Below, in pieces: positions 1 through 64,000 of a DNA stretch of 64,000 nt (the first letter of the stretch is position 1; each line of letters starts with the position of its first letter). The notes beneath the pieces are model-generated. The model searched no databases and had not been told where the DNA came from. It worked only from the letters and a program-made list of their open reading frames with translations. The position numbers and the translations under genes are program-made. The DNA comes from Limnobacter alexandrii. GTDB taxonomy: Bacteria; Pseudomonadota; Gammaproteobacteria; Burkholderiales; Burkholderiaceae_B. The DNA lies in the NCBI RefSeq assembly GCF_005871185.1, contig NZ_SWKN01000008.1, positions 62,001 to 126,000 of the forward strand, written 5' to 3'.

Positions 1-1
1 T

Positions 2-1750
2 GCAACTGCGCTATCTGGCGCTTTGCCGCCTGCCTTGTTCAAGAAAAGCCAGTTGGGAGATTTAACCCTGGACAGCACCAGCTGGCAGGGCTATGGCGGC
101 AATATTCCCGTGCTTCAGAAAAATGCAGAGGGTGGTTACTTCAACCCGATTGTGGACGAGGACGGCACAGTTCGTTCCATTCCGCTGCTCGCTCAATTCA
201 ACGATGCCTATTATCAAAGTTTTGCGCTGGGCACACTGCGGCGGGCCTTGGGCAATCCACAAGTGATACCTGTGTTTCCGGAAGGTGTACCCGATGACTA
301 CGGCGCAGTTGAATTAATTGCATTGAGGTCTCCAGATGTCGAGTTGGACATTCCCGTTGAACGCGGCTTGCTAACCCGAGTTCATTTCCGGGCCAAGGGC
401 GGTCCCAAGGCGGGCGGCTACCGTTATGTCTCAGCGGCCGACGTACTTGCCGGCACATTGAAGCCCGAAGACATTGAAGGTCGAATCGTGCTGATTGGCA
501 CCACGGCACCAGGCCTGCTCGATTTGCGAAGCACGCCCGTGAACCCGGCCTATCCCGGTGTGGAAGTGCATGCCAATGTAATCAGCGGAATGCTCGACAG
601 CATTTACAAACTTCGGCCCGAGTATTCGCAGGGCTTGCTGTTTATTACAGTGTTGGCCGTGGGTTTTGTGCTGAGTGTGATGATGCCCATTCTTAGCGCC
701 ACCTGGTCGCTGTTGGTTGCACTTGCCGTGCTGGTGGCCAGCATCGCGATCAATTCTTTGTTGTACTTTCAGGCTGGTCTGGTGTTGCCCGTGGCGGTGG
801 TGTTGTTGCTGGTGCTTGCCATATTCATGTTCGACGTTGCCTATGGATATCTGGCCGAGTCGCGCAGCAAGCGGCAGATGGTGGATTTGTTCGGAGAGTA
901 TGTCGCCCCGGAACTGGTGTCTGAAATGGCCGCCGACCCCACACGCTATTCCATGGAAGGTGACAGCCGTGAACTCACGGTGCTGTTTTCCGATGTGCGT
1001 GGTTTCACCACCATTTCCGAATCACTCAAGCCCAATGAATTGCGCGAGTACATCAATGAATACCTCACGGTGATGTCCGAGATCATTCGCTCTCACCGTG
1101 GCACGCTGGACAAGTACATTGGTGATGCCATCATGGCCTTTTGGGGGGCACCCATTGCCGATGCCGAACATGCTGAGTTGGCCACCAAAGCAGCCATTGC
1201 CATGCAGGAAGAAGCTGTGCGTTTGAATGAGCGGCTTTTGGCGCGAAATTGGCCAACGCTGGCCATCGGGGTGGGTGTGAATACCGGGCAAATGCGCGTG
1301 GGCGACATGGGCTCTAAAATTCGCCGTGCTTACACCGTGATGGGCGACGCTGTGAACCTGGGTTCTCGCCTGGAAGGCATCACCAAAACTTATGGTGTGG
1401 GCGTTATCGTGGGTCCACAAACCAAAGCCGCTGTGCCAGGCATGCTGTTTCAAGAATTGGATGCCGTGAAAGTGAAGGGAAAGAACGAGCCGGTTTCAAT
1501 TTATGCGCCTTTGGGCGAGCGCACCGCACTGAACCAAGCCAGCCTCGATCAGCTGGAACAATGGAACGCATTTCTCACTGCGTTTCGCGCCCAGAAATGG
1601 CAGTTGGCGCGTGAACAATTGGCTGGATTGCAGGGCAGCGCTGTGACCAACGCTACCTTGCATACCCTCTACGAAAACCGCATCGAGTATTTTGAGTTGA
1701 ACCCCCCACCTGAAAACTGGGACGGCGTTACCCAGTTTGATACGAAGTAA
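2..1750 (+). CDS. CHASE2-domain class III adenylate/guanylate cyclase (5' end outside window)
   Basis: Membrane-bound nucleotide cyclase that probably makes cAMP in response to an extracytoplasmic signal. The reading frame is open from base 2, so the start lies upstream; an internal TTG at 23 is not a convincing start. An extracytoplasmic CHASE2-type sensor comes first, then about three membrane segments (roughly residues 203-280 counted from base 23), then a catalytic class III cyclase domain (about 315-495). The two metal-binding aspartates are visible in LFSDVRGFT and DKYIGDAIMAFWG, and the transition-state Asn/Arg pair in GDAVNLGSR. The gene is convergent with the neighbouring redox protein that carries two cyclic-nucleotide-binding domains, which may be functional context. 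Substrate (ATP or GTP) cannot be settled by eye; ATP is more usual for this architecture. Confidence 0.9.
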   Translation, partial: ATALSGALPPALFKKSQLGDLTLDSTSWQGYGGNIPVLQKNAEGGYFNPIVDEDGTVRSIPLLAQFNDAYYQSFALGTLRRALGNPQVIPVFPEGVPDDYGAVELIALRSPDVELDIPVERGLLTRVHFRAKGGPKAGGYRYVSAADVLAGTLKPEDIEGRIVLIGTTAPGLLDLRSTPVNPAYPGVEVHANVISGMLDSIYKLRPEYSQGLLFITVLAVGFVLSVMMPILSATWSLLVALAVLVASIAINSLLYFQAGLVLPVAVVLLLVLAIFMFDVAYGYLAESRSKRQMVDLFGEYVAPELVSEMAADPTRYSMEGDSRELTVLFSDVRGFTTISESLKPNELREYINEYLTVMSEIIRSHRGTLDKYIGDAIMAFWGAPIADAEHAELATKAAIAMQEEAVRLNERLLARNWPTLAIGVGVNTGQMRVGDMGSKIRRAYTVMGDAVNLGSRLEGITKTYGVGVIVGPQTKAAVPGMLFQELDAVKVKGKNEPVSIYAPLGERTALNQASLDQLEQWNAFLTAFRAQKWQLAREQLAGLQGSAVTNATLHTLYENRIEYFELNPPPENWDGVTQFDTK

Positions 1751-1797
1751 AACGAACCGATTCAAGCCAACCTGGTCGGCTTAGATCAGTTCGTTTT
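1749..1797. terminator. possible bidirectional terminator between convergent genes
   Basis: Inverted repeat AAAACGAAC (1749-1757) / GTTCGTTTT (1789-1797) with a nested AAGCC/GGCTT pair. It spans the 30-base gap between two convergent genes and has A-run and T-run edges, so it could end transcription both ways. The right arm lies inside the last codons of the minus-strand gene. Confidence 0.4.
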
Positions 1798-4243
1798 GCT
1801 GGTTCAAATACACCTCGGGTGAAATCCGGAATGCCGCGCCAGTAGGGCAGGCACGAACACACGCCGGGCCACCTTCTTTGCCGTGGCACAGGTCACACTT
1901 GTACGCTTTCTTGATCGAGTTTGCATCGTACTTGGCTGGGCGTTCACCCAAAGGGCCACCCGCGCCAAACAGCAGCCAAGACAACAAGCCGGTTTTTCTG
2001 GGGGGCGGTTTAACCCGCAATTCGATGGCGTTGTAAGGGCAGTTTTTGGCGCAGTTGCCACAACCAATGCAGGTGTCTGCAATCATCACTTCGCCTTTTT
2101 CATTTCGGCGAATGGCATCGGGTGGGCAGTCTTTCATGCAATGTGGCTGTTCACAATGTCGACAGGAATGTGCCAAGTGAATGTTCTGGAAGGTGGGCCC
2201 AGCGTCGCGGTCCAGGCGCGGTATTCCATCGTGTGTTTCTGCGCAGGCACGCTCGCAATTGTCACAATGCACGCACAGGTTCTCATCAATCACCAAGGCG
2301 TTGGTTGCATCTCCCAAACCTTGCTTCATCAGGAAGTGAATCAAATCGCTTTCGCGTTTCGCAGTGCTTTCCCGGAAAATGGCATCGTGAACCCGTTTGC
2401 CAATTTTGGCCTGCAGGGCTTTTTTCCAATTGCTGTTTTTGCTCAGTACGTCGATCACCGCGTCGGCCTGAATCAACAGCACTTCAGTCAGTACCGTCGC
2501 GGTACACGTTGTCTGTCGGTCTGTTCCATCGACCAGGTCAATTTCCCCAACATAGCTGCCTGCGGACACATAAGAAAGCACCGAATCCTGATCATCAATC
2601 AACTTGGACACTGCAACAGATCCGCGCCGAATCAAATGCAAGCCATCGGTTTTGTCGCCTTCACTGAACAGTTTTTCACCCCGTACATAGCGGGTCACGC
2701 TGATGCCTGAGGCAATCAATTGTTCGATTTCATCAGGCTCAAGTTGCGGTGCAAGGTGAGTCGACAAGGCGCGGCGCACGAATGTTTCGTCGAGAGTACG
2801 GCGCACCGCATCCACCGAGGCAATCAGCTTCAGCATGGCCTTGCGGGGCGTTTCAATCAACACGCAGTTTTCACCTGCATACACCGTGGCAGTGCGGCGT
2901 CGACCGGAGATCAGGCCCATCTCACCAAAGTAATTGCCTGTCTCGAGGTTGAGAATAAATGGCTTGCCTTCCTTGTTCACCAATTCAATGCCAACGCCAC
3001 CCTGCACAATCGCAAAGAAGGTGCTGGTGTAGTCACCTTTGTGGAAGATGACAGAACCTTTCTTGGGTTGGTGAAGCGTTGATTCCAGCATGAACTCACG
3101 CAATTGAAGGCGGGTCATCTGGTTGAACAGGGGAACATTCTCGAGGATCATATCGAGCACGGCCGAGACGGAAACATCACCCAAGGGTTTGAATTTCTCA
3201 GCCAGCAGTGGCTCGTCTGCGGGTACCACCGGCAAGCCCATGATGGAGTCCACTACCTCATGGCCTTGGTTCATCGCTTGCTTGATCAAGGGGTAGCCAC
3301 CCAAGGCACCAACAATAAACAAACCAGGCACATTGGATTCATAAGTTTCGCTAAGCGCAGGCACGGCGTTGGGGTCGCTGTTGGGGAATGTCACCCCAAA
3401 ACTTTCTACGAGGCCACGGGGCGGTGTCGCGCCCAAACGGGCGATAATGCGGTGCACAGGCATGGCCTGCTCACCTTCCGGGCCTTTGTAGCGGTAGTTC
3501 AGGGTGGGTTCGCCTTCTTTGGCCTCCGGTATTTCCTCCACTGCACTGGTGCTGGTGTTGTAGAAAATGCGTAAATCTTCATTCCTGTCTGCCGAGAGAA
3601 TCTGATTCAGGTTGCCTTCTTTACACCGGGCAAATTCATCTTTGCGGTTGATCAGCACCACCGTGTTGTTCTTCATCAAGGCGAGTGCGTTTTCAATGGC
3701 GGCATCACCCGCACCAATCACAATGATGGTTTCATTGTTGAACTCGTCAGGGTCAGCCAAGGTGTATTGAACATTCGGAAGATCGTCGCCAGCAGTTCCA
3801 ATTTTTCGGATATTGCCTTGCAGGCCAATCCCAAGAATCACGGTGCGTGCTGTGGTTGTAGTGCCATCCTCGCAGGTCAGCTCGAACGGCCCGGCACCAT
3901 CATTCAGTTTGACTATTTTGCTGACCGTTTTCTTGTACTGAATATTGATTTTTTGATTCAGCAGCTGAGAATCCCAGGTGCCTAAAATGCTTTCCCGCTT
4001 TCCTGCTTCAAAGGACATGCCACTGCGAAGGGGCAAAAAGCCGGGCTCAGCCATCACATGCTTGCCCTTTTGGTACTTGTAAATTGTGTCCGATGCATGG
4101 TTTTCTGATTCGAACAACACGTACTTGCAACCCAGTTGCTGCGCACGCGCCGCGGCGGATAAGCCCGCAGGGCCAGAACCCACAATGGCAATGTCGAGTT
4201 CGGCTGCAATGTCGGCAAACATGGGTTTGAGGTTGTCTTGCAT
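1781..4243 (-). CDS. FAD/NAD(P) oxidoreductase - double cyclic-nucleotide-binding - 4Fe-4S fusion protein
   Basis: Predicted cytoplasmic electron-transfer protein of 820 residues built from three modules. Residues 1-350 form a flavoprotein of the thioredoxin reductase/YpdA type, with the FAD motif GSGPAG near residue 22 and a second nucleotide motif VIGAGDAA near 174. Two CRP-like cyclic-nucleotide-binding domains follow (about 365-475 and 490-605), with phosphate-cassette sequences FGEMGLISGRRRTA and GEIDLVDGTDRQTT. The C-terminus carries ferredoxin-like cysteine clusters: CVHCDNCERAC (about 655), CRHCEQPHCMKDCP (693), CIGCGNCAKNCP (723) and CDLC...CVRACP (782-799). There is no signal peptide. 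It is the last gene of the multihaem operon, 3 bases after the pentahaem cytochrome gene. A role passing electrons between NAD(P)H or quinones and the cytochromes, gated by cyclic nucleotide, is inference. Confidence 0.85.
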   Translation of the reverse strand: MQDNLKPMFADIAAELDIAIVGSGPAGLSAAARAQQLGCKYVLFESENHASDTIYKYQKGKHVMAEPGFLPLRSGMSFEAGKRESILGTWDSQLLNQKINIQYKKTVSKIVKLNDGAGPFELTCEDGTTTTARTVILGIGLQGNIRKIGTAGDDLPNVQYTLADPDEFNNETIIVIGAGDAAIENALALMKNNTVVLINRKDEFARCKEGNLNQILSADRNEDLRIFYNTSTSAVEEIPEAKEGEPTLNYRYKGPEGEQAMPVHRIIARLGATPPRGLVESFGVTFPNSDPNAVPALSETYESNVPGLFIVGALGGYPLIKQAMNQGHEVVDSIMGLPVVPADEPLLAEKFKPLGDVSVSAVLDMILENVPLFNQMTRLQLREFMLESTLHQPKKGSVIFHKGDYTSTFFAIVQGGVGIELVNKEGKPFILNLETGNYFGEMGLISGRRRTATVYAGENCVLIETPRKAMLKLIASVDAVRRTLDETFVRRALSTHLAPQLEPDEIEQLIASGISVTRYVRGEKLFSEGDKTDGLHLIRRGSVAVSKLIDDQDSVLSYVSAGSYVGEIDLVDGTDRQTTCTATVLTEVLLIQADAVIDVLSKNSNWKKALQAKIGKRVHDAIFRESTAKRESDLIHFLMKQGLGDATNALVIDENLCVHCDNCERACAETHDGIPRLDRDAGPTFQNIHLAHSCRHCEQPHCMKDCPPDAIRRNEKGEVMIADTCIGCGNCAKNCPYNAIELRVKPPPRKTGLLSWLLFGAGGPLGERPAKYDANSIKKAYKCDLCHGKEGGPACVRACPTGAAFRISPEVYLNQQNELI

Positions 4244-4246
4244 GGT

Positions 4247-5581
4247 TTACGCTCCCACCGCTGCTTTCAGGGCCAGCAGTTCGGATTGAAATGCTTCGCG
4301 ATCGTAGGCTTCATCATTGCTGAGCAATTTCAGCAAACGGTCCATTTTCGAGTTCACGGTTTGCGCAATGCGCGAATTGCCTTTGCGGGCCAAACCGTTG
4401 GCCACACTGCTGATCGACATATAGGCTTGCTCCGCACCCGCGAAATCGGCGTACTGGTTGCTGGCCGCCATGTTCACAAGGTCTTTCAGAATTTTTTCCA
4501 AAACTTGTTCATTGAATGGCACGGTGGCAACCACTTTGCGCACGGTGTTCAGTTGTGCGTGCAGCACGTTTGCTGCGCGTTCAACTTCAGTAAAGTTGGC
4601 CGCTGGCGAGGTGCTTGAAATGTGCAACTGATTCACCAGTTTGGCAATGTCACTGCTGTGCTGTGGTGCTGCCGCGCGAACAATGGCTTGAACCATGATG
4701 AGGCTGGAGTTATTGATGCGCGCCTGCCCCGGGCTGCGGGCGAGGTCTTTCGACCAGTCTTTCTTGCTCATGGGCGAATGGCAGGCGTGGCAGTCGAACA
4801 TCATCAGTTCAGGCATGATGCCTTGGCGATTTCGCTTCGGGTCAGCAATCAATTCCAGCAGGTTTGCACTGCTGGCGAACTGGCCCATCGCCCAAATTTT
4901 TCCTGCATCATAAGCGCCTTTGCGCTTGACCCAATCCTCATCAATTTTGTAGTGCGGTGGTTCCAGCGCCATGAAGGTTTCAACTTCAATGGAAATACGC
5001 GGGTGGCCTGCACCCATAATTTGATGGGTAATGGGGCGGCTTGAATCGCCCACATGGCAACTGGTACACAGCTTGGCGGCAGCATAGGGGTCGCTGGTGG
5101 GGTATAGGCCATTTTCAATGTTCTTGGCATGGGTGGCTTTCGGTTCGACGTGGGTTTTAATCCACTTTTCGGCTGGGCCATGGCAGGCCTCGCAGTTCAC
5201 GCCATCGCTTTTGTCAAAGCGGGGGCCTTGTTTGCTTGCAGGTACATTGTGGCTGTGGCAATCCAGGCACACCTTGGCTTCGTGTGCCGGTTGGGCTAGG
5301 CCCAGGTTTTTTGCAATGCGTTGCGATTGCGCATTTTTCAACACCGCATAGGCCTGGGTGTGTGGGTCTTCGCGCAGCCAGGTGGTGTATTCATTTTGCA
5401 AAACAGGCGTGGCCGTGCGTTCGGCAATGCTGCCATGGCAGGTGCTGCTGGCACAGTTCACCGTGCCCACCGATTGATGCGGCGACTGGTGTGGCATTGT
5501 TTGGGCGGCACCAGTCAGGGGCATGGTCAGCATGCCTACCAAAAGGGCAAGAGCAGACGAGGATAGAATGCGGGCTGTCAT
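4247..5581 (-). CDS. periplasmic pentahaem cytochrome c (cytochrome c554-like)
   Basis: Secreted multihaem cytochrome of 444 residues with an N-terminal signal peptide ending near GAAQ (about residue 27). Haem-binding motifs are CASSTCH at residue 43 (a CX4CH spacing), CLDCH at 105, CEACH at 130, CTSCH at 172 and CHACH at 264, all in the N-terminal 270 residues; the C-terminal 170 residues are helical-looking and have no cysteine motif. The layout resembles the cytochrome c554 family, which relays electrons in the periplasm. It lies 3 bases from each operon neighbour, so co-translation is likely. Redox partner and substrate cannot be read from sequence. The CX4CH motif is unusual but known in some multihaem proteins. 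Confidence 0.85.
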   Translation of the reverse strand: MTARILSSSALALLVGMLTMPLTGAAQTMPHQSPHQSVGTVNCASSTCHGSIAERTATPVLQNEYTTWLREDPHTQAYAVLKNAQSQRIAKNLGLAQPAHEAKVCLDCHSHNVPASKQGPRFDKSDGVNCEACHGPAEKWIKTHVEPKATHAKNIENGLYPTSDPYAAAKLCTSCHVGDSSRPITHQIMGAGHPRISIEVETFMALEPPHYKIDEDWVKRKGAYDAGKIWAMGQFASSANLLELIADPKRNRQGIMPELMMFDCHACHSPMSKKDWSKDLARSPGQARINNSSLIMVQAIVRAAAPQHSSDIAKLVNQLHISSTSPAANFTEVERAANVLHAQLNTVRKVVATVPFNEQVLEKILKDLVNMAASNQYADFAGAEQAYMSISSVANGLARKGNSRIAQTVNSKMDRLLKLLSNDEAYDREAFQSELLALKAAVGA

Positions 5582-5584
5582 GGC

Positions 5585-8500
5585 TTAGTCCTTTCTGAAA
5601 GCCACAGAATTCACTTTGGGCTTGGGCAAGTAGTTTTCCTTTTCAACCTTGTCAGTCACCGTCCACAAACGGCCATCCGGGCGCAGGTAAAACGCTTCCA
5701 TTTCCTTGCGTGTAAATGGGCGTGAACCAATGCGGCCGAACACCGCAATTTGTCCGCCAGTTTCATCCACCGCACGGTCACGGTCCAGTCCCTTCGACAC
5801 CGACAGCGCCGGGCTTGGCGTTTTGCGCCATGCAATCAATTCAGGCATGGGCGCAGGCGAAAAGCCATAGAACTTGGGCTGGGTGTCTGGCGAAGTCAGT
5901 TGCAACACTTTCAAACCATTCACCCCATCGGCCACATAGGCAAACAACGATGCATTGGTAGAACCCACCACCACATCATGCGCGTCATTCAGTTGGCCGT
6001 CAGCAGTAAATTGTTGGTACACCACTGGCTTGCGTGGGCGTTCAATGTCCACAATCACCAAGCCCTGTTTTTTCGCCGCCACATAGGCGTAGGTGCGTGC
6101 CAGGTACACGCGTTGTGCGTCGGCCAGTGGCACCACTGCGCCGGTGTGTTCGGGCTTCTCTGGGTGGGTAATGTCAATCACTTCCAGGCCTTTTGCTGTG
6201 GTGGCAAACAGGTAACGGAATTGCACCGCAGTTGCGCGGGCATCCTGCAAGGGCAGGGTGGTAATGTGGCGCGGCTTCAAGGGGTTGTTGATGTCAACAA
6301 ACACAAGCCCCTTGGGCGTGGTGATGTAGGCATAGTGCCCACCCAAGGTAATGTGGCTTGCGCCAGTCAGTACCCCGTTTTCATTCCAGGTTACAGCGCG
6401 TTCAAAGAAGTTGTTGCGGGGTTCACCATCGGCCAGCGTGTTCACATTCACTGCAATCAAACCTTCTTCACTGTCGGTGATGAAGGCGTAGTTGTAAATG
6501 GGGTGAAAGGGCTGTTCCATATTGGTAATGCGCATCAAATCGCCCTGGTTTTTCTCGGGGTTGATGGGCTGGTTGGTGGGCAGGGCCATGCAGGTGGCGT
6601 TTTTCGTGGCCACATGGGTGTCGTGGCCCAGCGGGCTGAACGGCGCCGTAATCACGCGTTGCCCATAGCCTTTGTTGGCCACGCTGGCTGCGTCGTAGGC
6701 GCGGAAGCCGCCTTTTCCTTCAGCCACAAACACATACTCGCCACGCAGTTGAAGGCAACTGGCCACGCCTTTGGTGGTGTGGTCCATCAGCGCTGGCACC
6801 ACAGTGTCGGCCAGCTCCCGGTTGCGGTTCAAATGGTTTTGATAGAAATCAGGGTAGGCGTATTTGTGCAAGTAACTGCCCAGCACCGCTTGGGGTTCAT
6901 CCCATTCGGTCACGGTCACTGCTGCAATGTGTTCTGTGCCACCCAGCCAGGCATTGAATCCGATGAAGTTCACGAAGTTGGTGCCCTGTAACAACAGCTG
7001 CGCCATGATGGCGTTGTTGTCATCCTCGCGTGACAAATGGCAATCGCTGCAGGTTTTGGTTTCTTCCTTGCGCTCGGTGTGCGGGTAATGCGGTGCGAAA
7101 GCTTGTGAAGAAAAACCACTGGCTGCAATCGGTGGCTGCTGAATGTAAATACGCTCGCGGTTCGCGTTCATTGACGACAGAATCAAAGCCGAGCTTGAAC
7201 GAATTGGCGCTATGCGGTTGCCTTTCACCGGGCCATGTACGCCAAGCTGGAACATGTCGTCGCGTGCCACTTGCGGGTTGTAGGTGGCGTAATTCCGGGT
7301 TTCTCCACCCTCATAGTGCAGGCGTTCAGTTTTCCAGTTGGCTTGAATGGGCAAGTGGCAACCCGCGCAGCTGGTGGTCCAGCTCAAGTGACAGGTGAAG
7401 CAGGTCATCTTGTCGTTGTCGTGTGCCAGTTCTTTTACGCCCGGGCCCCATTTGCCATCCTGGCCCTCTGCGCCTGCACCCATCAATTTGGCGCGTGCTG
7501 CTTTGGCGTTGTACTCAGGGTGGGCCGGGTTCATGTTGTCTTTCACCAGACTCATTTCCCATTCTTTGTTGGGGTCCAGTGCCGCGCGCTGGTATAGCTT
7601 TCCATCGCGCCACTCGAAACGCTTACGCCCGTCTTGCGTTCGCAATTGGGTCAAATCGCTGCCGCCGGGTGGTGCGGCAGGCCCGCTGGTGCGCAAGGTG
7701 GGGTATTTGGTGGCAGTGCCATGGCAATCGGCACAATCCACTTCAACTGCGGCAGCCACTTCGCCGTAAATGTGGCCATTGCCGTGCATGTCTTGCGCAA
7801 AGTGGCAATCCACGCAGTGCATGCCCACGTCCAGGTGAATGGAGCTTAGGTGTACTGCCTTGTCGAATTTCTTGGGGTCGTCGTCGGCAACAACATTGCC
7901 CTCGGCATCCAGCAATGCGCCTTTGCGGTTGCGCTTGAACACCGCGCGGAAGTTCCAGCCATGGCCATGGTAATCAGCAAACTGGGTGTCTTTCAATTTG
8001 CTGTTCAGTGTGGACACGTTTTTAAGAAACTCAGGGTCGCTCCACTTGCCACGCACCGCCGCTTCTTCGGGGTTGCGATCCAGAATTTCGCGCATTTCCG
8101 AATCGGTGGGGTAGCGTTGCTTTTCTGGCCACATGTGCGGCGCATCGCTTTCGTAGTCCCACATGATGTAACCGTAATAGCTGTTCACAAACACGTTAGG
8201 CTGGTGCATATGGCACACCATGCACTGCGAGCTTGGAATGGCGCGGGTGAATTCATGCTTCACCGGGTGGCCACTTTCATTTTTTGCAATGGTTGGGTCA
8301 ATGGTTTGTGTGGTGCCATCGTGACCAAACTTGGCGTAGGGTCCTGCGTGCTTTGGGTCGCGGTCGTTGGTGTAAATGGTGTGGCAACCTGTACAGCCTG
8401 ATGAACGGTAATCGCCCGGTTGCTCATTGGTGCCCAGAAACCACAGGTGCGGGTCGTTCAAACGGGTTTTCGTCACGTTAATCAAAGGTACCGCAATTCG

Positions 8501-9484
8501 CTGGCCCGTGCCAGGACCCCGGTTAGACTGTTTGATGTCGGGCCGCCCTGGTTCATCCAGGCGCTGAATTTGACCCAGCACGTTGGGCAAGCCCACCTCG
8601 GGAAATATGCTGTTAATCACCTTCCCACCGCGTTCAAATACGCGGAATATGTCGCCCGGGGGCGTGGTTTCCCACGCGGGCAATGGCGCCAGTTCATTGA
8701 GAATACCCTTGTGAACAAACAGCTCGTTGTTGGCCTCCACCGGGTTTTTCAGCAAACCAGGTTGACCATCTTGCGTGTAAGCCTCGCCAAGAATGTAGCG
8801 CTTGTAAGGCAAGATTCCATTGTTATAAGAAGCACCGCCCCACAGCATGGCCGAGGTGCTCATCAGGCTACGTTCCTGGGCTTGAATGACCGGTAAATGA
8901 CATGCACCACAGGCCTCGCGTGCAACACGCAAATCGCCCGGGTTGATGAAACGAATGTAAGCAGGGTGCTCTTTGTTCAGCTTGGCATAAGAACGTTTTG
9001 GGTTGGCTGACGAAGGGTAGTTCCAGAATTTCTCGTTGCGTGGCGCAATGTGCGCTTTGTCCAGCGCGGCACGGTATTCGGGTGCAAAGCCTTTTTCACG
9101 CGCAGCGCGGGTGTGGTCGTATGCCAACGAGCCTTGCTTGTCTTCTTTGCCGTTCCATTTCACGGTGGCGTCACCGCCATGGCAATCGGTGCAGCCCAAC
9201 ACCACGCCAGGGTTGGCATGCATGGTGTGTTGGTCGGTTTGTGTGTGGCAGGTCATGCAGCCTTCGGTTTTTGCAAAGGCCTGTTGCGCCGTTTGGCGTT
9301 CAGGCGCTGCAGGCGCCATGGTGTAACTTTTTTCAGGCAGCTTTTCACTGGCGGCATGAGCCACCGGGGCGATACCCAGAGTGGAAACAGCGGCCACTGC
9401 GAAACCCAATGCAAACAGCCAGCCCTTCCAGCGATTGTTGCTGGCGGGCTTTGTTGGAGGAGCAATGGCGGTATTCAAATTCAT
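5585..9484 (-). CDS. giant decahaem cytochrome c with C-terminal LVIVD beta-propeller
   Basis: Exported cytochrome of about 1299 residues. The ATG at 9484, about 10 bases after an AGCAGG ribosome site, is preferred to the TTG two codons upstream. After a long signal peptide (hydrophobic stretch, then APVAHAAS near residue 45) there are ten CXXCH motifs: CMTCH, CTDCH, CGACH, CTGCH, CMVCH, CVDCH, CADCH, CFTCH, CAGCH and CSDCH. From about residue 880 the protein changes to repeats such as GLVFVDINNPLKP, GLEVIDITHPEKP and GLVIVDIERPRKP, typical of LVIVD beta-propellers. There is no lipobox, so location is periplasmic or beyond the outer membrane through the neighbouring barrel. It is probably the main electron-transfer or terminal oxidoreductase subunit of the operon; substrate unknown. 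Confidence 0.85.
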   Translation of the reverse strand: MNLNTAIAPPTKPASNNRWKGWLFALGFAVAAVSTLGIAPVAHAASEKLPEKSYTMAPAAPERQTAQQAFAKTEGCMTCHTQTDQHTMHANPGVVLGCTDCHGGDATVKWNGKEDKQGSLAYDHTRAAREKGFAPEYRAALDKAHIAPRNEKFWNYPSSANPKRSYAKLNKEHPAYIRFINPGDLRVAREACGACHLPVIQAQERSLMSTSAMLWGGASYNNGILPYKRYILGEAYTQDGQPGLLKNPVEANNELFVHKGILNELAPLPAWETTPPGDIFRVFERGGKVINSIFPEVGLPNVLGQIQRLDEPGRPDIKQSNRGPGTGQRIAVPLINVTKTRLNDPHLWFLGTNEQPGDYRSSGCTGCHTIYTNDRDPKHAGPYAKFGHDGTTQTIDPTIAKNESGHPVKHEFTRAIPSSQCMVCHMHQPNVFVNSYYGYIMWDYESDAPHMWPEKQRYPTDSEMREILDRNPEEAAVRGKWSDPEFLKNVSTLNSKLKDTQFADYHGHGWNFRAVFKRNRKGALLDAEGNVVADDDPKKFDKAVHLSSIHLDVGMHCVDCHFAQDMHGNGHIYGEVAAAVEVDCADCHGTATKYPTLRTSGPAAPPGGSDLTQLRTQDGRKRFEWRDGKLYQRAALDPNKEWEMSLVKDNMNPAHPEYNAKAARAKLMGAGAEGQDGKWGPGVKELAHDNDKMTCFTCHLSWTTSCAGCHLPIQANWKTERLHYEGGETRNYATYNPQVARDDMFQLGVHGPVKGNRIAPIRSSSALILSSMNANRERIYIQQPPIAASGFSSQAFAPHYPHTERKEETKTCSDCHLSREDDNNAIMAQLLLQGTNFVNFIGFNAWLGGTEHIAAVTVTEWDEPQAVLGSYLHKYAYPDFYQNHLNRNRELADTVVPALMDHTTKGVASCLQLRGEYVFVAEGKGGFRAYDAASVANKGYGQRVITAPFSPLGHDTHVATKNATCMALPTNQPINPEKNQGDLMRITNMEQPFHPIYNYAFITDSEEGLIAVNVNTLADGEPRNNFFERAVTWNENGVLTGASHITLGGHYAYITTPKGLVFVDINNPLKPRHITTLPLQDARATAVQFRYLFATTAKGLEVIDITHPEKPEHTGAVVPLADAQRVYLARTYAYVAAKKQGLVIVDIERPRKPVVYQQFTADGQLNDAHDVVVGSTNASLFAYVADGVNGLKVLQLTSPDTQPKFYGFSPAPMPELIAWRKTPSPALSVSKGLDRDRAVDETGGQIAVFGRIGSRPFTRKEMEAFYLRPDGRLWTVTDKVEKENYLPKPKVNSVAFRKD

Positions 9485-9500
9485 CAACAAACAACCTGCT

Positions 9501-11726
9501 TTAGAAACTCAAAATCACGTTAAACAGAAAGGAGTAAGGGTCCTTGTCTTCCGGAAACAATTCTTTGTAGCCCTTGCCAGGCAACAGCTTGGCAAACGAC
9601 CCGTTCACCACCACGTTTTGCGAGAAGAAAGGCCGGTACTGAAAACCCACTGATGCATCAATGCCCAAATCAGTGGACGGTGGGCGTTGCTGGCGCAAAG
9701 TACCCAGCACATTGGTGTTGTCGAATTCAAGCTTGTTCAGGTTGGCCACCAAACGCAGCTCGGGCAATACATCAATATCGGCACCAACACCCACCAACAA
9801 CAGGCCTGGGTTGATGAAATTGGATTGCCCTTGTTCCTTGCTTGAACGAAGTGAGGGCAGCACGCCATTTCTGCCCGATAGAAACACGCCGCCGCCACCG
9901 ATCAAAGGAATATTCTGACGGATGAAAAAGCTGGTGTCGGCCCCTGCAAATTGGGGGTTCTCGAATATGGCATCAAAGCCTTCCGCCTTTCCGTCGAACG
10001 GGTCTTCATCGCCCGATGCATACAGGAAGCTGCCGCGCAAACGGAACCAGTCAAAGTCGCGCGACAATTCCGTGGCATGAAAGAATGCATCAATGTCTTG
10101 TTCGCGCTGGGCAAGCGGGTGCCTGTCTGTTTTACCTGTGGCGTAATAGGTGGAGGTGGTGATGTTCATGCGGCCATAGTGGCCGTCACCGCTGAGACCA
10201 AAATAGTCCACATGGTAGCCAAAGGGTTTTTGATCGCCCAATGAAGAGGGGCGCGCTAAAAAGCCGTTGGCATCGAAGTAACGTTCACCGTCCTCATCGT
10301 TGCGGTTGTGAATATAAGAAACCTGGCTGGTGAAACCCAAAAACGGAAAGTCTTGCCGGTACAGATTGGCCACGAAAAAATCATCGTCGCGCAGGTCTTG
10401 ACGAATGTCGTTCAAGCCACTGTTGGTGTCTTTTTCAACCCGCTTGAAATAGCCGATGTTGTACTGGTAAATGTTGTTGTTGCGGTTGCCAAACAGGCGA
10501 ATGCCCATGGGCAGGTCTTGGAACAGAAAGCCCCGGAAATCGCTGATGAAGGGCTGAATGCCCACGCGCAAGCTGTCGAAATCATAGCGATCCGACACGT
10601 TGCGAAGGTGCACGTCCACAAACGCTTCCTGAATGCCCACAAATCCTTCCCGGCGAACATCACCGGAAGAAGATGCGATTTTCAGCAGGCGGTCTTCATT
10701 CACCCGCACATCGGTGTAGTTGAACACCGGGGTTAAACGAAATTCGTAGTCTGGTGGTTTGAAGGTGGTGTTGCCCTTGGTCAGCGACAAACTGACGATC
10801 AGGTTGTGCGCAAAAATGGATTGCTCACCGTCGCCAAAAATATTGGCTTGCCCAGAAGTGCTCGATGTGGCTGGTGGCACTGGCACAGGAAAATTGCGTT
10901 GCTCGTACAGCGTGTCGGCAATAATACCCAGATTAAAAAACCAGTCGGGCCCCAGTGTGTTTTGCAACACAGGCAAGTCGCCCTTGATCACGTTCTGGTT
11001 GTAGGGGTCGAACAGCGGAAACTTGAAACCCAGCGACTGCATGATACGCCAGCGATCGGGCACTGCCACGGTTTCACGGGGCAGGTTGGGCAAGGGTGGT
11101 GGCACCTGGCTGGGGTCGATTACCGGAATTGCAATGTCGCGCGGCACAATGGGTGTGTCGCGCCCGGGAATGGCCCGTTGCACTTGCGGTGTTTGCGGAA
11201 CCAAACCCGGTGTGGCTGTGCTCGATGGGCGTATGCCTGTGCCGGGCTGGTCTTGCAACACATCGGCCGAAAATGCGCGGGGTGCAAACACGCCCAAGGC
11301 TTGTTCGCCGTATTGGCCCGTGCCTTGTTGAACCCAGCCGTCGGTACTGCCCAAGAGGCTGTCCTGAATGCGCACGCGATACCAGCCGTTCTTTTCTTCA
11401 AACGCATCGACCAACTGGCCCTTGAAAAACTCGCCAATGGCGCGCGCGTTTTTTTGTGGCTGTGAATACACCACTGTTCGGTTGTCGAAAACCTGCAGCA
11501 ACACCAGCGGGCGTTCCGCGTTTTCCAGTTCAGCGATTTCCGGTATACCCGCCACTTTGCGGGAAACCCGCTCAACAGTTTCCGATACCTGGGCAACAAT
11601 GCTGGGCTTCGCTTCACTTCGAATATCAGCCCGAATTTGTGCCATGGCGGGCAAGGGCAGCAAGCCGGCCAAAATCAGCCCAACAGCCAGGGGTTTCAAA
11701 CGCATGATGTGGTTGTTCTTGTTCAT
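9501..11726 (-). CDS. predicted outer-membrane beta-barrel protein with N-terminal SH3-like domain
   Basis: Exported protein of about 741 residues. The ATG at 11726 overlaps the stop of the upstream lipoprotein gene (ATGA), which favours it over the GTG four codons earlier. A signal peptide ends near PAMAQ (residue 30). A bacterial SH3-like segment follows (about 75-135, with GEFFKGQLVDAFEEKNGWYRVR and ending in GWVQQG), then a Pro-rich linker (about 160-220), then about 500 residues of alternating, aromatic-rich, strand-like sequence that ends in Phe (NVILSF), the usual C-terminal signature of outer-membrane barrels. No haem or CXXC motif is present. In this operon it could form the pore that lets a multihaem cytochrome conduct electrons across the outer membrane, like MtrB in porin-cytochrome systems; that is analogy, not homology seen here. 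Confidence 0.7.
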   Translation of the reverse strand: MNKNNHIMRLKPLAVGLILAGLLPLPAMAQIRADIRSEAKPSIVAQVSETVERVSRKVAGIPEIAELENAERPLVLLQVFDNRTVVYSQPQKNARAIGEFFKGQLVDAFEEKNGWYRVRIQDSLLGSTDGWVQQGTGQYGEQALGVFAPRAFSADVLQDQPGTGIRPSSTATPGLVPQTPQVQRAIPGRDTPIVPRDIAIPVIDPSQVPPPLPNLPRETVAVPDRWRIMQSLGFKFPLFDPYNQNVIKGDLPVLQNTLGPDWFFNLGIIADTLYEQRNFPVPVPPATSSTSGQANIFGDGEQSIFAHNLIVSLSLTKGNTTFKPPDYEFRLTPVFNYTDVRVNEDRLLKIASSSGDVRREGFVGIQEAFVDVHLRNVSDRYDFDSLRVGIQPFISDFRGFLFQDLPMGIRLFGNRNNNIYQYNIGYFKRVEKDTNSGLNDIRQDLRDDDFFVANLYRQDFPFLGFTSQVSYIHNRNDEDGERYFDANGFLARPSSLGDQKPFGYHVDYFGLSGDGHYGRMNITTSTYYATGKTDRHPLAQREQDIDAFFHATELSRDFDWFRLRGSFLYASGDEDPFDGKAEGFDAIFENPQFAGADTSFFIRQNIPLIGGGGVFLSGRNGVLPSLRSSKEQGQSNFINPGLLLVGVGADIDVLPELRLVANLNKLEFDNTNVLGTLRQQRPPSTDLGIDASVGFQYRPFFSQNVVVNGSFAKLLPGKGYKELFPEDKDPYSFLFNVILSF

Positions 11727-13705
11727 GGTGTCGGGCACACGTTTTGTTCACTGCTGTTGTTGAACGGAGTTTGCGGGCACTGCACATACTTCAAAAATTC
11801 GCCGGAGTTGGACAATTCATTGGCGGTGAGCAAGGTTGATGGGAATGGGCGCATGGCGCTGCCCACTGCTGCAGCCCCGTTGATTACGCCGAGGTAACCC
11901 ACCATGTCATCCTGGTCCACACCATCGCCCGATACCCCGATTGCACCCACCAGTGTGTCGCCTTTGTAAATCGGGAAACCACCGGGGAAAATTTGCAGCC
12001 CGTTGGAGAAACGGCTTTGTCGACCAGCGGGAATATTGGCGTCGTCAACACAGGTGAGCGCTGCCGACGGTGAAAACTGGTTTGCCGCGCGGCCTGTGCC
12101 CGTGAGGGTGCCTAGTACCTTGTTGGTCACAATGTTCAGCTGAAAGCCAACGTTGAAAGGGCTCCACTGTGAAATGGGGGTTGAAAGCGGGCCTGTTGGG
12201 GTACCCACTTCACCGTCGGGAAACAAGGGGCGGTGCACATTGCCAATTGCGCGCGCTGAATAAGCCGCCGAGCCGTTCAAGGCATTTGAAGTTTGTGTGA
12301 AGAAGGTATTCATGGCGTTTGCAAAGGCGGCATGGTTGCCTGCATCAATTGCTGTGAAATCAGTCAAGGCTTCAGCCGAGCTGAATGCAAGTGCGGAGCG
12401 CGCTTTTTGAACAGACACATCAGTGCCAAAAATAGGCGCATCCGATGATCGTACCAAGCCCAAAACCTGGCCTGTGGTGTCCACCACACTAACAGTCACT
12501 TGCGCGGCTGCTCCCAGAGGAATACGAATTTGTGCTCGAGCCCGGTTGGCAATCTTCATGCCTTCAACCAGAATGTTTTGCACCTCAGGCTGCGTCAGGT
12601 TACCGCCAGCGCTTGGAGGGAAACGAACCGAGGTGTTGTCTGCCGGGTTGGTGATTAAGGTGAAGGTGTCCAGGCCATTAAAGGCGGGCGCCGTGGTGGC
12701 CACATAACCAGATTGGCTTGTGCCATACGATGTTCCTGCAATCACACCCGCAACTGCTTTGTAGCCAGCCACCGCAACAAAGCTTCCATTGCCAGCCAGC
12801 GATGCAGCACCTGCCACGGCGGGCGTGGTGTTGGAAAACTGGAAGGTTTGTCCGTTTGCAGTAATGCGGTTTGCCCGAATTTGCTCAGGCGCACGGAAGG
12901 CCTCGGGCAGTGCGGCAAAGGCAATTTCTTCTTCAAGGTCAACTTCATTGGTCAGAATGTCACGGTCCAGTCCGTACACGCCCTGCGTGCCAGCATCGGT
13001 CGATGCGATCACGCCAATACCACCTACCACCCGGCCTTCCTGATAAATCGGAAAACCACCAGGGTCTGCGGACAAACCCAAGGGCGATCGTTTCGGGCCA
13101 ATGGTGGCATTTTGAGAAAGCCACACATTCAGATCAGAGCAGGGCAGTTGGCTGAACTGCACACCATACAGTGGGCCGCTGGGCTGGCCTGTTTCACCCG
13201 GTTGAAAAAATTCCTGAACAATTTGGCTGGCCGTTCGCGTGCTGAAAGCATTCCCTGTTGAAGACAGGTAAGCCCCGGTAATGGCTTTGGCAATTGCAGC
13301 CAATTCGCTGGGCACAGACTGCCCATCCAGACCCATGCCGTCGGCACCACTTAGTCCACTTGTAATGATTACGGAGGGGCTGGAATTGGTCATTTGATAA
13401 ACCGCCAGCACATTGCCCACCCGGTCGGTGATGGCAATGGTTGATTGCACGCCGCGAGAAATGGATGCCTGCACCGCGCGGGCCACAATGTCGTTGACCT
13501 CTGCAATGGACAGGCTTTGCGTGCCCAAGGGTTCAATATTGAAACTGGGTTCAGACGAACTTCCGCCACCACCCCCACCACCGCAAGACACCAACACCAA
13601 AGGCGTTGCAAGGCAAACCGCCACCGCCATGGCGATTCGTTTCAGTTTTGTTGCTGTGCCTGTTACGGCATTAGGGCCGCTTACTGCATCTGTGCGTTTG
13701 CGCAT
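11723..13705 (-). CDS. lipoprotein with two HbpS/GlcG-type (haem-binding-like) domains
   Basis: Predicted lipoprotein of 660 residues. The signal peptide ends in the lipobox LVSC (Cys about residue 41), followed by a seven-glycine spacer. Two copies of a HbpS/GlcG-like fold are suggested: one starts with LSIAEVNDIVARAVQAS and contains GGFPIYQEGRVVGGIGV, the second contains GGFPIYKGDTLVGAIGV. This family (often annotated as haem-binding protein or GlcG) binds haem or small ligands in some members. It lies between two multihaem cytochrome genes and overlaps the barrel gene by 4 bases, so it may handle haem or stabilise an outer-membrane complex. It is unusual to see the domain twice in one lipoprotein. 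Function is inferred only from family and context. Confidence 0.75.
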   Translation of the reverse strand: MRKRTDAVSGPNAVTGTATKLKRIAMAVAVCLATPLVLVSCGGGGGGGSSSEPSFNIEPLGTQSLSIAEVNDIVARAVQASISRGVQSTIAITDRVGNVLAVYQMTNSSPSVIITSGLSGADGMGLDGQSVPSELAAIAKAITGAYLSSTGNAFSTRTASQIVQEFFQPGETGQPSGPLYGVQFSQLPCSDLNVWLSQNATIGPKRSPLGLSADPGGFPIYQEGRVVGGIGVIASTDAGTQGVYGLDRDILTNEVDLEEEIAFAALPEAFRAPEQIRANRITANGQTFQFSNTTPAVAGAASLAGNGSFVAVAGYKAVAGVIAGTSYGTSQSGYVATTAPAFNGLDTFTLITNPADNTSVRFPPSAGGNLTQPEVQNILVEGMKIANRARAQIRIPLGAAAQVTVSVVDTTGQVLGLVRSSDAPIFGTDVSVQKARSALAFSSAEALTDFTAIDAGNHAAFANAMNTFFTQTSNALNGSAAYSARAIGNVHRPLFPDGEVGTPTGPLSTPISQWSPFNVGFQLNIVTNKVLGTLTGTGRAANQFSPSAALTCVDDANIPAGRQSRFSNGLQIFPGGFPIYKGDTLVGAIGVSGDGVDQDDMVGYLGVINGAAAVGSAMRPFPSTLLTANELSNSGEFLKYVQCPQTPFNNSSEQNVCPTP

Positions 13706-13808
13706 CGACTTCTAACTCGCTCATCTTTGTTTTTCAATGGACCTGCTTGCCTGCAAGTCCCCAGTTCACTGCTGGTCTGTCTACTCAAGTTACTGCGTCG
13801 AATGGCGA

Positions 13809-15275
13809 TTACTTCGCTGCCAGTTCTTTGTTATGTATATGGTATTCGTGGCACACGCCACAGTCCGATTGAACTTTGTTCAGCGCGGGTTTGCTGCCTG
13901 CATGGCAAGTTTGGCAACCGTCAATTGCGGGCATCAGCACATCGCTGGCTTCCTCGGACTTGCTTGCTTTGTGGCAACTTTCGCAACTTTCAAAGGCGTG
14001 GGCTTTGTGGTCGAACTTGGCCATGGGCATCCACGGGTGTGCCGGGTTAATGTCTGCAATTTCGTACTGCGGCATTCTGGAGCCCGAAGTTTTTGTGTTG
14101 CCCAAACCATCCACCGCTTTCACCTCGTGGCACACCGCACAGGCGGTATTTTCAAACAATTCCACTGTTGCAAAAGAGGCCTGCGCACGCGGGTTGCCGC
14201 TCAGGTTTCGAAGGTTGGAGCGGTTCGGGTTTTTCTCGCCGGGGCGTGCACGCAGCACCGCGCGTTGTGCATTCACTTTGTTGCGTTCTTCGGGGTGCAG
14301 TGCAAGGTAACTGTAAAACTCTTCCACTGTGCTTAGCACCGCATCAACCGGTCCGTGGGGCACCTGGCGATCCGGCAAAGCCGGTTCAAAACTCAGTTTG
14401 TGGCACTCTTGGCAGTGGCTTTCCATGCTCAGTGTTTTAAACCCGGTTGCCGTGTCTGCGGGTTCGTGGCAGTTGGCGCATTCCATCACCACTTTCTTGC
14501 TCGGGCTGTCGATGCCCTTGGGGTCAAGGTGAACGTCGTGGGGGAATTTCAGGCTGGTTTTTTCCACAATCGGTGTGTTGGCCGCCATGCGAATTCTGCG
14601 TAAATCGCTGGGTTCTGGCCCTGTTGCAACAGTAATTCGAAATGCCGGGTGTTTGTCGCCCGCAAAGTCGCTAACCGCAAGTGTTTCAGTTTTTGGGGCC
14701 ACGGTTTTGATGTCGGTGTGACAAGCCGCACAATCGGCACCCACAAAATGTTTGTTCTGCTCTGCAAGGCTCTCGCGCCCTTTGTGGTCGCGGTGGCAGC
14801 TAGCGCAGCGGCCCTCTTCAAAAGAAGTATCCGGCACGGTTTGCTCGGCCACATGCAGCCCCATATTGCTGTGGCACACCAGGCAGCTTTCATCCTTCAC
14901 ACGCGAAAAATTACCTGCGTGGCAAGCCTGGCAATCACCTTCAAGGTTGGCGTGGGCTGAAGCCAGTGGGCCCGGGTTCCAAATCGAATCCAATGCCAGT
15001 GCCGTTGTGTTGCGTGTGCTTGAAACCGGTGTGCTTTGTAGGCTGGGGTGTGCATTCACAGGCAAATTTTCAATAGCCACGGTTTGTGGTTTTTCATCTG
15101 TGCTTGTGGGCTCAACACCAAAAAGCTCGGGTGCTTGCATGGCCAGCAAAGGCAACACAAGAAATGCGAAAAGAATGGGTACAAAAAGAATCCATGACAG
15201 CGGGCGTTTCAGCCCCAGGGGTTTTTGCAGTGCCTGTTGCTCACGTTGAAGCGGGCTTTTTTCTTGTTCGGCCAT
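13809..15275 (-). CDS. membrane-anchored decahaem cytochrome c
   Basis: Cytochrome of 488 residues anchored by one N-terminal membrane segment (about residues 25-45) with the rest in the periplasm. Ten CXXCH motifs are visible: CQACH, CLVCH, CASCH, CAACH, CANCH, CQECH, CAVCH, CESCH, CQTCH and CGVCH. Additional histidines near the motifs would supply distal ligands. It is the second gene of the operon, 6 bases after the cytochrome b-like gene, which suggests a quinol dehydrogenase pair: the membrane protein takes electrons from quinol and this cytochrome carries them into the periplasm, as NapC/CymA-type proteins do in other systems. A 103-base gap without a recognised feature separates it from the next gene. 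Confidence 0.85.
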   Translation of the reverse strand: MAEQEKSPLQREQQALQKPLGLKRPLSWILFVPILFAFLVLPLLAMQAPELFGVEPTSTDEKPQTVAIENLPVNAHPSLQSTPVSSTRNTTALALDSIWNPGPLASAHANLEGDCQACHAGNFSRVKDESCLVCHSNMGLHVAEQTVPDTSFEEGRCASCHRDHKGRESLAEQNKHFVGADCAACHTDIKTVAPKTETLAVSDFAGDKHPAFRITVATGPEPSDLRRIRMAANTPIVEKTSLKFPHDVHLDPKGIDSPSKKVVMECANCHEPADTATGFKTLSMESHCQECHKLSFEPALPDRQVPHGPVDAVLSTVEEFYSYLALHPEERNKVNAQRAVLRARPGEKNPNRSNLRNLSGNPRAQASFATVELFENTACAVCHEVKAVDGLGNTKTSGSRMPQYEIADINPAHPWMPMAKFDHKAHAFESCESCHKASKSEEASDVLMPAIDGCQTCHAGSKPALNKVQSDCGVCHEYHIHNKELAAK

Positions 15276-15281
15276 GTTCGC

Positions 15282-16097
15282 TTACCAGTAAATGAAAACA
15301 GACAACACGTGTGCAATCAGCGCTGCCAACAAACCAAACGACAGGGGCACGTGCACAGACAACCAAAGTTCAAGCCAATACCGCAAGTGATAATATCGGC
15401 GCAATTGTTTCAAAGCGCGCAATCGCTGCACCTGGTTTTTGTAAATATCTGAAAGGCTGTCCACCCGCGTCATCTCCTGCTGCAGGTATTCAATCGCTTT
15501 TTCGGTGGCACAGTTTTTCACAGTTCCCTTGCGCTGGCTTCTGCGGTCTGGGTAAATGTTTTGCTTGTGCGAAGAAGCGATAATTCGCCCCACCAGGTCA
15601 GCAGAATTTTTGACCAGTTTTTGAGCTTCGCGGTCGAGCGTTTGTATTTGCTCCACAATTTGTTCCGGGCTTTGTCGGTTCAACACGTTCGACATTTCGG
15701 TGGGGTAACGCAAATAAAAGCTAAGCCCCCACACACCTGTGCCAATCGTTGCCATGGTCAACACATAAGCTAGGGAATGCACGTTCCAGCCAATTTGAAA
15801 ACCGGTGTGCAGTGTAGCCACCACCGACAGGGCCAGCCCCAAATAAATATGTGCTGAAACCCAGCCGCGCAAGTTGCCCGTTTCATTGGCGTATTGGCGC
15901 TTGCGAACCCCAAACCACATCAGCCAAAGAATGAGCAGGGCACCAATGGTTCCCAGGGTGTAACCCAGCCAGGTTCCGCCATTGGCATTAATTCTTGGTT
16001 GATCAAAAAGGTAGGCAAACGATGAAACGAGTGTCAGCAACAAGGCCCACTTCAGGAAAACAAATCGTTTGTAGTTGAACAGGTTGTCCTGAATCAT
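15282..16097 (-). CDS. cytochrome b-like integral membrane protein (probable quinol-linked subunit)
   Basis: Inner-membrane protein of 271 residues with about five membrane segments (near residues 13-32, 44-63, 83-105, 112-135 and 248-270). Histidines inside or at the ends of helices (SAHIYLGLALSVVATLHTGF, NVHSLAY and HVPLSFGLLAALIAHVLSV) are candidates for b-type haem ligands. A basic, Gln-rich soluble loop lies between helices four and five, about residues 140-245. It is the first gene of the multihaem operon, directly before the anchored decahaem cytochrome. An entry point for quinol electrons is the likely role. I cannot place it in a precise cytochrome b family by eye. Confidence 0.65.
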   Translation of the reverse strand: MIQDNLFNYKRFVFLKWALLLTLVSSFAYLFDQPRINANGGTWLGYTLGTIGALLILWLMWFGVRKRQYANETGNLRGWVSAHIYLGLALSVVATLHTGFQIGWNVHSLAYVLTMATIGTGVWGLSFYLRYPTEMSNVLNRQSPEQIVEQIQTLDREAQKLVKNSADLVGRIIASSHKQNIYPDRRSQRKGTVKNCATEKAIEYLQQEMTRVDSLSDIYKNQVQRLRALKQLRRYYHLRYWLELWLSVHVPLSFGLLAALIAHVLSVFIYW

Positions 16098-16226
16098 GTG
16101 TTCAGCGCCTTGGCGAATAGTCAGAGGTAATGCTGCTCAGGGTTTACGCTTATTTCTGTATAGCCATCAATGTTACGTGATCATTGGTAATGTTAGTATC
16201 CCTACTTCATGTCTGGGGGTTAACAA
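16098..16226. promoter_or_regulatory. divergent promoter region of the multihaem and ccm operons
   Basis: 129 bases between the divergent starts of the cytochrome b-like gene (minus) and ccmI (plus), so promoters for both operons should lie here. An inverted repeat CAATG-N9-CATTG occupies 16168-16186 and could bind a regulator; it does not fit the FNR/CRP consensus TTGAT-N4-ATCAA well. No convincing -35/-10 pair was assigned. Confidence 0.4.
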
Positions 16227-17474
16227 TTGAGTCTTGGCGTGGCCTTTGTAGGCTTTATCTTCCTGTTTTTTCTAGTATTTTGCCTGTATTTTTCGTGGAA
16301 TGAATTTTTTTTCTCCAATGATCAAAAAACCACGAACGAGGTAGGGGCTCTGGAAGAAAGTCCCGAGTGGCGCGCGTTTTTGAACCGACGCCAGGAAATT
16401 GAAACAGACCCCACTCTCGATGCTGCAAGCAAGCAGGTGTTGATCGACAACTGGCTGACCATGGCCAGCGAGAGCAAGCCGCACATGGTTCCGGAAGGCT
16501 CATCTGCCGCACGCCTTGTGTGGGCCCGGCCAGCAGCCATGCCTTGGCTGATTGCAGGCAGCCTGGGGTTCGCGGTTCTGTTCACCTATTTGATTGGCGC
16601 AATGCACCCCGGCGCATTGAAGTGGCCCGACATGAATTCAAGCAACGCGCAGGCTCCCAGTGTGGACCAAGCCGTTGCCGCTTCAGCCGGGCATCCCGGC
16701 GACGGTGCCAATTTAGAGGACAGGCTGGCGGGCTTGCAGGCCAGGCTTGCAGAGCAGCCCGATGATTTGCGGGGTTGGGTATTGCTGGCCCGCACACATG
16801 CCTCCATGTCGAATTACCTTGAAAGTGCAACTGCCTTGAAAAAGGCCTTGGAATTGACACCCGGGCACCCGGACATTCTGGCCGATTTGGCCGACATGAC
16901 CGCCATGGCACAAGGTCGCCAACTGGCCGGTGAACCGGAAACCTACATTGCCGCTGCCCTGCAAAGCGACCCACGGCATGAAAAGGCGCTTGCACTGGCC
17001 GCCAGCGCTGCCGAGCAAGCCGGCGACCAAAACAAAGCGCAGGTTTACTGGCAACTGCTTAGCCAGGTTCAACAAGCGAGTTTGAAACAATCGAACCCGG
17101 CACCCGAGGACATTCTCACCACGGTCAACGTAACCGTTCCTGAGGCCGCATTAAAAAGTCTGAAGGAATCATCGGCATTGTTTGTGTTCTTGAAGGCGCA
17201 ACCCGGCCCCGGCATGCCACTGGCTGTGGTTCGCGTGCCAGCCTCCCAATTGGGTGCGGGTACGCTGGCGGTGCGTATTGGCCCAGGCGACTTTATCCAG
17301 GAAGGTGGTGTTGGCAGTTTGCCCGACACCGTGCACATTCAAGCGCGCTTGTCGATTCAAGGCATGGCCCAAACAGGCGCTGGAGATATCGAGTCAGCCT
17401 GGCAAACGCTTGCCCGCAACCAATTGGCCTCGGGTGTTGATTTAAGTTTGCCGGAAGTTCCGGCCAATCCATGA
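16227..17474 (+). CDS. ccmI: cytochrome c maturation protein CcmI (CycH)
   Basis: Inner-membrane apocytochrome c chaperone of 415 residues that presents apocytochrome to the CcmF/H ligation complex. The N-terminus has one membrane helix (residues 1-22), a cytoplasmic segment with the typical ESPEWRAFLNRRQEIE pattern, a second helix (about 95-115), and then TPR repeats in the periplasm (about 150-275), including DLRGWVLLARTHASMSNYLES. The start is TTG at 16227; no in-frame ATG stands near. Its stop overlaps the next gene (ATGA). It is the first gene of the operon here, whereas ccmI is usually at the end after ccmH. Confidence 0.85.
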   Translation: MSLGVAFVGFIFLFFLVFCLYFSWNEFFFSNDQKTTNEVGALEESPEWRAFLNRRQEIETDPTLDAASKQVLIDNWLTMASESKPHMVPEGSSAARLVWARPAAMPWLIAGSLGFAVLFTYLIGAMHPGALKWPDMNSSNAQAPSVDQAVAASAGHPGDGANLEDRLAGLQARLAEQPDDLRGWVLLARTHASMSNYLESATALKKALELTPGHPDILADLADMTAMAQGRQLAGEPETYIAAALQSDPRHEKALALAASAAEQAGDQNKAQVYWQLLSQVQQASLKQSNPAPEDILTTVNVTVPEAALKSLKESSALFVFLKAQPGPGMPLAVVRVPASQLGAGTLAVRIGPGDFIQEGGVGSLPDTVHIQARLSIQGMAQTGAGDIESAWQTLARNQLASGVDLSLPEVPANP

Positions 17475-18787
17475 TGCACGTTTCACTTTCCGCCGCGGGT
17501 TTGCATGTAAAAACGCCGGCGCTGGAAGCAGCGGGTGTGGTGTTGTCAGGCCCAATCGGGTTTGAATTGAAGCCGGGTGAAATCAATGTAATTCGGGGTG
17601 GTAATGGTGTTGGAAAATCAACCCTGCTGAGGTTGATGGGCAATGCATTGCCGGGCCAGTGTGTTTTGTTCAAACCCGAGTTCGGTCTGCGTGATGAATT
17701 GTTGGTTCACACACACTTGCAAATTGTGTTGAGTCATCTGGGTAGCAATGCCCACGGCGTTGAATCATTGCTTGAACAGGTCGGGCTTGCCAATTGGCAA
17801 TACGAGCGCATCGGCACCCTTTCTTCCGGGCAGCGTGCACGTTTGGGTTTGTGCACTTTGTTGGCGGGGCCATTCAAAGTGTGGTTGCTCGACGAACCCT
17901 TGAACGCGCTTGATGATGAAGGTGTGGCTACACTGGCCAAGGCAGTGGCCACCCACTTTGCGCGCGGGGGCATTGTGTTCATGGCCACGCATGTGGATGC
18001 AGCAGTGTTAACGCAACACCTGCCGGGTGTGCCGGTGAAAGAGGGCAGGCTTGAACAAGGCTGCCTGCTGGGCGATTTTTCAACGAATGCTGATGCAGGC
18101 CCTGCGCAGCCCCGCAGCCATTCAGCAAAGGTGGCTTTGCCTGCACTGCTTAAGCGTGATTGGGCCGTGGCTTTGGGCAATCCGCAAGCCTTGCTGTGGG
18201 GTGCTTTGTTTCACTGGATGGTGCTCAGTTTTTTTGGAATTGGACTAGGCAAGCCCAGTGCAGAATTTGCGCAAGTGGCGGTGTGGGTCAGCTTGCTGCT
18301 GGCCCTGATGCTGGGTGCCAAAGACTGGTTTGTAGAAGATCACCGCACAGGCTGGCTTGGTTTTGTTGCAGGCCTTAATCCTGACAACATGGCCTGGTAT
18401 TGGTTGGTGCGGGTGGTTTTTCTCGCGCTGTGCCAAGCCTTGGTGCTGGTGCCTGTAACAGGTTTGGTGGCCTTGCAGCTGGGTTTGTCTGGCGCTCAAA
18501 CCTTTGATTTAACCCTGGCATTAAGCGCAGGCATATGGGCTGTGGCACCCTTGCTGGGCCTGGTCGCGCTGTTGGTGATGTTAACCCGGGGCGGCGCGGT
18601 GTTGGTTTACTTGCTTGCTTTGCCTTTGCTGGTACCAGTGCTAATTTTTGGGCTTGAGGCCAGTCAGGCCAGTGGTTTGGGCCGCAGTGCATTTGCACCG
18701 CTTTCCGTGCTGGCAAGCCTGGGTATGTTGGGTTGTTTGCTTGGGCCATTTGTGGCCAAGCGCCTAGTGGCTTTAATACAGGAATAA
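17471..18787 (+). CDS. fused haem exporter CcmA-CcmB (ABC ATPase plus permease)
   Basis: One 438-residue frame joins both ABC parts of the CcmABC(D) complex that releases haem from CcmC to CcmE. Residues 1-205 are the CcmA ATPase, with Walker A GGNGVGKST, signature LSSGQ, Walker B VWLLDEP and switch histidine in FMATHVD. From about residue 220 the sequence becomes a six-helix permease like CcmB, starting at LKRDWAVALGNPQALLWG and containing RGGAVLVYLLALPLLVPVLIF, a conserved CcmB stretch. There is no stop or in-frame restart that would separate two proteins. Two separate genes are the rule in this pathway, so the fusion is notable. Neighbours ccmI and ccmC are 4 bases overlapping and 2 bases away. 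Confidence 0.85.
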   Translation: MMHVSLSAAGLHVKTPALEAAGVVLSGPIGFELKPGEINVIRGGNGVGKSTLLRLMGNALPGQCVLFKPEFGLRDELLVHTHLQIVLSHLGSNAHGVESLLEQVGLANWQYERIGTLSSGQRARLGLCTLLAGPFKVWLLDEPLNALDDEGVATLAKAVATHFARGGIVFMATHVDAAVLTQHLPGVPVKEGRLEQGCLLGDFSTNADAGPAQPRSHSAKVALPALLKRDWAVALGNPQALLWGALFHWMVLSFFGIGLGKPSAEFAQVAVWVSLLLALMLGAKDWFVEDHRTGWLGFVAGLNPDNMAWYWLVRVVFLALCQALVLVPVTGLVALQLGLSGAQTFDLTLALSAGIWAVAPLLGLVALLVMLTRGGAVLVYLLALPLLVPVLIFGLEASQASGLGRSAFAPLSVLASLGMLGCLLGPFVAKRLVALIQE

Positions 18788-18789
18788 CG

Positions 18790-19482
18790 ATGTTTGCACA
18801 GTTGGCTTCACCCCCAAAATTTCACGCCCTGGCTAGTTGGCTATGGGTATGGCTACTTGCGGCCGGTGTGCTGTTGATGGGTTTTGGTTTGTACACGGGT
18901 TTGTTTTTGGCACCTGTAGACGTGCAGCAAGGCGAGGTTTACCGCGCCATTTACGTGCATGTGCCCGCCGCCTGGATGTCGATGTTTCTTTATCTGGTGG
19001 CCTGTGGGTATGCTGGGTTGAATTGGGTGTACCGCAGCGATGTGTCCGCCGTCATGATGCGGGCGCTACTGCCCACCGGGGCCTGGATGACTGTGTTGGC
19101 ACTAATCACCGGCGCACTGTGGGGCAAGCCCACGTGGGGTACCTACTGGGTGTGGGATGCGAGAATGACTTCCGAGCTCTTGCTGCTGTTTATTTATCTT
19201 GGCCTGATCGCTTTGGGGCAATTGACCACCAACCCGGCCAAGGCCGATCGGGTTCTGGCGGTTGGTTTGTTGATTGGGGCCGTGAATATTCCGCTGATTT
19301 ACCTCTCAGTGGTTTTCTGGAATACGCTTCACCAAGGTTACAGCGTGTCGATGAGTGGCAGCAGAATTCATCCTGACATTGCCATGGGCATGTGGCTTAG
19401 CGTGTTGGGATTCTGGTTGATTTGTGCCAGCACAGTGTTGAACCGTGCTCGGCGTTTGTTGGTACAAAGGCGTTGGCTTTAA
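18790..19482 (+). CDS. ccmC: haem exporter protein CcmC
   Basis: Inner-membrane protein that holds haem and loads it on CcmE. The ATG at 18790, two bases after the ccmAB stop, gives 230 residues, close to the usual length; an open frame upstream inside ccmAB is not used. Six membrane segments can be traced. The Trp-rich WWD-type motif is present as WGTYWVWDARMTSELLLLF, and histidines flank it in YVHVPAAWMSM and WNTLHQGYS, as expected for the haem ligands of CcmC. Confidence 0.92.
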   Translation: MFAQLASPPKFHALASWLWVWLLAAGVLLMGFGLYTGLFLAPVDVQQGEVYRAIYVHVPAAWMSMFLYLVACGYAGLNWVYRSDVSAVMMRALLPTGAWMTVLALITGALWGKPTWGTYWVWDARMTSELLLLFIYLGLIALGQLTTNPAKADRVLAVGLLIGAVNIPLIYLSVVFWNTLHQGYSVSMSGSRIHPDIAMGMWLSVLGFWLICASTVLNRARRLLVQRRWL

Positions 19483-19500
19483 CGGGTAAAAGGCAAAACA

Positions 19501-19674
19501 ATGATTCTTGATGCATGGCAAACAATTTGGGCTTGTGTGGGTTTAAGCCTTTTGGTTTTGTTGTTGGATGGCGTGTTGGCTGGCCGTGCAGGCCCCAGCA
19601 AAAACGATTTGGTTCGTCAGCAAAAGCGCGACAATCGAATGGCAGCAGTTGGCAAGGGAGCAGGCAATGAGTAA
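19501..19674 (+). CDS. ccmD: haem exporter small subunit CcmD
   Basis: A 57-residue protein between ccmC and ccmE. It has a single membrane helix (about residues 8-23, TIWACVGLSLLVLLLD) followed by a basic cytoplasmic tail (RQQKRDNRMAA). Size, topology and position match CcmD, which holds CcmE to the CcmABC complex. Its stop overlaps the ccmE start (ATGAGTAA). Sequence conservation in CcmD is weak, so position is the main argument. Confidence 0.8.
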   Translation: MILDAWQTIWACVGLSLLVLLLDGVLAGRAGPSKNDLVRQQKRDNRMAAVGKGAGNE

Positions 19675-20074
19675 TGCGCGCGCGCACAGGGCCGCCTGGC
19701 TGGCAGCCATTGTGGTGGTGGCTTTGGGTTTTGGCATTGCCCTGGTCAAAGTGTTCAACGAGAACCTGGTGTTTTTCTACACACCCACGCAAATTCTGGG
19801 CGGTGAAGTGCCCACCGGAGAAAAAACCTATCGCCTGGGCGGCATGGTTGAAGTGGGCAGCGTTCAACGCGAGACCGATTCGCTCAAAGTTCGCTTCGTG
19901 GTCAGCGACATGAACAACAAGGTACCCGTGGAATTCAACGGCATTGTTCCCGATTTGTTCAAAGAAGGTACCGGGGTTGTGGCTGATGGCCAATGGGATG
20001 GCACCACTTTCGTGGCCAGTGAAGTATTGGCCAAACACGATGAAGACTACATGCCGCCAGGGGTTCAACAGTGA
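19667..20074 (+). CDS. ccmE: periplasmic haem chaperone CcmE
   Basis: Haem chaperone of 135 residues. The ATG at 19667 is inside the ccmD stop region; the longer upstream open frame is ccmD read out of frame. One N-terminal membrane helix (about 8-28) is followed by a small beta-barrel domain with the typical sequences FYTPTQILGGEVP and RLGGMVEVGSV. The haem-attachment histidine is present in the C-terminal motif AKHDEDYMPP. Stop overlaps the GTG start of ccmF by four bases. Confidence 0.93.
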   Translation: MSNARAHRAAWLAAIVVVALGFGIALVKVFNENLVFFYTPTQILGGEVPTGEKTYRLGGMVEVGSVQRETDSLKVRFVVSDMNNKVPVEFNGIVPDLFKEGTGVVADGQWDGTTFVASEVLAKHDEDYMPPGVQQ

Positions 20075-22062
20075 TCGCTTTTGTCTCGCAGTTTAGCCTG
20101 GCCCTGGCCACGGTGTTGGCCCTGTTCGGCGCAGTGGCTGGTTTTGCAGCTGTGCGCGGTGTGTACAACCATGCCCCGGCAGTGCCTTTGCTGAAATCGA
20201 TTCAGCGCAATGTGTTGTTGGTTTCTGGTCTTGTATCAGTGGCCTTTTTGGGCCTTATCTATTCCTTTGTGATCAGCGACTTTTCAGTTCGCAACGTGGC
20301 AGAAAATTCGAATTTGGCCTTGCCCGTGTTTTACAAAGTGGCAGCCAGTTGGGGATCGCACGAGGGTTCATTCCTGTTGTGGGTACTCATGTTTGCGGGT
20401 TGGACGCAGGCTGTTGCATGGGCAAAATTCGAGGTGTCGGCCTGTTTCAAAGTACGTGTGTTGGCCACTTTGCAATTGGTCTTGGTGGGTTTTCTGCTTT
20501 ACCTGTTGGTTGCCAGCAACCCGTTTGAATACCTGTACCCCACACCCGTGGATGGTCGGGATTTGAACCCGTTGTTGCAAGACATCGGCATGATCATTCA
20601 CCCGCCTTTGTTGTACATGGGCTATGTGGGCTTTGCGGTTACCTTTGCCTTCGCCGTGGCCGGTTTGCTCGAGGGCCGTTTCGACATGACCTGGGCCCGC
20701 TGGAGCAGACCTTGGACCAATGTGGCCTGGGCCTTCCTGACCATGGGCATTGCCTTGGGCAGTTGGTGGGCTTATCGCGAATTGGGTTGGGGTGGCTGGT
20801 GGTTTTGGGACCCAGTCGAAAATGCATCCCTGATGCCTTGGTTGGCTGGTACGGCACTAATTCACTCGCTGGCCGTGTCTGAAAAACGTGGTGCCTTGCG
20901 CAGCTGGACTTTGCTGCTGGCACTCACCACTTTTGCTTTGTCCCTATTGGGTACATTCCTTGTTCGCTCTGGTGTGCTTACCTCGGTACACGCATTTGCA
21001 ACCGACCCCGAGCGCGGTGTGTTCATTCTCGCCTTGTTGTTCATCGTTGTCGGTTCTTCCTACATTTTGTACGCGCTTAAAACAGGCGAGGTGGGGCAGG
21101 GCGGTAGTTTCAAAGCCACCGGGCGAGAATCGCTGCTGTTGTCAAATAACGTGTTGATGAGCGCAGCACTTGTGGCGGTGATGTTGGGCACGCTTTACCC
21201 CCTGGTGGTTGAAGTAATTGGTGGGCGAAAAATGTCGGTGGGGCAACCTTATTTCGAGGCCATGTTTGCGCCCATTTTGTTGCCTGCCGTGTTGCTGATG
21301 GCCTTGGGTCCCGATTCACGCTGGCGCGAAACCCGCCTTGCGCAATATGTAAAGCCGGGCGTTGTGGCCATGGGTGTGGCGCTGCTGGTGTTGGTGGGTG
21401 CTGCGCTGCTCAATGGTTATTTCAGCCTGTTGTGGGCCATTGGTGTGGTGTGCGCGGTGTTCATGGCGGTGGCTACTTTGGCCCACGCGGCGGTGGCCAC
21501 ACGCAAGGCCGGTACTGCCGTGCCTGAAAGTGGTTTGCTGTATCGCATGCGCCGTTTGTCACTTTCCTACTGGGGCATGGTGCTTGCGCATTTGGGTGTG
21601 GCCGTGTTCGTGGTGGGCGTTAGCTGGGTAAAAACTTTCGAGACAGAAACCGATGCTGTGTTAAAGCCGGGAGAAACTTCTGAAATTGGCCCATGGCGTG
21701 TCACCTTCATCGGTGTTGATTCCGTGCAGAGACAAAACCATGTGGCCGCACTGGGCGTGTTTGAATTGACGCGCGGTGACGGCACGGTAATCCACTTGCT
21801 GGAGCCCGAGAAGCGCCGCTATCAAAGTTCTGAACAAATCATGACCGAAGCCGCCATTCACAGCGACTGGTTTTCTGATGTGTATGTGGGTTTGGGTGAT
21901 GCAGTACAAAGCAGCAGCAACGTAGGTGCCTGGGGTGTGCGGCTGTATTACAAACCCTTGATCAACCTGATTTGGTGGGGCTGTGCGCTAATGGCACTGG
22001 GTGGTTTGGTCACCGTGTTTGATCGCCGCTACCGCCCCAGAAAAAACGCGGTGGCAGCATGA
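20071..22062 (+). CDS. ccmF: cytochrome c haem lyase subunit CcmF
   Basis: Large polytopic membrane protein of 663 residues that carries out the final thioether attachment of haem to apocytochrome c with CcmH and CcmI. The WWD motif is seen as GWGGWWFWDPVENASLMPWL, and conserved histidines occur in GSHEGSFLLWV and IHPPLLYMGYVG. Length fits the family (about 640-670). It starts with GTG at 20071 overlapping the ccmE stop and ends by overlapping ccmG (ATGA). Confidence 0.95.
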   Translation: MIAFVSQFSLALATVLALFGAVAGFAAVRGVYNHAPAVPLLKSIQRNVLLVSGLVSVAFLGLIYSFVISDFSVRNVAENSNLALPVFYKVAASWGSHEGSFLLWVLMFAGWTQAVAWAKFEVSACFKVRVLATLQLVLVGFLLYLLVASNPFEYLYPTPVDGRDLNPLLQDIGMIIHPPLLYMGYVGFAVTFAFAVAGLLEGRFDMTWARWSRPWTNVAWAFLTMGIALGSWWAYRELGWGGWWFWDPVENASLMPWLAGTALIHSLAVSEKRGALRSWTLLLALTTFALSLLGTFLVRSGVLTSVHAFATDPERGVFILALLFIVVGSSYILYALKTGEVGQGGSFKATGRESLLLSNNVLMSAALVAVMLGTLYPLVVEVIGGRKMSVGQPYFEAMFAPILLPAVLLMALGPDSRWRETRLAQYVKPGVVAMGVALLVLVGAALLNGYFSLLWAIGVVCAVFMAVATLAHAAVATRKAGTAVPESGLLYRMRRLSLSYWGMVLAHLGVAVFVVGVSWVKTFETETDAVLKPGETSEIGPWRVTFIGVDSVQRQNHVAALGVFELTRGDGTVIHLLEPEKRRYQSSEQIMTEAAIHSDWFSDVYVGLGDAVQSSSNVGAWGVRLYYKPLINLIWWGCALMALGGLVTVFDRRYRPRKNAVAA

Positions 22063-22628
22063 TCAAAAAACGCTTGCGCCTTTATTTGCCCATTCTGGTT
22101 TTGTTGTTTCTAGGTGTGTTTTTGCTACGCGGTTTGTGGCTTGATCCAAAAAAATTGCCCTCTGCCTTGATTGGCAAACCTGCACCAGCTGTGGTGTTGC
22201 CTGTGCTCAGCTTTACCGGGCCTGAGGCGGGTGCGGTGCAAATTGCCGACATTCAAACATTGCAAAATATTGATGCCCTAAAAGGCCAGCCCTGGGTGCT
22301 GAATGTGTTTGCATCGTGGTGCCAGGCTTGTTTGGTTGAACACCCGCATTTTATTGCCTTGGCCAAACAGAAAAAAATCAAGTTGGTGGGTTTGGCCTAT
22401 AAAGACGACTTGGCCAACACCCGCCGCTGGCTGGCACAATATGGCAACCCCTACGATTTGATTTTGGTAGACCAGCAAGGCCAGTACGGCATTGAATTGG
22501 GTGTGTATGGCGTGCCCGAAACTTTTTTGATGAGCGCCAACAACACCATTATTCACAAGCAGGTAGGCCCCATACCTGCCGATTATTTTGACAGCATGGC
22601 ACTGCCCGCCATTGAGGCTTCCCGATGA
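22059..22628 (+). CDS. ccmG: periplasmic thiol:disulfide oxidoreductase CcmG/DsbE
   Basis: Membrane-anchored thioredoxin-fold protein of 189 residues that keeps the CXXCH cysteines of apocytochromes reduced. An N-terminal helix (about residues 8-26) anchors it. The active site is WCQAC, in VFASWCQACLVEHP; WCxPC is more common. The cis-Pro loop is in YGVPETFLM. It overlaps ccmF and ccmH by ATGA at both ends. Confidence 0.93.
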   Translation: MIKKRLRLYLPILVLLFLGVFLLRGLWLDPKKLPSALIGKPAPAVVLPVLSFTGPEAGAVQIADIQTLQNIDALKGQPWVLNVFASWCQACLVEHPHFIALAKQKKIKLVGLAYKDDLANTRRWLAQYGNPYDLILVDQQGQYGIELGVYGVPETFLMSANNTIIHKQVGPIPADYFDSMALPAIEASR

Positions 22629-23023
22629 ATGTGAGCGACCTGAATGCAGTTGAAAAAGAACAGTACAAAGAAGTGGCCAGCGAGCTGCGCTGTCTGGTGT
22701 GCCAAAACCAATCGCTGGCAGATTCACATGCTTCGCTTGCAGTGGACTTGAAAGAAAAAATTGCTGAGCAAATTCGTGCGGGCAAAACCAACGAAGAAAT
22801 CAAAAGCTATATGCAAGACCGCTATGGCGAATTTGTAATCTACAAGCCTGCCTACAGCATGGAAAATGCGGTGCTGTGGTTGGGGCCTTTTGTGGTGCTG
22901 CTTATTGCCGTGGTGTTGGCGCGCAGGGTAGGGAAGAGCAAGGCCAACGCACCTGCTGCTGATGCAAGTGCGCTGTGGGCAGAAAACTTGTACACCAAGA
23001 CAAAAAACAAAAAAGACGACTAA
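22625..23023 (+). CDS. ccmH: cytochrome c maturation protein CcmH
   Basis: Thiol oxidoreductase of the haem lyase complex, 132 residues. The conserved LRCLVCQNQSLADS motif holds the redox-active cysteine pair, and one membrane helix lies near residues 77-97 (AVLWLGPFVVLLIAVVLARR). It is the short CcmH form without a fused CcmI region, consistent with a separate ccmI at the front of the operon. It is the last ccm gene and converges with hipA, 12 bases away. Confidence 0.93.
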   Translation: MNVSDLNAVEKEQYKEVASELRCLVCQNQSLADSHASLAVDLKEKIAEQIRAGKTNEEIKSYMQDRYGEFVIYKPAYSMENAVLWLGPFVVLLIAVVLARRVGKSKANAPAADASALWAENLYTKTKNKKDD

Positions 23024-23035
23024 TTGTTGGTGGAG

Positions 23036-24364
23036 CTATAGAATCAGTAGCTGCTCGTTAATTTTTTTTGCCTGCGCAGGCGGTACTCCCGCCAGCGATG
23101 CGAATTCAGGCCAGCGTTCAATGGCCTGGCGAACTTCTCGAATAACTCTGGGTGCGGAACCTATTGCAAAGCGCTCCGCCTCTTCCAGCAAATCAAGCTC
23201 TGCGAAATTCTTGAATTTTCCATTCACCGACATCAAGTGTTGGTGAGTCCATTCACCGTCAGGGTTGTGTGCAAAGGTAATGTCGTAGGCTGGTGCCAGT
23301 TCCCAGCTTGATCCTTCCTTCAGCAAAAACGAAAAATTCTTGCTGTGATCGTCGCAGTTCCTTCCCATCACATTGAATACCATGCGTCGAAATGCTTCCT
23401 CCTTTTGTTCATAAGGAAGTTGCAGTTTCACAATGCATTCGAATAATTGCGCGTAAGCATTCGTGCCTTTCTTTTTGTAGTCCAGGTGGTTGAATGCGCA
23501 CAGCGTTTGGATGTGATGCCGCAGATTGTTTGCAGCCCGGTCAAAACGGCGTGTCATGAAGTGCGCACGGCCGTTTTCTTCAAGCAAGCGGCATTCTGAA
23601 ATGCCAATATTTGCTGCCTTGGCCATCAAATAATAGGCATATTCAATTCGGCCATAGCCACCTGATGCACCCAGTTCATTGTCTTTGCCCATGCCGTCGA
23701 ATTTCAGTAGCCAGTGTTCGAACCCTGGCGGTGTATCCACTTGTCCGGAACGAATTTCATGAGTGTTCCGGTTCCAAGCAATTACCGCCTTGGCACGGGC
23801 CCCACCTGCTGAAGTGCCCACATCAATAATGCTGCGCAAGGCGGCGTTGGTGTATTCATCTTCATCGTCGTCAAACTGACCAGTAACCGCTTTTCTGGCG
23901 TGTTCTACCAGGCGACTCAATTCAATTGATGTGGCCACACGTTTTGAAGGCCCGCGGCTTGGTTTGAATGTGAGTGCACCCATGGCGCGGTTACCCATGT
24001 AGGCCAGGCGATCAAGTGCAGTAATGTCGCTTTTGGACAAGCCACGCTCGGCCATATAACGGTCAATCAATGCATTGCCAAAATCATCGGGCAGGGCATC
24101 GGCCAGCATGGCTGGCAACCGTTTGTAGGTTTCAACGGGCAGGTCGGTGAACAAATACGGATCGCCGTTGTTCAAAGGCATTTGCAGGGGGGCAGGTTCA
24201 ATGCCGGTTTTCAGAAAGGCAGGTGCGTAGGCAAAGGCGTAGTAGCCATACACAGGGTCTAGCGCTACCGCGCCCACTTGTTTGCCCCAAAGAAATACCT
24301 CAACACGATCCACGCGTTGATAAGCCGTGCTTTTTGTGCGTGCGGTTTTCTTCTTGATATTCAT
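23036..24364 (-). CDS. hipA: HipA-family serine/threonine kinase toxin
   Basis: Toxin kinase of 442 residues of a type II hipBA system. HipA of E. coli phosphorylates glutamyl-tRNA synthetase and causes persistence; the target of this homologue is not known. The HipA N-terminal part has VEVFLWGKQVGAVALD, the phosphate-loop-like segment is SAGGARAKAVI, and the catalytic motif RNCDDHSKNFSF (about residues 335-345) holds the Asp and Lys/Asn residues, followed by ELAPAYDITF. All expected motifs are intact. The start overlaps the antitoxin stop by four bases. It belongs to the accessory block between ccmH and ettA. Confidence 0.92.
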   Translation of the reverse strand: MNIKKKTARTKSTAYQRVDRVEVFLWGKQVGAVALDPVYGYYAFAYAPAFLKTGIEPAPLQMPLNNGDPYLFTDLPVETYKRLPAMLADALPDDFGNALIDRYMAERGLSKSDITALDRLAYMGNRAMGALTFKPSRGPSKRVATSIELSRLVEHARKAVTGQFDDDEDEYTNAALRSIIDVGTSAGGARAKAVIAWNRNTHEIRSGQVDTPPGFEHWLLKFDGMGKDNELGASGGYGRIEYAYYLMAKAANIGISECRLLEENGRAHFMTRRFDRAANNLRHHIQTLCAFNHLDYKKKGTNAYAQLFECIVKLQLPYEQKEEAFRRMVFNVMGRNCDDHSKNFSFLLKEGSSWELAPAYDITFAHNPDGEWTHQHLMSVNGKFKNFAELDLLEEAERFAIGSAPRVIREVRQAIERWPEFASLAGVPPAQAKKINEQLLIL

Positions 24365-24663
24365 GGCTTGCTCACCTTGCGCCTTGCGCGCTGGCGAGGT
24401 GCTGCTTTGGCCACCATGGCCATGGGGTTAATGGTGGCAACAGGCGCAATGGTGTCGAACCAGCTTTCACGCCCCAAGGCGCGAACAACCTTCACCAGTG
24501 TTTGCAATGATGAACCTTCCCCGTTTTCCAGACTTTGCAGCGCACGGGTACTTACACCGGCTTGTTCAGCCAGTGTGCGTTGGTCGGTGTTTCGGCTAAG
24601 GCGAAGCTGTTTCAGGTTTTCGCCCAAAGCGGTTTCCAGTTCTGCAAGCGTTTTTTGAGTCAA
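24361..24663 (-). CDS. hipB: HipB-like antitoxin, Xre-family helix-turn-helix
   Basis: DNA-binding antitoxin of 100 residues encoded just before hipA. The helix-turn-helix is LKQLRLSRNTDQRTLAEQAGVSTRALQSLENG (first part about residues 18-50), typical of the Xre/HipB family, and the basic C-terminus (RQRARRKVSKP) is unlike E. coli HipB. It probably neutralises HipA and represses its own promoter through the inverted repeat just upstream. Confidence 0.9.
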   Translation of the reverse strand: MTQKTLAELETALGENLKQLRLSRNTDQRTLAEQAGVSTRALQSLENGEGSSLQTLVKVVRALGRESWFDTIAPVATINPMAMVAKAAPRQRARRKVSKP

Positions 24664-24986
24664 TTTATATAATTCCTAAAACGTGTTATTTCGCGTTTTA
24701 ATCAATTTATCGTATTTTATGCGCGTTATTGAACGTATTGTAATAATTTGAATTTATTCGGTCAATGTGATGTTGTAAGCCGCGTATAAGCGCGCATTGG
24801 TATTTTATTATAGTTTTAAGCGCGTATTTCTGCGTAAAAAGATTATTAAATTTTATTAGGCTTGCTTGGTGCAGTTTTGCATGCTTACCCCGCAAATGCA
24901 GGGTGGCGCGTGTTGCCTTGTTGCGTACAACAAGGCTGGGCGGGCCTTTGGCTATTGCTTACTTCCCAAGAAATAGGGTGAACGGA
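24664..24986. other. AT-rich intergenic region between hipB and the integrase remnant
   Basis: 323 bases with no convincing gene; a 62-codon open frame in it has no ribosome site and low-complexity AT-rich codons. It holds the candidate hipB operator, several GCGCGT words in an otherwise AT-rich background, and a perfect hairpin GCCTTGTTG-CGTA-CAACAAGGC at 24915-24936 that lacks a T-run and so is not a clear terminator. Confidence 0.6.
24677..24700. promoter_or_regulatory. candidate HipB operator upstream of hipBA
   Basis: Inverted repeat TAAAACG (24677-24683), ten bases, CGTTTTA (24694-24700), beginning 13 bases before the hipB start on the minus strand. Position fits autoregulation by HipB. 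The surrounding AT-rich DNA has further GCGCGT elements at 24721, 24791 and 24820, which could be extra half-sites. Confidence 0.35.
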
Positions 24987-25268
24987 TCAGCTTGCTTGCT
25001 GTTGCATACTAATTAATTTACATTTTGAAACTATTGAAATTGCATCCCGAATACCTTTATTGGCTTTGGCACCGGCCTGCGGTAGCCATGGTGGGTTGGG
25101 AAAATGAGTACAAAACAAAACCCGGTACACATAAGCCTCTTTGGCTGTACAGGAAAAGTGTTTAGAGCGAATCACTGTACGCAATTGGCTAAGCAAACGC
25201 GGCGAGTTTTGGGTTTTGGTTATACTGTTAACTTGTACAGTATATTTCCTAGTCTTCGCTATGTGCAA
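24987..25268 (-). pseudogene. 5' remnant of an integron integrase gene (intI)
   Basis: The minus-strand frame reads SPRLLSQLRTVIRSKHFS and, a few residues on, KEAYVYRV. This matches the N-terminus of integron tyrosine recombinases (pattern LLxQLRxxIRxKHYSxRTExAYVxWVRRF). The match covers only about 40 residues; after AYVYRV it fades, possibly through a frameshift, and the frame stops after 93 codons, whereas IntI is about 320-340 residues with catalytic R..HxxR..Y in the missing part. The gene therefore cannot make an active integrase. The likely original start is near 25220, because a LexA palindrome sits directly before the match; an ATA there may replace ATG. Orientation opposite to the cassettes is the standard integron layout. 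Confidence 0.7.
25223..25242. promoter_or_regulatory. LexA (SOS) box in the former intI promoter
   Basis: Perfect palindromic ends TACTGT-N8-ACAGTA, matching the proteobacterial LexA consensus (CTGT-N8-ACAG, TACTGT preferred). It lies directly upstream of the integrase homology, where SOS control of intI is known in several integrons. It is retained although the gene is broken. Confidence 0.7.
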
Positions 25269-25346
25269 AGGGCTCAGTTGGTTGAGGGGCTTCTAGGAGT
25301 GATGTTCGGATAAATGGATATCGCCGTTATTGTTCGATAAAACTAG
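25243..25346. other. probable attI region of the decayed integron
   Basis: The stretch between the LexA box and the first cassette is where attI lies in integrons. A junction core is proposed at GTTACGT (25346-25352): it resembles GTTATGT, the complement of the inverse core ACATAAC that ends the first cassette. The first cassette would begin at 25347. No other attI binding repeats were recognised. Confidence 0.4.
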
Positions 25347-25384
25347 TTACGTAATTTCGAGTTCAACGCATTTGGAGGAAACTA

Positions 25385-25861
25385 ATGGCACGCAAACCTA
25401 AGGTTCTCGGCCTTGATGGGAAGTACCACCCTGCTGACTGGTTCTTAGGGCAAGATGGCAAATACCACGCGCCCGGTTCATTCTTAGGTCTTGATGGGCA
25501 GTACCATCCAAAAGGCCATCAACTTGGTCTTGATGGGAAGTATCACAAGCCAGGATCTACTCTCGGGCTTGACGGCAAATACCACGATAAAGGGACAACC
25601 CTAGGGCTTAACGGCAAATACCACAAACAAGGTGAGGTGCTAGGCTTAGATGGGAATTATCACCCTAAAGACCATGTCTTGGGCCTTGATGGACAATATC
25701 ATCCCAGGAGCAGCACACTCGGAATGGACGGCAAGTACCATCCTCCCGGTTACTTCTTAGGTGTGGATGGCAAGTACCATCCTCCCGGTTACTTCTTAGG
25801 TGTGGATGGCAATTATCACCCTCCGGGATCTATCCTCGGAGTGGATGGCAAATATCATTGA
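25385..25861 (+). CDS. cassette 1: protein of twelve 13-residue LG.DG.YH repeats
   Basis: A 158-residue protein of unknown function. After MARKPKV it is almost wholly a tandem repeat of 13 residues, pattern LGLDGKYHPPGSF, eleven full copies and a last partial copy ending in LGVDGKYH. Leu1, Gly2, Asp4, Gly5, Tyr7 and His8 are nearly invariant; positions 9-13 vary. No signal peptide, membrane segment or cysteine is present. A good ribosome site (GGAGGA) stands seven bases before the ATG. The DNA repeat unit is 39 bases; copies 9 and 10 are nearly identical, a sign of recent duplication. A beta-solenoid or metal-binding repeat fold is possible from the regular DG/YH spacing but is inference. It lies between the proposed attI junction and attC1. 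Confidence 0.8.
   Translation: MARKPKVLGLDGKYHPADWFLGQDGKYHAPGSFLGLDGQYHPKGHQLGLDGKYHKPGSTLGLDGKYHDKGTTLGLNGKYHKQGEVLGLDGNYHPKDHVLGLDGQYHPRSSTLGMDGKYHPPGYFLGVDGKYHPPGYFLGVDGNYHPPGSILGVDGKYH
25392..25861 (+). repeat. 39-bp coding tandem repeat, about 12 units
   Basis: In-frame direct repeats within the cassette 1 gene. The units around 25734-25811 are nearly identical over more than 39 bases, while earlier units have diverged mainly at third codon positions, which suggests selection on the protein repeat. Confidence 0.85.
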
Positions 25862-25866
25862 GAGCC

Positions 25867-25926
25867 ACATAACAATTCGTTCAAGCAGACGCCGCTTCGC
25901 CGCGCGACTTAACTCAGCCGTTAGAT
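25867..25926. repeat. attC recombination site 1 (integron cassette end)
   Basis: About 60 bases from inverse core ACATAAC (25867-25873) to core GTTAGAT (25920-25926), with an imperfect inverted repeat between (GTTCAAGC ... GACTTAAC around a GCCGC/GCGGC-like centre). The shape and the sequence ...TTCAAGC...CGCTTCGC...CTTAACTC...CGTTAG are typical of attC sites. Confidence 0.88.
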
Positions 25927-25967
25927 TTTCAACCTCATTCCGCAGCGTAGTTTTTGGCAACCATAAT

Positions 25968-26807
25968 ATGAGCGATCAAATGCAAACTAAGACAAAAGCC
26001 TCGGGATTTTTAAGCCTGCTTGCGCTGAGAGATTTCTTGATCGTCATGTGCATAGTTATTTTTGCGTGGAAATTAATTAACTCAGACATTCAAATTGATA
26101 TGTCTGAATTTTCCTTTTCTGAATTATTAGCCTTATTGCTTTCGCTTTTTTCAGTTTGGTTATCAGTGGCTTTCTATTTCAAAGCGGGTGATACCAGCAA
26201 TCAGTTTTATGACAATTCGTATAAATTCACTAAAGAAATGTCTGAAATTTTGGGTCGAATTGAAGCTGGCTTTGGGGAGAGATTAAGACATCTGGACGAA
26301 GGGTACAGTGGGATCCGCGACAGGTTTGATCGCTTGCCACATTACAGTAGCGCAACAGGCGCCGAAGTAAAACGCGAGGAGGAAGAAATCAAGAAGCGAG
26401 AAGATGAACAGCGTGCGCTTCTAGAAAACCTAGCCACAAGAGCAAAGCTAGCTGAAGGCGAAAAACAGGAGATATTCGCTAAGCTGGCCGAGAAGAACGA
26501 AGAGTTAGAGCAAGCTCGTCTTGAGCTTAGACACCTTCGTCTAAGAAATGAAGACCTATCCCCAAGTGAGCGCGAACTCAAACGAATGCTGTTTCGTTAT
26601 GTTGCAGAGAAAATCAGAGAGGGAACGCCTGCTGATGCTGCCTTAGGCTCACCACTGGTTTCCGTGAACAGTATTTTTCGACGCATTCAAGATGGGCTAT
26701 CTAGCGAAGCAATTCGCGATTTAAAGCGGTTTGATTTATTGGATGAAGAAGGAAACTTGACCCGTGATGCAGTTATGCGCATTCGAGTAGAGATGAAACG
26801 AATCTAA
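25968..26807 (+). CDS. cassette 2: membrane protein with coiled coil, unknown function
   Basis: A 279-residue protein; the ATG at 25968 lies 47 bases after the cassette start at 25921, and the longer upstream frame would run back through attC1, so it is rejected. Two membrane helices come first (about residues 19-38 and 47-70), then a soluble part with a long charged coiled coil (about 125-200, KREEEEIKKREDEQRALLEN and following), then a helical C-terminus (about 205-279). The stop codon lies inside the inverse core of attC2, a common feature of cassette genes. I do not recognise a family; a membrane-tethered sensor or effector is conceivable but not shown. Confidence 0.75.
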   Translation: MSDQMQTKTKASGFLSLLALRDFLIVMCIVIFAWKLINSDIQIDMSEFSFSELLALLLSLFSVWLSVAFYFKAGDTSNQFYDNSYKFTKEMSEILGRIEAGFGERLRHLDEGYSGIRDRFDRLPHYSSATGAEVKREEEEIKKREDEQRALLENLATRAKLAEGEKQEIFAKLAEKNEELEQARLELRHLRLRNEDLSPSERELKRMLFRYVAEKIREGTPADAALGSPLVSVNSIFRRIQDGLSSEAIRDLKRFDLLDEEGNLTRDAVMRIRVEMKRI

Positions 26808-26867
26808 CTAGTCATTCCACCGGACTGCCCGTAAAGCGCGGCCAACCGCTGAATTCAAACGTTAGCT
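26802..26867. repeat. attC recombination site 2
   Basis: Inverse core ATCTAAC (26802-26808) and core GTTAGCT (26861-26867) enclose an imperfect inverted repeat. The inverse core is the exact complement of GTTAGAT at the start of the same cassette (25920), as expected for an intact excisable cassette. Confidence 0.9.
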
Positions 26868-26895
26868 CTCAATTGCAAAAAACCAAGGGGGAACC

Positions 26896-27951
26896 ATGAT
26901 CGAAACCGCAAGCCTGAGATTTCACAAAGTGAAGCATTGTGGTCTCTACAAGCAGCTTGGTCGGAAAGCTGAATTTGGCTCGTTCAAAGAGATTGTCGAG
27001 AACGTTAAGAATTGGTCGTCACACAGTAATCGACTAGTGCATAACACATGCACTTATGAGGTGTCCGCAGACGCTGATATGGATTTTCTCGAAACATACC
27101 TCGTTTCCGCAAAGCACGAATCTTCTACGGGGGACTACGTATTTGCTACGTGGAATCGAACCCATAACTCTGGTGATTCTGTTTACGGTCTCGATCCTAG
27201 TACTGCAGTTGATTCGGTAAGCAAGGGAGCTCTTCACAAGGGAAACCTCCCGGCCAAGTCCATTCCTGGGTACGCGTCATATTTCTGGTTAATACCGTCA
27301 TCAAATACTATCGCTACGATTACTTTTGGGGTGCCAAGAACTGGGATGAAACCATTTGCCTACTGGCTGGAGAGTTTCATTCGCGCTGAAAGCAGATATG
27401 TACGTTTCGATAAAGAAGATAAATTTCTTGGGTACGCGGCGGGAACTTCCGCCCCCAATCCTGATCTGCATCCTCGTTTTGAGAGATCGCTGCACAGAAA
27501 TCTTCCAAAGCGAGACATCATCATTAAATACAGGTCGCACATAACCGGCGTAGTGCGCAGGATCAACCTGACGCGAACAAAGGCGGCGCACCTCACTGTT
27601 CTCGAAAAGCTGGGGAGCTTAATGGGGGTAAGCTCCCAAACGTCCAACCAGATTGATGTGCCCCTCACATATGAGCTCAAGTATACTCCTAGTGAAGCAG
27701 ACTTAGATGCGATAATCAAAGCTTATGAGGGAGATAGCAGCACCAGCAACTGGGAAGATGTGGGTTTCAAATTTCCCGCGAGCAACGCTTTTGGAGCAAA
27801 TCAGATTGAGTGGTTGAGCAAGTCTTATGCAAAGGGCCAAGCTAGCATAGATGTGGCCTGGGTAGTTCCTGGCCAACTGCTCGATATGCAGGTTCTATTG
27901 AACACGCTAACGAAGCGGCGCAGCGAACTGGTTGCGTTGTTTGCAAGCTGA
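26896..27951 (+). CDS. cassette 3, first gene: 351-residue protein of unknown function
   Basis: A soluble-looking protein of 351 residues. The ATG at 26896 follows an AGGGGG ribosome site by five bases. No signal peptide, membrane helix or familiar catalytic motif was found. Short features are HNTCTYEVSADADMDFLETY (about 52-71) and GDYVFATWNRTHNSGDSVYG in the N-terminal half, and a C-terminal half with alternating charged and hydrophobic residues. It is followed six bases later by a small membrane protein gene in the same cassette, so the two may act together. Function unknown; a two-gene defence or stress module is a hypothesis. Confidence 0.75.
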   Translation: MIETASLRFHKVKHCGLYKQLGRKAEFGSFKEIVENVKNWSSHSNRLVHNTCTYEVSADADMDFLETYLVSAKHESSTGDYVFATWNRTHNSGDSVYGLDPSTAVDSVSKGALHKGNLPAKSIPGYASYFWLIPSSNTIATITFGVPRTGMKPFAYWLESFIRAESRYVRFDKEDKFLGYAAGTSAPNPDLHPRFERSLHRNLPKRDIIIKYRSHITGVVRRINLTRTKAAHLTVLEKLGSLMGVSSQTSNQIDVPLTYELKYTPSEADLDAIIKAYEGDSSTSNWEDVGFKFPASNAFGANQIEWLSKSYAKGQASIDVAWVVPGQLLDMQVLLNTLTKRRSELVALFAS

Positions 27952-27957
27952 TTTGGC

Positions 27958-28527
27958 ATGCTCATGAAGTCAAAAGCATTTCGCTTCGTAGTCATTCTGT
28001 TCCTAGCCGTTGTAGTTCTGGGTGTTGCATTCATTCTCTTTACAGCGGGCATGCATATTCCCTACGAGTCACAGGAGAAATACTTCGAAAGTATCCGAAG
28101 TATCGCCGCAATAATATTTGGCGTTAGTGGTGCCTGGCTTGCGATAACGTACCCAAAAGCTATAACTTCGGCGGATAAGGCGCGGCAGTCGAGCGCTGAG
28201 GATCGAAAAAAAGCAATTCAAGATGCTGGAAATGACACCGAAGTCTTGCTTGGGTTCATCCACACCATGATCGTTTCTATATTGGTGATTTCCGTCTCGT
28301 TAGCTGTTCCATTTTTCAAAGAGGGACTATCGCAGTGGGGTTGGGCACTAACTTATAGGGAATATTTTCGTGGCGGACTTTATTCACTGCTTTGGATTCT
28401 GGCAGTCGTACAGTTGTCGTTGCTCTTTATTACGCTAAGAACAACAAATAGGGCGTTGCGCGAGCTTAAGCGACACATGGCAGAGGCAGAAGTAAAAGCA
28501 GACCGCGATGCGAACACCGACCATTGA
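27958..28527 (+). CDS. cassette 3, second gene: four-TM membrane protein
   Basis: A 189-residue membrane protein starting 6 bases after the preceding gene. Four hydrophobic helices are visible, near residues 7-29, 42-62, 95-120 and 138-162, with a charged loop between helices two and three (SADKARQSSAEDRKKAIQDA) and a charged C-terminal tail. A second ATG at codon 3 is an alternative start. No family recognised. Co-occurrence with a soluble partner in a single cassette resembles effector-plus-sensor pairs, but there is no direct evidence of toxicity. Confidence 0.7.
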   Translation: MLMKSKAFRFVVILFLAVVVLGVAFILFTAGMHIPYESQEKYFESIRSIAAIIFGVSGAWLAITYPKAITSADKARQSSAEDRKKAIQDAGNDTEVLLGFIHTMIVSILVISVSLAVPFFKEGLSQWGWALTYREYFRGGLYSLLWILAVVQLSLLFITLRTTNRALRELKRHMAEAEVKADRDANTDH

Positions 28528-28528
28528 G

Positions 28529-28629
28529 AGCTAACAACACGTTGCAGGTGACGTTTGACCCCCGCTGTCCACTTTTGCTGCAGCAAAAGCAGGCATCGCC
28601 TCAAACGCACCTGAACGTGGGTGTTAAGC
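28529..28629. repeat. attC recombination site 3
   Basis: 101-base site from inverse core AGCTAAC (28529-28535), exact complement of GTTAGCT that opens this cassette at 26861, to core GTTAAGC (28623-28629). The arms CAGGTG.CG ... CACCTG pair, and the tip is a perfect 18-base palindrome CTTTTGCTGCAGCAAAAG (28572-28589). Confidence 0.88.
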
Positions 28630-28642
28630 GTTGTAAACACAC

Positions 28643-29836
28643 ATGACACTACCCTCAGATTTTCTCTCGGCTCTACGTGCACCGTCAATTGACGAACTGA
28701 TAGAAGAGCAGAGGGTCACCTCATCTAAAGACCCGGTTGCCCCTACAACCTCTCGGGGTGCATACCTTTCACTCGAAAACGAAATCCCTCCGGCAGAACT
28801 GTTCTGCTACCTCGGTGCAAGGTTCGGACCTCCAAATGGAATACAGAACATATTGCGTGCGAATCACTCCGACAACATCGTTCATTGGGACTGGAGTCTC
28901 AAGTACCAATCGACATCCATTTATTTCTGGGGCACCAATTTCCGCACTGATCTCATTGTGGGATCCGGAGTTGAGTTTGGCGAGATCGAGAGAAAGCAAC
29001 TAGTCGAACTCATAAAGGCGGACCTTAAATCGCACGGCTCTAAAATGAAAGAAGTACGAGGGCTCCTCCAGGATTGGGTCGAGTTCGTCAATCCATTCTG
29101 GCGTCTGACCAGAGCCATCCGCAACCTAAATAATGAGCTCTTGTCGATCGATCTAAAGGAACCGTCACGTAACGAGTATTACTCACCGTTTGACCTCTCA
29201 GCACGTGAAGCTGAGTGGAAGGCGCTTGGAGAGAGAATCAATCAAGCATTTGGTCTGTGCTTCGGCATCCGTTCAATGCTTCCAGTACGAGCTGAGTCAT
29301 TTGTCAATCTATTGATCTTCGTGCTTGCGCGGCAGGACATTCGATCCGACACTCGCCTTATGGAGAACGCATACAGGCAGCAAATTGATATCCGGATTAA
29401 ATCATTGCATATCACGTGCCAGGGATTTCACACTGCCGTTGACTATTCGAATGACATCTGCCGCAAGTTTCATACACTTATCAATGAACGCAACGATCTT
29501 CTGCATGGCAACGTCCTGCCAGACAAGATGAGCTTCAACGAGGTCTATTTTTTGGATAAGGTGCCAGTCTTCAAAGAGTACAAGAGCGTTTGGGAAAGAA
29601 CGCTTGCTGTCGACATGCAGGCGATTGGACTGCGCAAAGTTGAGAACGAACTTCAGGTGGTAAATCACTTCATCGAGTACGTCATCTCTTGCCTAGAGCC
29701 AGAGCTTCAGGGGCAGATGCGAATGATCATGGAACGCAGAGATCTCGCAAAGAATAAGAAAACTGGACGACTTGGAATCCTGTTTCCAGAGCACTTAGTC
29801 GATAGTCGTCCGGTATTCACCAAGACAGATGAGTAA
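28643..29836 (+). CDS. cassette 4: protein with HEPN-like RNxxxH motif
   Basis: A 397-residue soluble protein of unknown family. In the C-terminal third it carries NERNDLLHGN (about residues 280-289), which fits the RNxxxH active-site pattern of HEPN domains, in a helical context (preceding helix DICRKFHTLI). HEPN proteins are often RNases in toxin-antitoxin and phage-defence systems. The N-terminal 150 residues contain no motif I know. The ATG at 28643 is 13 bases after attC3 and lacks a strong ribosome site, so translation may be weak or start slightly elsewhere. The stop lies at the edge of attC4. The HEPN call rests on a short motif and needs structure comparison. Confidence 0.65.
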   Translation: MTLPSDFLSALRAPSIDELIEEQRVTSSKDPVAPTTSRGAYLSLENEIPPAELFCYLGARFGPPNGIQNILRANHSDNIVHWDWSLKYQSTSIYFWGTNFRTDLIVGSGVEFGEIERKQLVELIKADLKSHGSKMKEVRGLLQDWVEFVNPFWRLTRAIRNLNNELLSIDLKEPSRNEYYSPFDLSAREAEWKALGERINQAFGLCFGIRSMLPVRAESFVNLLIFVLARQDIRSDTRLMENAYRQQIDIRIKSLHITCQGFHTAVDYSNDICRKFHTLINERNDLLHGNVLPDKMSFNEVYFLDKVPVFKEYKSVWERTLAVDMQAIGLRKVENELQVVNHFIEYVISCLEPELQGQMRMIMERRDLAKNKKTGRLGILFPEHLVDSRPVFTKTDE

Positions 29837-29908
29837 CATAACGATGCCCAACCCCTCGCTGAACCTGACCCGCGAAGGCGATCGGGCAGGTTAGCTCAAA
29901 TGTTTGGG
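29836..29908. repeat. attC recombination site 4, degenerate outer core
   Basis: 73 bases from inverse core ACATAAC (29836-29842) to GTTTGGG (29902-29908). The arms GCCCAACC...GAACCTGACC and GGCAGGTTAGC...TTTGGGC pair as in attC. The final core has T instead of a purine at position 4 (GTTTGGG versus GTTRRRY), and no cassette follows, so this is the distal end of the array. Confidence 0.75.
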
Positions 29909-29952
29909 CTTCCCCGAATACTTAGCACAAATAATCCCCCCAACCCACCAAT

Positions 29953-29990
29953 AAAAAAACCGAACCCTAGTCACCCAAGGTTCGGTTTTT
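29953..29990. terminator. bidirectional terminator between the cassette array and ettA
   Basis: Stem AAAACCGAACC / GGTTCGGTTTT with a 12-base loop, preceded by an A-run and followed by a T-run. It ends ettA on the minus strand and may also stop cassette transcripts on the plus strand. Confidence 0.85.
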
Positions 29991-30013
29991 CAACCAAATC
30001 TATCCAACAACAA

Positions 30014-31675
30014 TCACTTCAAAGGCTTGTAACGCACTCGCTTGGGCCGCGCACCTTCCTCACCCAAACGCTTCACCTTGTCGGCTTCGTATTCCTGGAA
30101 GTTGCCATCAAAAAACACCCACTGTGAATCGCCTTCACAGGAAAGAATGTGCGTGGCAATTCGGTCCAAGAACCAGCGATCGTGCGATGTAACAAGCACT
30201 GTGCCCGCGAATTCCAGCAGCGCGTCTTCCAGCGAACGCAGTGTTTCAACGTCCAGGTCGTTCGAGGGTTCGTCCAGCAGCAACACGTTGCCACCGGAAA
30301 TCAAGGTTTTGGCCAAATGCAAGCGGCCACGTTCACCACCCGACAAATTGCCGATCAACTTTTGCTGATCGCCACCCTTGAAGTTGAAGCGGCCCAGGTA
30401 GGCGCGCGATGGCATCTCGAACTTGCCCACGGTCAAAATGTCGGCACCGTCGGCCACGCCATCAAACACGGTTTTGTCGTTGGGCAGTGAATCGCGGGCC
30501 TGGTCCACAACAGCCATGCGCACTGTAGATCCAATCTTGATGTTGCCGCTGGTGGGTTCTTCCTTGCCTGCAATCATTTTGAACAGGGTCGATTTACCCG
30601 CACCGTTGGGGCCAATAACACCCACAATTGCGCCGGGTGGAATTTTGAAGCTAAGGTTGTCAATCAGCAAGCGGTCGCCGAAGGCTTTGCTCACGTTTTC
30701 AAACTCGATTACTTCATTGCCCAAGCGCTCGGCCACGGGAATGAAAATTTCCTGTGTTTCGTTGCGCTTCTGGTATTCATGGCTGGACAATTCTTCAAAG
30801 CGTGCAATACGCGCTTTGGATTTCGCCTGGCGTCCCTTGGGGTTTTGGCGAACCCATTCCAGTTCTTTCTTCAAGGCTTTCTGGCGCGCGCTTTCGCTGC
30901 TTTCTTCCTGCTTCAGGCGATCCTGTTTCTGGTCCAGCCAAGAACTGTAGTTGCCTTTCCATGGAATGCCAGACCCACGATCCAGTTCCAGAATCCATTC
31001 AGCAGCATTGTCCAAAAAGTAGCGGTCGTGGGTAACAGCCACCACGGTGCCCGGAAACTTATAAAGGAATTGCTCAAGCCAATGCACCGATTCCGCATCC
31101 AGGTGGTTGGTGGGTTCGTCGAGCAACAGCATGTCGGGTTTGCTCATCAGCAAACGGCACAGGGCCACGCGGCGTTTTTCACCACCGGACAAGTTGGCCA
31201 CGTTGGCTTCCCAAGGTGGCAGGCGCAGCGAGTCAGCCGCAATTTCCATCAAGTGTTCTGCATCATTTCCAGCTGCGGCAATCACGGCTTCCCACTTGGC
31301 TTGTTCTTCAGCCAGTTTGTCAAAGTCGGCTTCTGGGTCAGCGTAGGCGGCGTAAATTTCTTCCAGCTTTTGCTGGGCCATGCCCAGTTCACCCAAGCCT
31401 TCTTCAACCGCTTGGCGCACGGTGTGCTCGGGGTTCAGTTCTGGTTCCTGGCTTAGGTACCCAATGTTCAAATTGGGCATGGGCACGGCTTCGCCTTCAA
31501 TGTCTTTGTCCACACCCGCCATAATTTTCAGCAAGGTGGATTTGCCAGAGCCGTTCAAGCCCAGCACACCAATTTTTGCGCCGGGGAAAAAGCTCAGCGA
31601 AATGTTTTTCAAGATCTGGCGCTTGGGGGGAACAATTTTCCCCACGCGGTTCATGCTGTAGACGTACTGGGCCAT
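30014..31675 (-). CDS. ettA: energy-dependent translational throttle protein EttA (ABC-F)
   Basis: Cytoplasmic ABC-F ATPase of 553 residues that binds the ribosomal E site and regulates entry into elongation according to the ATP/ADP level. Two ATPase domains are visible: Walker A GLNGSGKST and GPNGAGKST, signatures LSGGEKRR and LSGGERGR, Walker B LLLDEPTNHLD and LLLDEPSNDLD. The arm and linker regions typical for EttA lie between (about 240-320). Length equals the family standard. A strong terminator follows. It marks the return to housekeeping chromosome after the integron. Confidence 0.95.
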   Translation of the reverse strand: MAQYVYSMNRVGKIVPPKRQILKNISLSFFPGAKIGVLGLNGSGKSTLLKIMAGVDKDIEGEAVPMPNLNIGYLSQEPELNPEHTVRQAVEEGLGELGMAQQKLEEIYAAYADPEADFDKLAEEQAKWEAVIAAAGNDAEHLMEIAADSLRLPPWEANVANLSGGEKRRVALCRLLMSKPDMLLLDEPTNHLDAESVHWLEQFLYKFPGTVVAVTHDRYFLDNAAEWILELDRGSGIPWKGNYSSWLDQKQDRLKQEESSESARQKALKKELEWVRQNPKGRQAKSKARIARFEELSSHEYQKRNETQEIFIPVAERLGNEVIEFENVSKAFGDRLLIDNLSFKIPPGAIVGVIGPNGAGKSTLFKMIAGKEEPTSGNIKIGSTVRMAVVDQARDSLPNDKTVFDGVADGADILTVGKFEMPSRAYLGRFNFKGGDQQKLIGNLSGGERGRLHLAKTLISGGNVLLLDEPSNDLDVETLRSLEDALLEFAGTVLVTSHDRWFLDRIATHILSCEGDSQWVFFDGNFQEYEADKVKRLGEEGARPKRVRYKPLK

Positions 31676-31713
31676 TCGGTTTCCAATTCAATAGGTTTAA
31701 CGTTGCCGCAATT

Positions 31714-32856
31714 TTAAATCATCGCAGGCAGTTGGGGGGTTAAAGCTTGGCGTTCTTTGCTGGCCTCACCCAGCAAGGCCATGCCCAGCAGTGCGCCATC
31801 CTTGCCTTTGAACAAGGCCTTCACGCCATTCTCGTCGGCTGTAATTTCCCATTCACCTTCGTGTTCCGGCAGGGGTGGGTTGACCACGGCAGGGCAGTCG
31901 GGCGTTTTAATGCTCACCGGCATTGCGGGGAATTTGATGTCAGTGGGTTTGCCAGCCAGTGTTTGTGCCATGGCACGTGCGGCTTGCATCACCGGCATAA
32001 TGTAAGGCAACACAAACTTGCCCAGGTATTCGGCGCAATCGCCAAGCGCGTAAATGTTTTCGTTGCTGGTTTGGCCAAGGCCATTCACCACCACGCCACG
32101 GGCCACATTCAAACCTGCGTTTTTGGCCAGTTCTGTGCGTGGTTTCAAACCCACTGCGCTCAACACCAAATCAGCCTGTGTGGTTTCGCCTGTGGAATCG
32201 GTCAATGTGTAGCCTGTGCCGGTTTTTTCAATGCGGCTTACGGTGCGGCCCAGCTTCCAGCTCACGCCTTTTTCGGCCAGCTTGTTTTGCATGAAGGTGC
32301 TGGCTTCTTCTGGCAGCAGTCGCGCCAGTGCGCGGTCGGCCAAGTCAAACACGGTGGTGTGAATATCGGCTTTCAGCAAGTCGTTCGCAAATTCGCAACC
32401 AATCAAACCCGCACCCAACACAGCCACTTCTTTTTTGCCATCCAGCAGTTTTCTGAATTCAGCATAGTCGTTCAGGTCGTTCACGCTAATTACATCGGCA
32501 GCGCTATTGCCTTCAATCGGTAGTTTGATGGTGTCTGCACCCAAGGCCAGCACCAAGTTGTCATAGCTGAATTCGCCCGCAGTGCTGGTTACTTTGCGTA
32601 CAGCAGCATCGACGGCACTTACTGTGGTGTTGGCCACCAGCTCAACTTTCTGTTGCTCGGCAAATTTGGCGGCGGGTGTCATCACCAGGCTTTCTGCTGT
32701 TTTGCCACTGGCCAATGCGTTGCTCAACATGGGCTTGGAATAGAAGTCGCCGCTGTCGGCGGTAATCAGGCGAATTTCCGCTTCGGGGTCGGCTTTGCGA
32801 AGTTCTCGAACCAAAGTCCAGGCGGCCACGCCGCTGCCAATGATGGTGGTGTTCAT
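31714..32856 (-). CDS. rubredoxin reductase-like NAD(P)H/FAD oxidoreductase
   Basis: Flavoprotein of 380 residues of the pyridine nucleotide-disulfide oxidoreductase family, most like rubredoxin-NAD(+) reductase, which reduces rubredoxin for alkane hydroxylation or oxidative stress defence. The FAD motif is IIGSGVAAW at the N-terminus; the NAD motif is VLGAGLIGCEFANDL (about 145); the late FAD segment is IYALGDCAEYLG. There is no redox CXXC pair. No rubredoxin gene lies next to it in this window, so the partner is unknown. It is divergent from the BamE-like lipoprotein gene. Confidence 0.82.
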   Translation of the reverse strand: MNTTIIGSGVAAWTLVRELRKADPEAEIRLITADSGDFYSKPMLSNALASGKTAESLVMTPAAKFAEQQKVELVANTTVSAVDAAVRKVTSTAGEFSYDNLVLALGADTIKLPIEGNSAADVISVNDLNDYAEFRKLLDGKKEVAVLGAGLIGCEFANDLLKADIHTTVFDLADRALARLLPEEASTFMQNKLAEKGVSWKLGRTVSRIEKTGTGYTLTDSTGETTQADLVLSAVGLKPRTELAKNAGLNVARGVVVNGLGQTSNENIYALGDCAEYLGKFVLPYIMPVMQAARAMAQTLAGKPTDIKFPAMPVSIKTPDCPAVVNPPLPEHEGEWEITADENGVKALFKGKDGALLGMALLGEASKERQALTPQLPAMI

Positions 32857-33118
32857 AGTGTCATTCCTGTGTGTTGCACGTGAATTGCAATAGTCAATTT
32901 CTATGATTAATCTCCATCAACCATGAAAACGCTATCGTAAATATTGAGTACTGGCATTGTAAGCGCAATCCAAATGTATACGGGTGTTTACCAAACAGAG
33001 TGGCATTGGTTAAGATGCGCGTAGACATTCGATTTTCAAGCCACATTCTCAGTTAGGCTTGCTACATTCCTTTATTATCAGACGACTTCTACACAATACA
33101 CATCAAAGGGAGACAACT

Positions 33119-33958
33119 TTGAGTACATTTGATCGCATCGGCACTTCTCGTTTTATCAAAACTGCGGCCTTGGCGCTTTCAGTCACTGTTCTGGCCGCTT
33201 GCGGATCAATTACAGGCGTCAAAGACATTCCCGAGTATCTGGATTCCGATTTTGAACATGTAGGACCACGCGAATTCATCACCAACATCGATCTGGCCCG
33301 AATCAAGCTGGGCATGTCGCCGCTTCAGGTACAAAACCGCTTGGGCATGCCCATGCTGAGCGCGAAAGATCAAGACGATCGCTGGGACTATGTATTGAAA
33401 AAAGGGCAGGGCGCTGAAGAAGAATTCGTGCCATACGCTGTGTACTTTAAAGATCAAAAAGTGGTGCGCTTGGCACCACTAACCCCACCTCCACCACCCG
33501 TGGCTGATGCAGCTGCCGAGGCACCGGCAGTGGATGCCTCTGCGGTTGCAGCACCTGAAGCCAGCGCTGGCGAAGTAATGGCACCCGAACCCAGCTTGGC
33601 TGTTGGCGCCGATGTGGGCGACGCAGCAGCAATTAATGACATGCTGAGCAACTGGGCTGCGGCTTGGTCTTCCAAAGACGTGGAAGGTTATCTGGGCTTC
33701 TACGCAGACACCTTTGAGCACGGCAAGAAGTCTCGTGCTGCTTGGGAGAATCAGCGACGTGCGCGTTTGTCCGACAAGGAAACAATTTCAGTCAGCGTGT
33801 CTGATGTGCAAATTGATGTGCAGTCCGAAGCCTTGGCCACGGTCAAGTTCAAGCAAGACTATTCATCGAATCGCTACAACGACTCGGGCACAAAAGTGCT
33901 GACCCTGTCCAAGGCCAGCGGCGCCTGGAAAATTCAAAGCGAAGAATTCCAGAAGTAA
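33119..33958 (+). CDS. lipoprotein: BamE-like domain plus C-terminal NTF2-like domain
   Basis: Predicted outer-membrane lipoprotein of 279 residues. A TTG at 33119 is preferred as start because AAGGGAG stands about seven bases upstream and the signal peptide follows at once; the longer frame upstream would put it 40 residues in. The lipobox is LAAC (residue about 29). Residues 45-105 resemble BamE/SmpA (IKLGMSPLQVQNRLGMPMLS followed by DRWDYVL), the small Bam-complex lipoprotein. An Ala/Pro-rich linker (about 125-175) leads to a SnoaL/NTF2-like domain (about 178-279). A fusion of these two is uncommon. A strong terminator follows. Confidence 0.75.
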   Translation: MSTFDRIGTSRFIKTAALALSVTVLAACGSITGVKDIPEYLDSDFEHVGPREFITNIDLARIKLGMSPLQVQNRLGMPMLSAKDQDDRWDYVLKKGQGAEEEFVPYAVYFKDQKVVRLAPLTPPPPPVADAAAEAPAVDASAVAAPEASAGEVMAPEPSLAVGADVGDAAAINDMLSNWAAAWSSKDVEGYLGFYADTFEHGKKSRAAWENQRRARLSDKETISVSVSDVQIDVQSEALATVKFKQDYSSNRYNDSGTKVLTLSKASGAWKIQSEEFQK

Positions 33959-33972
33959 TTTTTGGATCAAAG

Positions 33973-34012
33973 AAAAACCCCTTGCTGCATCAAACAGCAA
34001 GGGGTTTTTTTA
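33973..34012 (+). terminator. rho-independent terminator
   Basis: Stem ACCCCTTGCTG / CAGCAAGGGGT with a seven-base loop and a run of seven T at 34005-34011, right after the lipoprotein gene. The A-run on the left may make it work for the convergent gene as well. Confidence 0.92.
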
Positions 34013-34031
34013 TTGTGTTCACAAAGAAGAT

Positions 34032-35087
34032 TTACTGCTCGAAGATCTGGATTTTTCCGCAACCGTCCAAGCGCTCTACCAAATCGCTGCCCATCAACTT
34101 CGAGGGCGTGTAGGCACCGCCTGCCACATTCTTTTCCATCAAGATAAAGCTGGCCACAGCCAGTGATCCCATTACCGTCAGCGAATAACCGTTGGCAGTT
34201 TTTACCCGGGCAACCACTTTTTTACCTTCGGCATTGGTGGCTTCACCCCAAACATAAGCGGGCATTTTTGCGCGTTGCTCCTCATTGGGGCCTTCCACTT
34301 TCGCGGCTTGCTTTTTCAATATTCCCTGCACCAGCGACATGCCCAGAATAGGACGGGCCAGGTTGGCAGCGCGCATCATGCGTACCGATTTTGGAGAGGA
34401 GGGAATGTACACCTCGATGTTGCGAATGCCCGTGCTGTGAAATGCCGTGGACACATCGCCCCAAGGAATCGTGACCGCAAACTTGGTGCCATTGCCAAAG
34501 TTGATTTCGCGGGTGCTGTAGCCCAGGCCAACTGCCTTGATTTCACCGTCTTCACGCACCCGGCCACCCAGTTTCATGGCTTCCACAGTGGTTTTGGCGG
34601 TACCGGCTGAAAGACCGCTTCTGGAATCGAAACCCAAAGCCAGGTGTGTGGCGTCAGGCAGCATTTCATGCAGGCGGGCGGCCACGCAATCGGTTGGAAT
34701 CACATCGAAACCCACGCCGGGGCACAGCACAATTTTCTGTTTGCGTGCCTTGCCGCTGAGCGACTGGGCCAGCTCAAACACCGAAATTTCACCGGTGATG
34801 TCCAGGTAGTGCGTTTTGGTTTGCAGGCAAGCCATCATCATGGGCTCGGCGGTTTCTGAAAACGGTCCTGCACAGTGCAGCACCAGGTCTACTTCATTGA
34901 GGCCTTCCAAAACCGCGGCTTCGTCGCTCAGGGAGAAAACCCGGCTGGGCAAACTCAGCTTGTTGGCCAATGCGGTTACTGCTGCTTCGTTTCGGCCGGC
35001 CAGAATGGGGCGCATGCCGCGTTTGGCAGCTTCACGAGCAATCATTTCACCGGTGTAACCATTGGCACCGTAAATCATCCAGGGCAT
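34032..35087 (-). CDS. saccharopine dehydrogenase-like / trans-acting enoyl reductase family protein
   Basis: NAD(P)-binding oxidoreductase of 351 residues. The Rossmann motif is at the very N-terminus (IYGANGYTGEMIAREAAKRG), with NRN-type cofactor contacts in LAGRNEAAV. The family includes mycobacterial trans-acting enoyl reductases and uncharacterised saccharopine dehydrogenase-like proteins acting on acyl or lipid substrates. Conserved HCAGPF and CPGVGFDVIPTDCVA stretches are seen. It is followed downstream in the same direction by no gene before the terminator; the SRPBCC gene upstream is 53 bases away, and the two probably share a transcript. Substrate unknown. Confidence 0.82.
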   Translation of the reverse strand: MPWMIYGANGYTGEMIAREAAKRGMRPILAGRNEAAVTALANKLSLPSRVFSLSDEAAVLEGLNEVDLVLHCAGPFSETAEPMMMACLQTKTHYLDITGEISVFELAQSLSGKARKQKIVLCPGVGFDVIPTDCVAARLHEMLPDATHLALGFDSRSGLSAGTAKTTVEAMKLGGRVREDGEIKAVGLGYSTREINFGNGTKFAVTIPWGDVSTAFHSTGIRNIEVYIPSSPKSVRMMRAANLARPILGMSLVQGILKKQAAKVEGPNEEQRAKMPAYVWGEATNAEGKKVVARVKTANGYSLTVMGSLAVASFILMEKNVAGGAYTPSKLMGSDLVERLDGCGKIQIFEQ

Positions 35088-35140
35088 TGCGTCTCCTAAA
35101 GCGCGTTGGAGCCCTCAGTGGGGCTCCCATGTTGTTTTGT

Positions 35141-35605
35141 TCAAGATTCCAGTTTGGCTTTGACACGGTCAAGAAAGGTACCAACCTGCGCATCAAATTC
35201 TGACTTCACAATGCCCTCGGCAATGCCTTTCATCAGGCGTGGCACTGGCATTTCGAACTCGCCAGTGGAACGGAACGAAATTGTACATGCCTTGGGGCTG
35301 TCTTCTTTGATCACCCAGCCGCCAGACACAGTGGCATTGCCTTCACCAGGAACCGGGTTCCAGTCAATTTTGGTTTTGCCATCGTTGGTGTACTTCACGG
35401 CGTACTTCACTTGGTGAGAAATGCCAGCTGCACCAATCTTCGCCATTTCCCAGCGCCACACCGCATCACCCAGGTCAACAATTTTGTCCAGCTTGGGGAA
35501 CAGGGCCACGGTGTCCGCAACATCTGCCAACTGGTCAAATGCTTTTTTGGCACTGCAAGCCACTTTGAACGATTTTTCGATTTTCACATTCACGTTAACT
35601 GCCAT
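35141..35605 (-). CDS. SRPBCC-family (START/polyketide cyclase-like) ligand-binding protein
   Basis: Small protein of 154 residues with the SRPBCC helix-grip pattern: a first strand (VNVNVKIEKSFKVACS), two short helices (AKKAFDQLADVADTVALFPKLD), antiparallel strands, and a long C-terminal helix (VPRLMKGIAEGIVKSEFDAQVGTFLDRVKAKL). Such proteins bind hydrophobic ligands. It lies upstream of the enoyl reductase-like gene in the same direction and is divergent from fadE, so a link to lipid metabolism is plausible. Confidence 0.75.
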   Translation of the reverse strand: MAVNVNVKIEKSFKVACSAKKAFDQLADVADTVALFPKLDKIVDLGDAVWRWEMAKIGAAGISHQVKYAVKYTNDGKTKIDWNPVPGEGNATVSGGWVIKEDSPKACTISFRSTGEFEMPVPRLMKGIAEGIVKSEFDAQVGTFLDRVKAKLES

Positions 35606-35992
35606 ATGTCCCTCGCTTTTTATTGTGGATGTTGTACTGCATGGGATGAAGTGTATCGGTTAATTGGCGCGCTTGTTAGCCCGATGAGGCAACTGGGTGG
35701 CGCTTCATTGGGGGCTTGTGAATTCTGGTGAATTACAGGGTTCAACTAAAAACAGTCGTGTTGCGATGCACTTTGTTGTGAATCTTTCAAAACGCCTGCC
35801 TGTGCTTATTCTCGGGCGTTGTTCAAAAATTTCATGTTGCAATGCAATGTAAATCATTGATTTTTTTCGAATTGAGGCTCTAGAAAAGTCGCTGTTTTTT
35901 TGGTGCAATGAGGTTGACAGTTGTTCACTGAAAGCGCATGTTACGCCTAAGTAACTTAGAAGTAACTTTGATGACATTCAAGGGGTATAACC
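35606..35992. promoter_or_regulatory. 387-base divergent regulatory region upstream of fadE
   Basis: No convincing gene. A possible -35 hexamer TTGACA stands at 35914-35919, with a weak -10 (CATGTT) 17 bases on. AAGGGG at 35980-35985 is the fadE ribosome site. Long T-rich stretches occupy 35860-35905. No operator was recognised. Confidence 0.4.
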
Positions 35993-38488
35993 ATGTCAAA
36001 TTCACTTTTCGCCGTTTTTTCAGCCATTGTGCTGATCGGCCTCATCTACAGCGGTGCAAACCTGCTGACCTTCACCGCCGCCATTGGTGCTGCAGCTTTG
36101 GGCTTCTATGCTCTGGGCGGCCTGGGTGAACTGGGTCTGATTGTGTTTGCCGCAATTTACCTGCCCATCGCAGTGGTGCTGAATGTGCCTGGCCTGCGCC
36201 GTGGCGTGCTGACCGCACCAATTTTCAAGGCCTTCAGCAAGGCGCTGCCCGCCATGAGCCCAACCGAGAAGGATGCGCTGGAAGCAGGCGACACTTGGTG
36301 GGAAGCTGAAATGTTTGGCGGCAAGCCAGATTGGTCCAAGCTGATGAACGTGAAGTACACCGAGCTGACAGCCGATGAAAAGTCGTATCTCGAAAACGAG
36401 ACCGAAGAGCTGTGCAAAATGCTCGACGACTGGAAAATTACATTCGAGTTGAAAGACCTGCCACAAGAAGTGTGGGACTTCATGGGCAAGAAGAAATTCT
36501 TCGCCATGCTGATCGCCAAGGAACACGGCGGCTTGGGTTTCTCCCCCTATGCACAAAGCTGTGTGGTCGCGAAAATTGCAACCCGCTCTTTGACTGCATC
36601 CGTTACCGTGATGGTTCCAAACTCCCTGGGCCCAGGCGAGTTGATCATGCACTACGGCACGCAAGAGCAGAAAGACTACTGGCTGCCACGTTTGGTGGAC
36701 GGTCGTGAAATTCCATGTTTTGGTTTGACCGGCCCTGAAGTGGGTTCTGATGCCTCTGCAATTCCAGACACCGGCGTGGTTGTAAAGCGCGTGGTAAATG
36801 GCAAAGAAGAACTGGGCATTGTGCTGAACTTCAGCAAGCGCTACATCACCTTGGCACCTGTGGCCACTGTGGTTGGCTTGGCCTTTAAACTGAAAGACCC
36901 CGATGGTTTGCTGGGCGACAAAAACAAGGTGGATTACGGCATTACCTGTGCCTTGCTGCCAGCCGACACACCCAATGTACAAATTGGTCGCCGCCATTTC
37001 CCCGGCGCGGTGTTCATGAATGGTCCAATCATTGGCCACGATGTGTATGTTCCCTTGACCTCCATCATTGGTGGCCGTGAAATGGCCGGCAAGGGTTGGA
37101 GAATGCTGGTTGAGTGTTTGTCAGCAGGCCGTGGCATTTCCTTGCCAGCCCTGTCTGCCGCTTCTGGTTGGGGCATGTACCTGGCCACTGGCGCGTATGC
37201 ACGCATTCGTCGCCAGTTCAAAATGCCAATTGGCCGTTTTGAAGGCGTTCAGGAAGCAACCGGTAAAATCGGTGGCCTTACCTACAAACTGGAAGCATCA
37301 CGCGTGTTGACTGCAACTGCGTGTGCCGAATGTGCACCTTCAGTGGTCACCGCAATGATGAAGTACCACATGACCGAAATGATGCGCGAAATCATCCTGC
37401 GCTCCATGGACGTTCATGGTGGTCGCACTGTCATTCTTGGCCCACGCAACTACCTGGGTCAGGCCTACCAGGCCATGCCAGTGGCTATTACGGTTGAAGG
37501 CGCGAACATCATGACGCGTAACCTGATCGTGTTCGGTCAGGGTGCAATTCGTTGCCATCCTTGGGTGCTGAAAGAAATGCAAGCTGCCCAAAACCCCAAC
37601 AAAGAAGAAGGTCTGCGCGATTTCGACACTGCATTCTTTGGTCACTTGGGTCATATTTTCAACCGCGCCATGCGTGCCCTGGTGTTGGGCTTGACTGGTA
37701 ACCGCTTGGCGAAAAGCCCCGTAAGCGGCCCCATGGCCGACTATGCAAAAGCGATTGAGCGCCGCTCTGCCGCCCTGGCATTCACAGCCGACGTGGCCAT
37801 GGGTGTACTGGGCGGTGAACTGAAGCGCCGCGAGCGTTTGTCTGCCCGTTTGGGTGACGTGCTAAGCCACCTGTACATGGCCACAGCGGTGTTGAAGTAC
37901 TTTGAAACCAACGGTCGTTTGGCCGATGAGCTGCCACACGCACAGTGGGCGATTGAAGATTCATTGTTCGAAATCGACAAGGCCTTTACCGAGTTCAACC
38001 GCAACTTCCCCAATAAGGCCATTGGCAAGCTGCTGAATTTCGTGGCTTACCCATTGGGCATGGGCAAAACCAAAGGCCCAAGCGACAAGGTAAATGCCGA
38101 AGTGGCAGAACTGCTGATGACTCGCAATGCGTTTGCCAACCGCTTGCTCGACAAAGTGTTCGTGGGTGAAGGTTTGTCCGACCCAACAGGTCGCATTCTG
38201 GAAGCTGCTGACAAGTTGTTGTCCATCGAGCCTGGTTACAGCAACTTCCTGAAAGCCGTGTCTTCAGGCAAGGTGGTGGGTGAAGGTCTGGAAGCCCAGT
38301 TGAAAGACGCTGTGGCCAAAAACCTGATCAGCCCCGACCTGGCCCAAGGCATTCGCGAATACGAGCCAATTCGTTTCGACGCGATCTTGACCGACGACTT
38401 CAGCAAAGACTATTTGCGCACCAATGGTGAAATTCCTGACGAGATCATTGAAGCCAAGCCAGTCACTGAGTACAAGGCAGCTGCTTGA
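35993..38488 (+). CDS. fadE: acyl-CoA dehydrogenase FadE
   Basis: Large acyl-CoA dehydrogenase of 831 residues, the FadE type that starts fatty acid beta-oxidation by forming the trans-2-enoyl-CoA. Two N-terminal membrane segments (about 5-60) are followed by the dehydrogenase fold; diagnostic sequences are CFGLTGPEVGSDA (substrate and FAD contact), HGGLGFSPYAQS, and MDVHGGRTVILGPRNYL. The C-terminal extension of about 250 residues, characteristic for FadE rather than short-chain dehydrogenases, is present. Length agrees with E. coli FadE (814). A terminator follows 50 bases after the stop. Confidence 0.93.
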   Translation: MSNSLFAVFSAIVLIGLIYSGANLLTFTAAIGAAALGFYALGGLGELGLIVFAAIYLPIAVVLNVPGLRRGVLTAPIFKAFSKALPAMSPTEKDALEAGDTWWEAEMFGGKPDWSKLMNVKYTELTADEKSYLENETEELCKMLDDWKITFELKDLPQEVWDFMGKKKFFAMLIAKEHGGLGFSPYAQSCVVAKIATRSLTASVTVMVPNSLGPGELIMHYGTQEQKDYWLPRLVDGREIPCFGLTGPEVGSDASAIPDTGVVVKRVVNGKEELGIVLNFSKRYITLAPVATVVGLAFKLKDPDGLLGDKNKVDYGITCALLPADTPNVQIGRRHFPGAVFMNGPIIGHDVYVPLTSIIGGREMAGKGWRMLVECLSAGRGISLPALSAASGWGMYLATGAYARIRRQFKMPIGRFEGVQEATGKIGGLTYKLEASRVLTATACAECAPSVVTAMMKYHMTEMMREIILRSMDVHGGRTVILGPRNYLGQAYQAMPVAITVEGANIMTRNLIVFGQGAIRCHPWVLKEMQAAQNPNKEEGLRDFDTAFFGHLGHIFNRAMRALVLGLTGNRLAKSPVSGPMADYAKAIERRSAALAFTADVAMGVLGGELKRRERLSARLGDVLSHLYMATAVLKYFETNGRLADELPHAQWAIEDSLFEIDKAFTEFNRNFPNKAIGKLLNFVAYPLGMGKTKGPSDKVNAEVAELLMTRNAFANRLLDKVFVGEGLSDPTGRILEAADKLLSIEPGYSNFLKAVSSGKVVGEGLEAQLKDAVAKNLISPDLAQGIREYEPIRFDAILTDDFSKDYLRTNGEIPDEIIEAKPVTEYKAAA

Positions 38489-38537
38489 TTTTAAAGGGCA
38501 AGTTTTTCGGGACAATTTTGTTGTAGCGAAAACATCG

Positions 38538-38567
38538 AAAGGCCTCGCGAAAGCGGGGCCTTTTTTG
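38538..38567 (+). terminator. rho-independent terminator after fadE
   Basis: Stem AAAGGCCTCGC / GCGGGGCCTTT with GAAA loop and six T. It precedes the MFS gene start, so that gene needs its own promoter or read-through. Confidence 0.9.
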
Positions 38568-38603
38568 TTACTCGTTCAGAATTTTTTGCGCTATGCTGAA
38601 TGC

Positions 38604-40403
38604 ATGGCAATTGAATTGATTCGTGACAATCGCTTTGGTGCATTTTTCTGGACGCAGTTTCTCGGCGCGTTCAACGACAACCTTTTGAAGTTCGCGGTTA
38701 CGCTGGCAGTTACCTACAACGACGCGCTTCGCGGCAGTTTTTCTCCAGGCCTGCTGATCAATTTAATTGCGGCGCTGTTCATTCTTCCCTTTGTTATTTT
38801 CTCAGCCACCAGTGGTCAACTTGCCGACAAATTCGACAAAACCAAAGTGATGCGTTTGGCCAAGTGGCTGGAACCACCCATCGTGCTGATTACCGCAGCC
38901 GGCTTTCTGCTGAATTCGGTTGAATTGCTGATACTCGGCGTGTTTTTGCTGGGCACACAGTCTGCATTTTTTGGCCCTGCGAAGTACGCTTACTTGCCCG
39001 AACAACTGAAATCCAGCGAACTGGTCATGGGCAATGCCTTGGTTGAATCTGCAACCTTCATGGCGATTTTGCTGGGCACAATTGCCGCCGGTAGTTTGAT
39101 GAGCCAGGAGGCTGGCAATGTTGCGGTTTACATCGTGTGCGGGTTTGGTTTTCTGGTGGCCTTGTTGGGCGTGTATCAAGCGCGGCGCATGCCACTGACC
39201 CCCTCGCATTCACCCGATTTGAAAGTGAACTGGAACCTGTTCACAGAAACCTGGCGCAACGTGAGCTTTGCGACCAATTTGCCGAAAGTTTGGCCCGCTT
39301 TGTTGGGCATTTCATGGCTTTGGTTTGTGGGCGCAACCTACTTAACCCAGTTCCCGCTGTTGTCAAAAACCCTGCTCAATGCCAGCCCGGGTGTGGCCAC
39401 TGTGCTGTTGTTTGCATTCACCGTCGGTTTGGGTATTGGGGCGTTTTTGTGCGAGAAATGGTCGCGCAAGCGCATTGAAATGGGCTTGGTGTTGTGGGGC
39501 CTGGCCGTGATGATTGTGGCCGGTGGCCTGTTGCACTGGGTGTTGGTGGCTTATCAAACCAATCCCGATCAACAAACCGTGGTCGATTTCTTCAGTCAAC
39601 TGAGTAACCTCGCGGTACTTGGTCTTTTTGTGCTCATCAGCATCGGCGTGGGTTTGTACAGCGTGCCCCTGTACGCCACCATGCAGGCTTTTGCGCCCAA
39701 GGAAAGCCGCTCGCGGGTGGTGTCAGCCAACAACATCATCAACTCATTTTTCATGGTGGTGTCTGCTGGCTTCGCCATTGCCATTTTGCTGGCCATGAAA
39801 GGCGAAGTGCTTTGGGTGTTCACTGCGGTCACTGCCATCAATGTGGTGGTTTTGGGCCTGTGGCTGTTCAAGCAGCCTTACGTGGTACTGCGCGCCCAGT
39901 TGCTTTTGAAGGTGCCGGGCAAACACCTGCCCCGCATTGAAAACATGGATCATCTTGGCGATTCGGGCGGCAACCTGATTGTGTTCCCAACCTTGCTTCA
40001 TGAAAATTATTCGCAACGCATGGCCGGTTTGCCCATCGAGATGACGGTTGTTCTCTCTGGCCGCCTGAAGCAATCCCGGTTTGTGAACCGATTGCGCAAA
40101 CATGGCTTTGTGCTCGAGTTCAGCAAACTGTCTGAAATGGACACCCAAAAGGAATTGATCAAGGCAATTGCGTCACACATACAGCAAGGCAAGTCGATTG
40201 CCATCGACAAGCCCATGTTCGAGTTGTTGCGCAAACAGTACCGCCTGGATGACATGCCCGGCGTATTGGCCAAAAAAGGTGTGGTGATGAATGTGCTGGA
40301 GTTTCTGGAAGAGCAGACACAACAAAAATTTGAAAAACGTGCAATTTCTCAAACAGTCTGGCGTCTAAATAAAAGGGAAGCTTTAACCGCTTCAGGGGTG
40401 TAA
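38604..40403 (+). CDS. LplT-like MFS transporter with C-terminal cytoplasmic extension
   Basis: Inner-membrane protein of 599 residues. The ATG at 38604 gives the typical N-terminus (ELIRDNRFGAFFWTQFLGAFNDN), which matches lysophospholipid transporter LplT and the MFS part of Aas-type fusions; the longer frame upstream would cross the fadE terminator. About twelve membrane segments fill residues 12-430. LplT is about 400 residues; here a further 170 soluble residues follow (LPRIENMDHLGDSGGNLIVF onward), without the HX4D motif of an acyltransferase. Likely role is flipping or import of lysophospholipids; the extension's role is unknown. Confidence 0.8.
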   Translation: MAIELIRDNRFGAFFWTQFLGAFNDNLLKFAVTLAVTYNDALRGSFSPGLLINLIAALFILPFVIFSATSGQLADKFDKTKVMRLAKWLEPPIVLITAAGFLLNSVELLILGVFLLGTQSAFFGPAKYAYLPEQLKSSELVMGNALVESATFMAILLGTIAAGSLMSQEAGNVAVYIVCGFGFLVALLGVYQARRMPLTPSHSPDLKVNWNLFTETWRNVSFATNLPKVWPALLGISWLWFVGATYLTQFPLLSKTLLNASPGVATVLLFAFTVGLGIGAFLCEKWSRKRIEMGLVLWGLAVMIVAGGLLHWVLVAYQTNPDQQTVVDFFSQLSNLAVLGLFVLISIGVGLYSVPLYATMQAFAPKESRSRVVSANNIINSFFMVVSAGFAIAILLAMKGEVLWVFTAVTAINVVVLGLWLFKQPYVVLRAQLLLKVPGKHLPRIENMDHLGDSGGNLIVFPTLLHENYSQRMAGLPIEMTVVLSGRLKQSRFVNRLRKHGFVLEFSKLSEMDTQKELIKAIASHIQQGKSIAIDKPMFELLRKQYRLDDMPGVLAKKGVVMNVLEFLEEQTQQKFEKRAISQTVWRLNKREALTASGV

Positions 40404-40494
40404 TACCCCACTTGATAGGGAGATAGTGGTAACAGCACAGTTAACCAGAAAGTGTTGCAAGCACCAAAACAGCACAAAAATGTAAACAAACAAG

Positions 40495-40512
40495 CTGGCC
40501 TGTTTTTTGCAA
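40495..40512 (+). promoter_or_regulatory. sigma-54-type promoter upstream of prkA
   Basis: CTGGCCTGTTTTTTGCAA has GG (40497-40498) and GC (40509-40510) separated by exactly ten bases, and agrees with the consensus TGGCAC-N5-TTGCA at most positions. It lies about 92 bases before the prkA start. The E. coli homologue yeaGH is known to be induced through NtrC and sigma-54. No enhancer site was identified. Confidence 0.6.
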
Positions 40513-40602
40513 CTTTTTCGAGAGATGAAATTGATTGTTTTGGGCGCGAAATAGGTTCACGGCCGAAACAAAAGGCAAAGAAGCGTTGTGCAGGAGGACA
40601 TC

Positions 40603-42567
40603 ATGAACACAGAGCTTGAACCGCGTGATTTAAATTCCAGCGATTCTGACATTTTCGGTCAGTTTCAGTCTCGTTTTGCAGCGTTGCAGCAAACCGAGAT
40701 GAGTCTCGAAGAGTACCTCGACCTGTGCAAAGTCGACCCGCTCACCTACGCCAGCGCTGCCGAACGCATGCTGCACGCCATCGGCGAGCCCGAAGTTATC
40801 AACACCCGCCACGATCCGCGCTTGTCCCGAATTTTCGCCAACCGCGTGGTGCGCCGTTACCCCTCGTTCAAAGAGTTCTACGGCATGGAAGAGGTGATTG
40901 AAAACATCGTTGCCTATTTCCGCCACGCCGCGCAGGGTCTTGAAGAGCGCAAACAGGTACTTTACCTGCTAGGCCCCGTGGGCAGTGCCAAGTCTTCACT
41001 GGCTGAACGCCTGAAAGCCTTGATGGAGCAACAGCCCATTTATGCACTCAAAGGTTCGCCCATCAACGAATCGCCACTGGGCCTGTTTGACCCTGCCCAA
41101 TTTGGTGCCTCGCTCGAGGACAAATATGGCATTCCGCGCCGCTACCTCACCGGCATTGCCAGCCCATGGGCCACAAAGCGCTTGGCCGAGTTCGGCGGTG
41201 ACCTGCGCAAATTCCGCGTGGTTCGCTTGATGCCTTCCACCTTGAATCAAATTGCGATTGCCAAAACTGAACCTGGCGACGAAAACAACCAGGACATTTC
41301 AGCCTTGGTGGGCAAGGTCGACATTCGCATGTTGAACCAGTTCAGCCAGGACGATCCCGATGCTTACAGCTTCAGTGGCGGCCTGTGCCTGGCCAACCAG
41401 GGCTTGCTTGAGTTCGTGGAAATGTTCAAGGCACCGATCAAAATGCTGCACCCCTTGCTGACAGCCACGCAAGAACGCAACTTCAAAGGCACGGAAGGCT
41501 TCGGCTCCATTCCCTTTGACGGCATAATTTTGGCGCACAGCAACGAATCGGAATGGCAACAGTTCCGCAACAACAAAACCAACGAGGCGTTTCTGGACCG
41601 CGTTTACATCGTGAAGGTGCCTTACTGCCTGCGCGTGTCCGAAGAGGTCAAGATTTACGAAAAGTTGCTTGAGCATTCTTCCCTGAACAAGGCACCGTGC
41701 GCACCCGGAACACTCAACATGATGGCGCAGTTCAGTGTGTTGACCCGCCTGAAAGAGCCTGCCAACAGCAACCTGTTCAGCAAAATGCGCGTGTACGACG
41801 GTGAAAACCTGAAAGACGTGGACCCCCATGCCAAGCCCATTCAGGAGTACCGTGACCAGTCCGGGCCCGACGAGGGCATGAATGGATCGTCTACTCGCTG
41901 GGCTTACAAAGTGTTGTCCAAAGTGTTCAACTTTGACCACCATGAAGTGGCCGCCAACCCCGTACATTTGCTGTATGTGCTTGAGCAGCAGGTGATTAAA
42001 GACAACCTGCCCGAGGAACAAACCCGCAAGTACCTTGATTTCATCAAGAGTTACCTGACACCCAAGTACGCCGAGTTCGTGGCCAAGGAAATTCAAACCG
42101 CCTACCTCGAAAGCTACAGCGAATACGGGCAAAACCTGTTCGAGCGGTATATTCAGTTTGCGGATAAGTGGATTCAGAATGAAGAATTCCGCGACCCGGC
42201 CACTGGGCAAATTTTCGATCGCGACTCACTGAACGAAGAACTGAACCGCATTGAAAAGCCTGCGGGTATTGCCAACCCCAAAGACTTCCGCAATGAGGTA
42301 GTCAACTTTGTGTTGCGTGCACAGGCCAGCAATTCCGGCACCATGCCGGCATGGACCAGCTACGAGAAGTTGCGTGAAGTGATCGAGCGAAGCATGTTCT
42401 CGAAAACTGAAGACCTGCTGCCCGTGATTTCTTTCGATCACAAAGGTTCGAAAGAAAGTCAGGAAAAGCACGACAACTTTGTGGACCGCATGGTGGCCAA
42501 GGGTTACACCGAGAAACAGGTTCGTTTGTTGGTGGAATGGCATTTGCGCGTGAAAAAGGCGTCTTGA
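40603..42567 (+). CDS. prkA: PrkA-family serine protein kinase (YeaG)
   Basis: Cytoplasmic AAA+/kinase protein of 654 residues, homologue of E. coli YeaG and Bacillus PrkA, involved in adaptation to sustained nitrogen or stress starvation. The ATG at 40603, seven bases after AGGAGG, is chosen over an upstream GTG. The nucleotide-binding loop is LLGPVGSAKSSLAERL (about residues 128-143). The PrkA C-terminal kinase-like domain is about 430-654. It leads the conserved operon prkA-yeaH-spoVR; spacing to yeaH is 28 bases. Confidence 0.95.
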   Translation: MNTELEPRDLNSSDSDIFGQFQSRFAALQQTEMSLEEYLDLCKVDPLTYASAAERMLHAIGEPEVINTRHDPRLSRIFANRVVRRYPSFKEFYGMEEVIENIVAYFRHAAQGLEERKQVLYLLGPVGSAKSSLAERLKALMEQQPIYALKGSPINESPLGLFDPAQFGASLEDKYGIPRRYLTGIASPWATKRLAEFGGDLRKFRVVRLMPSTLNQIAIAKTEPGDENNQDISALVGKVDIRMLNQFSQDDPDAYSFSGGLCLANQGLLEFVEMFKAPIKMLHPLLTATQERNFKGTEGFGSIPFDGIILAHSNESEWQQFRNNKTNEAFLDRVYIVKVPYCLRVSEEVKIYEKLLEHSSLNKAPCAPGTLNMMAQFSVLTRLKEPANSNLFSKMRVYDGENLKDVDPHAKPIQEYRDQSGPDEGMNGSSTRWAYKVLSKVFNFDHHEVAANPVHLLYVLEQQVIKDNLPEEQTRKYLDFIKSYLTPKYAEFVAKEIQTAYLESYSEYGQNLFERYIQFADKWIQNEEFRDPATGQIFDRDSLNEELNRIEKPAGIANPKDFRNEVVNFVLRAQASNSGTMPAWTSYEKLREVIERSMFSKTEDLLPVISFDHKGSKESQEKHDNFVDRMVAKGYTEKQVRLLVEWHLRVKKAS

Positions 42568-42595
42568 TCACGCAATACGCATAGAGGAGTTTGCC

Positions 42596-43849
42596 ATGGG
42601 CGATTCAACCATTATTGATCGCAGGCTCAACGGCAAAAACAGAAGCTTGCCCAACCGCGAGCGCTTTATTCGGCGTTACAAAACGCAATTGAAAAAAGCG
42701 GTCGCGGATGTGGCCGGTGAGTCTTCCATTTCCGATGTCAGCGGCGACGGGCGCGTGAAGGTGCGTATTCCCACCCGTGAAGTGTCCGAGCCCACCTTTA
42801 TTTTCGGACAAGGCGGCGATGTCGAGCATGTTGTACCGGGCAACCGCGATTTCGTGCCGGGCGACCGCATTCCACGACCCAGCGGCGGTGGCGAAGGGCA
42901 GGGTGGTGGTAAGCCGGGCAAGGGTGAAGGTGAAGACGGATTTACCTTTGTGTTGTCGCGTGAAGAGTTCTTGAACCTGTATTTCGACGACCTTGAATTG
43001 CCTGAACTGCTGAAGCGTGAAATTTCTTCGGTAAAGCGCATGAAAAGCCGCAACGCTGGTTATTCACGCACGGGCGCGCCCACCTCGCTTTCTGTGTTGC
43101 GCACCATGAAGGCCTCGCTCATGCGCCGAGTGGCGCTTGAGCCCCGCGACGACGATGAGGAAGAAGACGACGAGAAGGGTCAGCTGGATTTGCTCGATGA
43201 TCCCAAGAAAAAGCCGTATGTGCCCTTTCTCGACGAAGTCGACCTGCGTTATCGCAACCGCGTAACCTACCCCGAGCCTTCCACCAATGCCGTTATTTTC
43301 TGCCTGATGGACGTGTCTGCCTCGATGGACGAAGCCAAGAAAGATTTGGCCAAACGCTTTTACACCCTGCTGTACCTGTTCCTCACCCGCAAATATGAAG
43401 AGGTGAAGCTGGTATTCATTCGTCACACCGATGAGGCGGAAGAAGTAAGCGAAGAAGACTTTTTCTATGGCAAAAAAAGTGGCGGTACAGAAATTATGCC
43501 CGCCATGGAGTTGATGCATCACATCATCGAGACCCGCTACCCTGGCAGCGCCTGGAATGTGTATGTGGCGCAGGCCTCGGATGGTGATGCCACCTCGCGC
43601 GATGCGCGGGCCAGCGCGGAGTACCTCTCTTCCAAAATCATGCCGCATGTGCGTTACTACGCGTATGTGGAAACCATGCCCACGCCCATGTTCGGCATGG
43701 CCCGTGCTTCTGATTTGTGGGAAAGTTTTGAACGACTGGAAGACAGCTTTGCCGGGCACTTTGCCATGCGCAAGTTGTTCAACCGCCGTGACATTTACCC
43801 TGTGTTTCGCGGTTTGTTTGAGAAAAAAGAAGTCGCCTTTGGGCGCTAG
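42596..43849 (+). CDS. yeaH: YeaH/YhbH family protein (UPF0229, von Willebrand-like)
   Basis: Protein of 417 residues always found next to PrkA. It has a basic N-terminus (DRRLNGKNRSLPNRERFIRR), a Gly/Lys-rich linker (about 98-115), an acidic stretch DDDEEEDDEKG (about 183-193), and a von Willebrand A-like C-terminal domain with a MIDAS-type DVSASM motif. It probably acts with the PrkA kinase in starvation response; mechanism unknown. Good ribosome site GAGG before the ATG. Confidence 0.93.
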   Translation: MGDSTIIDRRLNGKNRSLPNRERFIRRYKTQLKKAVADVAGESSISDVSGDGRVKVRIPTREVSEPTFIFGQGGDVEHVVPGNRDFVPGDRIPRPSGGGEGQGGGKPGKGEGEDGFTFVLSREEFLNLYFDDLELPELLKREISSVKRMKSRNAGYSRTGAPTSLSVLRTMKASLMRRVALEPRDDDEEEDDEKGQLDLLDDPKKKPYVPFLDEVDLRYRNRVTYPEPSTNAVIFCLMDVSASMDEAKKDLAKRFYTLLYLFLTRKYEEVKLVFIRHTDEAEEVSEEDFFYGKKSGGTEIMPAMELMHHIIETRYPGSAWNVYVAQASDGDATSRDARASAEYLSSKIMPHVRYYAYVETMPTPMFGMARASDLWESFERLEDSFAGHFAMRKLFNRRDIYPVFRGLFEKKEVAFGR

Positions 43850-43859
43850 GAGTAGCAAC

Positions 43860-45326
43860 ATGGCCCAGCAACTTGACCTGGCCGGCAATGAATGGACGTT
43901 CGATCTGCTGCGCGACATTGACACGCAGCTTCACGACATTGCCGCCAACAAATACAAACTAGATACCTTCCCCAATCAAATTGAAGTGATCAGTGCCGAG
44001 CAAATGCTGGATGCCTATTCCAGCGGTGCCATGCCTGTCATGTATCCACACTGGAGCTACGGCAAATCCTTTTCGGTTAACGAGCACCTGTACGAGACTG
44101 GTCAACAAAACCTGGCTTACGAGGTGGTGATCAACTCCAACCCCTGCATCTCTTATCTCATGGAAGAGAACACCATGACCATGCAGACATTGGTGATTGC
44201 GCACGCCTGCTACGGCCACAATTCTTTTTTCAAGGGCAACTACCTGTTTAGGCAGTGGACCCAGGCCGACGCCATTATTGATTACCTGGTGTTTGCCAAA
44301 AAGTACGTGATGGAATGTGAGGAAAAATTTGGCATTGATGCGGTTGAAGAAGTGCTCGATGCTGCCCACGCCATACAGTACTTTGGTGTGGATCGTTACA
44401 AGCGCCGTTTTGAGTCCGAGGCCGCATTGAAGGTGAGGCGCGACGATCTCGCTGAAGAAAAGCGGCGGCAGTATGATGAAATCATGGCCAAGGTATCGCC
44501 GGTTGAGGCCGCTCAAATAGAGCGCCGTCAGGACAACTACCCCCGCGAGCCCGTCGAAAACATTTTGTACTTTATCGAGAAGGAAGCGCCCAAGCTGCGC
44601 GACTGGGAACGCGAACTGGTTCGCATTGTTCGTAAAATGTCACAGTACTTTTATCCGCAGGGGCAAACCAAGGTGATGAACGAAGGTTGGGCCAGCTTTT
44701 GGCATTACACCTTGCTCAATACCCTGTACGACGAAAAGCTGGTGTCCGACGGTTTCATGCTTGAATTCCTCACTTCGCACACCAATGTGGTGTTTCAACC
44801 CGATTCACGCGACGGGCGTTTTAGGGCCTTGAACCCTTATGCCTTGGGCTTTGCCATATTCAGCGACATTCGCCGCATGTGCGAAAAGCCCACTGAAGAA
44901 GACAAGCGCTGGTTTCCTGAATTGGCTGGTAGTGGCAATTGGTTGAAAGCGGTTGATTTCGCCATGCGTAATTTCAAGGATGAATCATTCATACGCCAGT
45001 TTTTGTCACCCAAGGTTATTCGCGATTTCCGTTTGTTCACGATCGCGGATCACAAAACCGAAAGCGAATTGTTCATTGACAGCATTCACAACGACGAGGG
45101 TTACAAACGAATTCGTACCCTTTTGGCCAACCAGTATTCGCGCGAAAGCATGGTGCCCGACATTCAGGTCACCTCGTATGCCCGAATGACTGACCGGTCT
45201 CTCACCCTGACTCACATGAGCCGCCGTGGCAGGCCTTTGAACACCGATGAGGCCGAGAAAACCCTGGCACAGGTAGAACGCTTGTGGGGATTCCCTGTGC
45301 ATCTGGAAACTTCGGATGCGCATTGA
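43860..45326 (+). CDS. SpoVR family protein (YcgB)
   Basis: Protein of 488 residues homologous to SpoVR/YcgB, third member of the PrkA-YeaH-SpoVR set. The start is the ATG at 43860, 10 bases after the yeaH stop with AGGAG upstream; a much longer open frame overlapping yeaH is rejected. Conserved segments include MPVMYPHWSYGKSF and NEGWASFWHYTLLNTLYD, with many conserved His/Glu. Its biochemical function is not established; peptidoglycan-related hydrolysis has been discussed for the operon. Confidence 0.94.
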   Translation: MAQQLDLAGNEWTFDLLRDIDTQLHDIAANKYKLDTFPNQIEVISAEQMLDAYSSGAMPVMYPHWSYGKSFSVNEHLYETGQQNLAYEVVINSNPCISYLMEENTMTMQTLVIAHACYGHNSFFKGNYLFRQWTQADAIIDYLVFAKKYVMECEEKFGIDAVEEVLDAAHAIQYFGVDRYKRRFESEAALKVRRDDLAEEKRRQYDEIMAKVSPVEAAQIERRQDNYPREPVENILYFIEKEAPKLRDWERELVRIVRKMSQYFYPQGQTKVMNEGWASFWHYTLLNTLYDEKLVSDGFMLEFLTSHTNVVFQPDSRDGRFRALNPYALGFAIFSDIRRMCEKPTEEDKRWFPELAGSGNWLKAVDFAMRNFKDESFIRQFLSPKVIRDFRLFTIADHKTESELFIDSIHNDEGYKRIRTLLANQYSRESMVPDIQVTSYARMTDRSLTLTHMSRRGRPLNTDEAEKTLAQVERLWGFPVHLETSDAH

Positions 45327-46293
45327 AACCCATGTGCAGCAGCAGGCCAAGCTCGATCTCTCGGGCTCTGTTGCGCCATTCGAGCTGGAACTGCCAGACA
45401 TGCCAGCTTCTGTTTGGGCCAGCCCCGACCTGTTGAGGTCGCGCTTTCACCTGGAAGCAGCGCGTTATTTTGAGTGTGAATCTGTACTGGCGGTTACCGG
45501 TATAGAAAGCGGTATTTCTGCGCTGGCGCGTCTGTTTCAAACCTGGTACGGATCGATGCGGGTGGTTTTGGCCGAGCCCAGTTTTGATCAATGGGACAAA
45601 CGCTTTCGCCGTGCCAACCATGTGGTGCTCGATTGGCCCGTTGAACTGGTTCTCGAAGGTGAAATTCCAGAATGTGATGTTGTGGTGCTGGGCCGACCGG
45701 TCAACCCGACCTGCCAAATGATCAGTATCAAGCAGATCAAGCCTCTTGCCCGAAAGCTTCGGGAGCAGGGCGGCTGGCTTATTCTGGACGAGGCTTATCT
45801 GGACTGGACCGGTGAAGAATCTTACGCCTCCTTTATTGAAGCCGAGCCCGCCATTGTGCTTCGCTCGGTGGCGCCTTTTTCCGGTTTGGCCGGAGCAAAC
45901 CTCGCGTTTGTGTGCGGCCCCAAGGCTGTGTGCACAGCACTGCTCAATGAAGTGGGCACGCAAGCGGTGTCTTCGCCACAATGGTGGCTGGCGCTGCAAT
46001 ATTTCGCGGCAGAAGAATGGAGAGCCGAGCAGTTGATTCGACTGGAGGCGGTGTGTGGTCGGCTCGAATCACTTTGGCGTGTTCGATTGGGCGAACATGT
46101 TCAAATTCACAAGGGCGGTTACTTCATCAGTTTTGCCCATCCAAGCAACGAGAAATGGGCTGCTGATCTTGAACAAATGGGCATTCTGGTCCGCGCCTAC
46201 CCCACGGAGGTCAGCATTTTGCGGTGTGGCGCACCCAAAGCCGAAGTGGATTGGCTGCGCCTGGAGAATGCCGTGAACTCGCTGTGTGACTAG
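45316..46293 (+). CDS. CobD/HisC-like aminotransferase-fold protein lacking the PLP lysine
   Basis: Protein of 325 residues that overlaps spoVR by 11 bases. It follows class I/II aminotransferases, closest in pattern to threonine-phosphate decarboxylase CobD: VTGIESGISALARLF, RPVNPTCQM (the NPT asparagine), WLILDEAYLDW (PLP-nitrogen Asp and ring Tyr), and ILRCGAP (carboxylate Arg). At the place of the Schiff-base motif RSLTKxxxxPGLRLG it reads RSVAPFSGLAGANLA, so the lysine that binds PLP and the following arginine are absent. Either the enzyme has lost activity or binds PLP differently. No other cobalamin genes are in the window. Confidence 0.7.
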   Translation: MRIETHVQQQAKLDLSGSVAPFELELPDMPASVWASPDLLRSRFHLEAARYFECESVLAVTGIESGISALARLFQTWYGSMRVVLAEPSFDQWDKRFRRANHVVLDWPVELVLEGEIPECDVVVLGRPVNPTCQMISIKQIKPLARKLREQGGWLILDEAYLDWTGEESYASFIEAEPAIVLRSVAPFSGLAGANLAFVCGPKAVCTALLNEVGTQAVSSPQWWLALQYFAAEEWRAEQLIRLEAVCGRLESLWRVRLGEHVQIHKGGYFISFAHPSNEKWAADLEQMGILVRAYPTEVSILRCGAPKAEVDWLRLENAVNSLCD

Positions 46294-46296
46294 CGA

Positions 46297-46764
46297 CTAG
46301 TCGTGACGCATCACTTCTTCGATGCCTCGTTCACGTGGTTTGGTAGACACCAGCAGGGTTTTGGCCAGGCGGTCTTGAGGAAATTGCCCGTTCTTGTCAA
46401 AAAACGAGTAAATGAAGGCAATGCCTGTCAGGTTGAAAAACCAGCAAAGCACGTAACGCAGCATGGCTTGCACCAATCCGACGCGTTCCCCGTTCTCCTT
46501 CACCAGTCGAATGTGCCAGGTTTTCATGGCCAGAGTTTGCCCGCCATGCCGCCAAAACCACACAAAATACAAGCCCAACACGGCAAAAAACCACCACTGG
46601 CGTGCTTCTCGAAGGTACAAGGCATGTCGGCTTTGGGTAAGGGTGTCGAAAAAGTAGCCCGCGATGAACAAAACACCGAACAGCAGCATGCTTTCATACA
46701 GCATGCTTGCAAATCGGCGTTTTCGGCTGGGGCTGATCAGCCCGTTGGTGAGTAGTCGTTCCAT
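46297..46764 (-). CDS. RDD-family membrane protein
   Basis: Membrane protein of 155 residues with three to four helices (about 22-41, 56-72, 103-121) and the RDD-like features: a basic N-terminus (SRKRRFASMLYES), the GGQTLAMKTWHIRLVKENGE segment between helices, and DRLAKTLLV near the end. RDD proteins are small membrane proteins of unclear role. Last gene of the sigma factor cluster on the minus strand. Confidence 0.8.
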   Translation of the reverse strand: MERLLTNGLISPSRKRRFASMLYESMLLFGVLFIAGYFFDTLTQSRHALYLREARQWWFFAVLGLYFVWFWRHGGQTLAMKTWHIRLVKENGERVGLVQAMLRYVLCWFFNLTGIAFIYSFFDKNGQFPQDRLAKTLLVSTKPRERGIEEVMRHD

Positions 46765-46825
46765 ACCGGTATTTTATCGCCACCAAGAAGCAGGGCTTGC
46801 CCCTTATGCTTGAATGAGCACCGGT

Positions 46826-47233
46826 TTATTGCTTTTTGCCTTTGAATTCATCCCGCTTTTTGGGATCCAGGCTTTGATAGCTGTTCCAGCTTGAATTTCG
46901 TTCGCCTTGCCGTTTTTCCTTCAAGGCTTTGTAGTTTTCTCGCGCAGCTGCTTTTTCCCGGGGGCTAAGCTCGCTCCAGCTGCTGACACGTTCGCGCATG
47001 ATGGCTTGGCGCTCGGCAGGTTCACCTTCGTATTTGCGCCCCACCTTCAACCAACGTTCTTGCTGGGCGTTGTTCATTGAATTCCACTCATTTTTAAGCG
47101 GAGCCAACAATTCCTGCTGTTTGGGCGACAACTCAGACCATTCAGTGTCTGCAAGTGCCTCGGCACTTTGCAGGGCCAGAACCAGCGCAAGCCCCAGCGT
47201 CAACAAACCGGAATAAAGTCGAGTCGCAACCAT
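46826..47233 (-). CDS. DUF3106 family exported protein
   Basis: Exported small protein of about 135 residues. The signal peptide ends near AEALA. The mature part has the repeated WSELSPKQQELLAPL / WSELSPREKAAA pattern with MNNAQQERWL, typical of DUF3106, helical and rich in charged residues. The ATG at 47233 has AGGA nine bases upstream and is preferred to a TTG three codons earlier. It follows the DUF3619 gene by 19 bases. Family function unknown, though it is regularly linked to this type of sigma factor cluster. Confidence 0.8.
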   Translation of the reverse strand: MVATRLYSGLLTLGLALVLALQSAEALADTEWSELSPKQQELLAPLKNEWNSMNNAQQERWLKVGRKYEGEPAERQAIMRERVSSWSELSPREKAAARENYKALKEKRQGERNSSWNSYQSLDPKKRDEFKGKKQ

Positions 47234-47252
47234 ACCTGTCAATCCTCAGTCA

Positions 47253-47741
47253 CTAGATCGATGTGGTGAAGTCGGCCGGCAGGGAGTCCATCCACTGCTC
47301 AATACCGTCTTCAGCCGGAATTGGATTGTTTTTCTCCAGTTCCGTGGCGTAGTTGATAAAACCGTTGTCCAGATAGGCATCTGGTGGCAAATCATCAGAC
47401 AGAATGGCCGCGTCCAGGTCTGCTGTTTCGGAAATTCGGAGGTCGTAATTCTCGAGACCAAACTGCGCCACGCCAAATGCGGCACCTGCGATAAACAGTG
47501 CACTGACCGCCATCGACAAGGCAGGGCGATTGAACCATTCGGAAAATTGCTGGAATAAACCACTGACTTGGCCACCCAGGCGGCCAGCACTGGCTTGCTT
47601 GGTGCCGTGCTTTTCAGCGTGAAGCTGCACCGATTTGGTGATGGCCAGGTTAAGGCGATCCTGAATGTGGGGCGGAACTTGACCTGCCGACTCATCAAGT
47701 AGCCTTTTTACTACATTTGCGGTTAGCCGATCTTCATTCAT
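47253..47741 (-). CDS. DUF3619 family membrane protein, probable anti-sigma-like partner
   Basis: Protein of 162 residues with one membrane helix (about 85-105, ALSMAVSALFIAGAAFGVAQFGL), a cytoplasmic N-terminus (MNEDRLTANVVKRLLDES) and an acidic periplasmic tail. The ATG at 47741 overlaps the sigma factor stop (ATGA), so the two are translationally coupled. The topology and coupling are those of an anti-sigma factor, but DUF3619 has no proven function. The longer frame upstream is inside the sigma gene and is not used. Confidence 0.75.
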   Translation of the reverse strand: MNEDRLTANVVKRLLDESAGQVPPHIQDRLNLAITKSVQLHAEKHGTKQASAGRLGGQVSGLFQQFSEWFNRPALSMAVSALFIAGAAFGVAQFGLENYDLRISETADLDAAILSDDLPPDAYLDNGFINYATELEKNNPIPAEDGIEQWMDSLPADFTTSI

Positions 47742-48298
47742 TCCCGAAACCCCTGTTGCCTCAATACCTGTGCCAATGCCTTTGTCGCCCTGGAGCAATG
47801 CGTTTTTACACTGCCTTCCGAGCATCCCATGATCTCGGCAGTTTCTGCCAAGTCCATCTCTTCCCAATAACGCAAGATGAATGCCTGGCGTTGACGCTCC
47901 GGCAAATTTGCGATGGCTTCCTCGATGGCTGCCATGTTTTGTGATTGTTCAATCTCGTCCTGCGCGCTCGCATTCTGAGATTCATCCTGTGCGAGAAGGT
48001 TCTCAAGCACGTCGTAATCTTCTTCATCTTTCTTCTGAAAGCTCGAAAACAGCGTAGTCCAAGTGTTTCGAACCTTCTGGCGGCGATGGTAGTCCAGAAT
48101 TGTGTTCTGCAAAATGCGGGTAAACAGCATTGGCAGTTCTTCTTTGGGTTTGTCGCCGTATTTGTCGGAAAGCTTCATCATGCTTTCCTGCACCAGGTCC
48201 ATGGCGCTTTCTTCATTTTTTACGGCAAAAAATGCTTGGCGATAAGCCCGGTGCGACACCTCTCTCAAAAAATCCTCTAATTCTCGCGTGCTGGCCAT
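47738..48298 (-). CDS. ECF-type RNA polymerase sigma factor
   Basis: Sigma factor of 186 residues; ATG at 48298 selected because homology begins there. Region 2 is visible in AMDLVQESMMKLSDKYGDKP and ILQNTILDYHRRQKVRNTW; a long acidic linker (about 85-120) follows; region 4 helix-turn-helix is NLPERQRQAFILRYWEEMDL...EIMGCSEGSVKTH. Followed by DUF3619, DUF3106 and RDD genes on one transcript. It probably directs an envelope or stress response; regulon unknown. Confidence 0.88.
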   Translation of the reverse strand: MASTRELEDFLREVSHRAYRQAFFAVKNEESAMDLVQESMMKLSDKYGDKPKEELPMLFTRILQNTILDYHRRQKVRNTWTTLFSSFQKKDEEDYDVLENLLAQDESQNASAQDEIEQSQNMAAIEEAIANLPERQRQAFILRYWEEMDLAETAEIMGCSEGSVKTHCSRATKALAQVLRQQGFRE

Positions 48299-48689
48299 AA
48301 ATGTGTGTGTCGAGGTGGTGTCAGAGGGGTGTAGGGGTCGAGGCGAGAATGATTCGCAATATTTAACAATACGGCATGATATCAAAGCCGCGAGCTTTTT
48401 TCTTGACCCACAGCGGGCTTCGCACTAAGATCTCGTTCTACCCTGTTTTTGTCTCTAGTTAATCAGCATACCCTTGTTGTTTTAGCGAAAGACGCGCTAG
48501 GGCGCTGAACTTGTGGTTCAGAAGCCCATGGCCAACCTGCCCGACATAATCGGGTTGTGATCGCCAGCGCTTTGCGACATGTCCACACCCACAAGGTTGT
48601 TCATTTTCAAAAAGCCTGTGCCCCACGGCAATGCGATCCAGGACGGCATCCGACCAATGTCCCGTGGATTTTGTCAGGATTTTTTTAAA
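48299..48689. other. 391-base divergent region and long ilv leader
   Basis: No protein gene is confident. It holds the ilv promoter; a possible 10-residue frame MANLPDIIGL (48528-48560) rich in Leu/Ile, with only a weak ribosome site; and an imperfect hairpin ATCCAGGAC / GTCC-CG-TGGAT (48636-48669) just before ilvB. Together these may be an attenuation leader, but the hairpin is not a strong terminator. Confidence 0.4.
48403..48431 (+). promoter_or_regulatory. sigma-70-type promoter of the ilv operon
   Basis: TTGACC (48403-48408) and TAAGAT (48426-48431) separated by 17 bases. Transcription would start near 48438, leaving a leader of about 250 bases before ilvB. Confidence 0.6.
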
Positions 48690-50402
48690 ATGGAATATAC
48701 CGGCGCGGAAATCGTTGTCAAATGTCTGGAAGAAGAAGGCGTCAAGCACGTTTTCGGTTACCCAGGCGGAGCAGTACTTTACATCTACGATGCCATCTTC
48801 AAGCAAGACGGTTTCGAACACATTCTGGTACGTCATGAACAAGCTGCTGTGCATGCAGCCGATGCCTATTCGCGTTCAAGCGACAAGGTGGGTGTTTGTC
48901 TCGTTACTTCAGGCCCAGGCTTGACCAATGCTGTAACCGGCATTGCCACAGCCTACATGGATTCAATTCCCATGGTGATTTTGTCTGGTCAAGTGCCCAC
49001 GCACGCGATCGGTCAGGACGCATTCCAGGAATGCGACACCGTGGGTATCACACGCCCTTGCGTCAAACACAACTTCCTAGTGAAAGATGTGAAAGACCTG
49101 GCGCGTGTCATGAAAGAAGCGTTTTACATCGCGCGCACTGGCCGTCCCGGCCCAGTGTTGGTCGATATCCCCAAAGACATCACCATTCACAAAACCACGT
49201 TCGATTACTCCGAGCCCGTGAAAATGCGCTCGTACAACCCGGTGGTCAAAGGCCATCAGGGTCAAATCAAGAAAGCCGTGCAAATGATCCTGGAAGCCGA
49301 GCGCCCCATGATCTATTCCGGCGGCGGCGTCATTTTGGGTGATGCATCGGCCGAGCTGACCCGCTTGGTTGAATGGGTGGGCGCACCCACAACCAATACC
49401 CTGATGGGGCTGGGCGCATTCAAGGCCAGCGACAAGAAATTCGTCGGCATGCCAGGCATGCACGGTACCTACGAAGCCAACCTGGCCATGCAAAACTGCG
49501 ACGTACTGATCGCAGTGGGTGCCCGTTTCGACGACCGCGTGATTGGTAACCCCAAAGATTTCGCGTCCATTCCCCGCAAAATCATTCACATTGATATCGA
49601 CCCATCCTCCATTTCCAAGCGCGTGAAAGTGGATGTGCCCATCGTTGGCAACATCAAAGACGTGCTCGTCGACCTTATTCAACTGCTGGAAGAAAGCGGC
49701 AAGCGCGTTGACCAAGGCAAGCTGCAAGGCTGGTGGGAGCAGGTCGAAAAGTGGCGCGGCCGCAAGTGTCTGGACTACGCCAAGTCCGATGAATTGATCA
49801 AGCCACAATTCGTGGTTGAAAAGCTGTGGGAAGTCACCAACGGCGACGCATTCATTACCTCGGATGTGGGCCAGCACCAAATGTGGGCTGCCCAGTACTA
49901 CAAGTTTGACAAGCCTCGTCGCTGGATCAACTCCGGTGGTTTGGGCACCATGGGTGTGGGCTTGCCCTATGCCATGGGCGTTCAAATGGCCAACCCCGAT
50001 GCCCAAGTGGCCTGTATTACCGGTGAAGCGTCTATTCAGATGAACATCCAGGAATTGTCCACTTGCTTCCAGTACCACTTCACGCCAAAAGTCGTGAACC
50101 TGAACAACCGTTACCTGGGCATGGTTCGTCAGTGGCAACAATTGGATTATGGCTCACGCTATTCCGAAAGTTACATGGACGCCTTGCCTGATTTCGTGAA
50201 GCTTGTTGAAGCATATGGTCACATTGGCATGCAAATCACCAAGCCATCTGATGTTGAGCCAGCATTGCGCGAGGCCTTTGGCAAGTACAAAGACCGTTTG
50301 GTGTTCATGGACTTCATCACCGACCGCACCGAAAACGTGTGGCCCATGGTGAAGGCTGGCAAGGGCTTGTCCGAAATGCTGCTGGGTTCGGAAGAACTTT
50401 AA
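48690..50402 (+). CDS. ilvB: acetolactate synthase large subunit
   Basis: Thiamine diphosphate enzyme of 570 residues that makes acetolactate or acetohydroxybutyrate, the first common step of valine, leucine and isoleucine synthesis. The ATG at 48690 (MEYTGAEIVVKCLEEEG) is preferred because conservation begins there and AGGA lies about ten bases before; the longer frame has an unconserved N-terminus. The catalytic glutamate is in LVRHEQAAVHAADAYSR, and the ThDP motif runs GEASIQMNIQELST...NNRYLGMV. It leads ilvB-ilvN-ilvC. Confidence 0.95.
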   Translation: MEYTGAEIVVKCLEEEGVKHVFGYPGGAVLYIYDAIFKQDGFEHILVRHEQAAVHAADAYSRSSDKVGVCLVTSGPGLTNAVTGIATAYMDSIPMVILSGQVPTHAIGQDAFQECDTVGITRPCVKHNFLVKDVKDLARVMKEAFYIARTGRPGPVLVDIPKDITIHKTTFDYSEPVKMRSYNPVVKGHQGQIKKAVQMILEAERPMIYSGGGVILGDASAELTRLVEWVGAPTTNTLMGLGAFKASDKKFVGMPGMHGTYEANLAMQNCDVLIAVGARFDDRVIGNPKDFASIPRKIIHIDIDPSSISKRVKVDVPIVGNIKDVLVDLIQLLEESGKRVDQGKLQGWWEQVEKWRGRKCLDYAKSDELIKPQFVVEKLWEVTNGDAFITSDVGQHQMWAAQYYKFDKPRRWINSGGLGTMGVGLPYAMGVQMANPDAQVACITGEASIQMNIQELSTCFQYHFTPKVVNLNNRYLGMVRQWQQLDYGSRYSESYMDALPDFVKLVEAYGHIGMQITKPSDVEPALREAFGKYKDRLVFMDFITDRTENVWPMVKAGKGLSEMLLGSEEL

Positions 50403-50418
50403 CAAGGAGATGGCAAAT

Positions 50419-51965
<1,547 letters not shown>

Positions 51966-51988
51966 TCAACTGCTTTTCTGCTGCAAAA

Positions 51989-52028
51989 GAAAACCCACAG
52001 TGCGAAAGTGCTGTGGGTTTTTTGTTTT
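51989..52028 (+). terminator. rho-independent terminator after ilvC
   Basis: Stem AAACCCACAG / CTGTGGGTTT with a GCGAAAGT-type loop and six T, 25 bases after ilvC. Confidence 0.92.
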
Positions 52029-52142
52029 CTGGCAAATTGGGGGCGCTGTTCAGATTCTTATTGAGCAATTCGCACAAAACTCACCACGCAGAGCCTTTTT
52101 GGCTTATAAAATCGGGGTCATAACCATTCACAACAAAGAGCT

Positions 52143-52787
52143 ATGAACTACCCACATCCCATCATTGCCCGCGAGGGTTGGCCTTTTCTTGCAATCGTTG
52201 CCATTCTGGCGCTTGCGCTTCAATCGTTTGGCCTCACATTCCTGTCGGTCGTGGCGTGGATTCTGTTCGTCTTTGTGTTGCAGTTTTTCCGTGATCCTCC
52301 CCGTTACATTCCTGCACAAAAAAATGCGGTTGTATCGCCAGCCGATGGCCGCATCGTGGCTGTTGAGCGCGTGGAAGATCCCTATGCCCAGCGTGAAGCC
52401 TTGAAAATCTCCGTGTTCATGAACGTGTTCAACGTGCACTCCAACCGTATTCCGATTGGTGGTGAAATCAAATCCGTGGATTACTTCCCCGGTCTGTTTG
52501 TGAATGCCGACCTGGACAAGGCCAGTACGCAAAACGAGCGCAATGCGATTGTGATTCACACGGAAAGTGGTGCTACTGTGACAGCCGTTCAAGTGGCTGG
52601 TTTGATCGCTCGCCGAATTCTTTGCTACGTAAAGCCAACCGAAACAGTCGAGAAAGGTCAGCGTTACGGCTTCATCCGTTTCGGCTCTCGTGTGGATGTG
52701 TATTTGCCCACCGATTCCGTTCCCAAAGTTGCCATCGGTGACAAAGTTTCTGCCTCTTCAACTGTATTGGCCGAGTTGGTGTCCTGA
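52143..52787 (+). CDS. psd: phosphatidylserine decarboxylase (short form)
   Basis: Proenzyme of 214 residues that makes phosphatidylethanolamine. A membrane helix pair lies at about 15-50. Self-cleavage to the pyruvoyl enzyme is expected at the Gly-Ser bond in [11 protein letters not shown] near residue 180. [19 protein letters not shown] is a conserved segment. This is the short form seen in many Burkholderiales. It forms an operon with pssA two bases downstream, so both steps from CDP-diacylglycerol are together. Confidence 0.92.
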
Positions 52788-52789
52788 CT

Positions 52790-53608
52790 ATGCGATTCAA
52801 GCGCAATAAAAACCGTTTTGGGGCACCACGTGCATTCTCAGCTGCGGCTGCGCGGCCAGCTGGTAAGCCCCACAAGGGTGTCTATTTGTTGCCGAATTTG
52901 TTTACCACGGCGGCCTTGTTTAGCGGTTTTTACGGCATTGTCATGGCGATGGGCCAGCAGTTCACCACCGCTGCAGTTGCAATTTTTGCGGCTTTGGTGC
53001 TCGATAGTCTCGATGGTCGTGTGGCCCGAATGACCAATACCCAAAGCGCATTTGGTGCTGAGTACGACAGTTTGGCCGACATGGTGTCTTTCGGCGCAGC
53101 GCCGGCACTGATTATTTATGAATGGTCACTCAGCGGCATGGGCAAGCTGGGTTGGGTTGCGGCCTTCGTGTACCTGGCTGGCGCGGCTTTGCGCTTGGCG
53201 CGTTTCAACACCAATGCTGCAGTGGTGGACAAAGCCTGGTTTCAAGGCCTGCCCAGTCCTGCCGCAGCCGCCTTGGTCACCGGGTTTGTGTGGGTGATGG
53301 ACGATGCCAAAATGGCTGGGGCTGAACTGGACTGGTTGGCGTGGGGAATTACCTTCTACGCGGGTGTCACCATGGTGTCTAATGTGCCTTTCTTCAGTGG
53401 CAAAGACTTTCACTTCCGTCGCAGCGTGCCTTTTCTGGTGCTGGCCTTGATCCCCTTGGTGTTTGCGCTGGTGTCTCAAGACCCGCCCAAGGTATTGTTC
53501 GGTGTGTTTGTGTTGTACGGCTTGTCAGGCTATGTCGTTTACCTGGTTCGAAAGGTGAAGGGGCAGGGCTTGAAAGGCTTGGACATTGAACGAGACGAGC
53601 ACTTTTAA
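52790..53608 (+). CDS. pssA: CDP-diacylglycerol-serine O-phosphatidyltransferase
   Basis: Integral membrane enzyme of 272 residues making phosphatidylserine. The CDP-alcohol phosphotransferase motif DGRVAR...GAEYDSLAD (D-G-x2-A-R-x8-G-x3-D-x3-D) is intact at about residues 66-88. Six to eight membrane segments follow. The basic N-terminus ([10 protein letters not shown]) is cytoplasmic. Operon partner of psd. 110 bases without a gene separate it from leuA. Confidence 0.93.
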
Positions 53609-53718
53609 TCCATCTTGATTTTAGGCCGGGTACGTCGTATTCGGTCCCTCCCGGGTTCCCCGCAATACCGCTTCAGGCCTGCATTGTTGTATCCTTAGAG
53701 CATATTCAGGAGAACAAC

Positions 53719-55260
53719 ATGTCAGACCGCCTCATCATATTCGACACCACCTTGCGCGACGGCGAACAAAGCCCCGGCGCGTCCATGACCCGCGAAGAAA
53801 AAATCCGCATTGCCAAGCAGCTGGAAAAGCTGAAAGTGGATGTGATCGAGGCTGGTTTTGCTGCCTCCAGCAATGGCGATTTCGAGGCAATCAAATCCAT
53901 CGCATCGGTCATCAAAGAGTCCACCGTGTGTTCTCTGGCCCGTGCCAATGACAAAGACATCACGCGCGCAGGCGATGCCTTGGCGCCAGCGGAACGTCGT
54001 CGAATTCATACCTTCATTGCCACGTCGCCCCTGCACATGGAAGTGAAACTTCGCATGACGCCTGATCAGGTTCTGGAGCAGGCCGTGAAGGCTGTGAAGC
54101 TGGCTTTGCAATACACCGACGATGTCGAGTTTTCTGCTGAAGACGGCTACCGCTCTGAATTGCCATTCCTGGCAAAGGTGTGTGAAGCGGTCATCAAGGC
54201 GGGTGCAAAAACCATCAATATTCCCGACACCGTGGGTTACGCCGTGCCTTCGCTGTATGGCGAATTCATGCGCGACCTTCGCACCTTGACCCCCAACAGC
54301 GACAAAGCTGTGTGGTCGGTGCATTGCCACAACGATTTGGGCATGGCGGTGGCCAACTCGCTGGCTGGTGTGGCCATTGGCGGTGCGCGTCAGGTGGAAT
54401 GCACCATCAATGGCTTGGGCGAGCGTGCAGGCAACTGTTCGCTGGAAGAAATCGTAATGGCGGTGAAAACCCGTCGGGATTTCTTCAATATGGATGTGGG
54501 CATCGACACCACGCAAATTGTGTCGGCCAGCCGCTTGGTCAGCAACATTACCGGTTTTGTGGTTCAGCCCAACAAGGCCATTGTGGGGGCCAATGCGTTT
54601 GCGCATGCTTCTGGCATTCACCAGGACGGTGTACTCAAGGCACGTCAAACCTACGAAATCATGACAGCCGAGGATGTGGGCTGGTCGGCCAACAAAATTG
54701 TGCTGGGCAAGTTGTCGGGTCGCAACGCATTCAAGCAGCGCCTTGAAGCCCTGGGCATCGAGATGGACAGTGAGCAGGCCTTAAACGATGTATTCCAGCG
54801 ATTCAAAGACCTGGCCGATCGTAAAGCCGAGATTTTCGACGAAGACATTCATGCGTTGGTGTCGGGTGATGGCGCTGGCGGTGAGTCTGAGCACTATCGC
54901 TATGTGTCTTTGGTTCAGCATTCCGAAACCGGCGAGCGCCCCAAGGCCAGGGTGGTGTTTTCCATCGAAGGCCGCGAGGTTGTCTCCGAGAGTCAGGGCA
55001 ACGGGCCTGTGGACGCCACAGTGAAAGCAATCGAGGCTGAAGTGCAAAGCGGTGCAGAGCTTTTGCTGTTCTCAGTCAACGGCATTACCTCGGGTACCAC
55101 CGAATCGCAGGGCGAGGTCACGATGCGCTTGCAAAAGGGCGGGCGAATCGTCAATGGCGTGGGTGCAGACCCCGACATTGTGGTTGCCTCGGCCAAGGCT
55201 TATTTGTCGGCCTTGAACAAATTGCAGTCAAAACACGAAAAGTTGAATCCACAGGTTTGA
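53719..55260 (+). CDS. leuA: 2-isopropylmalate synthase
   Basis: First enzyme of leucine synthesis, 513 residues. N-terminal TIM barrel with [16 protein letters not shown] (metal Asp and catalytic residues), the [13 protein letters not shown] motif (metal-binding His-x-His) and [14 protein letters not shown]. The C-terminal LeuA dimer domain (about 385-510) carries leucine feedback sites. ATG at 53719 with CAGGAG nine bases before. Located after ilv genes, in line with branched-chain amino acid metabolism. Confidence 0.95.
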
Positions 55261-55284
55261 TTTTTATTCAATTTCCCCTACAAT
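55257..55284 (+). promoter_or_regulatory. candidate rpsO promoter
   Basis: TTGATT (55257-55262) and TACAAT (55279-55284) spaced 16 bases, overlapping the leuA stop. Transcripts would begin near 55291, right at a hairpin. Confidence 0.5.
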
Positions 55285-55297
55285 AGCGGGTTCAGGC

Positions 55298-55337
55298 GAC
55301 CACCTTTTGTCAAATTGAATGAAAGGGTGGTCTTTTT
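55298..55337 (+). terminator. terminator of leuA or leader hairpin of rpsO
   Basis: Stem GACCACCTTT / AAAGGGTGGTC with a 14-base loop and five T. If the candidate promoter just upstream is real, the hairpin is at the 5' end of rpsO mRNA. Confidence 0.7.
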
Positions 55338-55394
55338 ACACGGAACTGCGGTCATCAATTCAGGCTGCAAGTTCACGCAAGTGGAGTATTAAAG

Positions 55395-55658
55395 ATGTCA
55401 GAAATCAATAAAGCGGCAATTCTTGCCGAATATCAACGCGCCAAGGGCGACACAGGTTCTCCCGAGGTTCAAGTGGCATTGTTGACAGCCCGAATCAACT
55501 CGTTGACCGATCACTTCAAGGCCAACGCCAAAGACCATCACTCACGCCGCGGTTTGCTGCGCATGGTGTCTCGTCGTCGTAAGCTGCTTGATTACCTCAA
55601 GCGCAAAAACGCAGATGCTTATCGCAACCTGATCAGCAGCTTGGGTCTACGCAAGTAA
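55395..55658 (+). CDS. rpsO: 30S ribosomal protein S15
   Basis: Ribosomal protein of 87 residues that binds 16S rRNA early in small-subunit assembly. Conserved segments: [47 protein letters not shown]15 often represses its own translation through its mRNA leader in bacteria. rpsO-pnp linkage is conserved. Confidence 0.97.
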
Positions 55659-55689
55659 TTGGTCGCTGCTACAAGCCGTTGATTTGACT

Positions 55690-55727
55690 CAAATGCCTGC
55701 AACCCCGGTTGTGGGCATTTGTGTTTT
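55690..55727 (+). terminator. hairpin between rpsO and pnp (terminator or RNase III site)
   Basis: Long stem CAAATGCC-TG-CAACC / GGTTG-T-GGGCATTTG followed by TGTTTT. In enterobacteria the rpsO-pnp gap has a leaky terminator and an RNase III site that controls PNPase; this hairpin is in the equivalent place. Confidence 0.6.
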
Positions 55728-55790
55728 AAAACTGACGGGCTCTCGCATCCGGGTATTGTCCTGGCGAGATTACTAAAAGGAAAAGACAAA

Positions 55791-57935
55791 GTGTTTGAAA
55801 TTCATAAAGAAACCTTCCAGTACGGTCAACACACAGTGACTCTGGAAACTGGTGAAATTGCCCGTCAGGCGGGTGGCTCTGTAATCGTTACTGTTGACGA
55901 TACCGTAGTGCTGGCCACTGTTGTGGCTGCCAAGTCTGCCAAGCCAGGCCAAGACTTTTTCCCATTGACTGTTGATTACGTTGAAAAATTCTATGCCGCT
56001 GGCCGTATTCCCGGCGGTTTCTTCAAGCGTGAAGGCAAGGGCACTGAGCAAGAAACCCTGAATGCACGCCTGATCGATCGTCCATTGCGTCCCTTGTTTC
56101 CTGAAGGCTTCTTCAATGAAGTGCAGGTAACCCTGACTGTCATGTCGATCAACCCTGAAGTGAACCCAGACATTCCAGCCATGCTGGGTGCCTCTGCTGC
56201 GCTGTCAATCGCCGGCATTCCTTTCAATGGCCCGGTCGGTGGTGCGCGCGTTGGTTACATCAACGAGCAGTATGTACTGAACCCCACAGCCACACAGTTG
56301 AAAGACAGCAAAATGGACCTGATTGTTGCGGGTACCGAAGCTGCTGTGCTGATGGTTGAATCTGAAGCGCATGAGTTGTCTGAAGAAATCATGTTGGGCG
56401 GCATCATGTTCGGTCACGAACAAATGCAAACCGCAATCAATGCCATTCACGCACTGACCGCCAAAGCTGGCAAGCCTGAATGGGACTGGAAAGCTGCACC
56501 TGCAAACGAGCCACTGGTGGCTGCTGTTACCGAATTGGCAGCCGAGAAACTGGCCGCTGCTTACAAAATGACTGAAAAGCAGGCCCGTAGCCAGCGCCTG
56601 AAAGAAATTTCCGCTGAAGTGGCTGCTGAATTGCCCTCCAAATTGACTGAAGAACAACGCGCTGGCATTACCAATGCGGACGTTAGCGACATCATGTTCG
56701 GTCTGGAAGCCAAAATTGTGCGTGGTCAAATCCTGAATGGTGAACCACGTATCGATGGCCGCGACACGCGCACTGTACGCCCAATTACCGTACGCACCGG
56801 CGTATTGCCACGTGCCCACGGTTCCGCCTTGTTCACGCGTGGTGAAACCCAGGCCCTGGTGGTCACAACTCTGGGTACTGGCCGTGACGAGCAAATGATC
56901 GATGCGGTGGCTGGTGAATACCGCGACCGTTTCATGTTCCACTACAACATGCCTCCCTACGCCACTGGCGAATGTGGTCGCATGGGTGCGCCAAAGCGTC
57001 GCGAAATCGGCCACGGTCGTTTGGCTCGCCGTGCAGTGGAAATGATGCTGCCCGCGCCTGAAGACTTCCAGTACACCATGCGTGTGGTGTCTGAAATTAC
57101 TGAATCCAATGGCTCTAGCTCCATGGCTTCGGTTTGCGGCGGCGCATTGTCGCTGATGGATGCGGGTGTTCCCTTGAAGCAGTTGGTGGCAGGTATTGCC
57201 ATGGGTCTGATCAAGGAAGAGAACAAGTTTGCCGTGTTGACCGACATTCTGGGTGACGAAGACCACCTGGGCGACATGGACTTCAAGGTTGCCGGTACAG
57301 AAAACGGCGTTACTGCGCTGCAGATGGACATCAAGATCCAAGGTATTACCAAAGAAATCATGCAGGTTGCACTGGCGCAGGCCCGTGAAGGCCGCATGCA
57401 TATTCTGGGCATCATGAAAGAAGCCACAGGTGGCAGTGTGGGCGAGTTGTCTGCCTACGCGCCACGCATGATCACCATGAAGATCAACCCTGAAAAAATC
57501 CGTGACGTGATTGGCAAGGGCGGTGCAACCATTCGTGGCATCACCGAGCAAACCGGCGCTAGCATCGACATCAAAGAAGATGGTTCAATCACCATCGCCT
57601 CGGTTGATGGTGACGCAGGCGAGCGTGCCAAGAAGCTGATTGAAGACATTACGGCTGAAGTGGAAGTGGGTGCCGTGTACGAAGGCACTGTACTGAAGCT
57701 GCTTGATTTCGGCGCCATTGTGAGCGTACTGCCCGGCAAAGATGGTCTGTTGCACATCTCTCAAATTGCCAACGAGCGCGTGAACACGGTCGGCGATTTC
57801 CTGAAAGAAGGCCAGGTTGTGAAGGTCAAAGTGCTGGAGGCCGATGAAAAGGGTCGTCTGCGCTTGTCCATGAAGGCCTTGCTGGTTCCTGAAGCGTCTG
57901 CCGAGCAGGCAGCCGAAGGCTCCAGCGAAGGTTGA
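55791..57935 (+). CDS. pnp: polyribonucleotide nucleotidyltransferase (PNPase)
   Basis: 3'-5' phosphorolytic exoribonuclease of 714 residues, part of mRNA decay. A GTG at 55791 ([20 protein letters not shown]) is chosen: AAAAGG lies about ten bases before and conservation begins there. Two RNase PH domains (about 1-210 and 310-535), KH domain with [14 protein letters not shown] (about 565) and S1 domain (about 625-695). The catalytic region has [19 protein letters not shown]. Downstream gene starts within the stop (TGATG). Confidence 0.96.
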
Positions 57936-58951
57936 TGCGCACTACGGCTGCACACCTGCCCGTCAGCATGAGGGCAGTGGGCGTGAAGGCACCTGGTGGT
58001 GTCGACCAACTTGAGTTGGTCGAGTTGCCGGTGCCATCACCCAAGCCAGGTGAGGTACTTGTTCAGGTGAAGGCTGCTGGGGTAAATCGCCCCGATGTCC
58101 TTCAACGCCTGGGTTTGTACCCACCGCCCCCAGATGCCAATCCAAATCTTGGCTTGGAAGTGTCTGGCGTGGTTGTGGCTGTGGGGCAGGGTGTTTCTGA
58201 AAGTATGCTGGGCAAACCTGTCATGGCTTTGTGCAATGGCGGGGGGTATGCCGAATATGCGTGTGCGCCCGCAGGGCAATGCATGCAAATTCCGGAAGGC
58301 TTGAGTTTCACCGAGGCGGCCAGTCTACCCGAGGTGTACATGACCGTTTGGCAAAACCTGTTTTTGAAAGGTGGGGCCAAGGCGGGTCAAACAGTGTTGA
58401 TTCACGGGGGCAGCAGTGGCATAGGCACAGCTGCCATCCAGTTGTGTAAAAAGCATGAATTGCGAACCTTGGTTACCGTGGGTAACCAGGAAAAAGCTGA
58501 CTTTTGCTTGGGGCTTGGGGCTGAGAAAGCCTACCTTTACAAAACCCAGGATTGGGAGCAGCTGGTTTTGCAGGATACGCAGCAGCACGGTGTCGATTTG
58601 ATTCTCGACATGGTGGCAGGCGAATACCTGAACAAGGATTTAAGTTGTGCAAAACCGCAAGGCATGGTGATTGTCATCGCCTTGTTGGGCGGGCGCTTTG
58701 CGAATATTGATGCTGCCAAATTAATGACCAAGCAGGTGGTGCTGACAGGTACTACATTGCGGCCGCGTTCCGCTGAATTCAAGGCGGAGCTTGCTCGTCA
58801 GGTCGAGCAGGAATTGAAAGAAGGTTTTTCCTCGGGTGTTTTGAAATCCCAGGTTCAAGCCACTTTCAAGCTTGATGAGGTGGCTCGGGCCCATGAATTA
58901 ATGGAGTCGGGCAGCTCGCTTGGAAAAATAGTGTTGGAAATTAATGAGTAA
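57935..58951 (+). CDS. NAD(P)H-quinone oxidoreductase (zinc-free MDR family)
   Basis: Medium-chain dehydrogenase/reductase of about 338 residues, like zeta-crystallin/PIG3-type quinone reductase that reduces quinones by NADPH. Conserved NRPDVLQRLGLYPPPP, the NADPH motif GQTVLIHGGSSGIGTAAIQL, and no zinc-binding cysteines. The start is uncertain: ATG at 57935 overlaps the pnp stop, but an ATG at 57968 (MRAVGVKAPGG) would match the usual family N-terminus. Followed by tpiA 8 bases later. Confidence 0.87.
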   Translation: MRTTAAHLPVSMRAVGVKAPGGVDQLELVELPVPSPKPGEVLVQVKAAGVNRPDVLQRLGLYPPPPDANPNLGLEVSGVVVAVGQGVSESMLGKPVMALCNGGGYAEYACAPAGQCMQIPEGLSFTEAASLPEVYMTVWQNLFLKGGAKAGQTVLIHGGSSGIGTAAIQLCKKHELRTLVTVGNQEKADFCLGLGAEKAYLYKTQDWEQLVLQDTQQHGVDLILDMVAGEYLNKDLSCAKPQGMVIVIALLGGRFANIDAAKLMTKQVVLTGTTLRPRSAEFKAELARQVEQELKEGFSSGVLKSQVQATFKLDEVARAHELMESGSSLGKIVLEINE

Positions 58952-58959
58952 GGTAAAAA

Positions 58960-59745
58960 ATGAGCGAAACCACTGAAAAACAGATCAGAAAAAAGCTGGT
59001 GGCTGGTAACTGGAAAATGAATGGCAGTTTCGATGCCAATGAAGCATTGATTCTCGGTTTTTTGGCCGAGGTCGATGATCAGGTGGATGTCTCTGTGTTT
59101 TGTCCTTTTCCTTATCTTGCCCAGGTCGGCAAGCTTCTCGATGGTCAGTTGGTCTCCTTTGGTTCTCAGGATGTGTCAGCCAAAGCCAGTGGTGCCTACA
59201 CCGGTGAGGTGTCAGTCGACATGCTCAAAGAGTTTGGTGTGAAGCAGGTGCTGGTGGGCCATTCCGAGCGTCGTCAATACCATGCTGAAAGCAGTGTAAC
59301 CGTCGCTGAAAAGGCCGTTGCAGCCATTGAAGGCGGAATTACCCCGATCGTGTGTGTGGGTGAAACCCTGGCAGAGCGAGAGGCAGGACAAGTTGAGGCA
59401 GTGATTGCTTCTCAGTTGGACCCTGTGGTGGAACGCTGCTCGAAGTTTGTTGAGAATGGTGCCTGGAACCTGGTTGTGGCCTATGAACCTGTGTGGGCGA
59501 TTGGAACCGGCGTAACTGCCAGTCCGGAGCAGGCTCAAGAGGTGCATGCCATGATTCGCGCCCGATTGAACGCCATGTTGGGGCCAGAAGTGGCCCAAAG
59601 TACCCGAATTTTGTACGGCGGAAGTGTGAAGCCGGGCAATGCAAGCGAGATTTTTGCAAAAGTTGACATTGATGGTGGCCTAATTGGTGGTGCTGCTTTG
59701 TCTTCTGATGATTTCTCTGGAATAATACGCGCCGCGAGAGGTTAA
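58960..59745 (+). CDS. tpiA: triosephosphate isomerase
   Basis: Glycolytic enzyme of 261 residues that interconverts dihydroxyacetone phosphate and glyceraldehyde 3-phosphate. Active-site residues: Asn/Lys in GNWKMNGS, His in VLVGHSERR, Glu in VVAYEPVWAIGTG; phosphate loop ILYGGSVKPGN. The first 11 residues form a short extension (SETTEKQIRKK). secG follows by 7 bases. Confidence 0.97.
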   Translation: MSETTEKQIRKKLVAGNWKMNGSFDANEALILGFLAEVDDQVDVSVFCPFPYLAQVGKLLDGQLVSFGSQDVSAKASGAYTGEVSVDMLKEFGVKQVLVGHSERRQYHAESSVTVAEKAVAAIEGGITPIVCVGETLAEREAGQVEAVIASQLDPVVERCSKFVENGAWNLVVAYEPVWAIGTGVTASPEQAQEVHAMIRARLNAMLGPEVAQSTRILYGGSVKPGNASEIFAKVDIDGGLIGGAALSSDDFSGIIRAARG

Positions 59746-59752
59746 ATAATTT

Positions 59753-60115
59753 ATGAGCATTTTCAATACATTTTTGGTGGTCATGCAGATCATCTCTGCA
59801 ATCGCCGTAATCGTTCTAGTTTTGCTGCAGCACGGCAAGGGCGCAGACATGGGCGCAGCCTTCGGCAGCGGCTCATCTGGCAGCCTGTTTGGTGCAACTG
59901 GATCGGCGAATTTCTTGAGCCGGGCCACAGGCTTTTGTGCTACAATCTTTCTGCTTTGCACACTGGGTTTGGCCTTTTATTCAAGGGCTGGCGTCGAGTC
60001 AGAATCCGGTGGTGTGATGGAGGCCATTCAGGCTTCTCCAGTAGAGGGAACGGCAACCCCTGCGGAGAGTAAGCCGGCTGAACCAAAAACGCCCGTGCAG
60101 GATATTCCAAAGTAA
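59753..60115 (+). CDS. secG: preprotein translocase subunit SecG
   Basis: Small inner-membrane protein of 120 residues of the SecYEG channel. Two membrane helices (about 3-23 and 54-75), with the SecG loop motif LLQHGKGADMGAAFGSGSSG between. The C-terminus is Pro/Ala/Glu-rich and longer than the E. coli tail. Position between tpiA and tRNA-Leu is typical for Burkholderiales. Confidence 0.95.
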   Translation: MSIFNTFLVVMQIISAIAVIVLVLLQHGKGADMGAAFGSGSSGSLFGATGSANFLSRATGFCATIFLLCTLGLAFYSRAGVESESGGVMEAIQASPVEGTATPAESKPAEPKTPVQDIPK

Positions 60116-60151
60116 TTTGTTGTGTGTCAGCTTGTTGCACAGCAGTGATAT

Positions 60152-60237
60152 GCCGACGTGGTGGAATTGGTAGACACGCTATCTTGAGGGGGTAGTGGCC
60201 ACAGGCTGTACGAGTTCGAGTCTCGTCGTCGGCACCA
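60152..60237 (+). tRNA. tRNA-Leu(GAG)
   Basis: 86 bases. Acceptor GCCGACG pairs with CGTCGGC, followed by A and encoded CCA (60235-60237). Anticodon arm CTATC-TTGAGGG-GGTAG gives anticodon GAG. T loop GTTCGAG with stem ACGA/TCGT. A long variable arm (TGGCCACAGGCTGT) is proper to class II tRNA-Leu. Confidence 0.95.
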
Positions 60238-60248
60238 AGGTTTAAATC

Positions 60249-60283
60249 AAAGCCGGTCTTGTACATAACGACCGGCTTTTTTT
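60249..60283 (+). terminator. rho-independent terminator after tRNA-Leu
   Basis: Stem AAAGCCGGTC / GACCGGCTTT with an 11-base loop and seven T. It separates the tpiA-secG-tRNA transcript from the nuo operon. Confidence 0.92.
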
Positions 60284-60324
60284 CGGGCTAATCGAAGGCC
60301 ATTAGGGTTTACACGGGAGTCACA

Positions 60325-60684
60325 GTGAATTTAGAGTCTTATTTTCCAGTGTTAATGTTCATCCTCGTGGGGATCGGTGTAGGCGGTGGTGCCATGCTGG
60401 TCGGCCGAGTTCTCGCCCCCCATCGCCCAGACGGGCAAAAACTTTCCCCCTATGAATGTGGTTTTGAAGCCTTCGAAGATGCGCGCATGCAATTCGATGT
60501 GCGCTACTACCTGGTGGCCATTCTTTTTATTCTGTTCGATCTCGAAATCGCCTTCCTCTTTCCCTGGGCTGTGGCCTACCGGGAAATTGGTCCAGTCGGT
60601 TTCTGGGCCATGATGATTTTCCTGGGTGTTCTGGTGGTGGGCTTCATTTATGAATGGACCCGCGGTGCGCTGGACTGGGAATAA
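60325..60684 (+). CDS. nuoA: NADH-quinone oxidoreductase subunit A
   Basis: Membrane subunit of complex I, 119 residues, three helices (about 6-28, 63-83, 91-112). Conserved [26 protein letters not shown] (loop at the quinone site). Start is GTG at 60325 with GGGAG upstream. It is the first nuo gene; 65 bases separate it from nuoB. Confidence 0.95.
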
Positions 60685-60749
60685 ATTGGCCAACAAGCGG
60701 GCTATTTACGGGCAATTGATCGCCCCACTTTCGTGAAGGTAGTGAGCAA

Positions 60750-61226
60750 ATGGGTATTGACGGCGTTTTAAACGAAGGTTTTATCACCACCACGGCTGAT
60801 AAGTTGATCAACTGGGGTCGCACCGGCTCGTTGTGGCCGATGACATTTGGCCTGGCCTGCTGTGCGGTGGAAATGATGCATGCCGGTGCCAGCCGTTACG
60901 ATCTGGACCGTTTCGGCATTATTTTCCGCCCCAGCCCGCGTCAATCTGATCTGATGATTGTTGCAGGCACGCTGTGCAACAAAATGGCACCTGCCCTGCG
61001 CAAGGTATATGACCAAATGGCCGAACCACGCTGGGTGCTGTCCATGGGTTCTTGCGCCAACGGTGGTGGTTACTATCACTATTCTTACTCGGTGGTTCGC
61101 GGTTGTGATCGCATCGTGCCGGTTGATGTGTATGTGCCAGGCTGTCCTCCCACTGCGGAAGCCCTCATGTATGGGCTACTCCAGTTGCAGAACAAAATCA
61201 AAACCACTTCAACGATTGCGCGATAA
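60750..61226 (+). CDS. nuoB: NADH-quinone oxidoreductase subunit B
   Basis: Carries terminal 4Fe-4S cluster N2 next to the quinone site, 158 residues. Ligand cysteines: the CC pair in [11 protein letters not shown], Cys in [13 protein letters not shown], and Cys in [15 protein letters not shown]. Conserved [15 protein letters not shown]. Fits family length. Confidence 0.96.
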
Positions 61227-61238
61227 GGGGTTCTCTTT

Positions 61239-61850
61239 ATGACACAGAACCAGACTTTGAGCCTTGAGACATTGAGTACCGATTTGGCGGCCGCCTTGGG
61301 CGATCGAATCGTTGAATGCAAAATTGCGTTCGGCGAAGTTAACCTGACCGTGAAAGCCGATTCTTATTTTGAATCCTGCTTGATTCTTCGCGACCATGAA
61401 ACCCTGCAGTTCGAGCAGTTAATCGACCTGTGTGGTCTTGACCGCAGCGAATATGGCAATGAATTGAACGAATCCCAGCGTTTCTGGGTGGTGTGCCAGT
61501 TGTTGTCCATCTCCAAGAACATGCGTTTGCGCTTGAAGGTGTGCTGTCCCGATGACGATCTGCCAACCGTGGCTTCGGTAATCGATGTGTGGTCTTCGGC
61601 CAACTGGTATGAACGCGAGGCCTTTGATTTGTACGGCATCGTGTTTGAAGGGCACCCTGATTTGCGCCGCATTTTGACCGATTACGGTTTTGTGGGCCAC
61701 CCGTTCCGCAAAGACTTCCCCTTGTCTGGCCACGTAGAAATGCGTTACGACCCAGAGCTGGGTCGCGTGGTGTACCAACCGGTCACCATTGAGCCGCGTG
61801 AAATTACACCCCGCATCATTCGCGAACCTCAATACGGTGGAGCGAAATAA
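61239..61850 (+). CDS. nuoC: NADH-quinone oxidoreductase subunit C
   Basis: Hydrophilic connecting subunit of complex I (30 kDa type), 203 residues. Signature [29 protein letters not shown] and [19 protein letters not shown]. Separate from nuoD (not fused), 2 bases before it. Confidence 0.95.
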
Positions 61851-61852
61851 TC

Positions 61853-63106
61853 ATGGCTGAAATTAAAAATTACACCCTGAACTTTGGCCCCCAGCACCCT
61901 GCCGCACACGGCGTGTTGCGCCTGGTGCTTGAATTGGATGGTGAAGTGGTGCAACGCGCAGACCCACATATCGGTTTGCTGCACCGCGGTACTGAAAAAT
62001 TGGCTGAGCACAAAACATTTATTCAATCGTTGCCCTACATGGACCGTCTTGATTACGTGTCCATGATGTGCAACGAGCATGCATACTGCATGGCCATTGA
62101 AAAGCTGTTGAATATTGAAGTACCGGTGCGTGCGCAGTACATCCGGGTCATGTTCGACGAAATCACCCGCATTCTGAATCACTTGCTGTGGTTGGGTGCG
62201 CACGGCCTTGACGTGGGCGCAATGGCGGTATTTCTCTACGCCTTCCGTGAGCGTGAAGACCTGATGGACTGCTATGAAGCAGTCTCGGGTGCCCGTTTGC
62301 ATGCAGCCTATTTCCGCCCCGGTGGTGTGTATCGTGATCTTCCAGATCGCATGCCCCAGTACAAGCCGTCCAAGGTGCGTTCTGCCAAGAAAGTGGACGA
62401 GTTGAACAAGAACCGCCAGGGTTCTCTGCTCGATTTCATCGACGATTTCACACAGCGTTTCCCCAAGTACGTGGATGAATACGAAACCCTGTTGACGGAC
62501 AACCGCATTTGGAAACAGCGTTTGGTTGGTGTGGGAGTGGTGACGCCTGAACGCGCTTTGTCCATGGGCTTTACCGGCCCCATGTTGCGTGGCTCCGGCA
62601 TTGCCTGGGACCTGCGCAAGAAGCAGCCTTACGAAGTGTACGACCGTCTGGACTTCGACATTCCAGTGGGTAAGAACGGTGACTGTTACGACCGCTACTT
62701 GGTGCGCGTTGAAGAAATGCGCCAGTCCAACCGAATTATCCAGCAGTGTGTGCAATGGCTGCGCGCCAACCCTGGCCCGGTGATGAGCGACAACCACAAG
62801 GTGTCGCCGCCCAAGCGCGTGGACATGAAAACCAATATGGAAGAACTGATCCACCACTTCAAGCTGTTCACCGAAGGCATGCATGTGCCTGAAGGCGAAT
62901 CGTATGCAGCGGTAGAGCACCCCAAAGGTGAATTCGGTATTTATCTGGTTGCCGATGGTGCAAACAAGCCTTATCGCTTGAAGATTCGGGCGCCTGGTTT
63001 TGCACACCTGCAAGGATTGGACGAAATGTCTCGCGGCCACATGCTGGCCGACGTGGTGACCATTATCGGTACCCAAGACATTGTGTTCGGTGAAATTGAT
63101 CGCTAA
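61853..63106 (+). CDS. nuoD: NADH-quinone oxidoreductase subunit D
   Basis: 49-kDa subunit forming the quinone-binding cavity with NuoB, 417 residues. Typical segments [21 protein letters not shown] (quinone-site His), [28 protein letters not shown], and C-terminal GEIDR. Full length and intact. Confidence 0.96.
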
Positions 63107-63121
63107 GGATTGAATTGAATC

Positions 63122-63601
63122 ATGAAGTTGAGCGAAAACGCCTATCGTTTGATAGACAAAGAACTGACCAAGTACCCAGCCGATCAGAAAATTTCTGCGG
63201 TGATGGCTGGCCTGCGTATTGCGCAGGTGGAACTGGGCTGGTTGCCCACCGACGCCATTGAGGCGGTGGCCGAGTACCTGGAAATTCCGCCGATTGCAGC
63301 CTACGAAGTGGCCACGTTTTACAACATGTACGACACCAAGAAAGTGGGCAAGTCGAAAATTGTTGTGTGTACCAACCTGCCATGTGCATTGTCAGGCGGT
63401 ACCGATGCGGCTGAATATTTGAAGAAAAAACTGGGTATCGATTACAACGAGACCACCAAAGACGGCTTGTTCACCCTGAAAGAAGGTGAGTGCATGGGGG
63501 CTTGTGGCGATTCCCCAGTCATGTTGGTGAACAATCACCGCATGTGCAGTTTCATGAGCAACGAGAAAATCGATGCGCTGGTAGAGGAGTTGAAGTCATG
63601 A
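63122..63601 (+). CDS. nuoE: NADH-quinone oxidoreductase subunit E
   Basis: 24-kDa subunit with the 2Fe-2S cluster N1a, 159 residues. Ligands in [11 protein letters not shown] and [12 protein letters not shown]. Thioredoxin-like fold expected. Stop overlaps nuoF start (ATGA). Confidence 0.95.
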
Positions 63602-64000
63602 CTTGTTTGCACGGACGACACATTAACCCGGTGATTCTGGCTGGTCTTGATGGCAGTAACTGGGACCTGAAAGGTTACGAGGCACGTGGTGGTTACAAGG
63701 CGCTGCGCAAAATCCTGACCGAAGGCATTTCTCAGGAAGACGTCATTGCCGAAGTGAAAAAATCGGGATTGCGTGGTCGTGGAGGCGCAGGCTTCCCCAC
63801 TGGTTTGAAGTGGAGTTTCATGCCTCGCCAGTTTCCTGGTCAAAAGTATTTGGCCTGTAATTCAGACGAAGGCGAACCCGGTACATTCAAAGACCGCGAT
63901 ATTTTGCGTTACAACCCACATTCCGTGATCGAAGGCATGGCGATTGCCGCCTACGCCATGGGTATCACTGTGGGTTACAACTACATTCACGGTGAAATCT
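63598..64000 (+). CDS. nuoF: NADH-quinone oxidoreductase subunit F (3' end outside window)
   Basis: First 134 residues of the NADH- and FMN-binding subunit. Glycine-rich NADH loop [17 protein letters not shown] and FMN segment [16 protein letters not shown] are present. The frame runs off the end of the window; catalytic cluster N3 cysteines would be downstream. Confidence 0.95.

What the first reader, a model, noticed from the sequence alone, without database searches (positions are those of the whole stretch)
1781..16097. Seven-gene multihaem electron-transfer operon with 25 haem motifs and a predicted outer-membrane barrel
In transcription order: b-type membrane protein, anchored decahaem cytochrome, double HbpS lipoprotein, SH3-barrel, decahaem-propeller cytochrome, pentahaem cytochrome, FAD/CNB/FeS protein. 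The parts form a possible path from quinol or NAD(P)H through the periplasm to or across the outer membrane, similar in logic to porin-cytochrome conduits but with different parts. Haem motif counts were made by eye: 10+10+5. The operon lies head to head with the ccm genes that would mature it. I do not know a characterised system with this gene set.
Basis: partly seen in the sequence, partly recalled or inferred. Interest (0 to 1): 0.82.

Follow-up and report, generated by a model that had tools for sequence, protein, structure and literature searches.

The report
Seven-gene electron-export operon, possibly signal-gated
A strongly conserved set of seven neighbouring bacterial genes looks like a wire that carries electrons from inside the cell out through both membranes, with built-in switches that may respond to messengers such as cAMP; if so, many ordinary aerobic bacteria can send electrons out of the cell on command.

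Summary
Confirmed: seven minus-strand genes at 1781-16097 with 10, 10 and 4+1 haem motifs.

Best reading: a trans-envelope electron conduit. NAD(P)H, FAD and four [4Fe-4S] clusters (gene 7); a two-haem-b membrane protein (1); an anchored decahaem (2); a periplasmic pentahaem (6); then a probable outer-membrane barrel (4), an ExtM-like decahaem-propeller (5) and an HbpS lipoprotein (3). The inner half is homologous to PCC4-like clusters, a kind known from prediction only; I found no account of the outer half or the whole set.

New: both cyclic-nucleotide cassettes of gene 7 are nearly invariant in 67 homologues, and CHASE2 cyclases adjoin the set in several lineages. Many gene-2 homologues appear to carry an FHA domain (the window's does not); elsewhere PP2C/FHA or type II secretion genes adjoin. 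I infer signal-gated electron export.

Not shown: direction, acceptor, gating, barrel structure (prediction failed). A new variant of a known kind.

The parts
15282..16097 (-). Gene 1: inner-membrane protein with two WX3HX13H motifs (H83/H97 and H249/H263), predicted two-haem-b protein of the PCC3/PCC4 'IMP' kind
   Evidence: both motifs in 67 of 67 homologues, SGXXG in 64 and TGXXG in 3 (window TGVWG); hhalign E 1.4e-13 to a PCC4-like IMP
13809..15275 (-). Gene 2: decahaem c-type cytochrome with one N-terminal membrane anchor (by eye); homologues often have a longer N terminus with an FHA domain, the window copy does not
   Evidence: FHA PF00498 in L017 and L085, not in L018 at E 0.01
11723..13705 (-). 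Gene 3: HbpS-like lipoprotein (lipobox LVSC followed by a Gly-rich linker)
   Evidence: sequence read by eye; PF03928, 1e-21, 4 stretches
9501..11738 (-). Gene 4: signal peptide (by eye), SH3 domain and probable outer-membrane beta-barrel ending in F
   Evidence: C-terminal aromatic in 86 of 86; no structure obtained
5585..9490 (-). Gene 5: exported decahaem cytochrome (ExtM-like haem half) joined to an LVIVD-repeat propeller; the most conserved protein of the set
   Evidence: hhalign E 1.7e-35 to ExtM-like proteins; mean pairwise identity 0.66 over 41 loci
4247..5581 (-). Gene 6: exported pentahaem cytochrome (4 CXXCH + 1 CX4CH), Cytochrome_C554 family
   Evidence: 4+1 in 62 of 62
1781..4243 (-). 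Gene 7: cytoplasmic FAD/NAD(P) oxidoreductase domain, two cyclic-nucleotide-binding domains, four [4Fe-4S] cluster sites
   Evidence: conserved residues in 67 homologues
23..1750 (+). CHASE2 + class III nucleotide cyclase (cut at the window edge), convergent with gene 7, 31 bp away; proposed source of the ligand of gene 7
   Evidence: same architecture beside the set in other lineages
16227..23023 (+). ccm genes (System I cytochrome c maturation: ccmI, fused ccmAB, ccmC, ccmE, ccmF, ccmG, ccmH), divergent from gene 1
   Evidence: Pfam for ccmI, ccmAB and ccmC; ccmE-H named from place and sequence; ccmI near the set in 18 of 91 loci

Best explanation
The operon encodes one trans-envelope electron conduit. 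In the cytoplasm gene 7 takes electrons from NAD(P)H through FAD and four [4Fe-4S] clusters. Gene 1 passes them across the inner membrane through two stacked b haems, as NOX/ferric-reductase proteins do. The membrane-anchored decahaem (gene 2) and the periplasmic pentahaem (gene 6) carry them to the outer membrane. There the barrel (gene 4), the ExtM-like decahaem-propeller (gene 5) and the HbpS lipoprotein (gene 3) deliver them to an acceptor at or outside the surface. Flow is gated from inside: a CHASE2 cyclase makes a cyclic nucleotide that binds the two CNB domains of gene 7, and in many relatives an FHA domain on gene 2 adds phospho-threonine control. Shown here: gene content, co-occurrence, co-variation, conserved motifs, homology of the inner half to PCC4-like clusters and of gene 5 to ExtM-like cytochromes, and recurring neighbours. 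Inferred: order and direction of electron flow, crossing of the outer membrane, and gating. My own odds: trans-envelope conduit 0.75; NAD(P)H-coupled 0.6; outward 0.55; cyclic-nucleotide gating 0.4.
For: Unit: in 9 further genomes of the order, 6 neighbourhoods are complete with the same order and the other 3 are cut or split by contig ends without contradiction; of 91 loci 48 hold all seven and 17 hold six; all 11 of 398 sampled genomes with gene 5 have genes 1 and 6; distance matrices of the seven correlate at r 0.67-0.89, permuted maximum 0.23. Inner membrane: two WX3HX13H motifs in 67 of 67. NAD(P)H end: NAD(P) glycines 67/67, FAD glycines 64/64 with 3 gaps, R200 66/67, 16 cluster Cys 67/67; in the PCC4-like cluster L138 the gene-7 homologue lacks the FAD domain and an FNR-type reductase gene of another family lies in the cluster. 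Outer membrane: C-terminal aromatic in 86 of 86 gene-4 ORFs; gspE and gspF beside the set in 8 of 91 loci (Pfam-checked in L071). Gating: CNB1 Glu 66/67 and Arg 67/67, CNB2 Glu 60/67 and Arg 67/67; CHASE2 cyclases; FHA on gene 2; PP2C with FHA genes. Maturation: ccm adjoining.
Against: No structure. Only 5 of 60 gene-4 members hit Alginate_exp. The amphipathy test gave the window's gene 4 z -0.4, while three annotated outer-membrane controls gave 1.3-2.0. Gene 5 (0.66) is far more conserved than gene 2 (0.34), which suits a substrate-specific enzyme better than a plain wire. The named carriers (Duganella, Parahaliea, Steroidobacter, Sphingobium and others) are, from general knowledge, mostly aerobic heterotrophs not known for extracellular electron transfer. 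A cyclase is near in only 9 of 91 loci, at 1 bp to 7 kb, and no chance expectation was computed for any neighbour. The window's own gene 2 lacks the FHA domain. Cyclases, ccm and type II secretion genes also serve other systems. No binding or activity has been measured.
Confidence: 0.55

Rival explanations
1. A periplasmic reductase system, not an extracellular one. Gene 5 is an enzyme in the periplasm for a soluble substrate (for example an oxyanion, as proposed for Geobacter Ext), the barrel lets the substrate in, and genes 7, 1, 2 and 6 supply electrons.
For: Gene 5 is the most conserved of the seven, with 24 invariant His and 22 invariant Cys over 41 loci. Its haem half is homologous to ExtM-like proteins, and loss of the Ext porin ExtI impaired selenite/tellurite reduction but not Fe(III) citrate reduction (PMC5877670, passages read). 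Gene 5 has an ordinary signal peptide (by eye).
Against: It leaves the lipoprotein with a Gly-rich tether and the type II secretion genes beside the set in 8 of 91 loci unexplained. [quoted passage not shown]
Confidence: 0.25
2. Electron uptake: the same conduit runs inward, oxidising an external donor such as Fe(II), Mn(II) or another cell, and feeding quinone or NAD(P)+.
For: PCC3/PCC4 clusters with this kind of IMP were proposed for Fe(II) oxidation with the quinone pool as partner (PMC5566968, passages and sections 16-18 read). A 10-motif 'forkhead-associated protein' cluster is listed in 27 of 87 iron-oxidising Gallionellaceae genomes (PMC10734462, passages read), which may be gene-2 relatives (not tested).
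Against: Reduction of NAD(P)+ by Fe(II) is uphill and I see no energy-coupling subunit in the set (general knowledge). The named carriers are mostly not known iron oxidisers (general knowledge).
Confidence: 0.15
3. A surface ferric or haem reductase for iron or haem acquisition: the HbpS domains capture haem or ferric iron and the chain reduces it, so the purpose is nutrition and not respiration.
For: HbpS-like domains in gene 3; a NOX/FRE-like pair of HX13H motifs in gene 1; NAD(P)H-driven entry would fit assimilation.
Against: 25 c haems are a large iron cost for scavenging. I recognised no iron-uptake gene among the flanking clusters looked at, but most of those clusters were not annotated, and no Fur site was searched for.
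Confidence: 0.08

Closest known systems
PCC4, predicted porin-cytochrome cluster of Hyphomicrobium and Zetaproteobacteria (He et al. 2017, PMC5566968)
   Same: IMP with two WX3HX13H and SGXXG; an Fe-S protein with PF13247; a decahaem and a C554-type cytochrome with 4 CXXCH; a porin-like protein. In a PCC4-like cluster found here (L138, L139; so named from gene content only) the IMP and the CNB/FeS protein are homologous to genes 1 and 7.
   Different: PCC4 has MHCs of 4, 5 and 10 haems; this has 10, 10 and 4+1. Genes 3, 4 and 5 had no match in the stretches held of L138 and L139. The NAD(P)H-FAD module is fused and YpdA/TrxR-like here, separate and FNR-type in L138.
Geobacter ext selenite/tellurite cluster (extHIJKLMNOPQS; PMC5877670)
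   Same: A porin with 12-, 10-, 5- and 4-haem cytochromes in one cluster; the haem half of gene 5 is homologous to ExtM-like proteins.
   Different: No ExtI, ExtKL, ExtN, ExtO or ExtP hit among genes 1-6; gene 5 has an LVIVD propeller and misses the ExtM cut-off (60.6 against 800 bits).
MtrCAB / MtoAB / PioAB and PCC3
   Same: Same logic: barrel plus multihaem cytochromes and an inner-membrane redox protein; PCC3 has an IMP with the same motifs (PMC5566968).
   Different: Gene 2 scores 26.8 bits against the DmsE/MtrA-family cut-off of 192.2 and 22.5 against 30 for an MtrC/MtrF domain; no MtrB hit; PCC3 cytochromes have far more haems (medians 34 and 21, PMC5566968).
NADPH oxidase / ferric reductase (NOX/FRE)
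   Same: NAD(P)H, flavin, then two b haems held by two HX13H motifs across the membrane (analogy; the motif link is made in PMC5566968).
   Different: Separate subunits, four FeS clusters between flavin and haem, and a c-haem relay towards the outer membrane.

Membership tests
PCC4 (He 2017) | Conserved five-helix IMP with two WX3HX13H motifs and SGXXG | tested here: met
   67 of 67 homologues have both motifs; SGXXG in 64, TGXXG in 3 including the window; profile match to a PCC4-like IMP E 1.4e-13. Helix number judged by eye only.
PCC4 (He 2017) | Three periplasmic multihaem cytochromes with 4, 5 and 10 haems | tested here: not met
   10, 10 and 4+1 here
PCC4 (He 2017) | Fe-S protein with a PF13247 domain (subgroup II) | tested here: met
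   Gene 7: Fer4_11 PF13247, 37.6 bits against cut-off 26.2
PCC4 (He 2017) and other porin-cytochrome complexes | Outer-membrane beta-barrel porin | tested here: inconclusive
   C-terminal aromatic 86 of 86; Alginate_exp in 5 of 60; amphipathy inconclusive; structure prediction failed
PCC3 | Extracellular and periplasmic cytochromes with very many haems (medians 34 and 21) and low-complexity repeats | tested here: not met
   At most 10 haem motifs per protein; repeats not examined
MtrCAB/MtoAB | MtrA-type (DmsE family) decahaem and MtrB-type porin | tested here: not met
   TIGR03508 26.8 bits (gene 2) and 23.8 bits (gene 6), cut-off 192.2; no MtrB family hit for gene 4
Ext (selenite/tellurite) cluster | ExtM cytochrome (NCBIfam equivalog) | tested here: not met
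   60.6 bits against cut-off 800; homologous haem half by profile comparison, so related but not the equivalog
Ext (selenite/tellurite) cluster | ExtI porin, ExtKL, ExtN, ExtO/ExtP | tested here: not met
   None among the NCBIfam hits of genes 1-6 at E up to 0.1; for gene 7 only the best 25 of 154 were shown
Cyclic-nucleotide-binding protein | Phosphate-binding-cassette Glu and Arg in the CNB domains | tested here: met
   CNB1 Glu 66/67, Arg 67/67; CNB2 Glu 60/67, Arg 67/67. The role of these residues is recalled from CAP/PKA knowledge.
Cyclic-nucleotide-binding protein | Ligand binding changes activity | not testable with these tools
   Needs purified gene 7

The most novel reading that the evidence does not exclude
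A widespread, undescribed redox device of aerobic Proteobacteria: an NAD(P)H-driven electron export line through both membranes whose current is switched directly, at protein level, by a second messenger (CHASE2 cyclase to the CNB domains of the redox enzyme) and, in many relatives, by threonine phosphorylation (FHA domain on the decahaem, PP2C/FHA genes beside it). No other electron conduit with a built-in cyclic-nucleotide switch is known to me, and the paper searches showed none in their listings.
Probability: 0.3. Interest if true: 0.88.

Novelty: new variant of a known kind. Interest (0 to 1): 0.72.

Why it matters
If right, hundreds of species, many thought of as plain aerobic heterotrophs, carry a complete and strongly conserved line for sending electrons out of the cell, and can switch it by second messenger. 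That would widen the known range of extracellular electron transfer, give an NAD(P)H rather than quinol entry point, and make a question testable: why do aerobes such as Parahaliea, Steroidobacter, Sphingobium or Limnobacter keep a 25-haem system? Sphingobium herbicidovorans MH (plasmid pMSHV) and the named strains offer isolates for the test.

Tried and rejected
Structure prediction: gene 4 (A8) was accepted once, was unfinished, and failed; gene 5 (A9) was never accepted. No fold search was therefore possible. Amphipathic-strand count: three annotated outer-membrane controls reached only z 1.3-2.0, the window's gene 4 -0.4; the gene-4 family mean (0.54) was the highest of the seven but small, so the test does not discriminate. 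PDB sequence searches: no relative of gene 5 at E up to 1, none credible for gene 4 or gene 1; gene 6 is weakly like cytochrome c554 (E 0.0021). FNR-type sites: none convincing between gene 1 and ccmI. A first regular expression for the CNB cassettes (32 and 31 of 67) was too strict and was replaced by counting alignment columns. A lipobox expression on gene 3 fits many but not all homologues; some start codons are uncertain.

Considered and rejected: chance haem motifs (counts constant across loci); a ccm cluster dedicated to this operon (G003 has lost most of the set but keeps ccm, and the genus also has System II); G348 as a gene-5-free variant (its genes 7-1-2-3-4 run into a contig end).

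Rows dropped: A8 used 59 of the 61 homologues listed plus the window; A9 used 49 of 73. Overlong ORFs of L018 were left out of A2 and A4. The 91 loci include the window, one genome split over two loci, and some contigs met twice (L014 and L028, for example).

Searches returned nothing. In the other listings I recognised no paper that describes this seven-gene set, but I opened only eight papers, as passages (PMC5566968, with sections 16-18 in full; PMC10734462; PMC12442390; PMC5877670; PMC11475568; PMC11976967; PMC9769857; PMC13322032). The second paper that names PCC4 (PMC13264449) was not opened, and no supplement could be read.
Full report
OBSERVATION. Haem motifs are 10, 10 and 4 CXXCH + 1 CX4CH. 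Gene 1 has no Pfam hit over cut-off; its b-type nature rests on motifs. The CXXCH in gene 7 is part of an iron-sulphur cysteine set.

WHERE IT OCCURS. With gene 5 as query, 10 of 200 genomes of the order (the window's included) have it. In the 9 others, 6 neighbourhoods hold all seven genes in the same order; 3 are cut or split by contig ends. A profile scan of 91 loci (window and L013-L102) finds all seven families in 48, six in 17, and two to five in 26. In 398 Pseudomonadota genomes gene 5 is strong in 11, gene 6 in 12 and gene 1 in 15, with 4, 8 and 4 further weak hits; all 11 have both others. The twelfth gene-6 genome (G348) has genes 7-1-2-3-4 running into a contig end where gene 5 should follow. 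Of the three others with gene 1, G200 is cut after gene 2, and G232 has genes 7 and 1 fused, then gene 2, and no genes 3-5 in the 20 kb held; G347 was not looked at further. In the window's genus 14 of 16 genomes have gene 5. One complete genome without it keeps genes 1, 2 and a piece of gene 3 beside ccm, a remnant of loss. The genus is probably Limnobacter: the hit G588:C10:7463-11341 has the same coordinates as L023, titled Limnobacter sp. B02.bin.52. Thirteen plasmid records, 12 of Sphingobium and 1 of Sphingopyxis, carry gene 5 at 55-60% identity.

ORDER AND MODULES. The window and its nearest relatives run 1-2-3-4-5-6-7. Many Gamma- and Alphaproteobacteria run 7-1-2-3-4-5, with gene 6 behind, divergent, or not in the stretch. 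In L082, L085, L093 and L094, and on the Sphingobium plasmid L158 (by product names and order), the set is split into [7-1-2] and [6-3-4-5]; in L059 into [7-1-2-6] and [3-4-5]. So there is an inner-membrane module and an outer-membrane module. Over 38 distinct loci with all seven genes the distance matrices correlate at r 0.67-0.89, permuted maximum 0.23. This shows common descent of the unit and does not prove physical contact.

WHAT THE PARTS SAY. Gene 1: two WX3HX13H motifs in 67 of 67 and [ST]GXXG in 67 of 67, the signature given for the PCC3/PCC4 inner-membrane proteins (PMC5566968, passages and sections 16-18 read). Gene 7: FAD and NAD(P) glycines, four cysteine sets in 67 of 67 and both cyclic-nucleotide cassettes nearly invariant. 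No CXXC was found in the FAD domain of the homologues holding the string GSGPAG (number not printed), so it is probably not a disulphide reductase. Gene 4: all 86 ORFs end in F, Y or W; the figure is 0 of 91 for gene 5, 1 of 69 for gene 2, 1 of 70 for gene 7, 5 of 65 for gene 6, 7 of 76 for gene 3, and 60 of 67 for gene 1, which ends in a membrane helix. The SH3 domain is found in only 14 of 60 gene-4 members. Gene 5: mean pairwise identity 0.66 against 0.34-0.54 for the others over 41 loci, and no PDB relative by sequence.

RELATION TO KNOWN SYSTEMS. Two loci (L138, L139) hold a cluster of a C554-type cytochrome (4 CXXCH in L138, 3 in L139), a CNB/FeS protein, an IMP and a 10-haem cytochrome. 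L138 also has a 481-aa ORF ending in F and an FNR-type NAD(P)H reductase with a 2Fe2S domain. By gene content this is PCC4-like; I could not check it against the supplements of He 2017. Its IMP (E 1.4e-13) and CNB/FeS protein (E 1.3e-47) are homologous to genes 1 and 7; the cytochromes match genes 6 and 2 only weakly (54 and 35 bits in L138). Its gene-7 homologue lacks the FAD domain, and a reductase gene of another family lies in the cluster. Two different NAD(P)H modules in the same kind of cluster are my main reason for an NAD(P)H entry point; He 2017 proposed the quinone pool instead. The haem half of gene 5 aligns with ExtM-like proteins at E 1.7e-35. So the set is partly made of known parts; the outer half and the whole combination are what I found no account of. 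Two leads point to earlier sightings of parts: He 2017 mentions a porin beside an IMP/MHC cluster in Leptothrix cholodnii SP-6 (section 18), and the Gallionellaceae pangenome lists a 10-motif forkhead-associated cluster in 27 of 87 genomes. Neither was tested.

NEIGHBOURS. A CHASE2 + class III cyclase lies 31 bp from gene 7 in the window. Cyclases lie near the set in 9 of 91 loci, at 1 bp to 7 kb. CHASE2 plus cyclase was Pfam-confirmed in all seven others scanned: L013, L035, L073, L091, L093, L101 and the Sphingobium plasmid L158, from Beta-, Gamma- and Alphaproteobacteria; L014 and L021 were not scanned. Substrate-site residues were adenylate-like in the six cyclases where the expression fitted and were not found in L093 and L101 (rule recalled). 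PP2C genes are near in 11 loci and FHA genes in 11, ten loci having both (Pfam-checked in L087). FHA at the N terminus of gene 2 was Pfam-confirmed in L017 and L085, not in L018 at E 0.01; a loose expression fits 37 of 70. gspE and gspF lie near in the same 8 loci (7 titled Alphaproteobacteria or alphaproteobacterial species, 1 Betaproteobacteria), and a prepilin peptidase alone in 3 more; the type II assignment was Pfam-checked in L071. The window's genome has a GspG gene elsewhere. ccmI lies near in 18 of 91 loci, and other ccm genes in L073 and L085. No chance expectation was computed for these neighbours, and related loci are not independent.

MECHANISM. See Best explanation. Shown: homology, motifs, co-occurrence, neighbours. 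Inferred: electron order, direction, crossing of the outer membrane, gating. The strongest point against a simple wire is the very high conservation of gene 5, which suggests a specific substrate.

VERDICT. A real, widespread, strongly conserved system; a new variant of the porin-cytochrome kind, with a possibly new regulatory principle.

Noticed in passing
window 23036-31675: A HipA-like gene (23036-24364) is followed by a low-GC stretch (0.46-0.48 at 24-30 kb) in which the three ORFs scanned (25800, 26896, 28643) have no Pfam hit at E 1e-5: a possible island.
   Followed up: no
window 1-64000: TTGATNNNNATCAA with up to 2 mismatches occurs 53 times against 31.2 expected (largest of 100 shuffles 46); coding bias may explain it.
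   Followed up: no
L154 (G003), L155 (G588), L023: Decay and relocation in the same genus: G003 keeps genes 1, 2 and part of 3 beside ccm; in G588 gene 1 alone lies between the cyclase and ccm while genes 2-7 are on another contig.
   Followed up: partly
L161 6850-10206: Genes 7 and 1 fused into one 1118-aa ORF, followed by gene 2 (9 CXXCH + 1 CX4CH, FHA-like N terminus by eye) and no genes 3-5 in the 20 kb held; G347 has a similarly long frame.
   Followed up: partly
L055, L056, L057, L059, L060, L063, L065, L069, L071, L072, L100 (between genes 2 and 3, or before gene 3): An extra ORF, about 150-180 aa (217 as called in L057) and probably exported, lies before gene 3 in 11 loci, mostly with alphaproteobacterial titles; no Pfam hit in the one tested (L071).
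   Followed up: no
L158 (Sphingobium herbicidovorans pMSHV): The set on a megaplasmid lies beside a CHAT-domain gene, a CHASE2 cyclase, a two-partner secretion gene with a very large neighbouring ORF, and metallophosphoesterases.
   Followed up: partly
L159 (Sphingopyxis indica pMC4): Only the outer module (genes 6-3-4-5 by product names and order) is in the 32 kb shown of this plasmid; where its inner module lies was not checked.
   Followed up: no
window genome G000: C8 (ccm) and C1:923975-925990 (ResB): The genome and its genus carry both System I (ccm) and System II (ResB) cytochrome c maturation genes.
   Followed up: partly
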